A stretch of DNA of 64,000 nucleotides from Streptomyces kronopolitis. Lineage in GTDB: Bacteria; Actinomycetota; Actinomycetes; Streptomycetales; Streptomycetaceae. A program made the position numbers and the translations under genes. Positions 1 to 64,000 of the stretch are shown piece by piece. The stretch is taken from NCBI RefSeq assembly GCF_014646275.1, contig NZ_BMND01000001.1, positions 186,001-250,000 on the forward strand, read 5' to 3'. Each line of letters opens with the position of its first letter. The first letter of the stretch is position 1. Under the pieces are notes generated by a model that was given only the letters and a program-made list of their open reading frames with translations, was not told where the DNA came from and did no database searches.

Positions 1-987
1 CCCCGCCCCGGCGACGACGTGCACTGCCTCTGGACCGATACGGCCACCCCGCCGCAGATGCGCTCCACCGCGGGGACCCGGCTCCCGGCGCTCGCCACCC
101 TGCCCGCCCGTACCCCGGGCCGGCACCGCGAACTGTGGACCCCCGGCCCGGACGGGCCCGTGCACACCCTGCTCAGCGAGCCGGACACCGCCGGTGCCGG
201 CCGGCGGCCCCCGCTGGTGTTCCTGGTGCACGGCGGCCCCGCCGACCACGACCGCGACGCCTACGACCCGGAGGTGCACTCCCTGGTCGCCTCCGGATTC
301 GCGGTCGCCCGGGTCAACTACCGCGGCTCCACCGGCTACGGACCCCGCTGGCGCGCCGCGTACCGCGAGGGCGTCGGGCTCACCCAGGTCGCCGACCTCG
401 TCGCGGTCCGGGCCGACCTGCTGCGCCGCGACCTGGCCCGCGCGGACGCGATCGGCCTGTGGGGCACCTCCTGGGGTGGCTATCTGACGCTGCTGGCGCT
501 CGGCACCCGGCCGGACCTGTGGCAGGCCGGGGTCGCCGTCAAACCGGTCGCCGACTGCGCGGCGGCACACCGCACCGGCACCCCCGCGCTGCGGGCCCTG
601 GACGAGCGGCTGTTCGGCGGCACCCCCGACGAGGTCCCCGAACGCTACGCCCGCAGCTCACCCCTGCACCACGCCGCCGAGGTCCGTGCCCCGCTGCTGG
701 TGATCGCCGCCACCCTCGACGCCAAATGCCCGCCCGGCCAGGTACGCGGCTATCTCACGGCGCTGCGCGAGGCCGGGGTGCCGCACGAGTCCGAGTGGCT
801 GGAGACCGGCCACGACGGATACACCGGCGCCCACCATGTCGCCGTCCTGCGGCGCGCCATGGGCTTCCTGGACCGGCATCTGCGCCGCGCCCCCGCGGCC
901 CGTCGAACTCCCCGTTCCCCAGCGGACGGGGTCTTCGGGGACACCGCACCATCCGGTGCCCCGGAGTGCACGACGCATGTTCCGTAA
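1..987 (+). CDS. S9 family peptidase (prolyl oligopeptidase type), 5' end missing
   Basis: This is the C-terminal catalytic part of an alpha/beta-hydrolase peptidase of the S9 (prolyl oligopeptidase/acylaminoacyl peptidase) family. The reading frame is open to the left edge, so the N-terminal beta-propeller lies outside the window. An oxyanion-hole HGGP motif, the nucleophile motif GTSWGG (Ser codon 469-471), an Asp in LDAKCPPGQ and a His in GHDGYTG form the expected Ser-Asp-His triad in order. It ends 23 bases before a small peptide gene and lies in line with a B12 radical SAM gene, so it may be the protease that trims the modified peptide. That role is inference from context; the enzyme class is clear from sequence. 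The last 40 or so residues are a Pro/Ala/Arg-rich tail. Confidence 0.88.
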   Translation, partial: PRPGDDVHCLWTDTATPPQMRSTAGTRLPALATLPARTPGRHRELWTPGPDGPVHTLLSEPDTAGAGRRPPLVFLVHGGPADHDRDAYDPEVHSLVASGFAVARVNYRGSTGYGPRWRAAYREGVGLTQVADLVAVRADLLRRDLARADAIGLWGTSWGGYLTLLALGTRPDLWQAGVAVKPVADCAAAHRTGTPALRALDERLFGGTPDEVPERYARSSPLHHAAEVRAPLLVIAATLDAKCPPGQVRGYLTALREAGVPHESEWLETGHDGYTGAHHVAVLRRAMGFLDRHLRRAPAARRTPRSPADGVFGDTAPSGAPECTTHVP

Positions 988-1010
988 TCCGCCAGAAGAG
1001 GAGAACCGCC

Positions 1011-1130
1011 ATGCAGAAGGACATCATCCACAACGACCCGCTCGAGGGCGACGAGGAGAACCGCCGGCCGGGCATCGGCATCACGGTGACCGTGCCGTTC
1101 CGCACCGCTGAGGACACCGAGGAGGACTGA
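1011..1130 (+). CDS. Candidate RiPP precursor peptide, 39 aa
   Basis: This is a 39-residue open frame with a good ribosome binding site (AGGAG about 8 bases before ATG), between a peptidase gene and a radical SAM gene. The N-terminal half is acidic and charged (starts MQKDIIHNDPLEG). The centre is a short beta-branched stretch, GIGITVTVPF, after an RRPG sequence. The C-terminus is acidic (TAEDTEED). Small size, position and lack of any domain fit a precursor substrate for the adjacent B12 radical SAM enzyme. The Ile/Thr/Val residues with unactivated carbons in the central stretch are natural candidates for C-methylation, but the core boundaries are inferred. I do not recognise the family by name. 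A strong hairpin starts 7 bases after the stop codon. Confidence 0.7.
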   Translation: MQKDIIHNDPLEGDEENRRPGIGITVTVPFRTAEDTEED

Positions 1131-1136
1131 CCCTCC

Positions 1137-1168
1137 CCGGCCGGCCCGGCGCCACCCGGGCCGGCCGG
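1137..1168 (+). terminator. Strong hairpin after precursor gene (attenuator candidate)
   Basis: A perfect 13-base inverted repeat (1137-1149 and 1156-1168) with a 6-base loop sits directly after the precursor stop codon and before the radical SAM gene. Such partial terminators behind precursor genes are well known to let the peptide be made in excess over its modifying enzymes. No U-tract follows, which is usual in high-GC actinobacteria. Confidence 0.6.
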
Positions 1169-1235
1169 ACCGTGCACCGCACCGGCCGGCCGCCGGCCGT
1201 CTCCCGCCCCATCCGCCGTCGTACGTGGAGCCGCT

Positions 1236-3167
1236 ATGCGCGTCCTGCTGGTCAACATGCCCTGGTCCCCGATCGATCTGCCCTCGCTCGCCCTCGGAAT
1301 CCTGCGAAGAAGCGTCGACGAGCGCACCTCCGGGCACGCCGAGGTCCTGCACGCCAACCTGGAGTTCACCGACTGGATCACCCGGCGCTGCACCTTCACC
1401 GGGGACGACTACCAGTTCTACGCGCTCTCCTCGTACTTCATGGGCTGCGGCGACTGGGTGTTCTCCTCCGCCCTCTACGACGACCCGACGTGGCGCGCCG
1501 AGGAGTTCTCCACCTCCATGAAGGGCAAACTGCGCGCCGAACGGCTGCGGATGTCCCACGAACTGCACGCCGTGGTACCGGAGTTCGTCCAGCAGATCGC
1601 CGAGCGGATCGTGACGGCCGGCCCCGATGTCGTCGGCTTCACCTCCACCTTCCAGCAGAACACCGCCGCGCTGGCCGCCGCCAAGTACGTCAAACGCCTC
1701 GCCCCGCACATCAAGACCGTCATGGGCGGCGCCAACTGCGACGCCGAGCAGGGCGCCGCCGCGCACCGCAACTTCCCCTTCCTGGACTTCGTGGTCCGCG
1801 GCGAGGGCGAGGCCGCCTTCCCACAGCTGCTGACCGCCCTCGACGAGGGCACCGAGCTGTCCGCCGTCCCCGGGCTCTGCCACCGGCAGCCCGACGGCAC
1901 CAGCACCGCCAACGCGATGAGCACCAGCCCGCTGCCGCCCGCGACCATCCTCCCGCCCGACTACAGCGGCTACTTCGAGCGGCTGGCCTCGTCGGTGGCG
2001 CGCAACTGGGTGGAGCCCAAGCTCGTCGTCGAGGGGGCCCGCGGCTGCTGGTGGGGCGAGAAGCACCACTGCACCTTCTGCGGCCTCAACGGCTCCTTCA
2101 TGCAGTTCCGCAGCAAGAGCCCGGAGACCTTCTACGAAGAGATCATGGAGATGGCCCGCCGCCACCGGGTGCTGGACATGTACCTCGTCGACAACATCCT
2201 CGACATGGGCTACCTCACCACCGTCCTGCCCCGCATCATCGACAGCGGCTACGACCTGCGGATGCACATCGAGATCAAGGCCAATATGCGCCGGGCGCAG
2301 CTGCGCACCCTCGCCGAGGCCGGAATGATCTACGTCCAGCCCGGCATCGAGAGCCTCAACAGCCGGGTGCTCGACCTGATGGACAAGGGCGTGAGCGGCT
2401 GCCAGAACGTCCGGATGCTCCGCGACGGAGCCGAGACCGGCCTGTCCGTCTCCTGGAACTACCTGCACGGCTTCCCCGGCGAGACGGCCGCCGACTACGA
2501 GCCCGTCATCGCCCAGATACCGGCCCTGGAACACCTCAACCCACCGGTCGACCTGTCCGCCCGCATCGCCATCGAACGCTTCAGCCCCTACTTCAACCGG
2601 CCCGAACTCGGCTTCACCGGACTGCGCCCCGAGGAGCACTACCGCTTCACCTACGACCTGCCCGAGTCCGAACTGCTGGACCTGGCCTACGTCTTCGAGG
2701 CGCCCGAACGCGGCATCACCGAGCCCACCGTCACCGCGCTCAACGACGCCCTCGGCGCCTGGAAGAAGCACCACGCCGACGCCCGCCTCACCCACGCCGA
2801 CCTCGGCGACCGCATCGTGCTGGTCAGCCGCCGGCGCGCCTTCGACTGGGGCGCGCGGGAACTCACCGACCCCCTGGAGACCGCGGCCTTCCGCCTCCTC
2901 GACCAGCCGCACGCCCCCGCCGCGCTGACCCGCAAACTCGCCGCGCGGCTGCCGGACCGCACCGTCGACGAGGCCGCCGTCCACGCCCTCCTCCAGCACT
3001 GGGTGACGCTCGGGCTGGTCTTCACCGACGGCGGCCAGTACGTCCATCTGGCCCCCGCCGCGGTCAACGAGGACCTGCTGCGCCTCGACTTCATGCGCCA
3101 CACCCATGCCGTCGCCGCCCCGCAGGAGCAGCCGGACGACACCGCCCGCACCGTCGCCCACGTCTGA
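1236..3167 (+). CDS. B12-binding radical SAM RiPP maturase (C-methyltransferase type)
   Basis: A 643-residue enzyme with an N-terminal cobalamin-binding-like region (about residues 1-200; GADVVGF-type core at PDVVGFTSTFQ and FVVRGEGEAAF) and a radical SAM core from about residue 255. The cluster motif is C271-X7-C279-X2-C282 (GCWWGEKHHCTFC), an atypical spacing compared with the canonical CX3CX2C. I associate this arrangement with the family called ribosomal peptide maturation radical SAM protein 1 / RiPP C-methyltransferases. The expected reaction is SAM- and B12-dependent methylation of unactivated carbons in the peptide encoded just upstream. The C-terminal 150 residues resemble a winged-helix substrate-handling region. 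Start at ATG 1236 after GTGGAG. It is followed after 22 bases by the DUF5825-like gene. Confidence 0.88.
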   Translation: MRVLLVNMPWSPIDLPSLALGILRRSVDERTSGHAEVLHANLEFTDWITRRCTFTGDDYQFYALSSYFMGCGDWVFSSALYDDPTWRAEEFSTSMKGKLRAERLRMSHELHAVVPEFVQQIAERIVTAGPDVVGFTSTFQQNTAALAAAKYVKRLAPHIKTVMGGANCDAEQGAAAHRNFPFLDFVVRGEGEAAFPQLLTALDEGTELSAVPGLCHRQPDGTSTANAMSTSPLPPATILPPDYSGYFERLASSVARNWVEPKLVVEGARGCWWGEKHHCTFCGLNGSFMQFRSKSPETFYEEIMEMARRHRVLDMYLVDNILDMGYLTTVLPRIIDSGYDLRMHIEIKANMRRAQLRTLAEAGMIYVQPGIESLNSRVLDLMDKGVSGCQNVRMLRDGAETGLSVSWNYLHGFPGETAADYEPVIAQIPALEHLNPPVDLSARIAIERFSPYFNRPELGFTGLRPEEHYRFTYDLPESELLDLAYVFEAPERGITEPTVTALNDALGAWKKHHADARLTHADLGDRIVLVSRRRAFDWGARELTDPLETAAFRLLDQPHAPAALTRKLAARLPDRTVDEAAVHALLQHWVTLGLVFTDGGQYVHLAPAAVNEDLLRLDFMRHTHAVAAPQEQPDDTARTVAHV

Positions 3168-3189
3168 CGCCGGTCCCCGAGGAGACACC

Positions 3190-3858
3190 ATGCACACCAC
3201 CGCCACCCCCACCGGACCCGTGCTCAGCGCCTGGCGCGACTACGACGAGGCCGCCTGCACCCTGCCGGGCATGAGTCTGGGCCCCCTCGATCCGGCCGGC
3301 CCGCCGGAGGAGCAGGCCGACCGGCTGTGGGAACTCGGGGTACGCCGGGTGCGGTTCGCCGAGGAGATCGACCTGACCACCGTCGACGATCCCGGCGCCG
3401 CCGCGCAAGCGGTCCAACATCTGTGCCTGATACGGGATCTGACGGCTCGTGCGGTTCTCGTCCAGTGGCAGCTGCGGCTGCCGGCCGAGCCGGACGACGG
3501 CTGGCGCGACCTCAGCCACCTCCAGCCGCCCCGCACCCTCACCGGCCCCGCCGACCCGGCCGCCGCCCTCGCCCTGTGGCGCGACCAGCACTACCTCTGC
3601 AAATGCCTCTGGCGCCAGGGCCCGGGCTTCGTCCAGATCCGCGACCGGCGCTGGGGCGACCTGCGCCGCTTCACCGCGGACGAGCCCGGCTACCGGGAGG
3701 CGATCGGCCGGCTGGCGTACGGCGCCCCGCTGTCCGCGGTGCCCGAGTCCATCACCGCCGACTTCCTGGCGGAACGGCTGATCGCCCGCGCCGGACCGCT
3801 GGCGTGGTGGCTGCCGTACCGGGTCAACCGGTGGATCCAGGAGGCGATGGCCATCTGA
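3190..3858 (+). CDS. DUF5825-like RiPP accessory protein
   Basis: A soluble 222-residue protein starting at ATG 3190, 22 bases after the radical SAM gene and preceded by GAGGAGA. It has no membrane segment or signal peptide. The C-terminal half has a Cys/Trp-rich segment (HYLCKCLWRQGPGF) and a run of basic and aromatic residues. Its placement immediately after a B12 radical SAM maturase matches the DUF5825 proteins that I recall as regular neighbours of these enzymes. A role as substrate-recognition or chaperone partner is inference; no catalytic motif was seen. The longer frame open from 3106 overlaps the radical SAM gene and has no ribosome site, so ATG 3190 is preferred. Confidence 0.75.
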   Translation: MHTTATPTGPVLSAWRDYDEAACTLPGMSLGPLDPAGPPEEQADRLWELGVRRVRFAEEIDLTTVDDPGAAAQAVQHLCLIRDLTARAVLVQWQLRLPAEPDDGWRDLSHLQPPRTLTGPADPAAALALWRDQHYLCKCLWRQGPGFVQIRDRRWGDLRRFTADEPGYREAIGRLAYGAPLSAVPESITADFLAERLIARAGPLAWWLPYRVNRWIQEAMAI

Positions 3859-3979
3859 GGCCCGGGGGCAGGCAGCACCCCGGCCGCATGCCGCCGGTGG
3901 GCTTCCGGGTTCGCGCCGCGAGCCCGGGGCAGACGGCAGTACGTCCTCGACGGCGGGGCAGCGGCTTTCAGGAGGCAAC

Positions 3980-4822
3980 ATGGACGCGACAAGCGCGATA
4001 CCCGATGCGGGCGGGCGCCTGGTCCGGCGGGGTGCGCGCAGCACCGCGATCCGCACCGCGGCGCGCTGCGGATTCGCGGCACGGGGCGTGATCTACCTCC
4101 TGGTCGGCGTACTGGCCCTGCGGATCGCCTTCGGCGACTCCCATGAACAGGCGGACCGGGGCGGGGCGCTGGCGGAGATCGCCACCCGCCCCTTCGGCAG
4201 CCCGCTGATCTGGGCACTCGGCCTCGGACTGGCCGGGATGGCGCTGTGGCGCCTCACGGAGGCACTGATCGGCGCCTCGGGACCCGACGGGCACAAGCCC
4301 CACAAGCGGCTGCTGTCCCTGGCCCGCTGCCTCTTCTACGCCACCGTGTCGTTCTCCGTCCTGGCGTTCGCCGCGGGCCGCAAGGGCGACGGCAGCGGGT
4401 CCAGCGACCGGCAGTCCCGGGACGCGACGGCCCGGGCGCTCGAACTCCCCGCCGGTCCGTGGCTGGTGGCGGCCGCCGGGGTGGGCATCGCCGTCGCCGG
4501 GGCGTGGATCGCGGTGCGCGCCGCCCGCCGCCGGTTCCACAAGGACCTCCGGCGGGAGGAGATGCCGCGCCGCGTGCGGCAGGCCGTCGATGTGCTCGGC
4601 GTCGCGGGCGGCGCGGCCCGGGGTGGTGTGTTCGCCGCGGCCGGGGTGTTCGCCGTCCGCGCCGCGGTCCACCACGACCCGGGGAGCGCCAAGGGCATGG
4701 ACGACACGCTCCGCTCCCTCGCCGACACCGCCGCCGGCCCCTGGCTGCTGGTGGCGGTCGCGGTGGGCCTCGCCCTGTTCGGCGGGTTCTCCCTCGCCAT
4801 GGCCCGGTGGCGCCGGCTCTGA
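3980..4822 (+). CDS. DUF1206 family membrane protein
   Basis: A 280-residue integral membrane protein with about six hydrophobic segments arranged as three similar units. Each unit carries the characteristic GFAARGVIYLLVGV-like or AARGGVFAAAGVFAV-like helix that defines DUF1206, a duplicated family common in actinobacteria. The start at 3980 has a near-perfect AGGAGG ribosome site eight to nine bases upstream. It stands alone, ending convergent with the sigma factor gene and separated from it by a very strong hairpin. Molecular function is unknown. Family assignment is from sequence pattern. Confidence 0.82.
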   Translation: MDATSAIPDAGGRLVRRGARSTAIRTAARCGFAARGVIYLLVGVLALRIAFGDSHEQADRGGALAEIATRPFGSPLIWALGLGLAGMALWRLTEALIGASGPDGHKPHKRLLSLARCLFYATVSFSVLAFAAGRKGDGSGSSDRQSRDATARALELPAGPWLVAAAGVGIAVAGAWIAVRAARRRFHKDLRREEMPRRVRQAVDVLGVAGGAARGGVFAAAGVFAVRAAVHHDPGSAKGMDDTLRSLADTAAGPWLLVAVAVGLALFGGFSLAMARWRRL

Positions 4823-4857
4823 CGGGCCCGGCGACTGCGGCCGCCGCACCGACGACC

Positions 4858-4896
4858 GCGGGCGGGCCCCGGCCATCTCGGCCGGGGCCCGCCCGC
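4858..4896. terminator. Bidirectional terminator, 17-bp perfect stem
   Basis: Arms 4858-4874 and 4880-4896 are perfectly complementary over 17 bases, with a 5-base loop (atctc). It lies between the convergent DUF1206 gene and the sigma factor gene, so it can serve both strands. Confidence 0.8.
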
Positions 4897-4913
4897 GAAC
4901 ACAACGCTTCCGG

Positions 4914-5771
4914 TCAGCGGTCGCTGAGCATCCCGGTGCGCAGCTTGGTCAGGGTGCGGGTGAGCAGCCGCGAGACATGCATCTGGGAGACGCCCAGCTC
5001 CTCGCCGATCTGGGACTGGGTCATCTCCTGGCCGAAGCGCAGCTCGATCAGCTGGCGCTCGCGCGCGTCGAGCTGCTGCAGCAGCGGCGCGAGGGTGTGG
5101 AGGTCCTCGACGGCCCCCATGGCCGGGTCCTCCTCGCCCAGCACGTCGGCCAGGGCGCGGCGCTGGTGGGAGGGATCGGGGTCGGTGGGGGTGTCCAGCG
5201 AGCCGGCGGAGTAGCCGTTCGCCGCGACGATCCCCTCGATGACCTCTTCCTCGGACAGGTCGAGATGGGTGGCCAGCTCGTGGACCGTGGGGTCGCGGTC
5301 GAGCCGGAGGTGGAGCGCTTCCTTGGCCTTCGCCAGATCGCTGCGCAGCTCCTGGAGCCGGCGCGGGACGTGCACCGCCCAGCCGGTGTCACGGAAGAAG
5401 CGCTTGATCTCGCCGAGGATGTACGGCACGGCGAACGTGGAGAACTCGACCTCACGGGAGAGGTCGAAGCGGTCGATGGCCTTGATCAGCCCGATCGTGC
5501 CGACCTGGATGATGTCTTCCATGTCGTCGCCGCGATTGCGGTAACGGCGCGCCACGTAGCGCACCATCGACATGTTCATCTCGATGAGCGTGTTCCGCGC
5601 GTACTGGTACTCGTGCGTGCCCTCCTCCAGGAACCGCAGCCGGTCGAAGAACTGCCGCGACAGCTCCCGCGCGTCCCTCGGAGCCACCGCGCTCGGGCAT
5701 TCCACCTCCGGCAGTGCGGCGGCCAGGTCGGAGTGCTGCTCGGTAGCGGTGTCGTTCACGACGGTGGTCAT
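4914..5771 (-). CDS. SigB/SigF/SigG-type stress RNA polymerase sigma factor
   Basis: An alternative sigma factor of the SigB/F/G class, used in actinobacteria for osmotic, oxidative and developmental stress responses. Region 2 is visible as MVRYVARRYRNRGDDMEDIIQ and GLIKAIDRFD...EFSTFAVPYI. Region 3 is about DPTVHELATHLDLSEEE. Region 4 has the helix-turn-helix MTQSQIGEELGVSQMHVSRL. Two adjacent ATG codons follow GGAGGGC; ATG 5771 gives the better five-base spacing, and 5774 is the alternative. A frame open to 5840 exists, but a SigB-like promoter candidate (5818-5842) lies inside it, which favours the shorter start. The anti-sigma antagonist gene lies just upstream on the same strand. No anti-sigma kinase gene is present in the window. 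Confidence 0.92.
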   Translation of the reverse strand: MTTVVNDTATEQHSDLAAALPEVECPSAVAPRDARELSRQFFDRLRFLEEGTHEYQYARNTLIEMNMSMVRYVARRYRNRGDDMEDIIQVGTIGLIKAIDRFDLSREVEFSTFAVPYILGEIKRFFRDTGWAVHVPRRLQELRSDLAKAKEALHLRLDRDPTVHELATHLDLSEEEVIEGIVAANGYSAGSLDTPTDPDPSHQRRALADVLGEEDPAMGAVEDLHTLAPLLQQLDARERQLIELRFGQEMTQSQIGEELGVSQMHVSRLLTRTLTKLRTGMLSDR

Positions 5772-5817
5772 CATGCCCTCCCCGCGCGCCCGGCCCACGC
5801 GGACGCGCAGCGCTCGC

Positions 5818-5842
5818 CTACCCACCATGAACACTTCCATGC
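5818..5842 (-). promoter_or_regulatory. SigB-like promoter candidate for the sigma gene
   Basis: Reading the minus strand, GCAT, a 15-base spacer and GGGTAG match the GNNT-N14-16-GGGTAT/C pattern known for Streptomyces SigB-type promoters, with the last base diverging. Transcription would start about 37-40 bases before the sigma gene start, implying autoregulation. Confidence 0.45.
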
Positions 5843-5915
5843 ACGTGACCTGCGTCTCATGATCACCTGCTCGTCGCCCGCAGCGGTCGGGGCCGGCCGC
5901 CGCCCGCGCCCCCGC

Positions 5916-6344
5916 TCACTCCACGGCGTCCGGGCCGGGCTCCGTGCCGGTCTCCGTACCGGGCTGCGACCCCTGCGGCAGCGAGGCCGCCGCGAGCGCG
6001 AAGAGCGCCTCCTCGGGGCTGGCGTGCACCGGCATGGAGACGCTGAGGCCGGTGAGGTCGAGGAGGCGCAGGACCACGGGGGAGACCGCGGCCAGCCGCA
6101 GGCTGCCGTCCACCCGCTTGGTGTCGTTGCACGCCCGGATCAGAACGTTCAGACCGGAGGAGTCCATGAACGGGACCGCCCGCAGGTCAAGCACCAGATG
6201 CTGCCGGCCGTGCACCAGTTGGTTGGCGAGCTGGTGGTGCAGCATGGTGCCGGTCTCCGCGTCGAGGTCGCCCTGCACGACCACGACCGCCACCTGCGGA
6301 TCGATGACGGACACCTCGACGCTCAACTCATCGGTCCTCACCAT
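5916..6344 (-). CDS. STAS-domain anti-sigma factor antagonist
   Basis: A 142-residue single STAS domain protein of the SpoIIAA/RsbV/BldG type. The regulatory segment FMDSSGLNVLIRAC contains the conserved DSSG, whose serine is phosphorylated by the partner anti-sigma kinase. The unphosphorylated form sequesters the kinase and frees a sigma factor. After about residue 120 the protein continues into an unstructured Gly/Glu/Pro-rich tail. ATG 6344 has GATGAGG five bases upstream. It is transcribed towards the sigma factor gene, 144 bases away, so the two probably act in one partner-switching circuit. Which sigma factor it controls is inference from proximity. Confidence 0.9.
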   Translation of the reverse strand: MVRTDELSVEVSVIDPQVAVVVVQGDLDAETGTMLHHQLANQLVHGRQHLVLDLRAVPFMDSSGLNVLIRACNDTKRVDGSLRLAAVSPVVLRLLDLTGLSVSMPVHASPEEALFALAAASLPQGSQPGTETGTEPGPDAVE

Positions 6345-6386
6345 GCGCGCCTCATCCCTTCGCCACTGATCAACGGTGGCCCTCGT

Positions 6387-6411
6387 GTACCCACTCGTCC
6401 CCCCTTCAGTC
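6387..6411 (-). promoter_or_regulatory. SigB-like promoter candidate for the STAS gene
   Basis: On the minus strand, GACT, a 15-base spacer and GGGTAC fit the GNNT-N14-16-GGGTAT/C pattern. The predicted start lies about 36 bases before the STAS gene start. The -35 end overlaps an imperfect 13-base tandem repeat (ttcagtcggg at 6405-6414 and 6418-6427). Confidence 0.5.
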
Positions 6412-6479
6412 GGGCCTTCAGTCGGGACGGCGCACGGCGGGGCGGGGAGGGACGGCGGCGCAGGTCGGGAGCCTGCTCG

Positions 6480-7007
6480 TCACTCCGTCAACTCCCATGT
6501 GTCGAGCGGGAGTTTCCAGATGTTACGGCGGTGCGCGGCCTCGAAGCTGTCGTGCAGGGCGGAGGGCGGTACGGCCAGCACCGGGCAGCGGGCCCGGGCG
6601 AGGCAGTGGCGGGCGACCGAGGGCCACACGGCCCGCCGCAGCCTGCCGCGGGCGCCGGCCCCGACCACCAGCAGATCGTCGCTCCGGTCGGCGGCCTCCA
6701 CCAGCACCGCGCCCGGTTTTCCGAGCACCACAAGACACTCCAGGGGCACGCCGGGCCCGGCATCGCCGAAGGCGTCCTCCAGCGCGGTCAGCAGCCGCGT
6801 GCAGGCCATCCGGCGCCAGGCGGCCAGCGGCGCCGGGCACGGTCCGCCGCGGTGCACGATGTCGCCGCCGGGCGGCTCCCAGGCCAGGACGGCCCGCAGT
6901 TCGCCGCCGTGGAGACGGGCCTCGGCGGCGGCCCGGTGCAGCGCCGTCAGACTCCCCAGCGAACCACTCACCCCGGCCACGACGCGCCGCACGCCCGGTC
7001 CGTCCAT
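6480..7007 (-). CDS. Universal stress protein (Usp)-like protein
   Basis: A 175-residue protein with the Usp alpha/beta layout: an N-terminal strand RRVVAGVSGSLGSLTAL, a central LECLVVLGKPGAVLVEAA, and a C-terminal DDLLVVGAGARGRLRRA segment. The last corresponds to the ATP-binding loop G-2X-G-9X-G(S/T) but is imperfect: the final glycine is not where expected, so nucleotide binding is uncertain. The start at ATG 7007 has AGGAG upstream. The longer overlapping frame to 7562 runs through the neighbouring permease gene and is not used. Usp proteins in actinobacteria often accompany stress regulons, which fits the nearby sigma factor genes. Confidence 0.78.
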   Translation of the reverse strand: MDGPGVRRVVAGVSGSLGSLTALHRAAAEARLHGGELRAVLAWEPPGGDIVHRGGPCPAPLAAWRRMACTRLLTALEDAFGDAGPGVPLECLVVLGKPGAVLVEAADRSDDLLVVGAGARGRLRRAVWPSVARHCLARARCPVLAVPPSALHDSFEAAHRRNIWKLPLDTWELTE

Positions 7008-7167
7008 CGGTCCCGCTCCTTGTGTTCCGTGTCCCTGCCTGCTTCCTCGCCTCCATCGAACGGCCGCGGGCGGGGCGCGGCCGCCTCCTTGGCGCCTTCC
7101 TGACGCGCGGGCCGGGGACCCTGACGCCCCCATGACGGCCGTGGCCGCCGGGTGGGTGGTGGCGTGG

Positions 7168-9129
7168 TCAGCCGACGTGGACGCGGGGGCGCCGGTCCCG
7201 GTCGGGTTCGGCCTCGCGGAGGACCTCGCGGGTGACGGGGGCGACCTCCCCCTGGCCGAAGAGGAAGTAGCGCAGGAACTGGGCGAAGGGGTTGCCCTCG
7301 GTCCACTCGAAGTAGATGTGCGGCCGGTCGCCGGTGACATCGCGGACGTGCAGCAGCAGGGCGGCCAGCGCGTTGGAGACGGCGGGGCTCTCCAGGCGGA
7401 GCACGCGGTAGCGGCCGTGCAGCACCTCGCCGTGTACCCGCAGTTCGCTCTCGAACTCGGACGGGTCGCCCACGGTGACCTCGACGAAGACGAAGTCCTC
7501 GGACGCCGGGATGTCGTTGTCGGCGCGGATCTGCTGGAGCTTGTCGCGGTACTCGGCGACATCGCGGCGGTCGGGCTCGTTGGCGATGAAGCGGATCCTG
7601 CGCTGGGCGATGTCGCGGATGAACCGCTCCGCGATCCCGTCGAGCACGACGCTGGTCACCCGCAGCTCGAAGGCCCGGGCGAGGCGCGAGAGGAACGACA
7701 GCACGATGATGCCGGTGATGAAGCAGGCGCCGATCTTGACGCCGTCGGGGCGCTCGATGACGTTCGCGACGGTGGTGTAGAGGAACACCACGGCGATCAC
7801 GGCGAAGCCGATCCACCAGCCGTGCTCGCCGGCCCGCCGGGCGGCGATGGTCACGGCGATGGCCGCGGAGCTGATCAGGACCAGCACACCGGTGGCGTAC
7901 GCGCCGCCCTGCGCGTCCACATCGGCGTCGAAGAGCCAGGTCACGAGGAACGCGACCAGGGTGAAGACCAGCACCATCGGGCGGACCGCCCGCGCCCAGT
8001 GGGGCGCCATCCCGTAGCGCGGCAGATACTGCGGCATCAGATTCAGCAGTCCCGCCATGGCCGAGGCGCCGGCGAACCACAGGATGGCGATGGTGGACAC
8101 GTCGTAGACGGTGCCGAAGGCGGAGCCCAGATACTCGTGCGCGAGGTAGGCCAGGGCGCGCCCGTTGGCCGAACCCCCGGGCTGGAACGCCTCCTTGGGG
8201 ATGAGCAGGGTGGTCAGGAAACTCGTGATGATCAGGAAGACGCTCATGATGACGGCAGCGGTGGTGAGCAGCTTCTTCGCGCCCCGGATCCGCCCCACCG
8301 GCCGTTCCTCGGTGTCGTCGGGGTCGCCCTCGATGTGGGGCATGACCGCCACCCCGGTCTCGAACCCGGACAGGCCCAGCGCCAGCTTCGGGAAGACCAG
8401 CAGCGCCACACCGACCATCGCCGGCACATTGCCGTGCTCGGCGGTCAGCGCCTGGGTCCAGTCGGGAATGAGGTGCGCCGCGGTGACCACGTGCCACAGC
8501 CCGACGGCGACCACGACGACGTTGAGCCCCAGGTAGAGGGCCACGAGGGCGACCGCCACCCCGATCGCCTCCAGGAACCCCTTGAGGAACACCGCGCCGA
8601 GCAGGGCGATCAGGACCAGCGTGATCACCAGCTCCCGGCCGTGCAGGGCGGTGCTGACGTGCGGGTTCTCCACGAGGTGGGTGGCCGCGTCGGCCGCCGA
8701 CAGGGTGATCGTGATGAGGAAGTCGGTGGCGGCGAAGCCCAGCAGGGTCAGGACGAACAGCTTGCCCTTCCAGAAGGAGAGCAGCCGCTCCAGCATCGCG
8801 ATCGAACCCTGGCCGTGCGGGCTCTCCCTGGCCACCCGCCGGTACACCGGCAGCGCCCCGGCGAGCGTCACCACGACCAGGACGAGGGTGGCGACCGGCG
8901 ACAGCAGCCCGGCGGCCAGGGCGGCGATGCCTGGCTGATAGCCGAGGGTGGAGAAGTAGTCCACACCGGTCAGGCACATCACGCGCCACCACCGCTGTCC
9001 GCGGCCGGCGCTCTGCGGGGCGGCGTGGGGCCCGGGATGGTTCTTGGCCATGTCGGCCAGCCCCTCCAGCATCCACGCCCGGAGGCGAGGGCGCACCGCT
9101 GCCCTGGACGAACCGGCGGAGGCGGCCAT
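7168..9129 (-). CDS. APC-superfamily amino acid/cation permease with cytosolic C-terminal domain
   Basis: A 653-residue membrane transporter. After an approximately 50-residue cytosolic lead, about twelve hydrophobic helices can be traced, starting at [21 protein letters not shown] and ending near [18 protein letters not shown] soluble domain of about 170 residues follows ([18 protein letters not shown] onwards). This layout matches large actinobacterial APC/KUP-like permeases. The substrate, an amino acid or K+, cannot be decided from sequence. The start at ATG 9129 has AGGAG seven bases upstream. The open frame continues to 9351, but that extension is low complexity. It is divergent from the gamma-glutamyltransferase gene. 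Confidence 0.82.
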
Positions 9130-9562
9130 CGTGGTGCTCCTGTCGTAGCGCTGGCGTACCGCGAAAGGATCAAGCCATCGACGCGACGGCCAGGTCAGGG
9201 TACGCATCCACGGCCCGCTCGCCGGGGTGGCGCCGCCGTGGCGGCGCCCGTGTCCACCGGAGTGGGGGCAGGACTCCGGCGGCCCGGGTGACCCCGCGAC
9301 GGAGCGGTCTACGGGACGTGGGGGCTGCCCGAGGTCCGGGGGAGTCGCCAACGGGTCGTGGCGGGCGAGCAGTTGCCCCTTCGAGCACCGTCTCCCACAC
9401 CTCCGACCCGGCCTCGCGCGCCTTCTCCCGGGCCGGCCGGTTACTGAGGGGAAACCTCAGATCTCACACAAACCTTGCAGCTCAGCGTTGATCCGCCACC
9501 CGAACGGTGCCAGGGTTTCGGGAATTCTCCTGCCCGCCACCTCAGCGAATCCTGGAGGCCGT
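9130..9562. other. Divergent intergenic region, no gene seen
   Basis: A 433-base space between two divergently transcribed genes, so it must hold both promoters. It contains a small perfect hairpin (CTGAGG 9444-9449, CCTCAG 9455-9460, loop ggaaa) in what should be the leader or promoter of the gamma-glutamyltransferase. I saw no convincing coding frame and no promoter match good enough to call. Confidence 0.5.
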
Positions 9563-11407
9563 ATGGCTGTCCGTCGTGCCGCTGTCGCCGCCGCGTCCGC
9601 GGCAGCGCTCAGTCTTTCCCTGCTGGCCACGTCCTGCACCACCAATGGGACCGCGGCCGCCGCCGCATCCGCGCCCTCGGCGCCCGCGAAGAAGGCGGTC
9701 GCCACCGGCAGCGGCGGCGCGGTGTCCAGCGTCAACCCCTACGCCTCCCGAGCGGGGCTGGAGGTGCTGCGCAAGGGGGGCAACGCCGTGGACGCGGCGG
9801 TGGCCACCGCCGCCGCCCTCGGCGTGGTCGAGCCCTACTCCGCGGGAGTGGGGGGCGGCGGCTACATGGTCTACTACGACGCCAAGGCGAAGAAGGTACG
9901 CACCATCGACGGGCGGGAGACCGCACCGGCCGACATGCGCGCCGACTCCTTCCGCGACCCCAAGACCGGCAAGCCGCTGCCCACCGACGACGTGATCAAC
10001 TCGGGGCTGTCGGTCGGCATCCCCGGCACGCCGGCCACCTGGGACACGGCGCTCAAGGACTGGGGCACGGTCTCGCTGGCCAAGGCGCTGAGCCCGGCCA
10101 CCCGGATCGCGGACGACGGCTTCGTGGTCAACAAGGAGTTCCGGGCCCAGACGGCCATGAACGAGAAGCGCTTCCGCAACATCAAGTCCACCACGGACCT
10201 GTTCCTGCCCAAGGGCGAGCTCCCGGTCGTCGGCTCCCGCTTCCGCAACCCGGACCTCGCCAAGACCTACCGGCAGCTCGCCGATAAGGGAGTCGGCGCG
10301 CTCTACCACGGCGGCATCGGCCGTGACGTGGTGCGCACCGTCCAGAAGCCGCCGGTGGCCCCCGGCGCCCAGCACAAGGACCGGCCCGGCCTGATGAAGC
10401 AGGGCGACCTCGCCCGCTACACCCCCGAACGCCGCGACCCCACCCGGACCACGTACCACGGGCTGGACGTCTACTCCATGGCCCCGTCCTCGGCCGGCGG
10501 CACCACGGTCGGTGAGGCGCTGAACATCCTGGAGAACTTCCACCTCTCCAAGGCCGACAAGACGCAGGCCCTGCACCACTACCTGGAGGCCAGCCGGATC
10601 TCCTTCGCCGATCGCAACCGCTGGGTGGGCGACCCGGCGGCCTCGGACGTGCCCACCAAGCCGCTGCTCTCCAAGGAGTTCGCCAAGAGCCGGGCCTGCC
10701 TGATCCGTTCCGACAAGGCCCTGACCAGCCCGCTGGCCCCCGCGGACCCGCGCCACCCGGACTCCGGCTGCACACAGAAGACCGGCAACAAGCAACCGCA
10801 CGAGGGACCGTCGACCACCCACCTGGTCACCGCGGACCGCTGGGGCAACGTCGTCTCCTACACCCTGACCATCGAGCAGACCGGCGGCTCGGCGATCACC
10901 GTGCCCGGTCGTGGCTTCCTGCTCAACAACGAGCTGACCGACTTCGACTTCGCGCCCCTGACCAAGGGGACGCCGGACCCGAACCTGCCGGGCCCGGGCA
11001 AGCGTCCGCGCAGCAGCATGTCGCCGACGATCGTGATGCGGGACGGCAAGCCGATGATCGCCGTCGGCTCACCGGGCGGCGCCACGATCATCACGACCGT
11101 GCTGCAGACCCTGGTCAACCGGCTGGACCTCGGCATGTCACTGCCGGAGGCGGTCGCCGCGCCACGCCTGTCGCAACGCAACGCGGAGAAGACGGAAGCC
11201 GAACCCGCCTTCTTCGACACCCCCGAACGCAAGAAGCTGGAGGCGATGGGCCACCAGTTCGTCCTGGCCCCGAAGGCCTTCACGCCGTCACCGGAGATCG
11301 GGGCGGTGGCCGCCCTGGAGTTCCAGCCACACGGCAAGATCACGGCGGTGGCCGAACCCAAGCGCCGCGGCGGCGGGTCCGCCATGGTGCTCCACGACTC
11401 CCGCTGA
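9563..11407 (+). CDS. ggt: Gamma-glutamyltransferase, secreted
   Basis: A 614-residue gamma-glutamyltranspeptidase precursor. It cleaves or transfers the gamma-glutamyl group of glutathione and related compounds outside the membrane. The N-terminus has a basic start and a hydrophobic segment ending LSLLATSC, a lipobox-like site with Ala rather than Leu at -3. The large-subunit motif GGNAVDAAVATAAALGVVEP is present. The autoprocessing site that becomes the catalytic N-terminal Thr is T418 in PSTTHLV. Small-subunit motifs NNELTDFDF and PRSSMSPTIV follow. ATG 9563 follows TGGAGG. Length and motif order are normal for the family. Confidence 0.93.
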   Translation: MAVRRAAVAAASAAALSLSLLATSCTTNGTAAAAASAPSAPAKKAVATGSGGAVSSVNPYASRAGLEVLRKGGNAVDAAVATAAALGVVEPYSAGVGGGGYMVYYDAKAKKVRTIDGRETAPADMRADSFRDPKTGKPLPTDDVINSGLSVGIPGTPATWDTALKDWGTVSLAKALSPATRIADDGFVVNKEFRAQTAMNEKRFRNIKSTTDLFLPKGELPVVGSRFRNPDLAKTYRQLADKGVGALYHGGIGRDVVRTVQKPPVAPGAQHKDRPGLMKQGDLARYTPERRDPTRTTYHGLDVYSMAPSSAGGTTVGEALNILENFHLSKADKTQALHHYLEASRISFADRNRWVGDPAASDVPTKPLLSKEFAKSRACLIRSDKALTSPLAPADPRHPDSGCTQKTGNKQPHEGPSTTHLVTADRWGNVVSYTLTIEQTGGSAITVPGRGFLLNNELTDFDFAPLTKGTPDPNLPGPGKRPRSSMSPTIVMRDGKPMIAVGSPGGATIITTVLQTLVNRLDLGMSLPEAVAAPRLSQRNAEKTEAEPAFFDTPERKKLEAMGHQFVLAPKAFTPSPEIGAVAALEFQPHGKITAVAEPKRRGGGSAMVLHDSR

Positions 11408-11433
11408 CGCCCGACCGTTCCCCACTGCACCCC

Positions 11434-11471
11434 GTCGTCCCCCGCCGCACTCTCAAGCGGCGTGGGACGAC
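11434..11471. terminator. Bidirectional terminator
   Basis: Fifteen-base arms (11434-11448, 11457-11471) with one mismatch and an 8-base loop lie between the convergent gamma-glutamyltransferase gene and the next minus-strand gene. Confidence 0.7.
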
Positions 11472-11509
11472 GCCGTGTTCCGGGACGACCGACCGAGTCC
11501 CCACCCCGC

Positions 11510-12025
11510 TCATGCCCCGGCCGACAGCCGCCCCGTCACCCCTCCCGGCTCCAGTGCGACGGCCCGCCGCCGCACCAGGACGTTCTGCGTCCCCAGCCCG
11601 ATCGCCAGGTACGCGTAGAGCGACACGGCGCCCAGCACCCCGGCCCCCGCCGCATGGTCGATCCACCGGCCCAGCCCGTAGTGCGCCCCCACCGACACCA
11701 GCCAGAGCCCGGTGGTGGCCGCCGTCCCCTTGCGCAGCACCTCGTCCCCGGTGCCGCGCCACACCCGCACGGTCCGCGCCCGGGCCGCACCGAAGCCCGC
11801 CGCGACGGCCAGGCTCACGACCAGGAGGACGCCGGCCGAGGCGCTCAGCGGATGGTCCTTGAGGACCGAGGCGACACCGAAGCCGATCCCCACCATGCCC
11901 AGCACGCCGAGGAGGACCGGGGTGACCAGCGACCCGGTACGACGCACCGGCCGGGTACGCAACTGCCGCCGCACCACCAGCCCGACGACCACCACGACGA
12001 TGACGAGCGCGGCCTCACCGTTCAT
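11510..12025 (-). CDS. DUF1453/CcdC-like membrane protein
   Basis: A 171-residue protein with four or five predicted membrane helices. It starts MNGEAALVIVVVVVGLVV, continues with RRTGSLVTPVLLGVLGMVGI, and has later helices near GVLLVVSLAVAAGFGAA and AVSLYAYLAIGLG. The pattern of an N-terminal helix followed by a basic RPVRRTGSL-like segment resembles DUF1453 (CcdC) proteins of actinobacteria, whose function is not established. The start at ATG 12025 is chosen because upstream codons to 12208 encode a basic low-complexity stretch. It has no operon partner. Confidence 0.65.
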   Translation of the reverse strand: MNGEAALVIVVVVVGLVVRRQLRTRPVRRTGSLVTPVLLGVLGMVGIGFGVASVLKDHPLSASAGVLLVVSLAVAAGFGAARARTVRVWRGTGDEVLRKGTAATTGLWLVSVGAHYGLGRWIDHAAGAGVLGAVSLYAYLAIGLGTQNVLVRRRAVALEPGGVTGRLSAGA

Positions 12026-12230
12026 ACTCCGCACAGCTTCCAACCCCCCGTTGCGGTACCGTACTTGGGCTGCGGTGCACCAGCGCCCATTGTGCGCGAA
12101 CAGCCCAGGGAACCGTTCGGGAGAGGCCCTCCCTCCTCGCCGCGATGTGCCGCTGTCTCGTCGCGACGTGCCCTGTCCGCCGTCGGCGGAACGCCCGGCG
12201 ACCGACATGACGGGCTGTCAGGATGGCCCG

Positions 12231-12938
12231 ATGGCGAATGACACGGCGGTACGCCGACTCGACCTCGGATATTTCATCCGGCCCGCCTCGGAGACCGGCG
12301 GCCCGCTCCCGCGCGCGGAGCCCGCGCTGGCCTACCTGGTCCGGCACGCCCAGGGCCTGCTCCTCTTCGACACCGGCATCGGCCACGCCGACCCGGAGAC
12401 CGAAGCCCACTACCGACCCCGGCGTCGCGCGCTGCGGGACGCCCTCGCGGCGGCCGGCGTCACGCCCTCCGACATCTCGCTGGTGGTGAACTGCCACCTC
12501 CACTTCGATCACTGCGGGGGAAACCCCCTGCTGAGCGGCAAGCCGATCCTGGTCCAGCAGGTGGAGCTGGCCACCGCCCGCCGGGGTGACTACACGGTCG
12601 ACGCCCTCATCGACTTCCCCGGCGCCCGCTACGAGGAACTCGCCGGCGAGGCCGAGGTCCTGCCGGGCATCTGGATCGTGCCGACGCCCGGCCACACCGA
12701 AGGACACCAGTCCCTCGTGGTCCGCCGGGACGACGGCACCGTGCTCCTCGCCGGCCAGGCCTACGACCGCGCGTCCGACTTCGCCACGGACCACCTCGCC
12801 CAGCGCGCCGCACAGGACGGCGCGGACGTACCGCCTCCCACCCACCCGTGGTGGGACCGCCTCGCCCGCTTCGACCCACGGCGGGTGCTCTTCGCCCATG
12901 ACGGCGCGCTGTGGGAAGCGCCGAACGACCGGCCCTAG
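12231..12938 (+). CDS. Metallo-beta-lactamase fold hydrolase (lactonase-like)
   Basis: A 235-residue MBL-fold enzyme. The zinc motif HLHFDHCGG (HXHXDH), a later PTPGHTEGHQS histidine, the GQAYD aspartate and a C-terminal FAHDGALWE histidine give the full set of metal ligands in order. The length and the LFDTGIGHADPE and PGIWIVPTPGHTEGH segments resemble N-acyl-homoserine lactonase-type (AttM/AiiA-like) hydrolases. Substrate is not determinable; lactone hydrolysis is an inference from fold subtype. The start at ATG 12231 follows CAGGA; an in-frame ATG at 12207 is the alternative. It stands alone between unrelated genes. Confidence 0.88.
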   Translation: MANDTAVRRLDLGYFIRPASETGGPLPRAEPALAYLVRHAQGLLLFDTGIGHADPETEAHYRPRRRALRDALAAAGVTPSDISLVVNCHLHFDHCGGNPLLSGKPILVQQVELATARRGDYTVDALIDFPGARYEELAGEAEVLPGIWIVPTPGHTEGHQSLVVRRDDGTVLLAGQAYDRASDFATDHLAQRAAQDGADVPPPTHPWWDRLARFDPRRVLFAHDGALWEAPNDRP

Positions 12939-13099
12939 GCGGCGTCGTGCGGGAGCCGGCTGCCCGGACGGGTCCGGCTCCCGGTCGGCCACGTCCGCAG
13001 GCACCCGAAGTGCCGCCCGATCCGTCGGCTTGGGTACGCTCCTTCCTGGGAGGTCCGGCAGCGGTGAAAACGGGACGGTGCGTGCGAGCAGGGGGCGCC

Positions 13100-13537
13100 A
13101 TGGCGCGTCTGCTGCTGGTCGTGGTGCTCGCGGTCGGTGTCTTCGTGATGCACACCGTCGGCCATCCCGATGGGGCCGCGGGGGCCGGTGAGCACGCCAT
13201 GGCCACGGGCCACGCCACCCGCATGTCGGGGATGTCCGGGGCGTCCGCCGCCTCCGACACTCCGACGCGGCACGGGACGCCCGCCCACGTCACGGGCCGG
13301 GGGATGTCCGACGAGCCGTCCCCGCACTACACGCCGGGGCCCGGCACGGGGATGAACATGGCCTCGCTGTGCATGGCGGTGCTGGGCGGCTGGGCGCTCA
13401 TGACGCTGCTGGGCGCGGCGCTCACCCCAACTCCCGGATGGCTCGCGGACCTTCTCGCGAAGACCGTCGCCCTGCTGCGGCCCAACCCACCACCCGCCCC
13501 TCCCGATCTCACCCGGTTGTCAGTGCTGCGGATCTAG
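13100..13537 (+). CDS. DUF6153-like His/Met-rich membrane protein
   Basis: A 145-residue protein with an N-terminal hydrophobic segment (LLLVVVLAVGVFVMHTVGHPD) and a central region rich in His, Met and Ser (HAMATGHATRMSGMSG). A second hydrophobic segment, ASLCMAVLGGWALMTLLGAAL, precedes a short basic tail. This layout matches DUF6153 proteins of Streptomyces. The His/Met content suggests binding of copper or another soft metal at the outer membrane face, which is inference. It ends 93 bases before the DUF305 gene, and the last codons form one arm of an 18-base inverted repeat reaching into that gene's leader. The start is the ATG after GGGGGCGCC; GTG 13061 is an alternative. Confidence 0.72.
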   Translation: MARLLLVVVLAVGVFVMHTVGHPDGAAGAGEHAMATGHATRMSGMSGASAASDTPTRHGTPAHVTGRGMSDEPSPHYTPGPGTGMNMASLCMAVLGGWALMTLLGAALTPTPGWLADLLAKTVALLRPNPPPAPPDLTRLSVLRI

Positions 13538-13615
13538 GCCGACCCGACCTCGCGGCCGCGCACTGCGCGCGGTCCGCGACGCCGCGTACGCCAGAAAATC
13601 CGCAGCACTGACAAC
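13516..13615. repeat. 18-bp perfect inverted repeat spanning the DUF6153-DUF305 junction
   Basis: Arms 13516-13533 and 13598-13615 are perfect reverse complements over 18 bases, separated by 64 bases. The left arm encodes the last residues of the DUF6153 protein; the right arm lies just before the DUF305 start codon. It could be a paired operator or a long stem that affects translation of the downstream gene. Confidence 0.8.
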
Positions 13616-13630
13616 ATGAGGTGTCCACAC

Positions 13631-14296
13631 ATGAACTCCGTCCAGCGTGCCGTCCGTCGCCCCCGCAACCGCCGCCTCGCGGCCGTCGGGATCGCCGTCT
13701 CGGGAGCTCTGCTGCTCGCCGGGTGCGGCAGTGACGACGGGAAGAACACGGGCCGCGGGAGCGGCGACGCACCCACCGCCGCGCGGCAGAACCCGGCCCC
13801 GGGGGCGTCCAACGACGCGGACGTCACCTTCGCGCAGAGCATGATCCCGCACCATCAGCAGGCCGTCGCCATGGCCCGACTGGCCGACGGCAGGGCCGCC
13901 GACCCGCAGATCACGTCGCTGGCGGCGTCGATCGAGAAGGCCCAGGGGCCCGAGATCAGGACCATGCAGGCGTGGCTCAAGGCGTGGGGCGCATCGGAGT
14001 CGTCCGCGCACGGCATGCCGGGCATGGACCACGGCAGCAAGGGCATGGACGGCATGCCCGGGATGGCCGGGATGATGTCCGCGAAGGACATGACGGACCT
14101 CAAGGCCGCCCGGGGCAAGGACTTCGACAAGAAGTTCGCGCGGATGATGATCGGCCATCACCAGGGCGCGGTCACCATGGCCCGGGACGAGCAGCGCGAC
14201 GGCCGCAACGCGACCGCCAAGAAGCTCGCCGGTGACGTCATCGAGCACCAGACCGCCGAGATCGCGACCATGCGCACGCTCCTCGACCGGCTCTGA
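13631..14296 (+). CDS. DUF305 lipoprotein
   Basis: A 221-residue lipoprotein. The N-terminus is basic, then GIAVSGALLLAGC gives a clear lipobox (LAGC), so it is anchored to the outer face of the membrane. Two DUF305 half-repeats follow, each with the family signature: FAQSMIPHHQQAVAMARLA and FARMMIGHHQGAVTMARDE. Between them is a Met/Gly/His-rich linker (GMPGMDHGSKGMDGM). DUF305 proteins have a ferritin-like four-helix fold and frequently sit beside copper-handling genes; metal binding is inference. ATG 13631 follows GAGGTG; ATG 13616 directly after the inverted repeat is the alternative. It is paired with the DUF6153 gene upstream. Confidence 0.9.
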   Translation: MNSVQRAVRRPRNRRLAAVGIAVSGALLLAGCGSDDGKNTGRGSGDAPTAARQNPAPGASNDADVTFAQSMIPHHQQAVAMARLADGRAADPQITSLAASIEKAQGPEIRTMQAWLKAWGASESSAHGMPGMDHGSKGMDGMPGMAGMMSAKDMTDLKAARGKDFDKKFARMMIGHHQGAVTMARDEQRDGRNATAKKLAGDVIEHQTAEIATMRTLLDRL

Positions 14297-14457
14297 TCCC
14301 GCTCCGTCCGCATCACACCGTCGCGGGCCTGTTGTCGGCAGGCCCGCGACGGTCCCGTGGTCCAGGGCCGGGCCGACCCGAGCCGACTCGGGCTCGGCCC
14401 GCCCGGCCCGGGAAAATCCCTCGCGCCCCTGCCACGTCGTCGACTACACAGGCCTCC

Positions 14458-15708
14458 GTGCCCGATTCCTTTCCGCTCCGCCCCGTCACGGACGCCGAGT
14501 TCGCGACCTGGGCCCGCGTCATCGCCGACACCTATGGCGAGGACCGGTCCGACGAAGACCTCGCCCGTGAACGCGACGCCGTCGAACTGGACCGCACCCT
14601 CGCGGCATTCGACGGCGACACCCCCGTGGCCGGGACCGCAGCCTGCACCCGCGCGCTGACCGTGCCCGGGGCAGTGCTGCCGGTGGCGGGTGTCACCTGG
14701 GTCGGGGTGGCCCCCACCCACCGCCGCCGCGGCATCCTCACCGCGATGATGCGCAGACAGCTCACCGAGCTGCGCGAGGGCGGCCGGGAGCCGATCGCCG
14801 TCCTCCGGCCCTCCGAGGCCGGGATCTACGGCCGGTACGGCTACGGCCCGTCCTCGCGCGGAGCCCCGCTGCGCGCCGACAAACGCGCCATGCACTTCCG
14901 CCCCGGCACGGATTTCGGGGCGGGACACATCCGGCTGCTGGACCGCGCGCAGGCCCGTCCGCGGATCGAGGAGGTGTACGAGCGAGTGCGCCAAGATACC
15001 GTCGGCTGGCCCGCCCGGACCGCACGCCAGTGGGACGTCCGCCTCCACGACGAGCCGCGGGCGCGGGACGGGGCCGGGGCCCTGCGGTACGCCGTGCACC
15101 GGGAACCGGACGGCCGGGCCACCGGCTACGCCCTCTACCGGCTCAAGAGCGAACGGGACATCTACGGGGCGAACGCCGGCGCCGTGCAGGTCATGGAGCT
15201 GGCGGCGGTCTCCCGGCCCGCGTACGCCGCACTGTGGCGCTTCCTTGCCGGGATCGACCTGGTGCCGTGGATCGCGTACGAGGCGGCGGTGGACGAGCCC
15301 CTGCCGCACCTGCTGACCGACCCCCGGGCGGTACGCACCGCCGAGGTGGACCGCCTGTGGGTACGGCTCGTCGACGTCGATCGCGCGCTGGCGGGCCGCC
15401 GGTACGCCACGGCGCTGGACCTGGTCCTGGACGTCGAGGACGGCTTCTGCCCGTGGAACGCCGGCCGTTACCGGTTGCAGGCGGACGGCGACGCGGTCCG
15501 CTGTGCACGCACCTCCGCCGCCCCCGACCTGCGGCTCACCTCGGCCGAACTGGGGGCGGCCTACCTCGGCGGCACCAGCCTCACCGCCCTCGCCGCCGCG
15601 GGCCTGGTGGAGGAACTCCGGCCGGGCGCACTGGCCCACGCCTCCACCGCCTTCCGCGGCGCCCGGGAGCCCTTCTACCCCGGTGGCTGGGCCTTTCCCG
15701 CGTACTGA
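14458..15708 (+). CDS. Eis-like GNAT N-acetyltransferase
   Basis: A 416-residue protein of the Eis (enhanced intracellular survival) group. An N-terminal GNAT domain has the acetyl-CoA loop VGVAPTHRRRGILTAMM. A second, degenerate GNAT domain follows, then a C-terminal sterol-carrier-like domain (LRLTSAELGAAYLGGTSL) ending in an aromatic FPAY; a C-terminal carboxylate takes part in catalysis in characterised Eis enzymes. These enzymes acetylate amines such as aminoglycosides or lysines; the substrate here is unknown. The start is GTG 14458, because translation from there begins at PDSFPLRPVTDAEF, the normal beginning of the domain. The frame upstream to 14332 is low-complexity. Confidence 0.87.
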   Translation: MPDSFPLRPVTDAEFATWARVIADTYGEDRSDEDLARERDAVELDRTLAAFDGDTPVAGTAACTRALTVPGAVLPVAGVTWVGVAPTHRRRGILTAMMRRQLTELREGGREPIAVLRPSEAGIYGRYGYGPSSRGAPLRADKRAMHFRPGTDFGAGHIRLLDRAQARPRIEEVYERVRQDTVGWPARTARQWDVRLHDEPRARDGAGALRYAVHREPDGRATGYALYRLKSERDIYGANAGAVQVMELAAVSRPAYAALWRFLAGIDLVPWIAYEAAVDEPLPHLLTDPRAVRTAEVDRLWVRLVDVDRALAGRRYATALDLVLDVEDGFCPWNAGRYRLQADGDAVRCARTSAAPDLRLTSAELGAAYLGGTSLTALAAAGLVEELRPGALAHASTAFRGAREPFYPGGWAFPAY

Positions 15709-15756
15709 GCGCCGTGCGAGGGACGGCGGGTGACGGGCGCGGTGCGGGACGACGAC

Positions 15757-15784
15757 GGGCCCGGCGCCGGATGGCGTCGGGCCC
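15757..15784. terminator. Bidirectional terminator
   Basis: Twelve-base arms (15757-15768, 15773-15784), with a single G-U-type mismatch and a 4-base loop, lie between the convergent acetyltransferase and SulP genes. Confidence 0.6.
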
Positions 15785-15804
15785 ATGCGTCAACTCGTGC
15801 TACA

Positions 15805-17298
15805 TCAGGCGGCGTTCACCGGCTCCTTGACGATGTGTGCTTCCGGGCCCGACCGGTTGTGCCGCTCGGTCCAGGCAGCCAGGGCCGTGGAGCAGGCGTG
15901 GTCGAGGTGGCGGACGCCGGACAGGTCGAGTTCCACCGGCCGGTCCGACGGCAGTTCCTCCAGGGTGTCGAGGATCCGCGGCAGCCGCAGGAAGGTGGGA
16001 TTGCCGCTCAGGGAGACGGTGATCGGGCCGGTGCCGGTGTCCCACGTGCGGATCCGCAGCTGCGAGGCCTCCCAGGCCGACTTGGCCACGGAGAGGGCGA
16101 GGCCGATCAGCACGCCCTCGAACATGTTCACCAGGAGGATGGCCAGCGCGGTGACGACCAGGACGACCGCCTCGGAGCGGTGCTCGCGCCACAGGGCGGG
16201 GATCCGGTCCAGCGGCAGCAGCTTCCAGCCCGCGTGGACCAGCACACCGGCCAGCGCCGCCATGGGGATGACGGACAGGACGAACGGGAGCAGCGCGGCG
16301 AACAGCAGCAGCCACACGCCGTGCAGCACCCGGGACGCCTTGGTGCGGGCGCCGGCGTCGACATTGGCCGAGCTGCGGACGATGACCGCCGCCAGCGGCA
16401 GCGCCCCCAGGACGCCGCACAGGGCGTTGCCCGCTCCCTGGGCCATCAGTTCCTTGTCGTAGTCGGTACGCGGCTGGCGGTCCAGCCGGTCCACGGCCGC
16501 GGCGCTGAAGAGGGTCTCCGCCGAGGCGATCAGGGCGATGGCGACGACACTCCCCAGGACCCCGATCTGTGCCAGCTGCCCGAAGTCCCCCGGATTGACC
16601 AGGTGTACGGCCTCCATGAGCCCGCTGACCTGAACCTTCTGCACGTTCAGGCCGAAGACGACCGAGGCGCCGGTGGCCAGGGCGACGGCCACCAGGGGGC
16701 CGGGCACCGTGCGCAGGGCCCGCGGCGCCTTGCGCCACAGCACCATGACCGCGATCGTCGCGACGCCGATCGCCAGCGCGGACAGGGACTGCGGGGACTG
16801 GAACGCCCCGGCCACCAGCTCCGGTATGCCGGTGATCTTGCCGGTTCCGCTCGTCGGGGCCGTGCGGTCGGCCAGGGCGTACACCTGGCCCGCGATGATG
16901 ACCAGGCCCACGCCGGCGAGCATCCCCTCCACCACGGAAACCGACACCGCCCGGAACCACCGCCCCCACCGCAGCGCGCCCAGCAGCACCTGGAGCAGGC
17001 CGGCGGCGATGACGATGACACCGAGCGTCGCGACGCCGTAGGTCTTGACGGCTTCGAGGACCAGGACGGTCAGTGAGGCGGTCGGGCCGCTGACCTGGAG
17101 GGTGCTGCCGGGCAGCAGCCCGACGACGAGACCGCCGACGATGCCGGTGAGCAGACCGGCCTCGGCGGACAGGCCGGAGGCTACCGCCACGCCGACACTC
17201 ATCGGAAGGGCGACCAGCAGGACGACCAAGGAGGCGCCGAGGTCGCGTCCGAGAACGTCGCGCCGGAGAACGTTGCGTCGGAGAACAGGGGGAAGCAT
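15805..17298 (-). CDS. SulP family anion transporter
   Basis: A 497-residue SLC26/SulP transporter. The signature GASLVVLLVALPMSVGVAVASG is in the first helix region, and about ten to twelve further hydrophobic helices follow. The C-terminal cytosolic STAS domain begins after residue 400 (PVELDLSGVRHLDHACSTAL). It follows the carbonic anhydrase gene by 72 bases on the same strand. In other bacteria this pairing is associated with bicarbonate transport, which is the preferred substrate inference over sulfate. The start at ATG 17298 has AAAGG six bases upstream; a TTG at 17322 lacks a ribosome site. Confidence 0.9.
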   Translation of the reverse strand: MLPPVLRRNVLRRDVLGRDLGASLVVLLVALPMSVGVAVASGLSAEAGLLTGIVGGLVVGLLPGSTLQVSGPTASLTVLVLEAVKTYGVATLGVIVIAAGLLQVLLGALRWGRWFRAVSVSVVEGMLAGVGLVIIAGQVYALADRTAPTSGTGKITGIPELVAGAFQSPQSLSALAIGVATIAVMVLWRKAPRALRTVPGPLVAVALATGASVVFGLNVQKVQVSGLMEAVHLVNPGDFGQLAQIGVLGSVVAIALIASAETLFSAAAVDRLDRQPRTDYDKELMAQGAGNALCGVLGALPLAAVIVRSSANVDAGARTKASRVLHGVWLLLFAALLPFVLSVIPMAALAGVLVHAGWKLLPLDRIPALWREHRSEAVVLVVTALAILLVNMFEGVLIGLALSVAKSAWEASQLRIRTWDTGTGPITVSLSGNPTFLRLPRILDTLEELPSDRPVELDLSGVRHLDHACSTALAAWTERHNRSGPEAHIVKEPVNAA

Positions 17299-17370
17299 CA
17301 GAACCTTTCGTGGGTGGGGCAAGGGACTTCGAAGACAGCCCTCAAGGGGAGACGCACTGCCGCGGCACGC

Positions 17371-17964
17371 TCACAGGGGCCCGAAGTCGTCCTGACCGGC
17401 GCGGCGGGCGGTGACCCGGCCGGTGTGTACCTCGTAGCACCAGCCGTGGATGTGCAGCGGACGGTGCGCGGCACGGGCCGCCACGCACGGATAGCCACGC
17501 AGCCGCTCAATCTGGGTCCGCACATGGGCCTGTACGGCCTCGACGATCGGGTCGCCGGGGTCGTGGCCCTCGTCCGCTTCGGCGGCGCGCGGCGGGGGTT
17601 CGTTCCGCAGCAGGGTCCGCAGGGCCGGCACGGCGGTCAGGTCCTCGCCGCGCAGCAGCGCGCCGACGGCCCCGCAGTGCGAATGGCCGCACACCACGAT
17701 GTGCTCGACGCCGAGGACCTCGACGGCGTACTCGATCGTGGCGGTCTCACCCGAGCACCGCTCGGCGTCGTAGGGCGGCACGATGCCGCCGGCGGTGCGG
17801 AGTTCGAACAGTTCCCCCGGCCCGGCGCCGGTGAACAGCGACGGAATGACCCGGGAGTCCGAGCAGGTGATGAAGAGTGCCTGCGGTGCCTGTCCGTCCG
17901 CGAAGCGGCGGAACTCCTCGGCCCGCTCGCCGAATCTCCTGGCGTTGTCCATGAGCAGTTGCAC
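17371..17964 (-). CDS. Beta-class carbonic anhydrase
   Basis: A 197-residue zinc enzyme interconverting CO2 and bicarbonate. Ligands are seen as CSDSR (Cys and the Asp/Arg dyad) near residue 34 and HSHCGAVGAL (His and Cys) near residue 96. ELFELRTAGGIVPP and ATIEYAVEVLGVEHIVVCGH are family hallmarks. The start at GTG 17964 follows AAGGAG nine bases upstream; an in-frame ATG at 17952 is the alternative. It forms a probable two-gene operon with the SulP transporter downstream, so hydration and anion movement would be coupled at the membrane. Confidence 0.92.
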   Translation of the reverse strand: MQLLMDNARRFGERAEEFRRFADGQAPQALFITCSDSRVIPSLFTGAGPGELFELRTAGGIVPPYDAERCSGETATIEYAVEVLGVEHIVVCGHSHCGAVGALLRGEDLTAVPALRTLLRNEPPPRAAEADEGHDPGDPIVEAVQAHVRTQIERLRGYPCVAARAAHRPLHIHGWCYEVHTGRVTARRAGQDDFGPL

Positions 17965-18155
17965 GTCGGCCGGCTCCTTCGGTCTGTCGACACGTGGACG
18001 GCCGCCGCTGTCCGGCGGCCGTATTCAGGACCGTGTCAGAGCCCACCTGAAGCCCAGCTGAAGTTCTGTTCCGGACGGCGCGGGAAGCCTCGCGCACAGG
18101 GGTGCCGGGGTGCGCCGCCGGACGTGCCGTGGACGGACGATGCCGCGCCCGCGGG

Positions 18156-18800
18156 CTAAGCCTCCGGCGCGATCAGCCCGCGGAGCAGGGGAGCCGCGAG
18201 CCGCACGATGTCGTCCACGTCGGCCTCGGCCAGGTCGGGGAGGTGCAGCAGATGCCGCTGCGAGGCGATGCCCATCATCATCGCGCCGAACAGCGCGGCG
18301 CGCAGCCGTGCGTCGGGGCCGTCGATGGCGGCGGCGAGATGATCCGTCACCTCCGCGGTCACACGCCGGCGCAGCAGCTCCGCGGCCTCCTCACTCGTCA
18401 TGCTGGTCCGCAGCAGCACCGCCATGGGAGTGTCCTGGTCCGCCGCCCAGTGGTCGAGCATGCCGCGCAGCCGGTTCTCCACCACCTGGCCGGGGTCGCC
18501 GGTGGTGAGTTCGTCGTGCGGGAGGTGCCAGCGCACGGCCTCGCGGAACAGCTCCTGCTTGCTGCCGAAGTACTGCATGACGGAGGACTTGTCGACCTCG
18601 GCCTCGGCCGCGATGGCACGGATGGTGGCGCGCTCGTAGCCGACCTCGGCGAACCTGCGCCGTGCGGCCGCCAGGATGCGCCGACGCGTGCGCTCGCCCT
18701 TCCGCTCCGGAAGAGCCGCCTCCGGGCACGGGCCGCGTGCCTCGGTGTGCTGCGGCGCGGCCCGTCCGGACGCGTTCGTCGCTGCGTCGGCGCAGGTCAC
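18156..18800 (-). CDS. TetR/AcrR family transcriptional regulator
   Basis: A 214-residue repressor-type regulator. The N-terminal helix-turn-helix runs from TRRRILAAARRRFAEVGYE through ATIRAIAAEAEVDKSSVMQYF, typical of TetR proteins. The C-terminal ligand-binding domain has the TetR_C shape with no recognisable ligand signature. GTG 18800 is preceded by AAAGGGGA. It lies 86 bases after the glycosyltransferase gene on the same strand. A 16-base palindrome upstream of that gene is a plausible operator, so the regulator probably represses its own operon. Confidence 0.9.
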   Translation of the reverse strand: MTCADAATNASGRAAPQHTEARGPCPEAALPERKGERTRRRILAAARRRFAEVGYERATIRAIAAEAEVDKSSVMQYFGSKQELFREAVRWHLPHDELTTGDPGQVVENRLRGMLDHWAADQDTPMAVLLRTSMTSEEAAELLRRRVTAEVTDHLAAAIDGPDARLRAALFGAMMMGIASQRHLLHLPDLAEADVDDIVRLAAPLLRGLIAPEA

Positions 18801-18886
18801 AGTTGGTCCCCTTTCCGGTGCCGGGCCCTGATGCTACAAGCACCTCCGCGGGGCACCGGGGGCTCGCGCCGCGACGGCCGTCCGGC

Positions 18887-20074
18887 TCAGCCGGCCAGCG
18901 CCGCCGCGTCCTCCACCAGCCGGTCGAGGTCCGGCAGCGCGTGCGCCCGGCGCTGGAGGCCCTGGGCGCGGGAGCGGTAGGAGTCGTCCGCCAGCACGGT
19001 GCGCAGGGCCGCGGACAGCGTCTCGCGGGTGACGTCCTCGGCGTTGAGCCGGACCCCGACGCCCAGCTCCTGGAGCCGGGCGGCGTTGTGGGACTGCTCG
19101 GCGAACAGCGGCACGGCCACCATCGGCACGCCGGCCGACAGCGCCTCGCGGGTCCCGTTGAAGCCCGCGTGCGTCAGGAACAGATCGCTGGACTGGAGCA
19201 GGAGTTCCTGCTGGACGAACGACGTCAGATGGACGTTGTCGGCGCGCGGGCCCTCCCACTGCTGCGGATCGCGTTCCGCGCCCAGTGCCACGACACCGGT
19301 GACCGGCAGCTCCCCGAGGGCCTCGATGATGGTGTGCAGCAGGGTGGAGGCACCGCCGGGAAGCCGCGGCGCGTTCGAGCCGAGAGTGGCGAGGACGAGC
19401 GGCCGGTCCACGGGGAGCCGGGCGATGTCCGGGTCGAGGGCGCCCCGCGACGCCTGGGCGGGTACCCGGTAGTGGCGGGCGCCGGGCAGCCGGCTGCCCG
19501 TGGGGTAGAAGTCCTCCGGAACGACCCCGGCGCGGAAGGCGCGGAAGGGGTGCCAGGAGTCGGAGACCGGCTCCAGACCGAGCGCGGTGCGCTGCCGGTT
19601 GAGCGCGTCCTTGACGGCCGGGTGGGCGTAGGGCGCCATCGGGGCGATGTCCAGCGCCCCGTGCGGAATGCCGAGGTGCTCGGCCGCGAGGTAGCCGCCG
19701 TACTCCGTCGACTCGTGGAGGATCACATCCGGCCGCCAGTCCCGCGCCACGTCGAGGACGCCCCGTGCACTGGGGCCGGCCAGCTGCCCGATGAAGGCCG
19801 CCGCGAAGAACTCCGGCTGCAGCTCCACCGTCACCGAGCCGATGTTCTCCATGCCCGGCGGCCGCTGGAGCGCGCCGCCCTGCATCACCTCTCCCAGCGC
19901 CTTGACGTCGGGCAGCGTGAAGGCGGTGAGTCCCCGCTTCTCTATGTGCTCGACGACGGCGGCGCCGGTGGCGACGGCCACCTCATGGCCCGCCCGCCGG
20001 GCGGCTTCCGCCACGGGCAGCACCAGCGGGGCCAGGTGCGAATAACTCGCCTGTGCGGTGATGAGAATGCGCAT
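18887..20074 (-). CDS. MGT/UGT-type glycosyltransferase (GT1)
   Basis: A 395-residue GT-B enzyme of the macrolide glycosyltransferase type. The N-terminal acceptor domain starts MRILITAQASYSHLAPLVLP. The C-terminal nucleotide-sugar domain carries FLTHAGFNGTREALSAGVP and LFAEQSHNAARL, the UDP-sugar-binding signature of GT1. Relatives inactivate macrolides or decorate phenolic natural products by transferring glucose; the acceptor here is unknown. ATG 20074 has GGAG upstream, while the extension to 20113 is unlikely. Together with the downstream TetR gene and the palindrome upstream, it looks like a small inducible detoxification unit. Confidence 0.88.
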   Translation of the reverse strand: MRILITAQASYSHLAPLVLPVAEAARRAGHEVAVATGAAVVEHIEKRGLTAFTLPDVKALGEVMQGGALQRPPGMENIGSVTVELQPEFFAAAFIGQLAGPSARGVLDVARDWRPDVILHESTEYGGYLAAEHLGIPHGALDIAPMAPYAHPAVKDALNRQRTALGLEPVSDSWHPFRAFRAGVVPEDFYPTGSRLPGARHYRVPAQASRGALDPDIARLPVDRPLVLATLGSNAPRLPGGASTLLHTIIEALGELPVTGVVALGAERDPQQWEGPRADNVHLTSFVQQELLLQSSDLFLTHAGFNGTREALSAGVPMVAVPLFAEQSHNAARLQELGVGVRLNAEDVTRETLSAALRTVLADDSYRSRAQGLQRRAHALPDLDRLVEDAAALAG

Positions 20075-20151
20075 GATGCTCGCTCTCCACGATGCGGCCC
20101 GAGCGCCGCGCACGGCACCCCGCCGCAGTCTTCACGGCCGATTCCAAGAAA

Positions 20152-20167
20152 CTCAACAAGCGTTGAG
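20152..20167. promoter_or_regulatory. Palindromic operator candidate (TetR type)
   Basis: CTCAAC-aagc-GTTGAG is a perfect 6+6 palindrome 78-93 bases before the glycosyltransferase start, in the FemX/glycosyltransferase divergent region. Its size and symmetry suit a TetR dimer, and a TetR gene is in the same transcription unit. Confidence 0.6.
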
Positions 20168-20327
20168 AATCTATCACCCACGCCTTGCGGGACGGCCAAG
20201 GCCCCTGTACGGCAAGCTCTTTGACGACATGTGGTAGGGCCGGGGGAGGGGCGCGCCACCGGTGAGCTGCCCGTCCCCGCCGGACATGTCTCAGTAGGCT
20301 TGCGCCCCGGACAAAGGAGCACCGCGC

Positions 20328-21449
20328 ATGAGCTGTCGCCTGAAGCCGATCACCCGCGAGGAGCACCTGGCGTTCGTCGGGGCCCGGCCCTCGGTGAGCC
20401 ATCTGCAGGTGCCCGCGTGGGGTGCGGTGAAGCCCGACTGGCGGGCGGAGAGCCTGGGCTGGTTCGACGGGAACGGCCGCCTCGCCGGAGCCGGCCTGGT
20501 GCTGCTGCGCCCCGTACCGAAGCTGCGCCGCTACTTCGCCTATCTCCCCGAGGGCCCGGCCATCGACTGGTCCACACCGCACCTCGAACAGTGGCTGGAG
20601 CCGATGCTCGCCCACCTGAAATCACGGCGGGTGTTCTCGGTCAGGATGGGGCCGCCGGTGGTGATGCGCCGCTGGAGCGCCGATGTGGTCAAGGCGGCGA
20701 TCGCCGACCCGCAGGCGCGGCGGCTGCGGGAGGTCGAGGCGACCTCGCACGAGCCGCAGGCCTTCGCACTCGCCGACCGCCTGCGCCGGATGGGCTGGCA
20801 GCAGACCGAGCCCGACGGCGGGGACGGCTTCGCCGCGGGCCAGCCGCGCTACGTGTTCCAGGTCCCCTTCGCCGGGCGGTCGCTGGAGGAGATCCGGGGC
20901 GACCTCAACCAGCAGTGGCGCCGCAACATCAAGAAGGCGGAGAAGGCCGGCGTCAAGGTCGTCCGGGGTGACGCCGAGGACCTGCCCGCGTTCCATCAGC
21001 TCTATGTCGAGACGGCTGAGCGGGACCGGTTCGTCCCCAGGCCGCTCGCCTACTTCCAGCGCATGTGGACCGCGCTGCGCGCCGAGGACCCGGACCGCAT
21101 GCGGCTCTACCTCGCCCACCACGACGGGGAACTGCTCGCGGCGGCCACGATGCTCACGGTCGGCACCCACGCCTGGTACTCGTACGGCGCCTCGACCAGC
21201 CGCAAGCGCGAGGTCCAGCCGAGCAACGCGCTCCAGTGGCGGATGATGACCGACGCCTACGAACTCGGCGCGGAGCTCTACGACTTCCGCGGCATCACCG
21301 ACACCCTCGACGAGGCGAACCACCTCCTGGGGCTGCTCCGGTTCAAGGTCGGCACCGGCGGCCGGGCCGTGGAGTACCTCGGCGAGTGGGACTACCCGCT
21401 TCACAAGGTCCTGCACAAGGCCGTCGGCCGCTATCTGGCAAGGCGCTGA
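20328..21449 (+). CDS. FemX-like peptidoglycan interpeptide aminoacyltransferase
   Basis: A 373-residue Fem/FemABX-family enzyme that transfers an amino acid from tRNA to the lysine or diaminopimelate side chain of lipid II; in Streptomyces this is the first glycine of the cross-bridge. The characteristic double-GNAT architecture is visible, with FQVPFAGRSLEEIRGDLNQQ and RRNIKKAEKAGVKVVRG at the junction. LYDFRGITDTLDEANHLLGL and FKVGTGGRAVEYLGEWDYPL lie near the end, as in FemX proteins. ATG 20328 has AAAGGAG seven bases upstream. It is the single gene on this strand between divergent and convergent neighbours. Confidence 0.9.
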   Translation: MSCRLKPITREEHLAFVGARPSVSHLQVPAWGAVKPDWRAESLGWFDGNGRLAGAGLVLLRPVPKLRRYFAYLPEGPAIDWSTPHLEQWLEPMLAHLKSRRVFSVRMGPPVVMRRWSADVVKAAIADPQARRLREVEATSHEPQAFALADRLRRMGWQQTEPDGGDGFAAGQPRYVFQVPFAGRSLEEIRGDLNQQWRRNIKKAEKAGVKVVRGDAEDLPAFHQLYVETAERDRFVPRPLAYFQRMWTALRAEDPDRMRLYLAHHDGELLAAATMLTVGTHAWYSYGASTSRKREVQPSNALQWRMMTDAYELGAELYDFRGITDTLDEANHLLGLLRFKVGTGGRAVEYLGEWDYPLHKVLHKAVGRYLARR

Positions 21450-21499
21450 GCCCCACCGCCCTCGCCGACAGCCGGGGGCGCGGGGCCCACGCGGGCGCC

Positions 21500-21535
21500 G
21501 GGCCATGCACCGTGTCGGGGCCACGCACCGTGCCG
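21500..21535. repeat. Imperfect 18-bp tandem repeat
   Basis: Two adjacent copies of an 18-base unit of the form gggccatgcaccgtgtcg, with two changes, lie between the convergent femX-like and Sua5-like genes. Part of it (21510-21516) pairs with GACACGG at 21542-21548, so the region may also fold as a weak terminator. Confidence 0.4.
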
Positions 21536-21585
21536 GAGTCGGACACGGCCCGCCCCCATCCGCGTGATCGGGCCCCCAGCCGCGC

Positions 21586-22206
21586 CTACTCGAAGCGCGT
21601 GATGTCGCCCGCGCCCCGGCGGACGATGTCGAGGACGCCGCCGGAGAAGTCGAGGACCGTGGTCGGTTCCGTGCCGCAGTCGCCCGAGTCGAGTACCGCG
21701 TCCACCACGTGGTCGAGCCGCTCCTTGATCTCCCAGCCCTGGGTCATCGGCTCCTCCTCGTCGGGCAGGAGCAGGGTGCTGGAGAGCAGCGGCTCGCCGA
21801 GTTCGGCGAGCAGGGCCTGGGCCACGGCATGGTCGGGAATCCGGACCCCGACCGTCTTCTTCTTCGGGTGCATCAGCTGGCGCGGCACTTCCTTCGTCGC
21901 GGGGAGGATGAAGGTGTAGCTGCCGGGGGTCGACGCCTTGATCGCGCGGAACACGTCGTTGTCGATGTGCACGAACTGCCCCAGCTGGGCGAAGTTCTGG
22001 CACACGAGGGTGAAGTGGTGACGGTCGTCGAGATTGCGGATCGACCGGATCCGGCTGATGCCGTCCCGGCTGCCCAGCTGGCATCCCAGCGCGAAACAGG
22101 AGTCCGTCGGGTACACGACGAGCGCGCCGGAGCGGATGCTGTCCGCCACATTGCTGATGGTGCGGCGCTGCGGGTTTTCCGGGTGCACGTCGAAATACTT
22201 TGCCAT
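21586..22206 (-). CDS. Sua5/YciO/YrdC family L-threonylcarbamoyladenylate synthase
   Basis: A 206-residue YrdC-domain protein. The conserved core starts AKYFDVHPENPQRRTI, with ALVVYPTDSCFALGCQ (the P-T-D nucleotide/threonine-binding motif), SIRNLDDRHHFTLVC (KxR-like loop) and PGSYTFILPATKEVPR. Family members make threonylcarbamoyl-AMP for the tRNA t6A modification. The length and details (PKKKTVGVRIP) are closer to the YciO subgroup, whose exact role is less certain. ATG 22206 is the natural domain start; the frame upstream to 22428 overlaps the promoter side of the gas vesicle operon. It is divergent from gvpO. Confidence 0.85.
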   Translation of the reverse strand: MAKYFDVHPENPQRRTISNVADSIRSGALVVYPTDSCFALGCQLGSRDGISRIRSIRNLDDRHHFTLVCQNFAQLGQFVHIDNDVFRAIKASTPGSYTFILPATKEVPRQLMHPKKKTVGVRIPDHAVAQALLAELGEPLLSSTLLLPDEEEPMTQGWEIKERLDHVVDAVLDSGDCGTEPTTVLDFSGGVLDIVRRGAGDITRFE

Positions 22207-22334
22207 CCGCCGAGTGTAGGTGATCGGCGTCGCCGTGCTCCTGCGACGGCCTCGGGGTTTCCACGGCTGCCGCCGCTGGTCACCACCCCCAGTCACCGTC
22301 CGGCCGCGCTCAGGATGCGCGGGCCGGGAGGCCG

Positions 22335-22673
22335 ATGAGACTGGGGTACATGGCAGAGCAAACCCGCACGCGGTCTCGGTCGTCGTCGACGGCGGCCCGC
22401 AAGCGCACCAAGGACTCCGGGAACGCACCCGGGGAGATGGCCCGCCGCGCCGCCGAACTCCTCCAGAGCCTGATCAGCCATCAGGCCGAGGGCGTCACCG
22501 CGGTGCGCCGGACCGATCACGGCTGGTGCGTCGAGGTGGACGTGCTGGAGCTGCTCCGCATCCCCGACACCACCAGTCTCCTCGCGACGTACGAGGTGCG
22601 GCTCGACGCCGACGGCGAGCTGCTCGAGTACTACCGCACCCGCCGCTACCGGCGCGGTGCGGCAGATGAGTGA
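22335..22673 (+). CDS. gvpO: Gas vesicle protein GvpO
   Basis: First gene of the gas vesicle operon. The protein (112 residues from ATG 22335; ATG 22350 is also possible) has a basic Ser/Thr-rich N-terminus. A compact GvpO domain follows: ARRAAELLQSLISHQAEGVTAV, then HGWCVEVDVLELLRIPDTTSLLATYEVRLD and a C-terminal EYYRTRRYRRG. GvpO is an accessory protein of gas vesicle clusters in haloarchaea and actinobacteria, with a proposed regulatory or assembly role. GGGAGG lies just before ATG 22335. It starts the same-strand series leading to gvpK. Confidence 0.88.
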   Translation: MRLGYMAEQTRTRSRSSSTAARKRTKDSGNAPGEMARRAAELLQSLISHQAEGVTAVRRTDHGWCVEVDVLELLRIPDTTSLLATYEVRLDADGELLEYYRTRRYRRGAADE

Positions 22674-22708
22674 GCACCCCGCCGTCACCTGCTGAAAGGA
22701 CACCTCAG

Positions 22709-23191
22709 ATGGGCACCACGACGTATTCCGGACTGTCCGGTGAGGTGGTTCCCTGCCCGCCCAGGGCAGGCACGTTGTACGACGTCATGGAGCTGATCCT
22801 CGACCGGGGCATGGTCATCGACATCTTCATACGCGTGTCCCTGGTGGGGATCGAGATCCTCAAGATCGATGCCCGCATCGTGGTCGCCAGCGTCGACACG
22901 TATCTGCGGTTCGCGGAGGCGTGCAACCGGCTCGACCTGGAGCGGGACTCGGGCAGTGTCACCGTCCCCGAGCTGTTCAGCGGCCAGGCCGCCAAGAGCA
23001 TCGGGAAGCGCAAGGTCAAGAAGGCCGCCAAATCCGTGGGCGACACCGTCCGCTCCGCGGTGGGCGCGGGCGACTCGGACGACGACTCGGAGGACGACTC
23101 CGACGACGCCGAGAAGGAGCCGCAGCAGCGCCGGCGCAGCACCGCCCGCTCGGGCGCCGCCTCCCGCCGGCGGAGCGCAGAGGAGGACTGA
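22709..23191 (+). CDS. gvpA: Gas vesicle structural protein GvpA, with long charged tail
   Basis: The main ribbed-shell protein homologue, 160 residues. The conserved GvpA core spans about residues 20-75: LYDVMELILDRGMVIDIF, then RVSLVGIEILKIDARIVVAS and VDTYLRFAEA. After about residue 115 comes a tail that is first strongly acidic (DSDDDSEDDSDDAEKE) and then basic and Ser/Arg-rich (RRRSTARSG). Classical cyanobacterial GvpA is only about 70 residues; extended versions occur in Streptomyces. ATG 22709 follows GAAAGGA. It lies 35 bases after gvpO. Confidence 0.92.
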   Translation: MGTTTYSGLSGEVVPCPPRAGTLYDVMELILDRGMVIDIFIRVSLVGIEILKIDARIVVASVDTYLRFAEACNRLDLERDSGSVTVPELFSGQAAKSIGKRKVKKAAKSVGDTVRSAVGAGDSDDDSEDDSDDAEKEPQQRRRSTARSGAASRRRSAEED

Positions 23192-23196
23192 ACACC

Positions 23197-23943
23197 GTGA
23201 GCGACGACGGCACCTACGTCTACGGCATCGTCCGCGCCGGCCACCCCCTGCCTGCCGCCCCGGTCGGGGTGGGAGACCCTCCCGGGACCGTGGGAACGGT
23301 CGTGGAGGGGCGGCTCGCCGCGGTCGTCAGCCCGGCCCCGCCACAGCTGCGGGCCCGCCGCCGCGATCTGCTCGCACACCAGGAGCTGCTGCTGGCGCTG
23401 GCGGCGGACGGACCGGTCCTCCCGATGCGCTTCGGCATGGTGGCACCGGACGAGGCGGTCATCCGCCGGCAGTTGAGCGAGGCCGAGGACCGCCATCTGG
23501 CCGCGCTGGACGGCGTCGCGGGCCGCGTCGAGATCAACGTCAAGGCCCTGCAGGCCGACGAGGCACTGCCCGCGCTGGTCCGGGACGACGCCGCGATCCG
23601 CCGGCTGCGCGACGCGGTACGCCGGCGGCCCAGCTACGAGGCGAACGTCCGGCTGGGCGAGGCGGTGGCGACCGCGCTGGCGCGCCGGGCGGCCGAAGCG
23701 GGCCGGGAGATCGTGCGGGAACTGTCGTCCACGGCGCACGCCGTGTGCGCCGGGCCGGAGGTCCCCGGCTGCCAGGTGAACGTGTCGTTCCTGGTGGACC
23801 GCGGTGACGGCGCCGGGTTCGTCGCGGCGGCCGAGCACCTCGCGCGCCTGCGGCAGGACCGGGTCGTGCTGCGGGTGGCCGGGCCCCTGCCCTGCTACAG
23901 CTTTCTGGAGCCGCTGCCCTCCGCCGCACCGCTGGGCGTCTGA
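23197..23943 (+). CDS. gvpF: Gas vesicle protein GvpF (GvpF/GvpL family)
   Basis: A 248-residue GvpF/L family protein. The N-terminal domain begins TYVYGIVRAGHPLPAAPVG, with RLAAVVSPAP and LPMRFGMVAPDEAVIRRQL. The C-terminal half is alpha-helical and ends VLRVAGPLPCYSFLEPLP, the usual GPWPPYSF-like motif. GvpF is thought to line the inner surface or nucleate vesicle growth together with GvpA. The start is GTG 23197 behind AGGAGG, six bases after the gvpA stop codon. It pairs with the second family member, gvpL, further along the operon. Confidence 0.9.
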   Translation: MSDDGTYVYGIVRAGHPLPAAPVGVGDPPGTVGTVVEGRLAAVVSPAPPQLRARRRDLLAHQELLLALAADGPVLPMRFGMVAPDEAVIRRQLSEAEDRHLAALDGVAGRVEINVKALQADEALPALVRDDAAIRRLRDAVRRRPSYEANVRLGEAVATALARRAAEAGREIVRELSSTAHAVCAGPEVPGCQVNVSFLVDRGDGAGFVAAAEHLARLRQDRVVLRVAGPLPCYSFLEPLPSAAPLGV

Positions 23944-23944
23944 C

Positions 23945-24169
23945 ATGGGGCTGATCAGCGCGGTGCTCACGCTGCCGCTCGCACCCGTGCGCGGGGTGGT
24001 CTGGGTGGCCGACCAGCTCGCCCAGGCGGCCGACAACGAGCTGCACGACCCGTCGCTGGTCCGGGCCCGGCTCGCCGCCCTGAACCATGAATTCGAAGCC
24101 GGCCACCTCAGTGCCGAGACCTTCGAACGCGAAGAGGAGCAGCTGCTCGACCTGTTGCACGGGTGCTGA
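23945..24169 (+). CDS. gvpG: Gas vesicle protein GvpG
   Basis: A 74-residue helical protein. It begins MGLISAVLTLPLAPVRGVVWVADQL, the amphipathic GvpG N-terminus, and continues with AALNHEFEAGHLSAETFEREE and LLDLLH, an accessory gas vesicle signature. ATG 23945 overlaps the end of gvpF within one base, indicating translational coupling. GvpG is required for assembly in studied systems and has no known enzymatic role. Confidence 0.88.
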   Translation: MGLISAVLTLPLAPVRGVVWVADQLAQAADNELHDPSLVRARLAALNHEFEAGHLSAETFEREEEQLLDLLHGC

Positions 24170-24201
24170 GCGGCCGCGTGCCGAAGGAGAGGGGACAGAC
24201 C

Positions 24202-24276
24202 GTGAGGCCGACCGAGGAACCCCGCGCCGCCGCCTTGGGCCGCGGCCGGGCACCGGGGAGGCGGGCGACCCGATGA
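24202..24276 (+). CDS. Possible 24-aa peptide between gvpG and gvpJ
   Basis: GTG 24202 has a good ribosome site (AAGGAGAGGGG) and opens a 24-codon, Arg/Ala-rich frame (MRPTEEPRAAALGRGRAPGR...). Its stop overlaps the gvpJ start as ATGA. The peptide has no recognised domain. In the Streptomyces coelicolor order gvpO-A-F-G-Y-Z-J-L-S-K, gvpY and gvpZ occupy this place, so this may be a relic or a translational-coupling leader. It may equally be chance. Confidence 0.3.
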   Translation: MRPTEEPRAAALGRGRAPGRRATR

Positions 24277-24647
24277 CCGAACTCGACCAGCGGCCGGGCG
24301 CTCCGCCCGCCAACGGCCCGGGCACCACCAACCTCGCCGACATCCTCGAACGCGTCCTGGACAAGGGCATCGTCATCGCCGGCGACATCAAGATCGACCT
24401 GCTGGACATCGAACTCCTCACCATCAGACTGCGGCTGTTCGTGTCCTCGGTGGAGACGGCCAGGAAGGCCGGCATCGACTGGTGGGAGACGGACCCCGCG
24501 CTCAGCTCCCGGGCCATGGACAGCGAACTGCGCGCGGAGAACCGCGAGTTGCGCGACCGGGTGGCCGAGCTGGAGTCCGCCGACGGCAACGGCAACGGCA
24601 ACGGCTCGGCACACTCCGCACGGACCAAGGACACGGCCGGCACATGA
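24273..24647 (+). CDS. gvpJ: Gas vesicle protein GvpJ (GvpA-like)
   Basis: A 124-residue paralogue of GvpA. The GvpA-like core is LADILERVLDKGIVIAGDIK then IDLLDIELLTIRLRLFVSS and VETARKAGIDWW. A C-terminal coiled-coil-prone region follows (ELRAENRELRDRVAELES), ending in a Gly/Asn and Ser-rich tail. GvpJ is a minor shell or nucleation component. ATG 24273 overlaps the stop of the tiny upstream frame, and its own stop overlaps the gvpL start (ATGA). The coiled coil suggests a protein-protein contact. Naming between GvpJ and GvpM/S is by operon position. Confidence 0.85.
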   Translation: MTELDQRPGAPPANGPGTTNLADILERVLDKGIVIAGDIKIDLLDIELLTIRLRLFVSSVETARKAGIDWWETDPALSSRAMDSELRAENRELRDRVAELESADGNGNGNGSAHSARTKDTAGT

Positions 24648-25474
24648 CGACGACGCAGCACACCGCACCGACGGTGGACGGGACGACCGCCGGGACCGCC
24701 ACCTACGTCTACGCCGTGTGCCGGCAGCTCGCGCCGGCCGGGCTGTCCGCGCTGCCGGGGCTCGCGGAGGGCTTTCCCGTACGGGCCCTGCGATGCGGCA
24801 CGCTCACAGCGGTCGTCCAGCACGTCCCCGCGGCGGACTTCACCCAGGAGGCCTGGGAGCAGCGGCTGTCGGACCGTACGGAACTCGAACGGTGTGCCCG
24901 GGCGCATCACGAGGTGGTGGTCGCGGCCGCCGCGGGCGGGCCCACGGCGCCGCTGGCGCTCGCCACCCTCTACCGCAGCGACGAGCGGGCGCGCGAGGCC
25001 CTCGGGCAGGACGCCGCCCGCTTCACCGCGGTGCTGGACCGCATCGCGGGACACGCCGAGTGGGGCGTGAAGGTCTCTCTTCCCGCCGGCTCCCCCCGCC
25101 CGCCCGCCGACCCGCCCCCGGACGGTGCGCGGCGCGACGCGCCGGCCGCCCCCGGTGCGGGCCGCGCCTATCTGGAACGCAAGCGGGGACTCCACCGGGC
25201 CCGCGAACACCGCCACGACCAAGCCCTGCGCACCGCCGAGGACATCGATGCCGCGCTGAGCCGCCTGGCCACCGCGGCCCGCCGGCTGCGCACCCACGGC
25301 CAGGAGCTGACGGGGACCGCGGCCCGGCGGCAGATCCTCAACGCCGCGTACCTGCTCCCGCATGAGCGCGCGGGGGACCTGGCGGCCGAGGCCGCGGCCT
25401 GGCGGGCCCGGACCGGAGCCGAGATCGAGCTGTCCGGACCCTGGGTGCCGTACTCCTTCGTCGGGGAGGTGTGA
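24644..25474 (+). CDS. gvpL: Gas vesicle protein GvpL (GvpF/GvpL family)
   Basis: A 276-residue second GvpF/L family member. TATYVYAVCRQLAPAGLSALPG opens the N-terminal domain after a 20-residue Thr-rich lead. PLALATLYRSDERAREAL and HAEWGVKVSLP follow. A proline-rich insert (about residues 150-175) separates the two domains. The C-terminus is AEIELSGPWVPYSFVGEV with the family GPWPPYSF-type motif. ATG 24644 overlaps the gvpJ stop. It is a likely partner of GvpF in vesicle nucleation. Confidence 0.9.
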   Translation: MTTTQHTAPTVDGTTAGTATYVYAVCRQLAPAGLSALPGLAEGFPVRALRCGTLTAVVQHVPAADFTQEAWEQRLSDRTELERCARAHHEVVVAAAAGGPTAPLALATLYRSDERAREALGQDAARFTAVLDRIAGHAEWGVKVSLPAGSPRPPADPPPDGARRDAPAAPGAGRAYLERKRGLHRAREHRHDQALRTAEDIDAALSRLATAARRLRTHGQELTGTAARRQILNAAYLLPHERAGDLAAEAAAWRARTGAEIELSGPWVPYSFVGEV

Positions 25475-25707
25475 GCGTGTCCCCGCACGAGCCCGTGCCC
25501 TGGGAGACGCCCGGTCCGCTCTCGGGCCCCCTCGGCGTCCCGCTCGTCGACCTGCTGGACCGTCTGCTGTCCACCGGGGTCGTGGTGAGCGGCGACCTGG
25601 TCATCGCCATCGCGGATGTGCCTTTGGTGCGGCTCTCGCTGCACGCGCTGCTGTCGTCGGTCAGCGAGCGGATGCCCGCGCCGTGGGCGGACGGGGGTCC
25701 GCTGTGA
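25471..25707 (+). CDS. gvpS: Gas vesicle protein GvpS (small GvpA-like)
   Basis: A 78-residue GvpA-like protein. The conserved segment is VPLVDLLDRLLSTGVVVSGD, then LVIAIADVPLVRLSLHALLSSV, the GvpA fold without the long tail. It begins at GTG 25471, overlapping the gvpL stop (GTGA), and its own stop overlaps the gvpK start (GTGA), so the end of the operon is tightly coupled. The symbol is by position in the Streptomyces-type order L-S-K; GvpM would be the equivalent name elsewhere. Confidence 0.82.
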   Translation: MSVSPHEPVPWETPGPLSGPLGVPLVDLLDRLLSTGVVVSGDLVIAIADVPLVRLSLHALLSSVSERMPAPWADGGPL

Positions 25708-26042
25708 GCGGGCGGACGGACCTCGGCCCCCACGGCACGGACCGCGTTCCCGGCGGAGCCGACCGCGCCTGCGGCCGGTTCGACATCGACCGGGACCAGA
25801 TGGGCCGCGATCTGGCCTCGCTGGTGCTCACCGTCGTCGAACTTCTCCGTCAGCTGATGGAGCGTCAGGCGATCCGCCGGGTGGAACAGGGCGACCTGAG
25901 CGACGCGCAGGTGGAGCGGATCGGGGAGACCCTGATGCACCTCGAAGCGCGGATGGCCGAGCTGTGCGACCAGCACGGACTGCGGCTGGAGGACCTCAAT
26001 CTCGATCTCGGACCGCTCGGTTCGCTGCTGCCCCGCGACTGA
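25704..26042 (+). CDS. gvpK: Gas vesicle protein GvpK
   Basis: Last gene of the gas vesicle operon, 112 residues. The GvpK signature is the helix DQMGRDLASLVLTVVELLRQLMERQAIRR, followed by VEQGDLSDAQVERIGETLMHL and EDLNLDLGPLGSLLP. GvpK is an essential accessory factor in assembled vesicle systems. The start is GTG 25704, overlapping gvpS. The 26 bases to the next, convergent gene contain a short direct repeat of tgaggccgcgc (26041-26051, 26056-26066), and no clear terminator was seen. Confidence 0.9.
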   Translation: MSGRTDLGPHGTDRVPGGADRACGRFDIDRDQMGRDLASLVLTVVELLRQLMERQAIRRVEQGDLSDAQVERIGETLMHLEARMAELCDQHGLRLEDLNLDLGPLGSLLPRD

Positions 26043-26068
26043 GGCCGCGCTGCTGAGGCCGCGCCGCG

Positions 26069-27154
26069 CTATCCGACGGGGCGGCGGTCGACCGGGGTGT
26101 GCGGGGCGTAGGTGTCCGTCGCCGTGCGACGCGTTCCGGACCACGGCGCCGGCACCGCCTCGATGTCCCGCGCCAGCCGGTGCACCAGCGGCTCGTAGTT
26201 GACCCGCCAGCCACGGAAGTGCGGCCAGGCCTCCGGCGGCGTGCGCTCCATGGGGTAGCCCTGGGCCCGCATCCGCTCCACGCCCCGCAGGAAGTCCTCG
26301 TAGTCCAGCCGCAGCGGATCGTCCGGGAGGGGATCGCGGTCGTAGGGGATGCCCTCGGTGTCGGCGATCTCGCGCAGGCACACAAAGCCCGCCCGCAGCG
26401 CCATCCGCACCTCGGCCTGCGGCAGGGAGGGATTGAACGCCAACTGCAGGGCCGCGGCGTCCATGACGGCCAGCAGGGCGATCAGCCAGTTGCGGGACAC
26501 CTTCGGGGAGCGGAAGTGGATCAGGATCGGGTAGGTGGTGTGACTCTCGCTCACATCGGCGCTCCAGCGCTCCCAGTTCCGGAAGAGCTCGGTGAGGCGG
26601 TCCAGCAGGTCGACCTGCGCGTAGCGGGCGAGGATCTCCGGCCCCCACGGCGGGCTCCCGGTCCGCGCCTGCAACAGCGTGACCTCGGTCTCCCTGCGCT
26701 GATAGGCGGCGTAGAGCGTGGGCAGATAGCCGACCTGAAGGCCGATCACGATGGGTCCGGTGGCGGCGGCGCAGAAGTCGATGACGTTCAGCGTCACGCG
26801 GTTCCCGCTGGCGAAGCCGAGCGTGAAGAGCGAGGAACCGGCCTCGATCAGCGCCTCCCGGGGACCTAGCCGGCTCACCGCCGCCTCCAGCAGCGCATAG
26901 CCGGCGAGGAACGCCACCAGCCAGCTGATCAGGGTGGCGACGATGGCCAGCGGCGCCATGGGAGTGAGCACCCGGTCCTTGGCCTCGACGCTCGGCAGCC
27001 GGTCGGCGAGCAGCCGGAACGGCCACTGCACCAGCCGCTGGACGGTGCGGCTGAAGCCGTGCCGGGTCGGCCGCGGAATCACCAGCGCGTGCAGCACCGA
27101 GGAGAAGATCCCGAGCACGATCACCGCACCGGCGATGCCCAGCAGTACGCGCAC
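26069..27154 (-). CDS. Membrane protein with ion-channel-like pore motif
   Basis: A 361-residue protein. The N-terminal half is membrane-embedded: VRVLLGIAGAVIVLGIFSSVLHAL, PLAIVATLISWLVAFLAGYALLEAAV, then a re-entrant-like SSLFTLGFASGN before VIDFCAAATGPIVIGLQVGYLPTLYAAY. The order helix-pore-helix, with TLGFASG where K+ channels have TVGYG, recalls a two-helix ion channel. The filter is not canonical, so selectivity is unclear. The C-terminal 200 residues are cytosolic and unassigned. GTG 27154 follows GAGAGGAG. No family name is certain. It is convergent with gvpK. Confidence 0.68.
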   Translation of the reverse strand: MRVLLGIAGAVIVLGIFSSVLHALVIPRPTRHGFSRTVQRLVQWPFRLLADRLPSVEAKDRVLTPMAPLAIVATLISWLVAFLAGYALLEAAVSRLGPREALIEAGSSLFTLGFASGNRVTLNVIDFCAAATGPIVIGLQVGYLPTLYAAYQRRETEVTLLQARTGSPPWGPEILARYAQVDLLDRLTELFRNWERWSADVSESHTTYPILIHFRSPKVSRNWLIALLAVMDAAALQLAFNPSLPQAEVRMALRAGFVCLREIADTEGIPYDRDPLPDDPLRLDYEDFLRGVERMRAQGYPMERTPPEAWPHFRGWRVNYEPLVHRLARDIEAVPAPWSGTRRTATDTYAPHTPVDRRPVG

Positions 27155-27312
27155 CGCAGTCCGCTCCTCTCCCGCACGCCGCCTCGACGGGGGAAGCGTA
27201 CGGGGCGCGCTCCGCGGGACGCGGCCGACCCGTCGACGATGCCGGACCGGAGCCCGGAATCGCCCGGGAGCCCGGCGGCCGCGACGCGCCCGCACTCCCG
27301 CCCGGTCGTGCG

Positions 27313-27825
27313 CTACAGGCGGGAAAGCCGCTCGACCTCATGCGCATAGCGGTGCCGCCGCCCTATTTCGTGCGTGACCTTTCCGACGGCCGCCGCACAC
27401 ACATATCCGGCTATGCCGCCCGCGGTATTGGAGAGAAGGTCGTTGAGATCGGCCGTGCGGCCGGACGCGGTCAGATACTGCGTGACCTCGATGGCGAGGG
27501 AACCGAGAAAGACGAGCGCACCGGCCTGCCACAGACCCGTGCGCAGCACGCCGAGCAGAATGCCACCGGGCGCGAACATCGCCATGTTCAGCAGGAAATC
27601 GACGAGGTCCGCGGGATTGCCCAGATCGAGCAGCGCCATATTCACCGCCTTGCCGCCGCCGGACCGGGTGCCGAAGGTGAGCCCGATGACGCAGGCGACC
27701 CACAGCCACCCGAGAGATGCCACCACGCGGTGGGCGATTCGGCGGGGGCGATCGGCCAGCGTGCTCCATACGGCGATCAGCACGCTGCCGAGGACGCCGG
27801 CAGCAAGGGCGAGGGAAAGCGACAC
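27313..27825 (-). CDS. VanZ family membrane protein
   Basis: A 170-residue VanZ-like protein with five predicted membrane helices. Hallmarks are VIGLTFGTRSGG, NPADLVDFLLNMAMFAPGGILLG (the conserved D..xN..xFxPxG motif) and SLAIEVTQYLTASGRTADLNDLLSNTAGGIAGY (E..Q and DxxDxxxNxxGxxxG). VanZ proteins confer low-level teicoplanin resistance in enterococci, but most homologues have unknown roles in the cell envelope. The start is ambiguous: GTG 27825 with GAAGGA upstream is preferred, and the frame is open to 27888. It is divergent from the teichoic-acid-type transferase gene. Confidence 0.85.
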   Translation of the reverse strand: MSLSLALAAGVLGSVLIAVWSTLADRPRRIAHRVVASLGWLWVACVIGLTFGTRSGGGKAVNMALLDLGNPADLVDFLLNMAMFAPGGILLGVLRTGLWQAGALVFLGSLAIEVTQYLTASGRTADLNDLLSNTAGGIAGYVCAAAVGKVTHEIGRRHRYAHEVERLSRL

Positions 27826-28195
27826 GCGCAGTCCGTCCTTCCGGGTTTTCGCCTCCCGGAAAACCGCTCGCGAAAGCGGCACTCGCAAGCCGGTCCGCGG
27901 GAGGATTCATCGGCATTCCTGGCACATAAAGGTGTATATGGAGGGACGCGCGACGTGCGGGGCACGTTCATTTGTGCGCCGTGAAATACGTCACCGGCGC
28001 TCGGCGCTCGGCGTCGCGGCACGTCGCGGGGAGCCGCCGGCGGTGCCGTGCGGGCGATCCGGGTGTGATGGACACAACAGAAGGTGCGCCCGGGACGTGT
28101 GCAACCCGGGGGTCCTTTCGCTTGTCACACCCACAGTCAACCAGGAATTCCGGCCCGCGTCGTGCGGCCGACCGCGTTCTAGGAGTAACCCCGCC
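27826..28195. other. Divergent intergenic region, no gene seen
   Basis: About 370 bases between the VanZ gene and the GT2-TagF fusion gene, containing promoters for both. It includes less GC-rich patches (for example around 27925-27990). No coding frame or riboswitch was convincing. Confidence 0.45.
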
Positions 28196-30523
28196 ATGCC
28201 CGAAACGGGCCTCAGATCCGCCCCGCGCTTCAGCATCGTCGTCCCCGTGTACAACGTGCAGGGCTACCTTCGCGAGTGTCTGAACTCGTTGCTGGCGCAG
28301 GACTTCACCGATTTCGAGGTCATCGCGGTCGACGACTGCTCGCTGGACGGCAGCGGCGGCATCCTGGCGGAGTACGCGGCCCGCGACCCGCGGGTGCTGA
28401 CCGTGCGCCACGAGGAGAACCGCGGCATCGGCGCGGCCCGCAACACCGGCGTGGACCGGGCGAGCGGGGACTACCTGCTGTTCCTCGACAGCGATGACAC
28501 CCTCACCACGGGCGCGCTGCGGGCGATGGCCGACCGCCTGGCCGGCGCCGCCGACCCGGACCTGCTGCTCTTCGACCATGTACGTAGCTACTGGTGGCAC
28601 GCCGTCCAGCCCAGCGCCGCCCGCGAACTCCTCGCCGGGGCCGGGTCGGAGGTGTTCCGGCCCGCCGAGCGCACCGAGTTCTTCCAGATGTTCGCCGTCG
28701 TGTGGAACCGGGCATTCCGCCGCTGCTTCTTCGTCGACAACGGATTCCGGTACACCGACGGGCTCTACGAGGACGCCCTCATGGTCTACACCACCATGCT
28801 CACCGCCGAGCGCGCCCTGTGTCTGGACCACGCCTGCGTGGACTACCGCCAGCGCCGCCACGGCAATTCCATGAAGACGCCCGGCCGGAAGCACTTCACG
28901 ATATTCGAGCAGTACCAGCGGCTCTTCGCATTCCTCGACGGCCGGCCCGACCTCGCCGCGCTGCGGCCGCTGTTCTTCGAGCGGATGATCAGCCATTTCC
29001 TGTTCACCGGCGCCCGCGAGAGCCGCGTCCTCGTCCAGGACCGGCCGGAGTTCTTCCGCCGTGCCGCGGAGATGTACCGGCGCCACAAGCCCGCCGGATT
29101 CACCCCGCCCGCGGAGGTCGACGCCCGTCAGTTCCAGGCACTGGAACGCGGCTCGTACCGCCTCTTTCAGGCTGGGGAGCTGATGAGCCGCACGCGGAAG
29201 AACGGGCAGGAGCGGCTGCGCGCGGCACGCGGCGCACTGAGCAAGCGGGCGTCCGGCAGCTATTACCGCAAGCAGCTCAAGCGCCCGCTCGACCCGCACC
29301 TGGCCGTCTTCAGCGCCTACTGGAATCGCACCCCGTCCTGCAATCCGCTGGCCGTCCACGAGAAGGCGAAGGAGCTGGCGCCCCACCTCCACGGCGTATG
29401 GGTGGTGCGCGAGGACCTCGCGGACACCGTGCCGGACGGCATGGACCATGTCGTCGTCAATTCGCCGCGCTACTGGGAGGTGATGGCGCGCGCGACGTAC
29501 TTCGTCAACAACGTCAATTTCGCGGACGGCGTGGTCAAACGCCCGGGGCAGATCCATCTCCAGACCCACCACGGCACTCCGCTCAAGCGGATGGGAATCG
29601 ACCAGCAGCAGTACCCGGCCGCCGCGAAGGGCATGAGCATGCGCAAGCTGCTGGCCCGCGCCGACCGCTGGGACCTGTCGCTCTCCGCCAACCAGCACAC
29701 CACCGAGCAGTGGGAGCGGGTCTACCCCTGCGACTTCGAGTCCGTCGACGCCGGCTATCCCCGCAACGACGTGTTCTTCCGGACCGGCGCCCGGGACGTC
29801 CTCGACATCCGCGCCCGCCTGGGCATCGCACCCGGCGCCACGGCGGTCCTCTACGCCCCGACCGTGCGTGACTACCAGGTCGGCTATGTGCCGCAACTCG
29901 ACCTGGAGAAGATCACCAGGGAACTCGGCCCGGAGTTCGTCCTCCTGGTGCGGACCCACTACTTCTACGGCCAGGACCCGCACCTCCAGGAACTCCAGGA
30001 GCGCGGGGCGCTGATCGACGTCTCCCGGCACCCCTCGGTCGAGGAGCTGTGCCTCGCCGCGGACGCCCTGGTCACGGACTACTCGTCGATCATGTTCGAC
30101 TACGCCAACCTCGACCGGCCGATCGTCACCTACGCGGACGACTGGGAGACCTACGTCCGCTCCCGCGGCGTCACCTTCGACCTGCTCTCCGGCGAGCCCG
30201 GCGACACCCCGGGGGCGATCGCCACCGACGAGGACGAGCTGATCGAGGCGTTCCGCAGCGGCCGCTGGGACGACCAGGCGGCAGCCGAGCTGCGCGCCGC
30301 GTTCCGCGCGCGCTTCTGCATGTGGGACGACGGGCACGCCGCCGAGCGCGTGGTGAGCCGGGTCTTCCTCGGCGACCAGCACCCGGCCCCCGCCCCTCTT
30401 CCGCTCGCCGCGCGCACGCCCGCGCCCTCCCCGCGGGAGGCCGCCCGGATCGTGGCGGGCGCCGCCCCCGTGCCCGCCGGGGACGGCGCACCCGACCGTC
30501 CCGGCGCCGAACTGACCGGCTGA
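28196..30523 (+). CDS. GT2 glycosyltransferase fused to CDP-glycerol glycerophosphotransferase
   Basis: A 775-residue two-domain cell-wall polymer enzyme. Residues about 10-230 form a family 2 glycosyltransferase: FSIVVPVYNVQGYLRECLNS, VIAVDDCSLDGS and the DXD-type LLFLDSDDTL. Residues about 370-730 form a TagF/TagB-like CDP-glycerol:polyglycerophosphate transferase, with LQTHHGTPLKRMG (catalytic His region), ALVTDYSSIMFDYANLDRPI and VLLVRTHYFYG. Such fusions in Streptomyces take part in teichoic-acid-like polymer synthesis. The last 60 residues are Pro/Ala-rich. ATG 28196 has AGGAG ten bases upstream. It lacks membrane helices, so it probably works at the inner membrane face. Confidence 0.9.
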   Translation: MPETGLRSAPRFSIVVPVYNVQGYLRECLNSLLAQDFTDFEVIAVDDCSLDGSGGILAEYAARDPRVLTVRHEENRGIGAARNTGVDRASGDYLLFLDSDDTLTTGALRAMADRLAGAADPDLLLFDHVRSYWWHAVQPSAARELLAGAGSEVFRPAERTEFFQMFAVVWNRAFRRCFFVDNGFRYTDGLYEDALMVYTTMLTAERALCLDHACVDYRQRRHGNSMKTPGRKHFTIFEQYQRLFAFLDGRPDLAALRPLFFERMISHFLFTGARESRVLVQDRPEFFRRAAEMYRRHKPAGFTPPAEVDARQFQALERGSYRLFQAGELMSRTRKNGQERLRAARGALSKRASGSYYRKQLKRPLDPHLAVFSAYWNRTPSCNPLAVHEKAKELAPHLHGVWVVREDLADTVPDGMDHVVVNSPRYWEVMARATYFVNNVNFADGVVKRPGQIHLQTHHGTPLKRMGIDQQQYPAAAKGMSMRKLLARADRWDLSLSANQHTTEQWERVYPCDFESVDAGYPRNDVFFRTGARDVLDIRARLGIAPGATAVLYAPTVRDYQVGYVPQLDLEKITRELGPEFVLLVRTHYFYGQDPHLQELQERGALIDVSRHPSVEELCLAADALVTDYSSIMFDYANLDRPIVTYADDWETYVRSRGVTFDLLSGEPGDTPGAIATDEDELIEAFRSGRWDDQAAAELRAAFRARFCMWDDGHAAERVVSRVFLGDQHPAPAPLPLAARTPAPSPREAARIVAGAAPVPAGDGAPDRPGAELTG

Positions 30524-30554
30524 CGGGTCCCACCGGCCCGCCGACCGCACGGCA

Positions 30555-30586
30555 CGGCGCCGGCCAGGACCTCCCGGCCGGCGCCG
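30555..30586. terminator. Bidirectional terminator
   Basis: Perfect 11-base arms (30555-30565 and 30576-30586) with a 10-base loop lie between the convergent transferase and protease genes. Confidence 0.75.
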
Positions 30587-30606
30587 CGGCACTTCTGCCG
30601 GGCCGG

Positions 30607-32538
30607 TCAGCCGGCCGGCGACACCAGCGTGCGCTCCCGGCCCAGGGAGCCGTCGGTGGTGTCGGCGTACAGGCTCAGCTTGCCCTTGGGCCACAGGGCG
30701 ATCAGGTCGTCCTGCCGGGAGCCGCCGCCGAACGCGCCGGTCGTGGTCAGCAGGCCGTTGCGCCAGGCGGACTTCGCGGGGCGGAGCTGGTGCTCCTTCT
30801 TCAGTCCGGCGGCCGCGGGGTCCTCGTAGACGGTGACCTCACCGTCGCTCCAGCGGACGAACAGATCCTGGTTTCCCGAGGAGTTGGTGAAGTCGCCGGC
30901 GCCGATGTCCGTGGCGTGGGTCCAGGTCGTGTTGCTCTTGGCGAGTTGCTTCTCGGCGTGGATGCCGGCGGCGTCGACGTCGGGGTAGAGGCTCACCCCG
31001 CCACCGGCCCAGCGCACCACCAGGTCGTTCCTGCGGCCGTCGGCGCCGCCGAAGCGGCCGGCCGTGATCCGGGTGGCGTGCGTCCAGGTGGAGTTGGGGC
31101 CGCGCAGGGTGATCCCGCCGGTGAGCTTGCGGGTCTCGTTGACGTCCTTGTAGAGGGTCAGCTTGCCGTTGGCCCAGCGGACGATCAGGTCGTCGGTGCC
31201 GTCGCCGGTGAAGTCGCCGGCGGTGACGACCTGCGCCTGCTGCCACTCCTTGCTCTTCTTGGCGAGCTGGACGTCCTTGCGGAACCCGTACGTGCCGCTG
31301 CCCGGGTAGAGCGAGACCTCACCGTCGGACCAGCGCACGACCAGGTCGCCGACGTGGTCGCGCACCGAGGCGGTGTGGAAGCTGCCGGACGTCATGACGG
31401 TGGCGTGCTGCCAGGTGCCGCCGCTGCCCAGCAGGTTGGGCTCGTCCGGCTCCGCGTCGGCGACCGCCTGCTGGTAGAGCCGGACGGCGTCGTCGTCGAA
31501 CTGCGAGGAGTAGGAGATGTCGTCGGAGAGGCCACCGGTGTGCCACCCGCCGATCACACCGACCAGATTGCCGCGGCTGCCGTCGAAGTGGTCCAGGAAC
31601 GGGCCGCCGCTGACGCCCGTACGGAACCGGTCGCACTTGATCTCCATGAACCGGTTCAGCACGGCGCTGGTGTCATTGGTGCACTGCAGCGGCGTCTTCT
31701 GGCCCCCGGGGTAGCCGATGAGCGTCACGTTCTTGCGCGCGAGGTTCGCGGACGTGGAGGTGGTCAGCGTGTTGCCGGTGCCGGTGGCGTCCTCCAGGAG
31801 CTGGCCGCTCGCATTCGGCCCGACCCGCAGGAAGGCGAAGTCCACATCGTCGTCGGGGGTGGGCGCGAGATAACGCCCGTCGATCCAGACCTTGCCCGCC
31901 ACCATCGGGAAAATCCCGTACGGGGTCTCCCCGGCCTGGCCGGCCGACGAGGCACCCGCGCGGTAGCCGGGGACGAAGGCGACCTTGCTGGCGGACCGGC
32001 TGCCCTTGAGGCAGTGCGCCGCCGTGATGACCAGACTCCTGGTCGGCGAGGTCACCGAGTCGGCGGTGCAGAACTGGTTGGGGGTCGGCGATCCGTCGTC
32101 GTTGCGGATCAGGAAAACACCGACCGTGGGGATGCCCGCGCCGACCTCATGGCTCGGCTCCCGCAACGACGCCTTGCCGCGCGCCACCGGAGAGCGCTGC
32201 GCGCCCGGGGCCGATCCGCCGGTCTCCGGGGCCTCGACGGGGACGGCGCTGCGGATGCGCTCGGGCGTCCAGTACCGCTCGATCTCCTCGGCCTTGCGGA
32301 TCTCCTCCCGCGTCACGCCCTTGGAGGGCCGCACCGGTGCGCCCGACGGGGGCGGCGGGGTCGGTCCGGCCGAGGGCGAGGGGGAATTCGACGGCGCCGG
32401 TGCGGCGCTCCGGGTGGCGGAGGCGGTGGTGCGCTCGGCACGGTCGGGGACCGCGGCCGCCGGAGCGGCCACGGCGAACGAAGCGAGGGAGGCGCACACG
32501 CCCATGGTGGCGGTGCGCGTTCCGGGTATTCGTCTCAT
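30607..32538 (-). CDS. Secreted trypsin-like serine protease with FG-GAP-like repeats
   Basis: A 643-residue exported protein. The signal peptide MRRIPGTRTATMGVCASLAS leads into FAVAAPAAAVP, with probable cleavage after AAA. A Pro/Ser-rich spacer follows, then a chymotrypsin-fold protease with VITAAHCLKG (His), DDDVDFAFLRVG (Asp) and RTGVSGGPFLDHF (Ser). After about residue 350 there are four or five repeats of a 50-residue unit (for example GDFTGDGTDDLIVRWANGKL, SWSDGEVSLYPG-like), resembling FG-GAP/VCBS propeller repeats, probably a binding domain. The start at ATG 32538 is just before the signal peptide; the longer frame is basic and low-complexity. It is extracellular. Confidence 0.9.
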   Translation of the reverse strand: MRRIPGTRTATMGVCASLASFAVAAPAAAVPDRAERTTASATRSAAPAPSNSPSPSAGPTPPPPSGAPVRPSKGVTREEIRKAEEIERYWTPERIRSAVPVEAPETGGSAPGAQRSPVARGKASLREPSHEVGAGIPTVGVFLIRNDDGSPTPNQFCTADSVTSPTRSLVITAAHCLKGSRSASKVAFVPGYRAGASSAGQAGETPYGIFPMVAGKVWIDGRYLAPTPDDDVDFAFLRVGPNASGQLLEDATGTGNTLTTSTSANLARKNVTLIGYPGGQKTPLQCTNDTSAVLNRFMEIKCDRFRTGVSGGPFLDHFDGSRGNLVGVIGGWHTGGLSDDISYSSQFDDDAVRLYQQAVADAEPDEPNLLGSGGTWQHATVMTSGSFHTASVRDHVGDLVVRWSDGEVSLYPGSGTYGFRKDVQLAKKSKEWQQAQVVTAGDFTGDGTDDLIVRWANGKLTLYKDVNETRKLTGGITLRGPNSTWTHATRITAGRFGGADGRRNDLVVRWAGGGVSLYPDVDAAGIHAEKQLAKSNTTWTHATDIGAGDFTNSSGNQDLFVRWSDGEVTVYEDPAAAGLKKEHQLRPAKSAWRNGLLTTTGAFGGGSRQDDLIALWPKGKLSLYADTTDGSLGRERTLVSPAG

Positions 32539-33464
32539 GAACTCTTCTGTTGTCGTCGTGACCCCGGCCGGAACCGGCCGAGGTGTCCAGGTGGATGAGG
32601 AAAGCAGGGAGGGCGAGGAGCGGGCGGCGGCCCGGCTGCGGAAGCGCGTGCGGCCGGGCGCGGGTGAACCTCCGGTACGAGACGCCTCAGCCGGCGGTCG
32701 TGCCGCCGTCGCAGGTCCTCGTCCGGCGGACCGCCCGGGGCACCTCGGCCCCTGACGCACACGCGGAGGACCTCGGCCGGCTCCCTCGCACGTCGCGCCG
32801 TCAGCGCCTTCGTGCGGTGGGGGTGCCCTTCCTTCCTGGCCTCGTCCCCACGTGCTGCATCACGGTCAGGATATCGCGCGGCATGCCTCAGTCGCACACA
32901 TGTACGTCATTTTCGGCCTCGATATGCGAGAGCTGCCCGATTCGCGCCTGTCCGCCGGTCGTGCCTCCCGGTCGCGGTCTCCCAACTGCTCCCGATTCCC
33001 TCCTCATTGGTTCGTTATGGCGCTGTTCTCGATCAGCGCGGCGCCGCGTCGGCCCGTGCAGGGCGCCGCTTCGCGTCTGCATATGCGGGTGTGCTGTGCG
33101 GGCGGGCCGGAAGAAGCCGTGCCCGTCCGAACCGGGTGGGCGGGGGCGAGAAGTCGCCGGGGCGGGTGGGCGCGATTCCGGCCCGGGCTCATGGCCGTTC
33201 TTTCGCCAGCTCTTTGACGCAGGGTTAATTAACGAGGTGCGTGCATCGGCCACGAGGCGTCAATTCCAGCCAAACATGCGACCGTCGAAAGTCGGACACC
33301 GCACGGAGACTCTCCCTGGCCGATCGAGAGCCGCTGCGTCGGGTCGGGTCGACACCGTGAACGTGTCGGGCCCGCCGGGCGCCGGTGGAACGCGGGCCGG
33401 TGGTGCCACGGCATCCGCGTCTCTGTCGAGGGGTGTGAACAAGTCAGGCCGGTGCACGGTAAAT

Positions 33465-33477
33465 TGACGTTCCGTCA
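33465..33477. promoter_or_regulatory. Short palindrome, possible operator
   Basis: TGACG-ttc-CGTCA is a perfect 5+5 palindrome in the less GC-rich part of the large gap before the NRPS cluster; the preceding TTGACG also resembles a -35 element. It is only a candidate. Confidence 0.3.
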
Positions 33478-33747
33478 GCAAAATTTGAGCCCTGGGCAGC
33501 CCGGTTGCCGGCGCGGTGGGGGCGCCGCCCCCGCGGTCCCAATGGGCGTACCGGGAGAGGTTTTGCGGCTTTCCGTGTGCGGTGACCTCCGATTCGCCGC
33601 AGCAAGATCGAACGGAAAGTCGAATCACTGGCCCCACGAGTAACAGGGGTCCCATGCAACGCACTCCCGCGTTAAGGCAATTGGGGTTCAAAATTACGCT
33701 CAGTGAAGCCTTGGGGGGTTGCTATCGTATGACTGGGAGTGAAGACT

Positions 33748-33822
33748 GTGGCCACGCCGAACTGGCGCGAAAGCTTCCAGGGGTACGAATCACTGACAAC
33801 AGCAAGCGATACCTGCCAGTAA
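33748..33822 (+). CDS. Possible 24-aa small protein upstream of the cluster
   Basis: GTG 33748 has GGGAG nine bases upstream and opens a 24-codon frame (MATPNWRESFQGYESLTTAS...). Its TAA stop overlaps an ATG at 33822 (TAATG) that opens a 41-codon frame ending at 33947. Composition is not typical of high-GC background, which makes it notable, but the peptides match nothing I know. They could be a leader, a remnant or chance. Confidence 0.25.
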   Translation: MATPNWRESFQGYESLTTASDTCQ

Positions 33823-34654
33823 TGCGTACTCTTCTCTCGTTCTCTTTTTCGGCAGCGGTGGCTGAAGTCGTGGATCAGCCACTTTTGCTCGGGCGGGGAA
33901 GTCTCATTCGTGTCAGGTGCGAAGGGTCTTCGGTGGGGGATCAGTGATATCGGGAAGGTCAACTGTGCGGTTGCTACCGTTTGTCCGTGCAGTGCGGGAG
34001 GGCGAGGGAGGGTTCTCGCGGACTTGTTCACCGAGTGGGCAGGTGAAAGCGACGGTATTTCCGCGGCGGGACGCGCCGGGGGATACCAGGGCCGGGCCGG
34101 TGCCGTATCGGACCGCCCGTCGTCCGTGAACGGTCGGCAGCACGGCCCGGATGGGGATCCGGCCGGCCGCCGCGGCGGTCCTCGCGCCGCCGTCCGCCGT
34201 ATGCCGCGGCGGCACCGGGGTCCCGCCCGTGCCGCGCGCAGTGCCGTGGTGCCCGGTGCCACTCTCGTCCGTGCTGATCCGGAAGGTGCCCGCGGTGCCC
34301 TGTGCTGTCGCCCCGTGGGGGGACCCGGCATTCGGCCGCTTCGGCATGCCGTGAGCCGGTGTGCACGTCCGTGCGTCCCCTTCAGCGGCCGTGCCGTCGC
34401 AGCACTTCGGGTGCCTTGTCCCCCGGGGTGACCGCGACACCGCGAGCGCGGTAGGCACGGAGTTCCGGGCGGCGATTTCGCCTGCACCGGAAAACAACGC
34501 AAGAAAACCAACCAAGGTCAGGAAAAGGCGGCGACGTGAGTCCGTTGTGCCATTGGGTGAACCATTGTTCCGGGGCACCGGACCGCCTACCGGTCCTGTG
34601 CACCATTGCCGGCGAGGAGCGCATCCTCCCGGATCCGCTCTCCAGGGAGAACCG

Positions 34655-35863
34655 GTGACCAGCAACGAACTGATACAGGCGCCCTTCGCCTTCGACGGGC
34701 TCGTCGAGGGGTGGCGCACCGCACGGCAGGCCGGGCCCGTCCGCTACGACGAGCCGCAGAAGTTATGGCAGGTGCTCGACCACGAGAGCGTGGCCGCCGT
34801 GCTCGCCGACCCGGCCGCGTACTCCTCGGACTTCTCCGGACTGGCCCCCACCCAGGCGGACTTCGAGACCTTCCGCCAGGGCAACTTCGTCGGCATGGAC
34901 CCGCCGGAGCACCGCAAGCTGCGCACCCTGGTCAGCCAGGCCTTCACCCCGCGCGTCGTGGCCGCACTCGAACCGCGGATCCACGCCATCACCACGGAGC
35001 TGCTCGACGCCGTCGAGGACCGCGACCGCTTCGACATGGTCGACGCGCTGGCCTACCCGCTGCCCATCATCGTCATCGCCGAACTCCTGGGCATCCCGGC
35101 CGGCGACCGGGCGCTGTTCCAGGAGTGGGCGGCCACCCTCTTCGGCGGGGACGAGATCGGCGACTCGCTCGACATGGCGGACATCGAGCGCGCGCTGGAG
35201 TCCATCGCGCCCACCGTCCGCGAGATGAACGGCTACATCCTCGACCACATCCGCCACCACCGGAAGAACCCGGGCGAGGGGCTCACCGGCAAGCTGGTGC
35301 AGGCCGAGGTGGACGGCATGCGCCTGGAGGACCAGGAGATCGTCGGCTTCGTGGCCCTGCTGCTGGTCGCCGGGCACATCACCACCACCGCCCTGCTGGG
35401 CAACGCCGTGCTCAGCCTCGACCAGTACCCCGACGAGGCCGCGCTGCTGCGCGCCGAGCCCGGACGGCTGCCGGACACCCTCGAAGAGGTGCTGCGCTGG
35501 CTGCCGCCCTTCCCCGAACTCGGCCGCCGCACCACCCGTGAGGTCACGCTCGGGGGGCAGATCATCCCCGCCGGGTCGGTGGTGATGGCCAACCTGGCCG
35601 CCGCCAACCGCGATCCGTCCCGGTTCGCCCACCCCGACCACTTCGACGTGACCCGCAGCCCCAACCCCCATCTGACCTTCGGCCACGGCATCCACTTCTG
35701 TTTCGGTGCCCCGCTGGCCAGGCTGGAGGCCCGGATCGCGCTCCGGTTGGTGCTGGAACGTTTCCCTGATATCGCCGTGGCCCACCGCGGCGAGGTCGAG
35801 ATCCAAAACCCCGCCGTCATCGTCAGCGTGCGCCGACTGCCGCTGGAGGTGCGGAGGGCCTAG
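34655..35863 (+). CDS. Cytochrome P450 of the NRPS cluster
   Basis: A 402-residue soluble bacterial P450. The heme loop FGHGIHFCFGAPLAR has the axial Cys at about 349; the ExxR motif is in TLEEVLRWL; the C-helix region is MDPPEHRKLRTLVSQAF. The I-helix reads LLVAGHITTTALLG: the position of the usual acidic residue (AGxE/DT) is Ile242, which is unusual. The likely role is oxidative tailoring of a peptide or a carrier-bound residue, given its place before the NRPS. GTG 34655 follows AGGGAGA. The Leu37 codon (34763-34765) is TTA, so expression probably depends on the bldA tRNA. Confidence 0.9.
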   Translation: MTSNELIQAPFAFDGLVEGWRTARQAGPVRYDEPQKLWQVLDHESVAAVLADPAAYSSDFSGLAPTQADFETFRQGNFVGMDPPEHRKLRTLVSQAFTPRVVAALEPRIHAITTELLDAVEDRDRFDMVDALAYPLPIIVIAELLGIPAGDRALFQEWAATLFGGDEIGDSLDMADIERALESIAPTVREMNGYILDHIRHHRKNPGEGLTGKLVQAEVDGMRLEDQEIVGFVALLLVAGHITTTALLGNAVLSLDQYPDEAALLRAEPGRLPDTLEEVLRWLPPFPELGRRTTREVTLGGQIIPAGSVVMANLAAANRDPSRFAHPDHFDVTRSPNPHLTFGHGIHFCFGAPLARLEARIALRLVLERFPDIAVAHRGEVEIQNPAVIVSVRRLPLEVRRA

Positions 35864-36043
35864 CGCCGTCCCCAGGCGAGCGCGCCCGGCCAACGGCCGT
35901 CAGCGCGTGAGGAGTTGAGTCGCCGAGCACGCCTCGGCGAACAGGTCCGGAGGTCGGTGCGCCGACGCCGCGACCACGGCCGGTTCACCGTGAGCCGGCA
36001 CATCCATGCCTCGCGAGTCTCGAGATCCGGGAGTAGTTTTCTC

Positions 36044-37396
36044 ATGCCGTATGTCACGAGCGCTCCGGTCGTCAGCCGGCAGCAGACGGAGATACGTCCC
36101 CTCTTACAGGAACGCCTGCACACGCTCGCCCGCGCCCACCAGGTCCCCGGGGCGCAACTCGCCGTGCACACCGACGGGGTCACGTACTCCGTCCACACCG
36201 GCGAGGCGGACGTCACCACGGGCCGGCCGTTCACCGCGGACACCGCGGTGCCGCTGGGCTCCGTCACCAAGTGCGCCACCGCCGCGGTGGTCATGCTGCT
36301 CGCCGCCGACGGCGACCTCGCGCTGACCGACCGGGTCGCCACGTACGTGCCCGAGCTGCGCACCTCGCGGGCGACCGTGCGCCAGCTGCTCAGCCACACC
36401 GCGGGGCTCCCCACCGGGCCCGACTCGGACCACGTGGCGACCCTGACGCCGTCGCGCTACCTGTCCGCGCACTGCGCCGAACGCGATGCCGTCTGCGCGC
36501 CCGGGGCCGGCTTCTCCTACTCCAACGCCGGGTTCATAGCCGCCGGCCGGCTGATCGAATCGGTGACGGGCATGACCTGGCAGGAGGCGGTGCGCGCCTT
36601 CCTGCTCGAACCCCTGGGCACCGCCCCCGCCTTCCTCGGCGACCCGGCGCCGGCCCGGCCGGTGGCCAGCGGCCACTCCGCCAACGCGCTCTCGGGCCGG
36701 GTGCGGGCGGTGCAACAGACCCTGGCGCCGGTGGAGGCCCCCGCGGGTGCCCTGCTGGCGAGCGCGCTCGACCTGGTCGCCCTGGGCCGGGACCTGATCG
36801 GGCAGGGCCCCCGCGCGGTGCTGCCGCACGACGCCGCCGAGGAGATGCGCCGCCCCGTTCCCGGCGCCGTACCGGGAGTGCTGGCGGACGCCTGGGGCCT
36901 GGGCCTCGGCCTCTTCCAGCAGGGCACCGCGCAGTGGTGCGGCCACGACGGCAACGCCCAGGGCACCTCCTGCCATCTGCGGGCCGAACCCGAGAGCGGC
37001 ACCGTGGTCGCCTTCACCAGCAACGCCAACAGCGGCACCGCCCTGTGGCAGGCGCTCGCCGACGACCTCGCCGAGATCATCGGCAGGGGTGTCCCCGCGG
37101 CTCCGGCCCCGCGGGAGCCCGGCCGTCCCCTCGCACTTCCCCAGTGCGCCGGGACCTATCACAACGGCACCGTCGAGTACCGCGTCACGGCCGACGCGGC
37201 GGGTTCCCTGGCGCTGTCCGTGAACGGCGACACCCCGGCGCCGCTGGTCTGCTACGCGGATCTGAGCTGCGATCTGGTGGACCCCTCGAACGGCCGCCGG
37301 GTCCCCGGCGGAACCTTCGTGCGGGATCCGGAGACCGGGGCGATCGACCGGCTGCAGATCTCCGGGCGCACCGCCCGCCGCACCGGCACCGCCTGA
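36044..37396 (+). CDS. PBP-type thioesterase/peptide cyclase candidate (serine hydrolase)
   Basis: A 450-residue beta-lactamase/penicillin-binding-protein-fold enzyme. The motifs are S73-V-T-K76 (SxxK, in [13 protein letters not shown]), Y159-S-N161 (YxN, in FSYSNAGF) and H301 in CGHDGNAQG. The C-terminal 90 residues form a lipocalin-like domain ([20 protein letters not shown]). No signal peptide is visible. Stand-alone enzymes of this kind (SurE, MppK type) release and head-to-tail cyclise nonribosomal peptides. The position just before a large NRPS supports this over a resistance beta-lactamase, though that is inference. The Leu21 codon (36104-36106) is TTA. Confidence 0.8.
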
Positions 37397-37544
37397 CCCC
37401 GGCACCGCCCCCGGCGGCCCGCGCGCCTCCCCGCTCCATCGCGCCCGGCCCGACCGGACCTCTGCCCTGCCCCGCCCCGGACCGCTCGCCCCGGGCCGCA
37501 CGTCCTGCTGTCCTGCCCGTCCCCGTTTCGAAGGACTGACCTCC

Positions 37545-40500
37545 ATGACGGACCCGCACGAGAACCCCGCACCCGCGTCCGCCTCGGCGCAGACCCGGAC
37601 CGCATCGCCGGTCCGCGGGTCCGGCGGCGTCCGTCCGGTGCCCCCGTGCTCGCTCGGCGACCTGTTCGCCGCATGGGTGGCACGCACCCCGGAGGCACCC
37701 GCCGTCACGGACGGGCGGCGGACCTGGTCCTACCGCGCACTCGACACCTGGGCCAACCGCCTCGCGCACGACCTGATCGCCCGCGGGGCGGGGCCCGAGC
37801 GCACGGTGGCGCTGGTGCTGCCCCGCTCGGTCGAACTGATCGTGGCGGAACTGGCCGTGGCCAAGGCGGGCGCCGCGTTCCTGCCCGTCGACCCGGCCTA
37901 CCCCGCCGAACGCCGGGCGATGATGCTCGCCGACGCGGCGCCCGCCGTGGTCCTCGACGAGGTGGCCGACACCCGGCCCGCCGGCGGCCCCGAGCACAAT
38001 CCGCAGGACGCGGACCGGTGCGCGCCGCTGCACACCGGGCACCCGGCGTACGTCATCTTCACCTCGGGGTCGACCGGCGTCCCCAAGGGGGTGACGGTCA
38101 CCCACACCGGGCTGGCCGGCTTCGCGGCGGCCGCGGCCGACCGCTACGCCGTGGAACCCGGGGACCGCGTCCTGCAGTTCTCCTCCCCGAGCTTCGACGC
38201 CGCCGTCCTGGAGCTGTGCGTCTCCCTGCTGTCCGGCGCCACCCTCGTGGTGCCGCCGGACGGCCCGTGGCTGGGCGACGAACTCACCGATGTCCTGACC
38301 GCGCACCGCATCACCCACGCCCTCATCCCGCCCGCCGCGCTCGCCACGCTGCCCGCCCCGGCCGGCGACCGCGGCCTGCCCGATCTGCGGACCCTGATCG
38401 TGGGGGCCGAGGCCTGCCCGGCCGACCTGGTCGACCGCTGGGCCGCCGGCCGCCGGATGGTCAACTCCTACGGGCCCACCGAGGCCACGGTCGTCGCCTC
38501 CTGGACCGGGCCCCTGGCCGTCGGCGGCGGCACCCCCACCATCGGCGGGCCGCTGCCGTACACCCGGCTGCGGGTGCTCGACGCGGCGATGCGCCCGGTG
38601 GCGGAGGGCGCCAGCGGCGAGCTGTACGTGGGCGGCGACGGGGTGGCCCGCGGCTACCTCAACCGCCCGGGCCTGACCGCCGCGCGCTTCGTGGCCGACC
38701 CGTACGGGCCGTCCGGCAGCAGGCTCTACCGCACCGGCGACCTGGCGCGCTGGAACGCCGACGGCGAGCTGGAGTTCCTCGGGCGGCTCGACCGGCAGGT
38801 CAAGATCCGCGGCTTCCGGGTCGAACTCGGCGAGATCGAGGCGGTGTTGGCGGCCCATGCCGATGTTGCCGAGGCGGTCGTCCTGGTGCGCGAGGACGAG
38901 CCCGGCCGGCAGCGGCTGGTCGCCTATGTGACACCGGCGGACCCCGCCCGGCCCCCGCAGACCACCACCTTGCGCACGGCGGTCTCCCGCAGCCTGCCGG
39001 CGCACATGGTGCCGTCCGCCGTCGTGGTCCTGGCGGCGTTCCCGCTCACCGCCAGCCACAAGATCGACCGGCAGGCCCTGCCCGCGCCCGGCCCGGAGCG
39101 CACCGCCGGCCACCTCGCGCCCCGTACCCCCGCCGAGCGGACCGTGGCCGGCATCTGGTCGGACGTGCTGGACGTGCGGCCCGTCGGCGCCGAGGACGAC
39201 TTCTTCGCGCTCGGCGGCGACTCCGTCCTCGCCGTGCGGGTCCTCTCCCGGATCCGCGAGGAGCGCGGGGTCCGGCTGACCGTGCGGGACCTGTTCACCG
39301 CCCGGACGGTCGCCGACGTGGCCGCACTGCTCGACGGGGCGGCCGCCGACGACCCCGCGACGCCGATCCCGCCGGCCCCGCGCGAGCGGCCGCTGCCGCT
39401 GTCCGCCGCCCAGCAGCGGCTGTGGTTCCTCGACGACCTCACCGCCGGCTCCGCCGAGTACAACACCGGTGTCGGGGTGCGGCTGCGCGGCCGGCTGGAC
39501 CACGCCGCGCTCGGCCGCGCCCTGGACCGGCTCGCCGCCCGCCACGACGCGCTGCGCACCACCTTCACCACGGTCGACGGACGCGGCGTGCAGCGGATCG
39601 ACGACACCGCCGCGCTGCCGCTGCGCACCGTCGACCTGCGCCCGCTGCCCGCCGACCGGCACGAGGCGGAGACCGAGCGCCTGCTGACCGAGGAGCTGGA
39701 GCGCCGCTTCGACCTGGGCGAGGGCCCGCTGACCCGCGCGCTGCTGATCCGGTGCGCCGACGACGAGCAGCTGCTGCTGCTGGCCCAGCACCACCTCGTC
39801 ACGGACGGCTGGTCGGTCGGCATCCTGGTGCGCGAACTGGCCGCGCTGTACGCCGCCGAGGTCACCGGGGAGCCGGACGGGCTGCCGCAACCGGCCCTGC
39901 AGTACCCGGACTTCGCGGTCTGGGAGCGTGACCGTCCGGCGCCGTCCGGGCACGCCGAGGACCTCGCGTACTGGAAGCGGCACCTGTCCGGGACCCCGCA
40001 GCTGGACCTGCCCACGGACCGGCCCCGGCCGCCGGTGCGCAGCACGGCCGGCGCGGCCCACCGCCACGAGCTGCCCGCCGACCTGGTGGCGCGGCTGGGC
40101 AGACTCGCCCGCGCCAAGGGCACCACCCCCTTCACCCTGTTCTCCGGCGCGGCCGCGGTGCTGTTCTCCCGCTACTCCGGTCAGCGGGACATCGCGTTCG
40201 GCACCGTCACCAACGGGCGCCACCGCCGCGAACTCGAGGACGTGGCGGGCTTCTTCGTCAACACCGTGGTCCTGCGGAGCGAGGTCGACGGCACGGCGAC
40301 CGTCGACCGGTTCCTGGACACCGTGCGGGCGACGCTGATGGACGCCTTCAGCCATGACGGCGTGCCGTTCGCCCGGGTCGTCGAGGAGCTGGCCCCGCCG
40401 CGCGACCCCAGCCGCACCCCGCTGGTGCAGGTCCTGGTCGTCCAGCAGACCGCCATGGTGCACCCGCGGGAGGCCGGCGGCATCCGGATCGAGGAGCATC

Positions 40501-43500
40501 CGCTGCCGCGTCCGGCCGCACGGTTCGACCTGGTGCTGGAGTTCCTGCCGCGCGCCGACGGCTCCTTCGGGCTGACCGTCGAGTACAACACCGACCTGTT
40601 CGACGCCGCGACCGTGGCCCGGATGAGCCGCCATCTGCACCTCCTGCTGGAGGGCATGGCGGACGGCCCGCACCGGACCGTGGCCGAACTCCCGCTGCTG
40701 ACCGACGACGAGCGGCGCACCATGCTCGACGCCTGGAACACCCCGCAGCACGAGGAGGCCGCCCCGACGACGCTGCCCGCGGTCTTCGAGGCGCAGACCC
40801 TGCGCACCCCCGACCGGACCGCCGTGGTCTGCGGCGGCACCCAGCTCACCTACGACGAGATCAACCGCCGCGCCAACCGGCTGGCCCGGCTGCTGATCGA
40901 CCGCGGGGTGGGCCCGGAGTCCCTGGTGGCGCTGGCGCTGCCGCGCTCGGCCGACCTGGTCGCGGTCCTGTGGGCGGTGCTCAAGGCGGGCGCCGGCTAT
41001 CTGCCCGTGGACCCCGGCTACCCGGCCGAGCGCATCCGCTTCATGCTCGCCGACGCCGCGCCGGCCACCGTCCTGACCACCCGTGACACGGCCGGCTGCC
41101 TGCCCGAAGGCACCGAGCGGCTGGTGCTGGACGACCCGGAGACGCTGGCCGCGCTGCCGAGCCACCCGGAGCACGACCTCACCGACGACGACCGGGCGCG
41201 GCCGCTCGACCCCCGCCACCCGGCCTACGTCATCTACACGTCGGGCTCGACGGGCCGGCCCAAGGGCGTGGTGGTCTCGCACGCCAGCGTGGCCGACCTG
41301 GCGGTGTGGGCGGGGGAGCAGTTCGGGCGGCAGCAGCTGACCCATGTGGTGGCCTCCACCTCGCTCAACTTCGATGTCTCCGTCTTCGAGCTGCTGTGCC
41401 CGCTGCTGTCCGGCGGCAGCATCGAGGTGGTGGCCGACCTGCCGGCCCTCGCCGACCGGGCGGACGGCGCCCCGCGGCAGGCCGGGCTCATCAGCGGGGT
41501 GCCCTCGGTGGTCTCCCGGATGCTCACCACGGATGCCGCGCCCGTCCAGGCCGACACGGTGGTGCTGGCCGGCGAGGCGCTGCCCGCACAGACCGTGCGC
41601 GACCTGCGCCGCACCATGCCGTCCTGCCGGGTCGCCAACATCTACGGCCCGACCGAGGCCACCGTGTACGCCACCGCGTGGTTCGCCGGCGACGGCACCC
41701 CCGAGCAGGCCCCGCCGATCGGCCGGCCGGTCGCCCGGACCCGCGCCTACGTCCTGGACGCCATGCTGCGGCCGCAACCCCCGGGCGTGACGGGTGAGTT
41801 GTACCTCGGCGGCGGCGGCCTCGCGCGGGGCTACCTGCGGCGGCCCGGCCTGACCGCCACCCGGTTCGTCGCCGACCCCTTCGCCGGGCCGGGCAGCCGG
41901 ATGTACCGCACAGGCGACCTGGTGCGGTGGACCGCCGGGGGCGAGCTGGAGTACGTCGGCCGGGTCGACCAGCAGGTCAAGGTGCGCGGCTTCCGGATCG
42001 AGCTGGGTGAGGTGGAGGAGGCGCTGCTGCGCTGTGCCGGGGTGGCCCAGGCGGCCGCCGCCACCCGGGAGAGCGACGGTCACAAGCGCCTGATCGGCTA
42101 TGTCGTGCCGGCGCCCGGGGCGGAGCCGGACCCGGGCGCGCTGCGCCGCGAACTGGGCCGCAGTGTGCCCGACTACATGGTGCCCTCGTCGGTCGTCGTC
42201 CTGCCGGCGCTGCCCCTCAACCCCAACGGCAAACTGGACCGCGACCGGCTGCCGGCCCCCGACCGGACCGCCGCGGGCACCACGGCGTACGTGGCGCCGC
42301 GCACCGCCACCGAACGGGCGCTCGCCGCCGTGTGGGCCGAGGTCCTGCGGGTGGAGCGGGTCGGCCTGGAGGACAACTTCTTCACGCTGGGCGGGGACTC
42401 GATCCTCAGCATCCAGGTGGTGGCCCAGGCACGGCAGGCGGGCCTGGCCGTCACCTCCCGCGACGTCTACCGGCACCAGACGGTCGGCGCCCTCGCGCAG
42501 TGCGTGGACGCCGCCGGGCGCCCGGCCGCCGCCCCTGCCGAGGCGGCCGCCACCGGCACCGCGCCCCTGACCCCCATCCAGCACTGGCTGTTCGAGACCG
42601 ACGCCGAGCGGGCCGGGCACTTCGGCCAGACGCTGTCCGTCGAGCTGTCCGACGACGTGGACGCCGCGCTGCTGGACGCCGCCCTGCGCGCGGTCGTCAC
42701 CCACCACGACGCGCTGCGCTCACGCTTCGCCCACGACAGCGACGGCCACCGGCTCCAGCACATCGACGCCGACGCGCCCGCCGCCGTGCTGCACCACCAC
42801 GCCGGCCCCGACGACGACACACCGCACCTCGGCCCGTTCGACCTGCGCCACGGCCCCCTGCTGCGCGCCGTGCTCCACGACCGGGGCGACGGGCGGCCCC
42901 GCGTACTGCACCTGACGGTTCATCATCTTGTGGTCGACGGCGTCTCCTGGCGCGTCCTGCTGGAGGACCTGGACCGGGCCTACCGCGCCGGGGCGCGCGG
43001 CGAGCGGGCCGCCGGGCTGCCGGCGAAGTCCTCCCCGCTGCGGCACTGGGCCCGCCGGCTCACCGAGCACGCCGCCACCGGCGGCTTCCAGGACGAGGCC
43101 GCGTACTGGACCGGACTGGCCCGCTCCTGCGACCCGGCGCTGCCCACCGACCTCGACGGCGCCAACACCTACGCCTCGGCCCGCTCGGTGACCGTCCGCC
43201 TGACCCCGCAGGACACCGCCGTCCTGCTGCACACCCTGCCCGGCGCCTACCGCACCCAGGTCAACGATGTGCTGCTGAGCGCGCTGGGCCGGGTGCTGCA
43301 CACGTGGACCGGCCGGGACCGGGTCCCGGTGGACCTGGAGGGCCACGGCCGGGAGGAGCTGTTCCCCGACGTGGACCTCAGCCGCACGGTCGGCTGGTTC
43401 ACCACCCGCTACCCGGTCGCCCTGACCGTGACGCCGGACGCGGACTGGGGCACCGTGCTCAAGTCGGTCAAGGAGCAGCTGCGGGCCGTGCCGCGCCGCG

Positions 43501-46500
43501 GCCTGGGCTACGGCGTCCAGCGCCATCTGCTGCGGCCGGAGGGCCTGCCGGACACCCCCAGTGCCGGCATCAGCTTCAACTACCTGGGCCAGTTCGGCCT
43601 GCCCGGCGGCGGCGGGCTCTACCGCGGCCCGCACCGTGCACTGTCGCTGGACGCCGACCCGTCCGCGGCGCGCCCGCACGCCCTGGAGGTCGTCGGCCAA
43701 CTCGACGGCGACGCGCTGGAGTTCACCTGGTTCTACTCGGCGCACCTCCACCAGGAGGCGACCGTCACCGCGCTGGCCGGGCAGTTCGCCACGGCGCTGG
43801 GCGACATCGCCCGGCACGGCGCCGGGCCCGGAGCCGGCGGGCGCACCCCCTCCGACTTCCCGCTGGCCGTGCTCGACCAGCCGACCGTGGACCGGTTGGT
43901 GGGCGCGGACGCCGCCGCGGTCGAGGACATCCACCCGCTCACCCCCACCCAGTCCGGCATGCTCTTCCACGGGCTGTCGCAGGGCGACCGGCGCGCCTAC
44001 TTCCAGCAGCTGACCTTCGTGCTGGACGGCGTGCCCGACCCCCGGGCCCTCGCCGCGGCCTGGCAGCGGGTGACCGACCGCACCCCGGTGCTGCGCGGCC
44101 GGGTGGTGTGGCAGGACGTGCCCGAGCCGCTGCTCGTCGTCGCCCGCGAGGCCGCCCTGCCCGTCACCCACCTGGACTGGCGCGCCCTGCCGGACGAAGA
44201 GCGCCGCACACAGCTGCGGGAGCTGCTCGACGGCGACCGGCGGCGCGGCATCGACCTGGAGACCGCCCCCCTCCAGCGGCTGGTGCTGGCCCGGCTGTCG
44301 GATACCGAGGTGCAGGTGGTGTGGTCCTTCCACCACCTGGTGCTCGACGGCTGGAGCCTGTTCCAGGTGCTGTCCGACGTCTTCCGCTGCCACGCGCTGC
44401 CGGCCGGCGCGGACCCGGCGGGGTCCGAGGCGGCCCTGCCCGTGCGCCGCCCCTTCCGCGATTACGTGGCCTGGCTGGGCGACCGCGACTGGGCGGAGGC
44501 CGAACGGCACTGGCGCGACCGGCTCGACGGCCTGACCGAGCCCACCGCGCTGCCCTACGACCGCGAGCCCCGCGAGACCCATCGCGCCGAATCTACCGCG
44601 GCGGTGCGCCGCACCCTGTCCGCGGACACCACCCGCGCGCTGGACGGGGTGGCCAAGAGCGCCGGCGTGACCGTGAACACCCTGGTGCAGGGCGCCTGGG
44701 CGCTGCTGCTGGCCCGCCAGACGGGCCGGCGCGAGGTCGTCTTCGGCACCACCGTCTCCGGACGGCCGCCCGAGCTGCCCGGCGTCGAGGCGATGAACGG
44801 CCTGTTCATCGCGACCGTGCCGACCCGGCTGACGGTCCCCGCCGACGGCACCCTGCGGGACTGGCTGCGCGGCGTGCAGGAGATCCAGACCGACGACCGG
44901 CGCTTCGACTTCGTCCCGCTCACCCGGCTGACGGCGTACACCGACCTGCCCGAGCGGGTCGCCCTGTTCGACAGCATCGTGGTCTTCGAGAACTACCCGG
45001 TCGGCGGGGACCTCGCCGCCGCGCACGGCCTGCGGCTGAGCGGCCTCGACGGCATCGAGACCACCAACTATCCGCTGAGCCTGGTCGCCTACCCGGGCGC
45101 GGAGCTGGCGCTGCGGCTGGGCTACGACCCGGAGCTGTTCGACGCCGCCACCGTCGAGCGGATGGGGGAGTACCTCACGGTGCTGCTGGCGGGCATGGCC
45201 GCCGACGCCGAACGCCCGCCCGCGCGGCTGCCGGTGCTCGGCGCCGCACACCGCCGCCAGGTCGTCGAGGAGTGGAACGACACCGCCACCGCACTGCCCG
45301 AGGGCACGGTGGCCGAGCTGTTCGCCGACCAGGTCCGGCGCACCCCCGACGCCCTCGCGCTGGACGCCGGAGAGCTGACCCTGACGTACCGTCAACTCGA
45401 TGACAGGGCAGAGGCATTGGCCCGTCAGTTGCACGGTGTCGGCGTGCGGCCCGAGCGGCCGGTCGCCGTCCTCATGGACCGCTCGGCCGCGCTGGTCGTC
45501 GCCCAGCTGGCGCTGGCCCGAACCGGCGGTGTGTACGTCCCGCTGGACGGCCGGGCCCCGCGCGAGCGGCTGCGGCAGGTGCTGGAGGAGAGCGCGGCGG
45601 ACCTCGTCCTGACCGACGCCTCGTGGGAGGAGAGCGCCCGGGAGGCGGCGGCCGGCGGGTGCACCCTGCTGCTCACCGGCGACGGATCGGCCGCCGTGCC
45701 GCCCGGCGCCGCGGACACCCCCGCCCCGGACGGCGCGCCGCTGCCCGCCGTCCACCCCGACAACGCGCTGTACCTGATGTTCACCTCCGGCTCCACCGGG
45801 CGCCCCAAGGGCGTCGCGGTGCGCCACCGCGACGTCGTCGCGCTCGCCTTCGACCGCGCCTTCGCCGCACACGACCGGGTCCTGGTGCACTCCCCGCAGG
45901 CCTTCGACGCCGCCACCTACGAACTGTGGGTGCCGCTGCTGCGCGGCGGCCGCGCGGTGCTGGCCCCGCCCGCCGAGGTGGACGCCCACACCGTGCGCCG
46001 GGCGATCACCGAACAGGGCGTCAGCTGCCTGTGGCTGACCGCCGGACTGTTCCGCCTGCTGGCCCAGGAGGACCCCGAGTGCCTGCGCGGCGCCCGGGAG
46101 GTGTGGACCGGCGGCGAGGCCGTACCGGGCGCCGTGGTCCGCCGGGTGCTCGACGCCTGCCCGGACCTCACCGTCGTCGACGGCTACGGCCCCACCGAGA
46201 CCACCACCTTCGCCACCCGGCGGGCCTTCCACGCCGGCGAGACGCTGCCCGCCGCGCTGCCCATCGGACGTCCGCTCGACAACATGCGGGTCTATGTGCT
46301 GGACGACGTGCTCCAGCCGCAGCCGCCGGGCATCCCCGGAGAGCTCTACCTCGCCGGGGCCGGAGTCGCCCGCGGCTACGGCGGCCGCCCCGGCGCGACC
46401 GCCGAACGCTACCTCGCCGACCCGTTCGGCCCGGCCGGCTCCCGCATGTACCGCACCGGCGACATCGTGCGCTGGGGCGCGGACGGCGAACTCCACTTCG

Positions 46501-49500
46501 TGGGGCGCGCCGACGACCAGATCAAGATCCGGGGCTTCCGCGTCGAACCGGCCGAGATCGAGGCCGCGCTGACCCGCCACGACACCGTCGCCGAAGCGGT
46601 GCTGACCGTCCTCGCCGAGGGCGGCCGCAAGCGCCTGGTCGCCCACCTCGTGCCCGCCCCCGGGGTGAGCGTGCCGCCGGCGGCCGAGCTGCGCGCCTTC
46701 CTCGCCGAGGTGCTGCCCGACTACATGCTGCCCGCCGCGTTCGTCACCCTGGACGCGCTGCCCCTGACCCGCAACGGGAAGGTCGACCGGCGCCGGCTGC
46801 CCGCCCCCGACTGGACGGCCGCCACCACGGCCGGGCACCGGGCGCCGCGCACCGAGGCCGAGCGGATCCTCGCCGAGATCTGGTGCGCCCTGCTGGGCAT
46901 TGACCGGGTGGGCGTCGAGGACAACTTCTTCATGCTGGGCGGCGATTCGATCCTGAGCATCCAGGTCGTCTCGCGCGCCCGCCGGGCGGGCCTGACCCTC
47001 ACCCCCCGGGACCTGTTCCGCCACCCCACCATCGCCGCGCTCGCCGCCGCCACCGGCGCCACCGCGCAGGTCTCCGGCACCGGCCCGGTGACCGGCGAGG
47101 TCGGCCTGCTGCCGATCCAGCACTGGTTCCTCGACGCCGGCGCCGAGCGCCCGGAGTTCTTCAACCAGTCCGTGGTCATCGAACTGGCCGAGGACCCCGA
47201 CCCGCGGGCCCTGGCGGCGGCCCTGCACGCCCTGTGGTCGCACCACGACGCGCTGCGCGCCCGCTTCACGCAGCAGGCGGACGGCACCTGGCAGCAGCAC
47301 TGCCCGGCACCGGACGCGGCCGAGGCGCACCTGCTGCGGACGCACGACCTGACCGGGCTGACCGGCGACCGGTGCGACGCCGCGGTGGCGGAGGCCACCG
47401 CCGAGGCGCACGCGGGCTTCCGGCTGGCGTCCGGGCCGCTGCTCGCCGCCCGGCTCTTCACCGGCGCCCAGGACCGGCCGCCGCGGCTGTTTCTGACGGT
47501 ACATCACCTGGTGGTCGACGGCGTCTCCTGGCGGGTGCTGCTGGAGGACTTGGAGAGCGCCTACCGGCAGGCACGGGCCGGGGAGACGGTGACCCCGCCC
47601 GCCCGGACCACCTCCGTCCAGGAATGGGCCGGCCGGCTGCGCGCCCACACCGAGGCCGGCGGCTTCGGTGACGAGCGCGCCCACTGGGGCGCGGTGGCCG
47701 CGCACTGCGAGCCCGCGCTGCCCGTCGACGCCGCCGGCACCAACACCATCGCCGACCTCCGTTCGGTCACCGTCCGCCTCGACCGGGAGCGCACCGACGC
47801 CCTGCTGCAGCAGGTGCCCGGCGTCTACCGCACGCGGATCAACGATGTGCTGCTCACCGCCCTCGGCCGGGTGCTGGCCGACTGGACCGGCCACCGCACC
47901 GTCGCCGTCGGCCTGGAGGGGCACGGCCGCGAGGACCACCTCTTCGACGACGTCGACCTGTCCCGCACGGTCGGCTGGTTCACCACCCTGTTCCCCGTCG
48001 CCCTCGACGTCCCGGACGGCGACTGGGGCACGGCGCTGAAGTCCGTCAAGGAGCAGCTGCGCGCCGTACCCGGCCGCGGCCTCGGGCACGGGGCACTGCG
48101 CCACCTCGCCGCGGACCCGGACCTGGCCGCGGCGCCGCAGCCCCGGATCAGCTTCAACTACCTCGGCCGGTTCGACTGGTCCGCCGAGGGCGGCGGCCTG
48201 ATCCGCGGGGTGCGCGGCGGACTGGACGGCGCCGCCGCGCCCGAGTCGGCCCGCCCGCACCTGCTGGACGTGGTGGGCCGGGTCGAGGACCGGCAGCTGG
48301 AACTCACCTGGTACTACAGCGGCGGTGTGCACCGCGAGGAGACCGTCTCCGCCCTGGCCACGGGCATGCGCACGGCGCTGGAGGACATCGTCGCCCACTG
48401 CGCCGCCCCCGACGCGGGCGGCCGCACCCCCTCCGACTTCCCGCTGGCCGGCCTCGACCAGGCGGCCGTGGACCGGATCGCGGCGGACGGGCACGGCGTC
48501 GAGGACATCTACCCGCTGACGCCGATGCAGGCGGGCATGCTGTTCCATGGCCTGATGGACCCCTCCTCCCAGGCCTACTTCAACCAGGTCCAGCTGGTGC
48601 TGTCCGGCGTCCGGGACGCCGCGGCCCTCGCCACGGCCTGGCAGCAGGCCTCCGACGCCAACCCGATGCTCCGCACCCGCCTGGAGTGGGAGCGGACCGC
48701 GCAGCCGCTGCAGATCGTGCAGACCCGGGCCACCGTGCCCGTCACCCACCACGACTGGACCGGGTGGGACCCGGACCGGTGCGCACACGCCCTGGAGACG
48801 CTGCTCGCCGAGGACCGGGCGGCCGGCCTCGACCTGACCCGCGCCCCGCTGATGCGGCTGAACCTGATCACCCTGGCCGCCGACCGGGTTCGCATCATCT
48901 GGACCTTCCACCACACCCTGCTCGACGGCTGGAGCGCGGCCCAGGTCTTCGACGAGATCTGCGAGCGGTACGCGGCCCTCACCGCGGGCCGCCGCCCCGA
49001 ACTCCCCACCCGCGCCCCCTTCGGCAGCTACCTGGGCTGGCTGGCGGAGCAGGACACCACCCAGGCCGAGCGCCACTGGCGCACCGCCCTGGCCGGCTTC
49101 ACCTCACCCACCGAACTGCCCCGCGACCGGGTGCCGCTGGAGGCCCACCGCACCGCCTCGTCCGGCTCGGTCGGCATCACGCTCGGTGCCGAGGAGTCCG
49201 CCCGCCTGCGGGAGACCGCGCAGCAGGCCGGGCTGACCATGAACACCGTCCTCCAGGGCGCCTGGGGTCTGCTGCTGTCCCGCTACGGCCACAGCGACGA
49301 CGTGGTCTTCGGCACCACCGTCTCCGGCCGCCCCGCCGCCCTGCCGGGCGTCGAGTCCATGGTCGGCGTGTTCATCAACACCCTGCCCACCCGGGTGCGG
49401 ATCGACGGGCAGCGCCCCCTGCTGGAGTGGCTGCGCGCGCTCCAGACGTCCCAGTCGGAGTCCCGGCGCCACGACTTCGTCTCGCTGGCCCAGCTCCAGA

Positions 49501-52500
49501 CCTGGAGCGAACTGCCCGGCGGGACCGGCCTGTTCGACAGCATCGTGGTCTTCGAGAACTACCCCTTCGACAGCGACGGGCTCGCCCGGCACGGCCTGGG
49601 CATCCAGCAGGAACGCGACCTGGAGCCGACCAACTACGCGCTCAGCGTGGTCGTCGCCCCCGGCGAGCGCCTCGCCATCACCCTCGACTACGACCCGGCG
49701 GCCTTCGACGCCGCCACCGTCGAGCGGATGGGGGAGTGCCTGCGCGTCCTGCTGACGGCGATGTCGGCCGACCCGGACCGCCGGCTGGCCGAGCTGCCCC
49801 TGCTCACCGGGGACGAACGGGACCGCATCCTCACCCGGTTCGGCGGACCGGCGCTGCGCGCGCCGCAGCGGGTGCTGCCCGCCGTCTTCGAGGAGCAGGC
49901 GGCCCGCACTCCGGACGCCCCGGCGGTACGGGCCGGCGCGGACCGGCTGACCTACCGCGAGCTGAACGCCCGCGCCAACCGGCTGGCCCGGGTGCTGATC
50001 GACTCCGGCGCGGGTCCGGAGCGCTTCGTGGCGCTCGCGCTGCCGCGCACCGCCGACCTGCTGGTGGCGATGCTGGCGGTCCTCAAGAGCGGCGCCGGAT
50101 ATCTGCCGGTCGACCCCTCGTACCCCGCCGAGCGGATCTCCTTCCTCTTCGACGACATCGGCCCGGACATCGTGCTCACCACCACCGCGCTGGCCGGCCG
50201 GCTGCCCGAGGGGCCCGCCACGCGCCTGGTGCTGGACGACGCCGGGACCGCGGAGCGGCTCGCGGTGCGGTCCGCCGACGACCTCGGCGACGCCGAGCGG
50301 GCCGGTGCGCTGCTGCCCGCCCACCCCGCGTACGTCATCCACACCTCGGGGTCGACCGGCCTGCCCAAGGGCGTGGTGGTCACCCACGGTTCGGTGGTGG
50401 CACTGGCCGACTGGGCGGCCGCCGAGTTCGGCGAGCGCGGCCTGTCCCACGTCGTGGCGTCCACCTCGCTCAACTTCGACGTGTCGGTCTTCGAGATCGT
50501 CTGCCCGCTGCTGTCCGGCGGCTGCGTCGAGCTGGTCGCCGACCTGCTCGCCCTGGCCGAACGCCGCGGCCCCTGGACCGCGGGCCTGCTCAGCGCCGTC
50601 CCCTCCGCCCTGGGCCAACTCCTCGCCGAGGACACCGTCCACGTCGGCGCGGACACCGTCGTGCTGGCCGGTGAGGGGCTCGCCGCCCGCACCGTGGGCG
50701 AGGTCCGCGCGGCCGTGCCCGGCTGCCGGGTGGTGAACATCTACGGCCCCACCGAGGCCACCGTCTACGCCACTGCCTGGCACTGCGACCCCGACGACCC
50801 CGGCCGCACCCCGCCGATCGGCAGCCCCGTCACCGGCGCCCGCGCCTACGTCCTCGACCCGCACCTGCGGCCGGTGCCCGTCGGGGTGCCCGGCGAGCTC
50901 TACCTCGCCGGAACGGGCGTGGCGCGCGGGTACTTCGCCCGGCCCGGCCTGACCGCCCGGCGCTTCCTCGCCGACCCGTTCGGCCCCGCGGGCGAGCGGA
51001 TGTACCGCACCGGCGACCTCGTGCGCTGGGACGCCGAGGGGCAGCTGGAGTACCTCGGCCGCACCGACGACCAGGTCAAGGTGCGCGGCTTCCGGATCGA
51101 ACTGGGCGAGGTGGAGGCCGCGCTGGCCCGCCACCCGGAGGTGGCCGAGGCGGCCGCCCGGGTCGTCGAGACCGACGGCCACAAGCGCCTGGTGGGCTAT
51201 GCGGTCGGCCGCGGCGCCGACCGCCCCGACCCCGCCGCGCTGCGCGCCTTCCTCGCCGAGAGCCTGCCCGGGCACCTGGTGCCCTCGGTCATCGTCCCGC
51301 TGGAGCGGCTGCCGCTGGGCGCGACCGGCAAGCTCGACCGGCGCGCCCTGCCGGCGCCCGACTGGGCGGCCCCGGCCGGCGGCCACGTCCCGCCGCGCAC
51401 GGACACCGAGCGGGCGCTCGCCGACATCTGGGCCCGGGTGCTGGGCGTGGAGCGGGTGGGCGCCGAGGACAACTACTTCGCCCTGGGCGGCGATTCGATC
51501 CTCAGCATCCAGATCGTCTCCGCGGCCCGCCGCGCCGGCATCGAGCTGACCCCGCGGCACCTGTTCGTCCACCAGACCGTCGCCGCCCTGGCCGCGGCCG
51601 CCGAGGGCCTGCCCGCCGCGGCGACCGCCGCCGAACAGGGCCCCGTGGTGGGCGAGGTCCCGCTCACCCCCGTCCAGCACTGGCTGTTCGACACCGTCCC
51701 CGACAGCCCCTGGCACTTCACCCAGTCGCTGTCCTTCCAACTGGCCGCCGAGGTCGACGAGGAGGCACTGCGGGCCGCCCTGGCAGCGGTCTGGGAGCAC
51801 CACGACGCCCTGCGGATGCGCTACGAGCACACCGGCGACGGCCACCGGCGCCAGATCGGCACGGCCCCCACCGCGGCCCCCGCGATGGAGGTGTGCGACC
51901 TGACCCACCGGGCACCGGGGGAGCGGGCCGAGGCGCTGCGCGCGCTGGCCCGCGACCTCGACGCCGGCTTCGACCTGGCCGACGGGCCGCTGCTGAAGGC
52001 CGTGCTGTGCCGGCTCGGGGACGAGGAGCGCCCGGTGCTGCTGCTGGCGGCCCACCACCTGGTCGTCGACGCGGTGTCCTGGCGCATCGTCCTGGAGGAC
52101 CTGGACACGGCCTACCGCGCGGCGCGCACCGGCGCCCGGGCCGCACTCGGCCCCAAGACCACCTCGTTCCGCGCCTGGGCGCAGCGGCTGCACGAGCACA
52201 CCGCCGCCGGCGGCTTCGACGACGAACTCCCGTACTGGAACGGGCCGCAGGGCCACGCCGAGCTGCCCACCGACGGCGAGGGCCGCAACACCGCGGACTC
52301 CGAGGACACCGTCACCGTCCGCCTGGAGGCCGAGGAGACCCGCCGGCTGCTCCAGGAGGTGCCGGACACCTACCGCACCCGGGTCAACGACGTCCTGCTG
52401 TGCGCCCTGGGCCGGGTGCTGGCCCGCTGGACCGGGCGCGACCGGGTGCTGATCGGGCTGGAGGGCCACGGCCGTGAGGAGATCTTCGACGACGTCGACC

Positions 52501-55500
52501 TCTCCCGCACCGTCGGCTGGTTCACCACCATGTTCCCCGTCGCGCTGGACCTGCCGCCGCAGGCCGGTCTCGGGGCGGCGCTGAAGTCCGCGAAGGAGGG
52601 GCTGCGCAGGCTGCCCCGGCACGGCCTGGGCTACGGCGCGCTGCGCCATCTGCGCACCCCGGAGGCCGACGGCCTGCCGCCCCTGCCGCAGATCGGCTTC
52701 AACTACCTCGGCCAGCAGGACTGGAGCGCCGCGGCCGGCGACGGACTGCTGCACGCGCCGTACGGCGCCCTGGCGGGCGGCATGGACCCGGCGGCCGCAC
52801 GGCCCCATCTGATCGGTGTCGTCGGCCTGGTCGCGGACAAGCGGCTGGAGTTCACCTGGTCGTTCTCGAAGAACCTGCACCGGCGGGAGACCGTGGCCCG
52901 TCTGGCCGAGGAGACGGCCGCCGAACTGCGCGGCATCGTGCGGCACTGCGCACAGCCGGACGCCGGCGGCCGCACCCCCTCCGACTTCCCGCTGGCCCGC
53001 CTGGACCAGGAGGGCGTCGACCGGCTCGCCGGCAACGGCCGGGACGTCACCGACATCTATCCGCTGACCCCCACCCAGACCGGCATGGTCTTCCACGGCA
53101 TGGACGAGCCCGACCAGGGGCTGTACGTGGAGCAGGCCACCTTCGTCGTGGACGGGGTGCGCGATCCGCGGCTGCTGGCCGCCGCCTGGCAGCAGGTCGT
53201 GGACCGCACCCCCGTGCTGCGCAGCGCGGTCGTGCTGCGCGAGGTGCCGGTGCCGCTCCAGACCGTGCACCGCTCCGTCACCCTGCCCGTGGCCGAGCAC
53301 GACTGGAGCGCCCTGACGCCGGACGAGCGGGACGCCGCGCTGGAGCGGCTGCTCGCCGAGGACCGGGCCCGCGGGATCGCCCTGGACCGGGCGCCGCTGC
53401 TGCGGGTCGCCCTCATCCGGCTCGCCCCGGCCGAGGTGCGGGTCGTGTGGACCTTCCACCATGTGCTGCTCGACGGGTGGAGCGTCTTCCAGGTCCTCTC
53501 GGACGTCTTCGCCTGCCACGCGGCGCTCGCCACGGGCACCGAGCCCCGGCTGCCGGACCGCAGGCCGTTCGCGGACTACGCCGGCTGGCTCGCCGCGCAC
53601 GACACCGCCCCGGCCGAGGAGCACTGGCGCCGGGTGCTGGCCGGGCTGTCCGCCCCCACCCCGCTGCCCTACGACCGGCGCCCGGCCCAGGGCGCGGCCA
53701 CCCGGGCCGGCACCTGGCACTCGCAGCGGCTCGACGCGCAACGGAGCGCCGCGCTGACCGACTTCGCCCGGCGCCACCACCTCACCCTCAACACCGTCGT
53801 CCAGGGCGTCTGGGGCCTGCTGCTGTCGCGCTGGAGCGGGGAGCGCGAGGTGTGCTTCGGCAGCACGGTCTCCGGCCGGCCCACGGACCTGCCCGGCGCC
53901 GACGCCATCACCGGCCTGTTCATCAACACCCTGCCGGTGCGCGTCGACGTGGACGGCGCCGCCGCCCCTGCCGACTGGCTGCGGGGCCTGCAGTCCACCC
54001 AGGCCGACGCCCGCGGCTTCGACCACGTCCCGCTGTCGGACCTGCACGGCTGGAGCGAACTGGACGCCGGGACCCCGCTGTTCGAGAGCCTGGTGGTCTT
54101 CGAGAACTACCCGATCAACAACACCGCGGCCGACGCCAATGGCCTGCGGGTGCGCGAGCTGCACGCCCTGGAGGCCACCAACTACCCGCTCACCGTGGTG
54201 ATCTCGCCCGGCGACGAACTCAGCGTCGAACTCGGCTACGACCCGCGCTACTTCGAGGACGCCACCGCACGCTCCCTCGCCGCCCAGCTGGTGCACACCC
54301 TCGCCGCCCTCGCGGCGCCCGAGGCCGCCGGGTCCGTGGACGGGATCGACATCCTGCCGCCGGACGAGCGCGCCCGGCTCACCGGCGGTCCGCAACAGGC
54401 CGCGGCCGCCGCGCCGGCCACCCTCGCCGCGCTCGTCGAGGCGGCGGTGGACCGATGGCCCGAAGCGCCCGCCGTGCACGCGCCGGAGGGCACCCTGTCC
54501 TTCGCGCAGCTGGAGGCGCGGGCCAACCGCCTGGCGCACCGGCTGCTGGCCCGCGGGACGGGCCCCGGCGACCTCGTCGCCCTGGTCCTGCCGCGCTCGG
54601 CCGAGATGGCCGTCGCCCAGCTCGCGACCGCCAAGACGGGCGCCGCGTACCTGCCGGTGGACCCCGGCTACCCCGAGGAGCGGATCGCGCTGATGCTGCG
54701 CGACGCGGCCCCGGCGCTCACCCTGGACGCCGCGGAGGTCGGACGCCTCCTGGCGGACGCGCAGGACACCGCGCCCGCCCACCGGCCCACCGACCGCGAC
54801 CGCGCCCGCCCGCTGGACGTGGACGACCCGGCCTATGTGATCTACACGTCCGGTTCCACCGGCACCCCCAAGGGCGTCGTCGTCACCCACCGCGGGCTCG
54901 CGGACTTCGCCGCCGCCGAGGCCGACCACTACCAGGTCCGCCCCGGCGACCGGGTGCTGGCCTTCGCCACCCCCAGCTTCGACGCCTCGGTGCTGGAGCT
55001 GTGCATGTCCCTGCCGGCCGGCGCGGCTCTGGTGGTGCCCCCGCCGGGCCCGCTGCTCGGTGAACAGCTGGCCGCGGTGCTGCGCGAGGAGCGCATCACC
55101 CACACCCTGCTGCCGCCCGCCGCGCTCGGCACCGTGCCGCCCGCCACCGCGGGCACCCTGCCGGACCTGCGCACCCTCATCGTCGGCGCGGACGCCTGCG
55201 GCGCCGACCTCGTCAGCCGCTGGGCCCCGCACCACCGGATGATCAACTCCTACGGCCCCACCGAGACCACGGTGGTCGCCACCTGGTCCGGCCCGCTGCG
55301 GCCCGACGGCAGCGCGCCGCCCATCGGCCGCCCGCTGCCCGCCACCGGGGTGTACGTCCTCGACGGGCGGCTGCGCCCGGTCGCCGACGGCGTCCCCGGC
55401 GAACTCTGGATCAGCGGACCCTCGCTGGCCCGCGGCTATCTGAACCGGCCGGGCCTGACCGCCGGCCGCTTCACCGCCGACCCGTACGGCCCGCCGGGCA

Positions 55501-56183
55501 CCCGGATGTACCGCACCGGCGACCTGGTCCGGCGCGACGCGGGGGGCGAACTCCACCACCTCGGGCGCACCGACCACCAGATCAAGCTGCGCGGCCACCG
55601 CATCGAGGCCGGCGAGGTCGAGGCCGCCCTGACCCGGCACCCGGCCGTCCTGGACGCGGTGGTGACGGTGCGCGAGGACGAGCCCGGGCTGCCGCGGCTG
55701 GTGGCCCACCTGCTCGCCGTCCCCGGCGCCGACGCACCGGCCGGCCCGGAGCTGCGCGCCTTCGCCGCCCGCGGCCTGCCCGGCCACATGGTGCCCTCGG
55801 CCTTCGTCGTGCTGGAGCGCTTCCCGCTCACCGAGAACGGCAAGACCGACCGCGCGGCCCTGCCCGCGCCCGGACGGGACGAGGGGGAGACGGCCGGGCA
55901 CGTCGCGCCGCGCACCCCCACCGAGGAAGTCCTCGCCGACATCTGGTCCACGGCCCTGGAGACGGCCGTGGGCGTGGAGGACGACTTCTTCGCACGGGGC
56001 GGCGACTCGCTGCGCAGCCTGCTCATCGCCTCCCGGACCAACGAGACCTTCGGGGTGTCCCTCACACCCCGCGACGTGCTGGCCTCCCGTACGGTCGCCG
56101 CCCTGGCGGACCTGGTGGAGGAACACATCCTGCGCGAACTCGAAGACGCCGTACACGGCGACAGCGACCACGACGAACGGTGA
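37545..56183 (+). CDS. NRPS 1: five modules, A-T/C-A-T-E/C-A-T-E/C-A-T-E/C-A-T
   Basis: A 6212-residue nonribosomal peptide synthetase that activates and joins five amino acids. Module 1 lacks a condensation domain: A about 35-520, T Ser560. Module 2: C about 616-1060, A 1080-1570, T Ser1619, E 1674-2096 ([10 protein letters not shown]). Module 3: C 2128-2575, A 2588-3085, T Ser3135, E 3186-3620. Module 4: C 3655-4100, A 4112-4600, T Ser4651, E 4704-5138 ([10 protein letters not shown]). Module 5: C 5170-5620, A 5626-6110, T Ser6155. My pocket readings are DALLIGSVVK (A1, A5), DVFGVAIVYK (A2), DAYWWGGTFK (A3, Val-like) and DVFAVAIVYK (A4). C domains after E domains have the DCL start (PLTPTQ/M). 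RBS GAAGGA precedes ATG 37545. It is followed after 11 bases by NRPS 2. Confidence 0.95.
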
Positions 56184-56194
56184 GGACCGACCCC

Positions 56195-64000
<7,806 letters not shown>

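Follow-up and report, generated by a model that had tools for sequence, protein, structure and literature searches.

The window considered here is the whole stretch of 64,000 nucleotides that was analysed (G000:C1:186001-250000). Its first 3858 positions carry four genes, all on the + strand, that code for an S9 peptidase, a 39-aa frame, a B12 radical SAM (rSAM) enzyme and a DUF5825 protein. The first-pass annotation, made from the letters alone, had claimed these four same-strand genes and read them as a RiPP cassette; all four are real and conserved as an operon, and the cassette reading is supported by the comparisons presented below. The following features were located:

1 to 987, + strand: 3′ part of a gene for an S9/prolyl-oligopeptidase-type serine peptidase (MpcP-like); PF00326 (Peptidase_S9), E 3e-37
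1011 to 1130, + strand: 39-aa RiPP precursor, MQKDIIHNDPLEGDEENRRP followed by GIGITVTVPFRTAEDTEED, with the putative cut between the two parts
1017 to 1040, + strand: leader motif KDIIHNDP, precursor residues 3-10
1071 to 1100, + strand: putative core GIGITVTVPF, precursor residues 21-30, after Pro20 (probable boundary)
1137 to 1168, + strand: GC-rich hairpin directly after the precursor stop and before the rSAM gene, 13-bp stem in the predicted fold
1236 to 3167, + strand: putative B12-dependent radical SAM C-methyltransferase of the TIGR03975 family, 643 aa, 608.9 bits
2292 to 3056, + strand: C-terminal half of the rSAM enzyme, residues 353-607, apparently homologous to DUF5825 (hhalign)
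3190 to 3858, + strand: DUF5825 partner protein, 222 aa; PF19142, 257.5 bits (cut-off 25)
3307 to 3819, + strand: DUF5825 residues 40-210, apparently homologous to rSAM residues 353-607 (33-row profile)

The window edge cuts the S9 gene, and an 18 kb stretch that takes in the upstream sequence (L002) was examined together with the window. The full S9 gene (L002 9119-10987) has its start 882 bases ahead of the window and codes for 622 aa, a length that depends on the start codon that we chose. An MFS gene sits outside the window, just upstream (L002 7704-9122), and its last four bases are also the first four of the S9 gene; it is named after the annotated counterpart in S. clavuligerus and has a match in 17 of the 18 genome_contigs loci that hold the region, the exception being L050. 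With the upstream sequence included, the unit reads MFS - S9 - precursor - rSAM - DUF5825. None of these five genes contains a TTA codon, and bldA control is thus not suggested. The Rfam scan of L002 (18 kb) gave zero matches at gathering scores, so there is no cobalamin riboswitch in that stretch. The DUF1206 gene that follows on the same strand (3980-4822) was unmatched in the 20 genome_contigs loci and was therefore not counted in the system. Further along the + strand, the window holds a frame of 1049 aa that combines a glycosyltransferase 2 domain with a CDP-glycerol glycerophosphotransferase domain (27374-30523). Two large modular NRPS genes follow (37545-56183 and 56180-64000, the second leaving the window); the scanned parts of these contain condensation, AMP-binding and PP-binding domains.

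Residues Ser451, Asp534 and His565 of the S9 protein are invariant in 17/17 aligned orthologues and, from the motifs around them, are taken as its catalytic triad. The S9/POP peptidase is encoded beside the precursor, and its putative likeness to MpcP was judged by PF00326 and the conserved triad residues. According to the accessible text of PMC12951456, MpcP is a prolyl oligopeptidase (POP) that takes off the clavusporin leader.

The rSAM protein matches TIGR03975 at 608.9 bits against a cut-off of 281.85 and covers positions 1-605 of the 606 in the model, with a B12-binding domain at residues 119-198 and a Radical_SAM domain at 269-425. Cysteines C271, C279 and C282, which form the CX7CX2C motif, are invariant in all 31 aligned sequences (alignment A2, 31 of 41 located). 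Near the C-terminus, residues 552-595 give a weak PqqD match (E 0.2); among the 31 members, PqqD is matched in seven (best E 0.013) and HTH_20 in nine (best E 0.0005), all of these being weak matches.

Matches to the precursor protein at E ≤ 0.001 were found in 30 of 199 Streptomyces genomes, the genome under study counted, and the frame has the S9 gene on one side and the rSAM gene on the other in each of the 29 Streptomyces relatives that were fetched as stretches ending inside the flanking genes. S9, precursor, rSAM and DUF5825 occur together in 18 of the 20 DUF5825 loci of genome_contigs; in the other two (L044 and L045) the sequence starts at a contig end and does not include the precursor region. 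Over 41 of 48 copies (L024-L029 and L031 were left out of the selection counts for indels), pN/pS was 0.45 in the precursor frame versus 0.72 and 2.47 in two other frames, as calculated from pairwise counts with no tree and with identical copies included and not merged; by part, the values were 0.32 for the leader, 0.66 for the core and 0.51 for the tail. The sequence also shows a ribosome binding site. The 39-aa frame is a true gene and not a chance one. Recurrence, synteny and frame-specific constraint support the earlier proposal that the peptide is a RiPP precursor. Loci lacking the frame, or carrying it with no selection at the protein level, were looked for, and for this operon type the frame survived.

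As can be seen from the 41 copies counted, K3, D4, I6, N8 and P10 of the leader motif are unchanged in all of them, and Pro20 and Pro29 are likewise constant. The GIGITVTVPF segment to which the first-pass annotation had drawn attention is present in the frame; changes in the core are mostly I/V, G/S and T/K swaps, and its pattern is (G/S)(I/V)G(I/V)T(I/V)T(I/V)P. Since the core of L024-L029 is shorter, GVGVV(I/V)Y, and has neither Pro29 nor T-x-T, and since the L031 precursor has no Pro20, the product and its cleavage may differ across the group.

Within the genus, 49 of 199 genomes hold a DUF5825 that scores above the cut-off, as do 15 of 394 within the class and 4 of 396 within the phylum; these counts may be low, since only some of the first-look candidates in each genome were scored. 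At least one locus in another genus (G795, L125) carries S9, MFS, rSAM and DUF5825 together with the precursor motif KRVIKNDP. Short peptides that precede the rSAM gene at some divergent loci have K-x-V/I-V/I-x-N/S-D/N-P near the start and an end rich in V, I and T, and a looser form of the leader, KxVVxNDP, recurs in some otherwise unlike precursors at rSAM-DUF5825 loci. A motif scan of 3652 candidate short starts at 30 divergent rSAM loci (including L055 and L058, where no DUF5825 was found) gave nine hits in seven loci and no hit in the other 23. Eight of the nine are such peptides (L053, L092, L094, L098, L100 and L125), the ninth (L095) is doubtful, and L093 holds a near-miss, MKRRSVQNDP. 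In peptide ends that we picked ourselves, 58 of 111 residues are V, I or T versus 348 of 2239 in five larger proteins, a comparison that is a description and not a test. At both L053 and L100 there are two precursor-like peptides that have the leader motif in common but end differently. Seven loci (L102-L106, L108 and L054) carry conserved 27-28-aa peptides of the form (M/V)EIKK...EKRP(P)TR before the rSAM gene instead, and thus the leader motif is not universal; to our knowledge, this precursor-like type has no known product. At L107, an 85-aa frame with (A/S)VRVASSP repeats, a possible multi-core precursor, lies 320 bases before the rSAM match.

For the 121 nt around the hairpin that follows the precursor gene, z is -2.5, and 4 of 200 shuffles do as well. 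In the 62 nt downstream of the precursor, z falls below -2 at 43 of 48 loci, and at 30 of the 48 no shuffle out of 100 folds as well. A small frame just before an enzyme gene and then a strong predicted hairpin would also suit a short peptide with a regulatory or leader function for the rSAM gene, acting through attenuation at the hairpin and not as a substrate. We find this scarcely credible, since the frame is constrained at the amino-acid level, its leader being strict and the core changes being mostly I/V swaps; since the other precursor types at DUF5825 loci have only the leader motif in common; and since the paired peptides of L053 and L100 fit substrates better than attenuators.

The search of plasmid proteins retrieved an rSAM from Streptomyces clavuligerus that is 82.2% identical to the one in the window. 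On plasmid pSCL4 (NZ_CP016560.1, L052), the annotated genes code for an MFS transporter, an alpha/beta hydrolase, an rSAM enzyme and DUF5825, and the gap before the rSAM gene holds an unannotated precursor, MQKDVIHNDPLAGDEENRKPSVGITITVPFRNAEDADED. The same five genes are thereby present in the same order; the leader is nearly identical and the core follows the same pattern, GIGITVTVPF here versus SVGITITVPF in S. clavuligerus, with one G/S and two I/V positions different, while several residues differ in the tail. Our precursor is orthologous to the syntenic S. clavuligerus peptide. From the name, S. clavuligerus is presumably the clavusporin producer and L052 the published clavusporin locus, and the peptide would then be the published clavusporin precursor. 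Clavusporins reportedly carry methyl groups on unactivated carbons, reduce surface tension and promote aerial growth.

In the accessible parts of PMC12257519, of which PMC12026744 seems to be the preprint, a B12-rSAM and DUF5825 pair homologous to the one studied here C-methylates clavusporins. It follows from the clavusporin papers and the S. clavuligerus synteny that the gene set is already known. The first-pass annotation had stated that no characterised product exists for it, which does not hold: as far as the available text of the two papers goes, the homologous pair makes clavusporins (PMC12257519) and the POP MpcP is known (PMC12951456). An undescribed RiPP class was rejected on the same two sources, in the parts accessible, and on the synteny. 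The annotation had also called the beta-branched core suited to C-methylation, and homology to the clavusporin pair suggests that this reaction may occur. We are confident that the window operon is a clavusporin-type RiPP operon with a variant core.

The same enzymes could in principle carry out another reaction on the core, such as a cross-link or an epimerisation, and make a distinct, undescribed RiPP. B12-rSAM enzymes do have other reactions, as PbsB, described in the text seen of PMC12257519, cross-links aromatic residues. The same text has biphenomycin-like clusters that hold an MNIO and a further B12-rSAM, and in these MNIO clusters DUF5825 comes with the second B12-rSAM, next to YHxYxY precursors, and not with PbsB. 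The rSAM and DUF5825 pair of these clusters belongs to the same families as that of the window operon, whereas the precursors differ greatly, and the window operon showed no YHxYxY peptide. Since, in addition, GIGITVTVPF has no aromatic pair to cross-link, and the rSAM is 82.2% identical to a S. clavuligerus orthologue whose core differs only at the three positions given above, we hold a different reaction to be very unlikely and retain the clavusporin-type reading. YHTYTY peptides were observed near rSAM and DUF5825 in L097 (124, + strand) and at the end of L099, and both loci hold a further rSAM-like gene.

The pheganomycin-family cluster of S. globosus (L055) offers another comparison. Its rSAM is of the same family (37.6% identical) and carries a DUF5825-like segment, RRGPDWLTLFDTR, in the C-terminal half; an annotated pheganomycin-family precursor and a peptide ligase are present. 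DUF5825 is absent among the 12 annotated features of that stretch, and a tblastn search of the stretch gave a best E of 0.35.

In the window, the DUF5825 gene (PF19142) is adjacent to the B12-rSAM gene (TIGR03975). The start at 3190 is preferred; the longest possible frame starts at 3106 and runs over the end of the rSAM gene. From 41 located DUF5825 frames, 36 were aligned (A1; L054, L105, L107, L108 and L109 were omitted for uncertain starts or weak hits), and the 33 rows left after L052, L053 and L057 were dropped (A3) served for the structure model and for hhalign; L110 and L111 were never in the DUF5825 sets. All 33 members match PF19142, and none matches PqqD. The AlphaFold2 model made from the 33 sequences has a mean pLDDT of 90.5. 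A Foldseek search of the PDB with the model gave no match at E ≤ 0.001, and the one PDB sequence hit obtained with the DUF5825 profile (E 0.083) was discarded. In the VIA structure comparison all Z values were 5.5 or less, which is weak alone and was weighed only in combination with the profile comparison below: residues 5-135 are weakly like radical SAM NifB barrels (6y1x, Z 5.0 over 118 residues; 7jma, Z 5.1), and residues 133-213 are weakly like winged-helix-like domains, including ThcOx residues 11-89, which we take to be an RRE (DUF5825 137-201 on ThcOx 5lq4, a weak match with Z 4.2 over 60 residues at 2.3 Å). Together with the PqqD and HTH_20 matches described above, which are weak too, this may point to a candidate winged-helix (RRE-like) part in the rSAM, in DUF5825 or in both.

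Profile comparison by hhalign aligned DUF5825 residues 40-210 with rSAM residues 353-607 at a score of 50.2 (P 5e-6 for a single comparison), versus 29.0 for the best of 100 column shuffles, 17.1 and 16.1 for reversed profiles and 18.2 for the S9 profile. The two parts of the match also align separately: DUF5825 40-117 on rSAM 353-440 at 39.9 (maximum of 40 shuffles 19.5) and DUF5825 124-210 on rSAM 503-607 at 33.6 (shuffle maximum 23.2). Residues 134-222 taken alone gave 18.3, which is not significant (maximum of 40 shuffles 20.6), and with the rSAM as the query only its residues 502-606 align (score 35.4). A set of eight distant rSAM relatives (L055, L056, L058, L110, L111, L127, L128 and L130) produced the same register at 50.7.

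The match depends on which DUF5825 rows are used. The signal stems from the more divergent rows: the 14 that are not of the clavusporin type scored 60.1 and 59.3 with the rSAM profiles (shuffle maxima 21.6 and 24.9, 40 shuffles each), and four rows of a single type reached 51.7 (shuffle maximum 23.1) and 70.1 (P 2e-9; shuffle maximum 20.2), with the register unchanged. The 19 clavusporin-type rows scored 27.3 with the distant rSAM set, where the maximum of 40 shuffles was 27.4, and 16.7 with A2, where the shuffle maximum was 27.8. Since the clavusporin-type rows alone are without signal, the link of the window DUF5825 to the rSAM runs through its DUF5825 relatives, which, given that all 33 members match PF19142, plainly belong to one family with it. 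At the level of family models, hmmscan found no DUF5825 match in the rSAM and no radical SAM match in DUF5825. DUF5825 did not match the other rSAM family (L096, L097, L099 and L101; score 17.9), while that family matches the rSAM studied here at 146.2 over residues 127-457; the match of DUF5825 to the TIGR03975-type enzyme and not to the other family is taken as a sign of specificity.

Two BLAST pairs were tried. L103 DUF5825 matched the L055 rSAM in two collinear pieces, the first placing TLYHRRGPDFVTVLDRR on TLTYRRGPDWLTLFDTR (E 0.001) and the second ending with HLPPP on HLEPP (E 0.022); L104 DUF5825 matched the rSAM of its own locus in one piece, in register (E 0.029). In our reading, the predicted secondary-structure elements follow the same order in DUF5825 and the rSAM. 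The matched region excludes the CX7CX2C motif, the B12 domain and about rSAM residues 441-502. In all 41 loci compared, each of them found through rSAM or DUF5825, the DUF5825 gene comes directly after the rSAM gene in the same orientation. L101 contains a natural rSAM-DUF5825 fusion in one 856-aa frame (3964-6534, + strand) beside another rSAM-like gene. Outside the 41 loci, L126 (1729-6160) is an exception, with the two matches about 2.5 kb apart.

From these comparisons of sequence, DUF5825 appears to be a partial paralogue, or half-copy, of the C-terminal half of the rSAM that has neither the cysteine motif nor the B12 domain. Alternatively, DUF5825 could have a fold of separate origin that was recruited to act as a chaperone or electron donor, and its likeness to the rSAM would be due to convergence or chance. 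The failure of the 19 clavusporin-type rows, and of residues 134-222, to match the rSAM significantly when taken alone agrees with such an origin, as does the lack of a Foldseek match in the PDB at the threshold used. We nevertheless judge it unlikely, because the other 14 rows, and the four rows of one type, match the rSAM in the same register, the L103/L055 and L104 BLAST pieces are collinear or in register, and the order of predicted secondary-structure elements seems to be common to both proteins. The role of the DUF5825-like protein, which the first-pass annotation had left open, is thus partly answered: the protein appears to be a half-copy of the rSAM C-terminal half, and as such it may be a subunit that holds the leader.

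We lean towards a history in which DUF5825 arose by duplication, perhaps in tandem, of the 3′ half of a TIGR03975-type rSAM gene and lost the cysteines and the B12 domain. It would now be a half-enzyme without activity of its own that partners the active rSAM and grips the precursor through KxVVxNDP, and the enzyme with its half-copy would serve at least four otherwise unlike precursor types with beta-branched ends. In the operon studied here, the 39-aa precursor would be made in excess, helped by the hairpin after its stop codon, and winged-helix-like parts of the rSAM, of DUF5825 or of both would grip KDIIHNDP. Together with DUF5825, its catalytically empty half-copy subunit, the rSAM would methylate carbons of the beta-branched core, by analogy to the clavusporin pair. 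The S9/POP enzyme would then cut, probably after Pro20, as a POP is reported for clavusporins in the accessible text of PMC12951456, and the MFS protein would export the product.

In the literature on the pair, as far as its text was accessible, we found no statement of homology between DUF5825 and the rSAM and no explanation of what makes a partner protein necessary for these B12-rSAM enzymes; the primary clavusporin paper may discuss DUF5825. C-methylation of unactivated peptide carbons is hard chemistry. With the present operon, a known peptide family gains one further sequence variant. Should DUF5825 prove to be a half-copy of the enzyme that it accompanies, simple binding, deletion and domain-swap experiments could test its role, and the L101 fusion offers a single-chain version to study.
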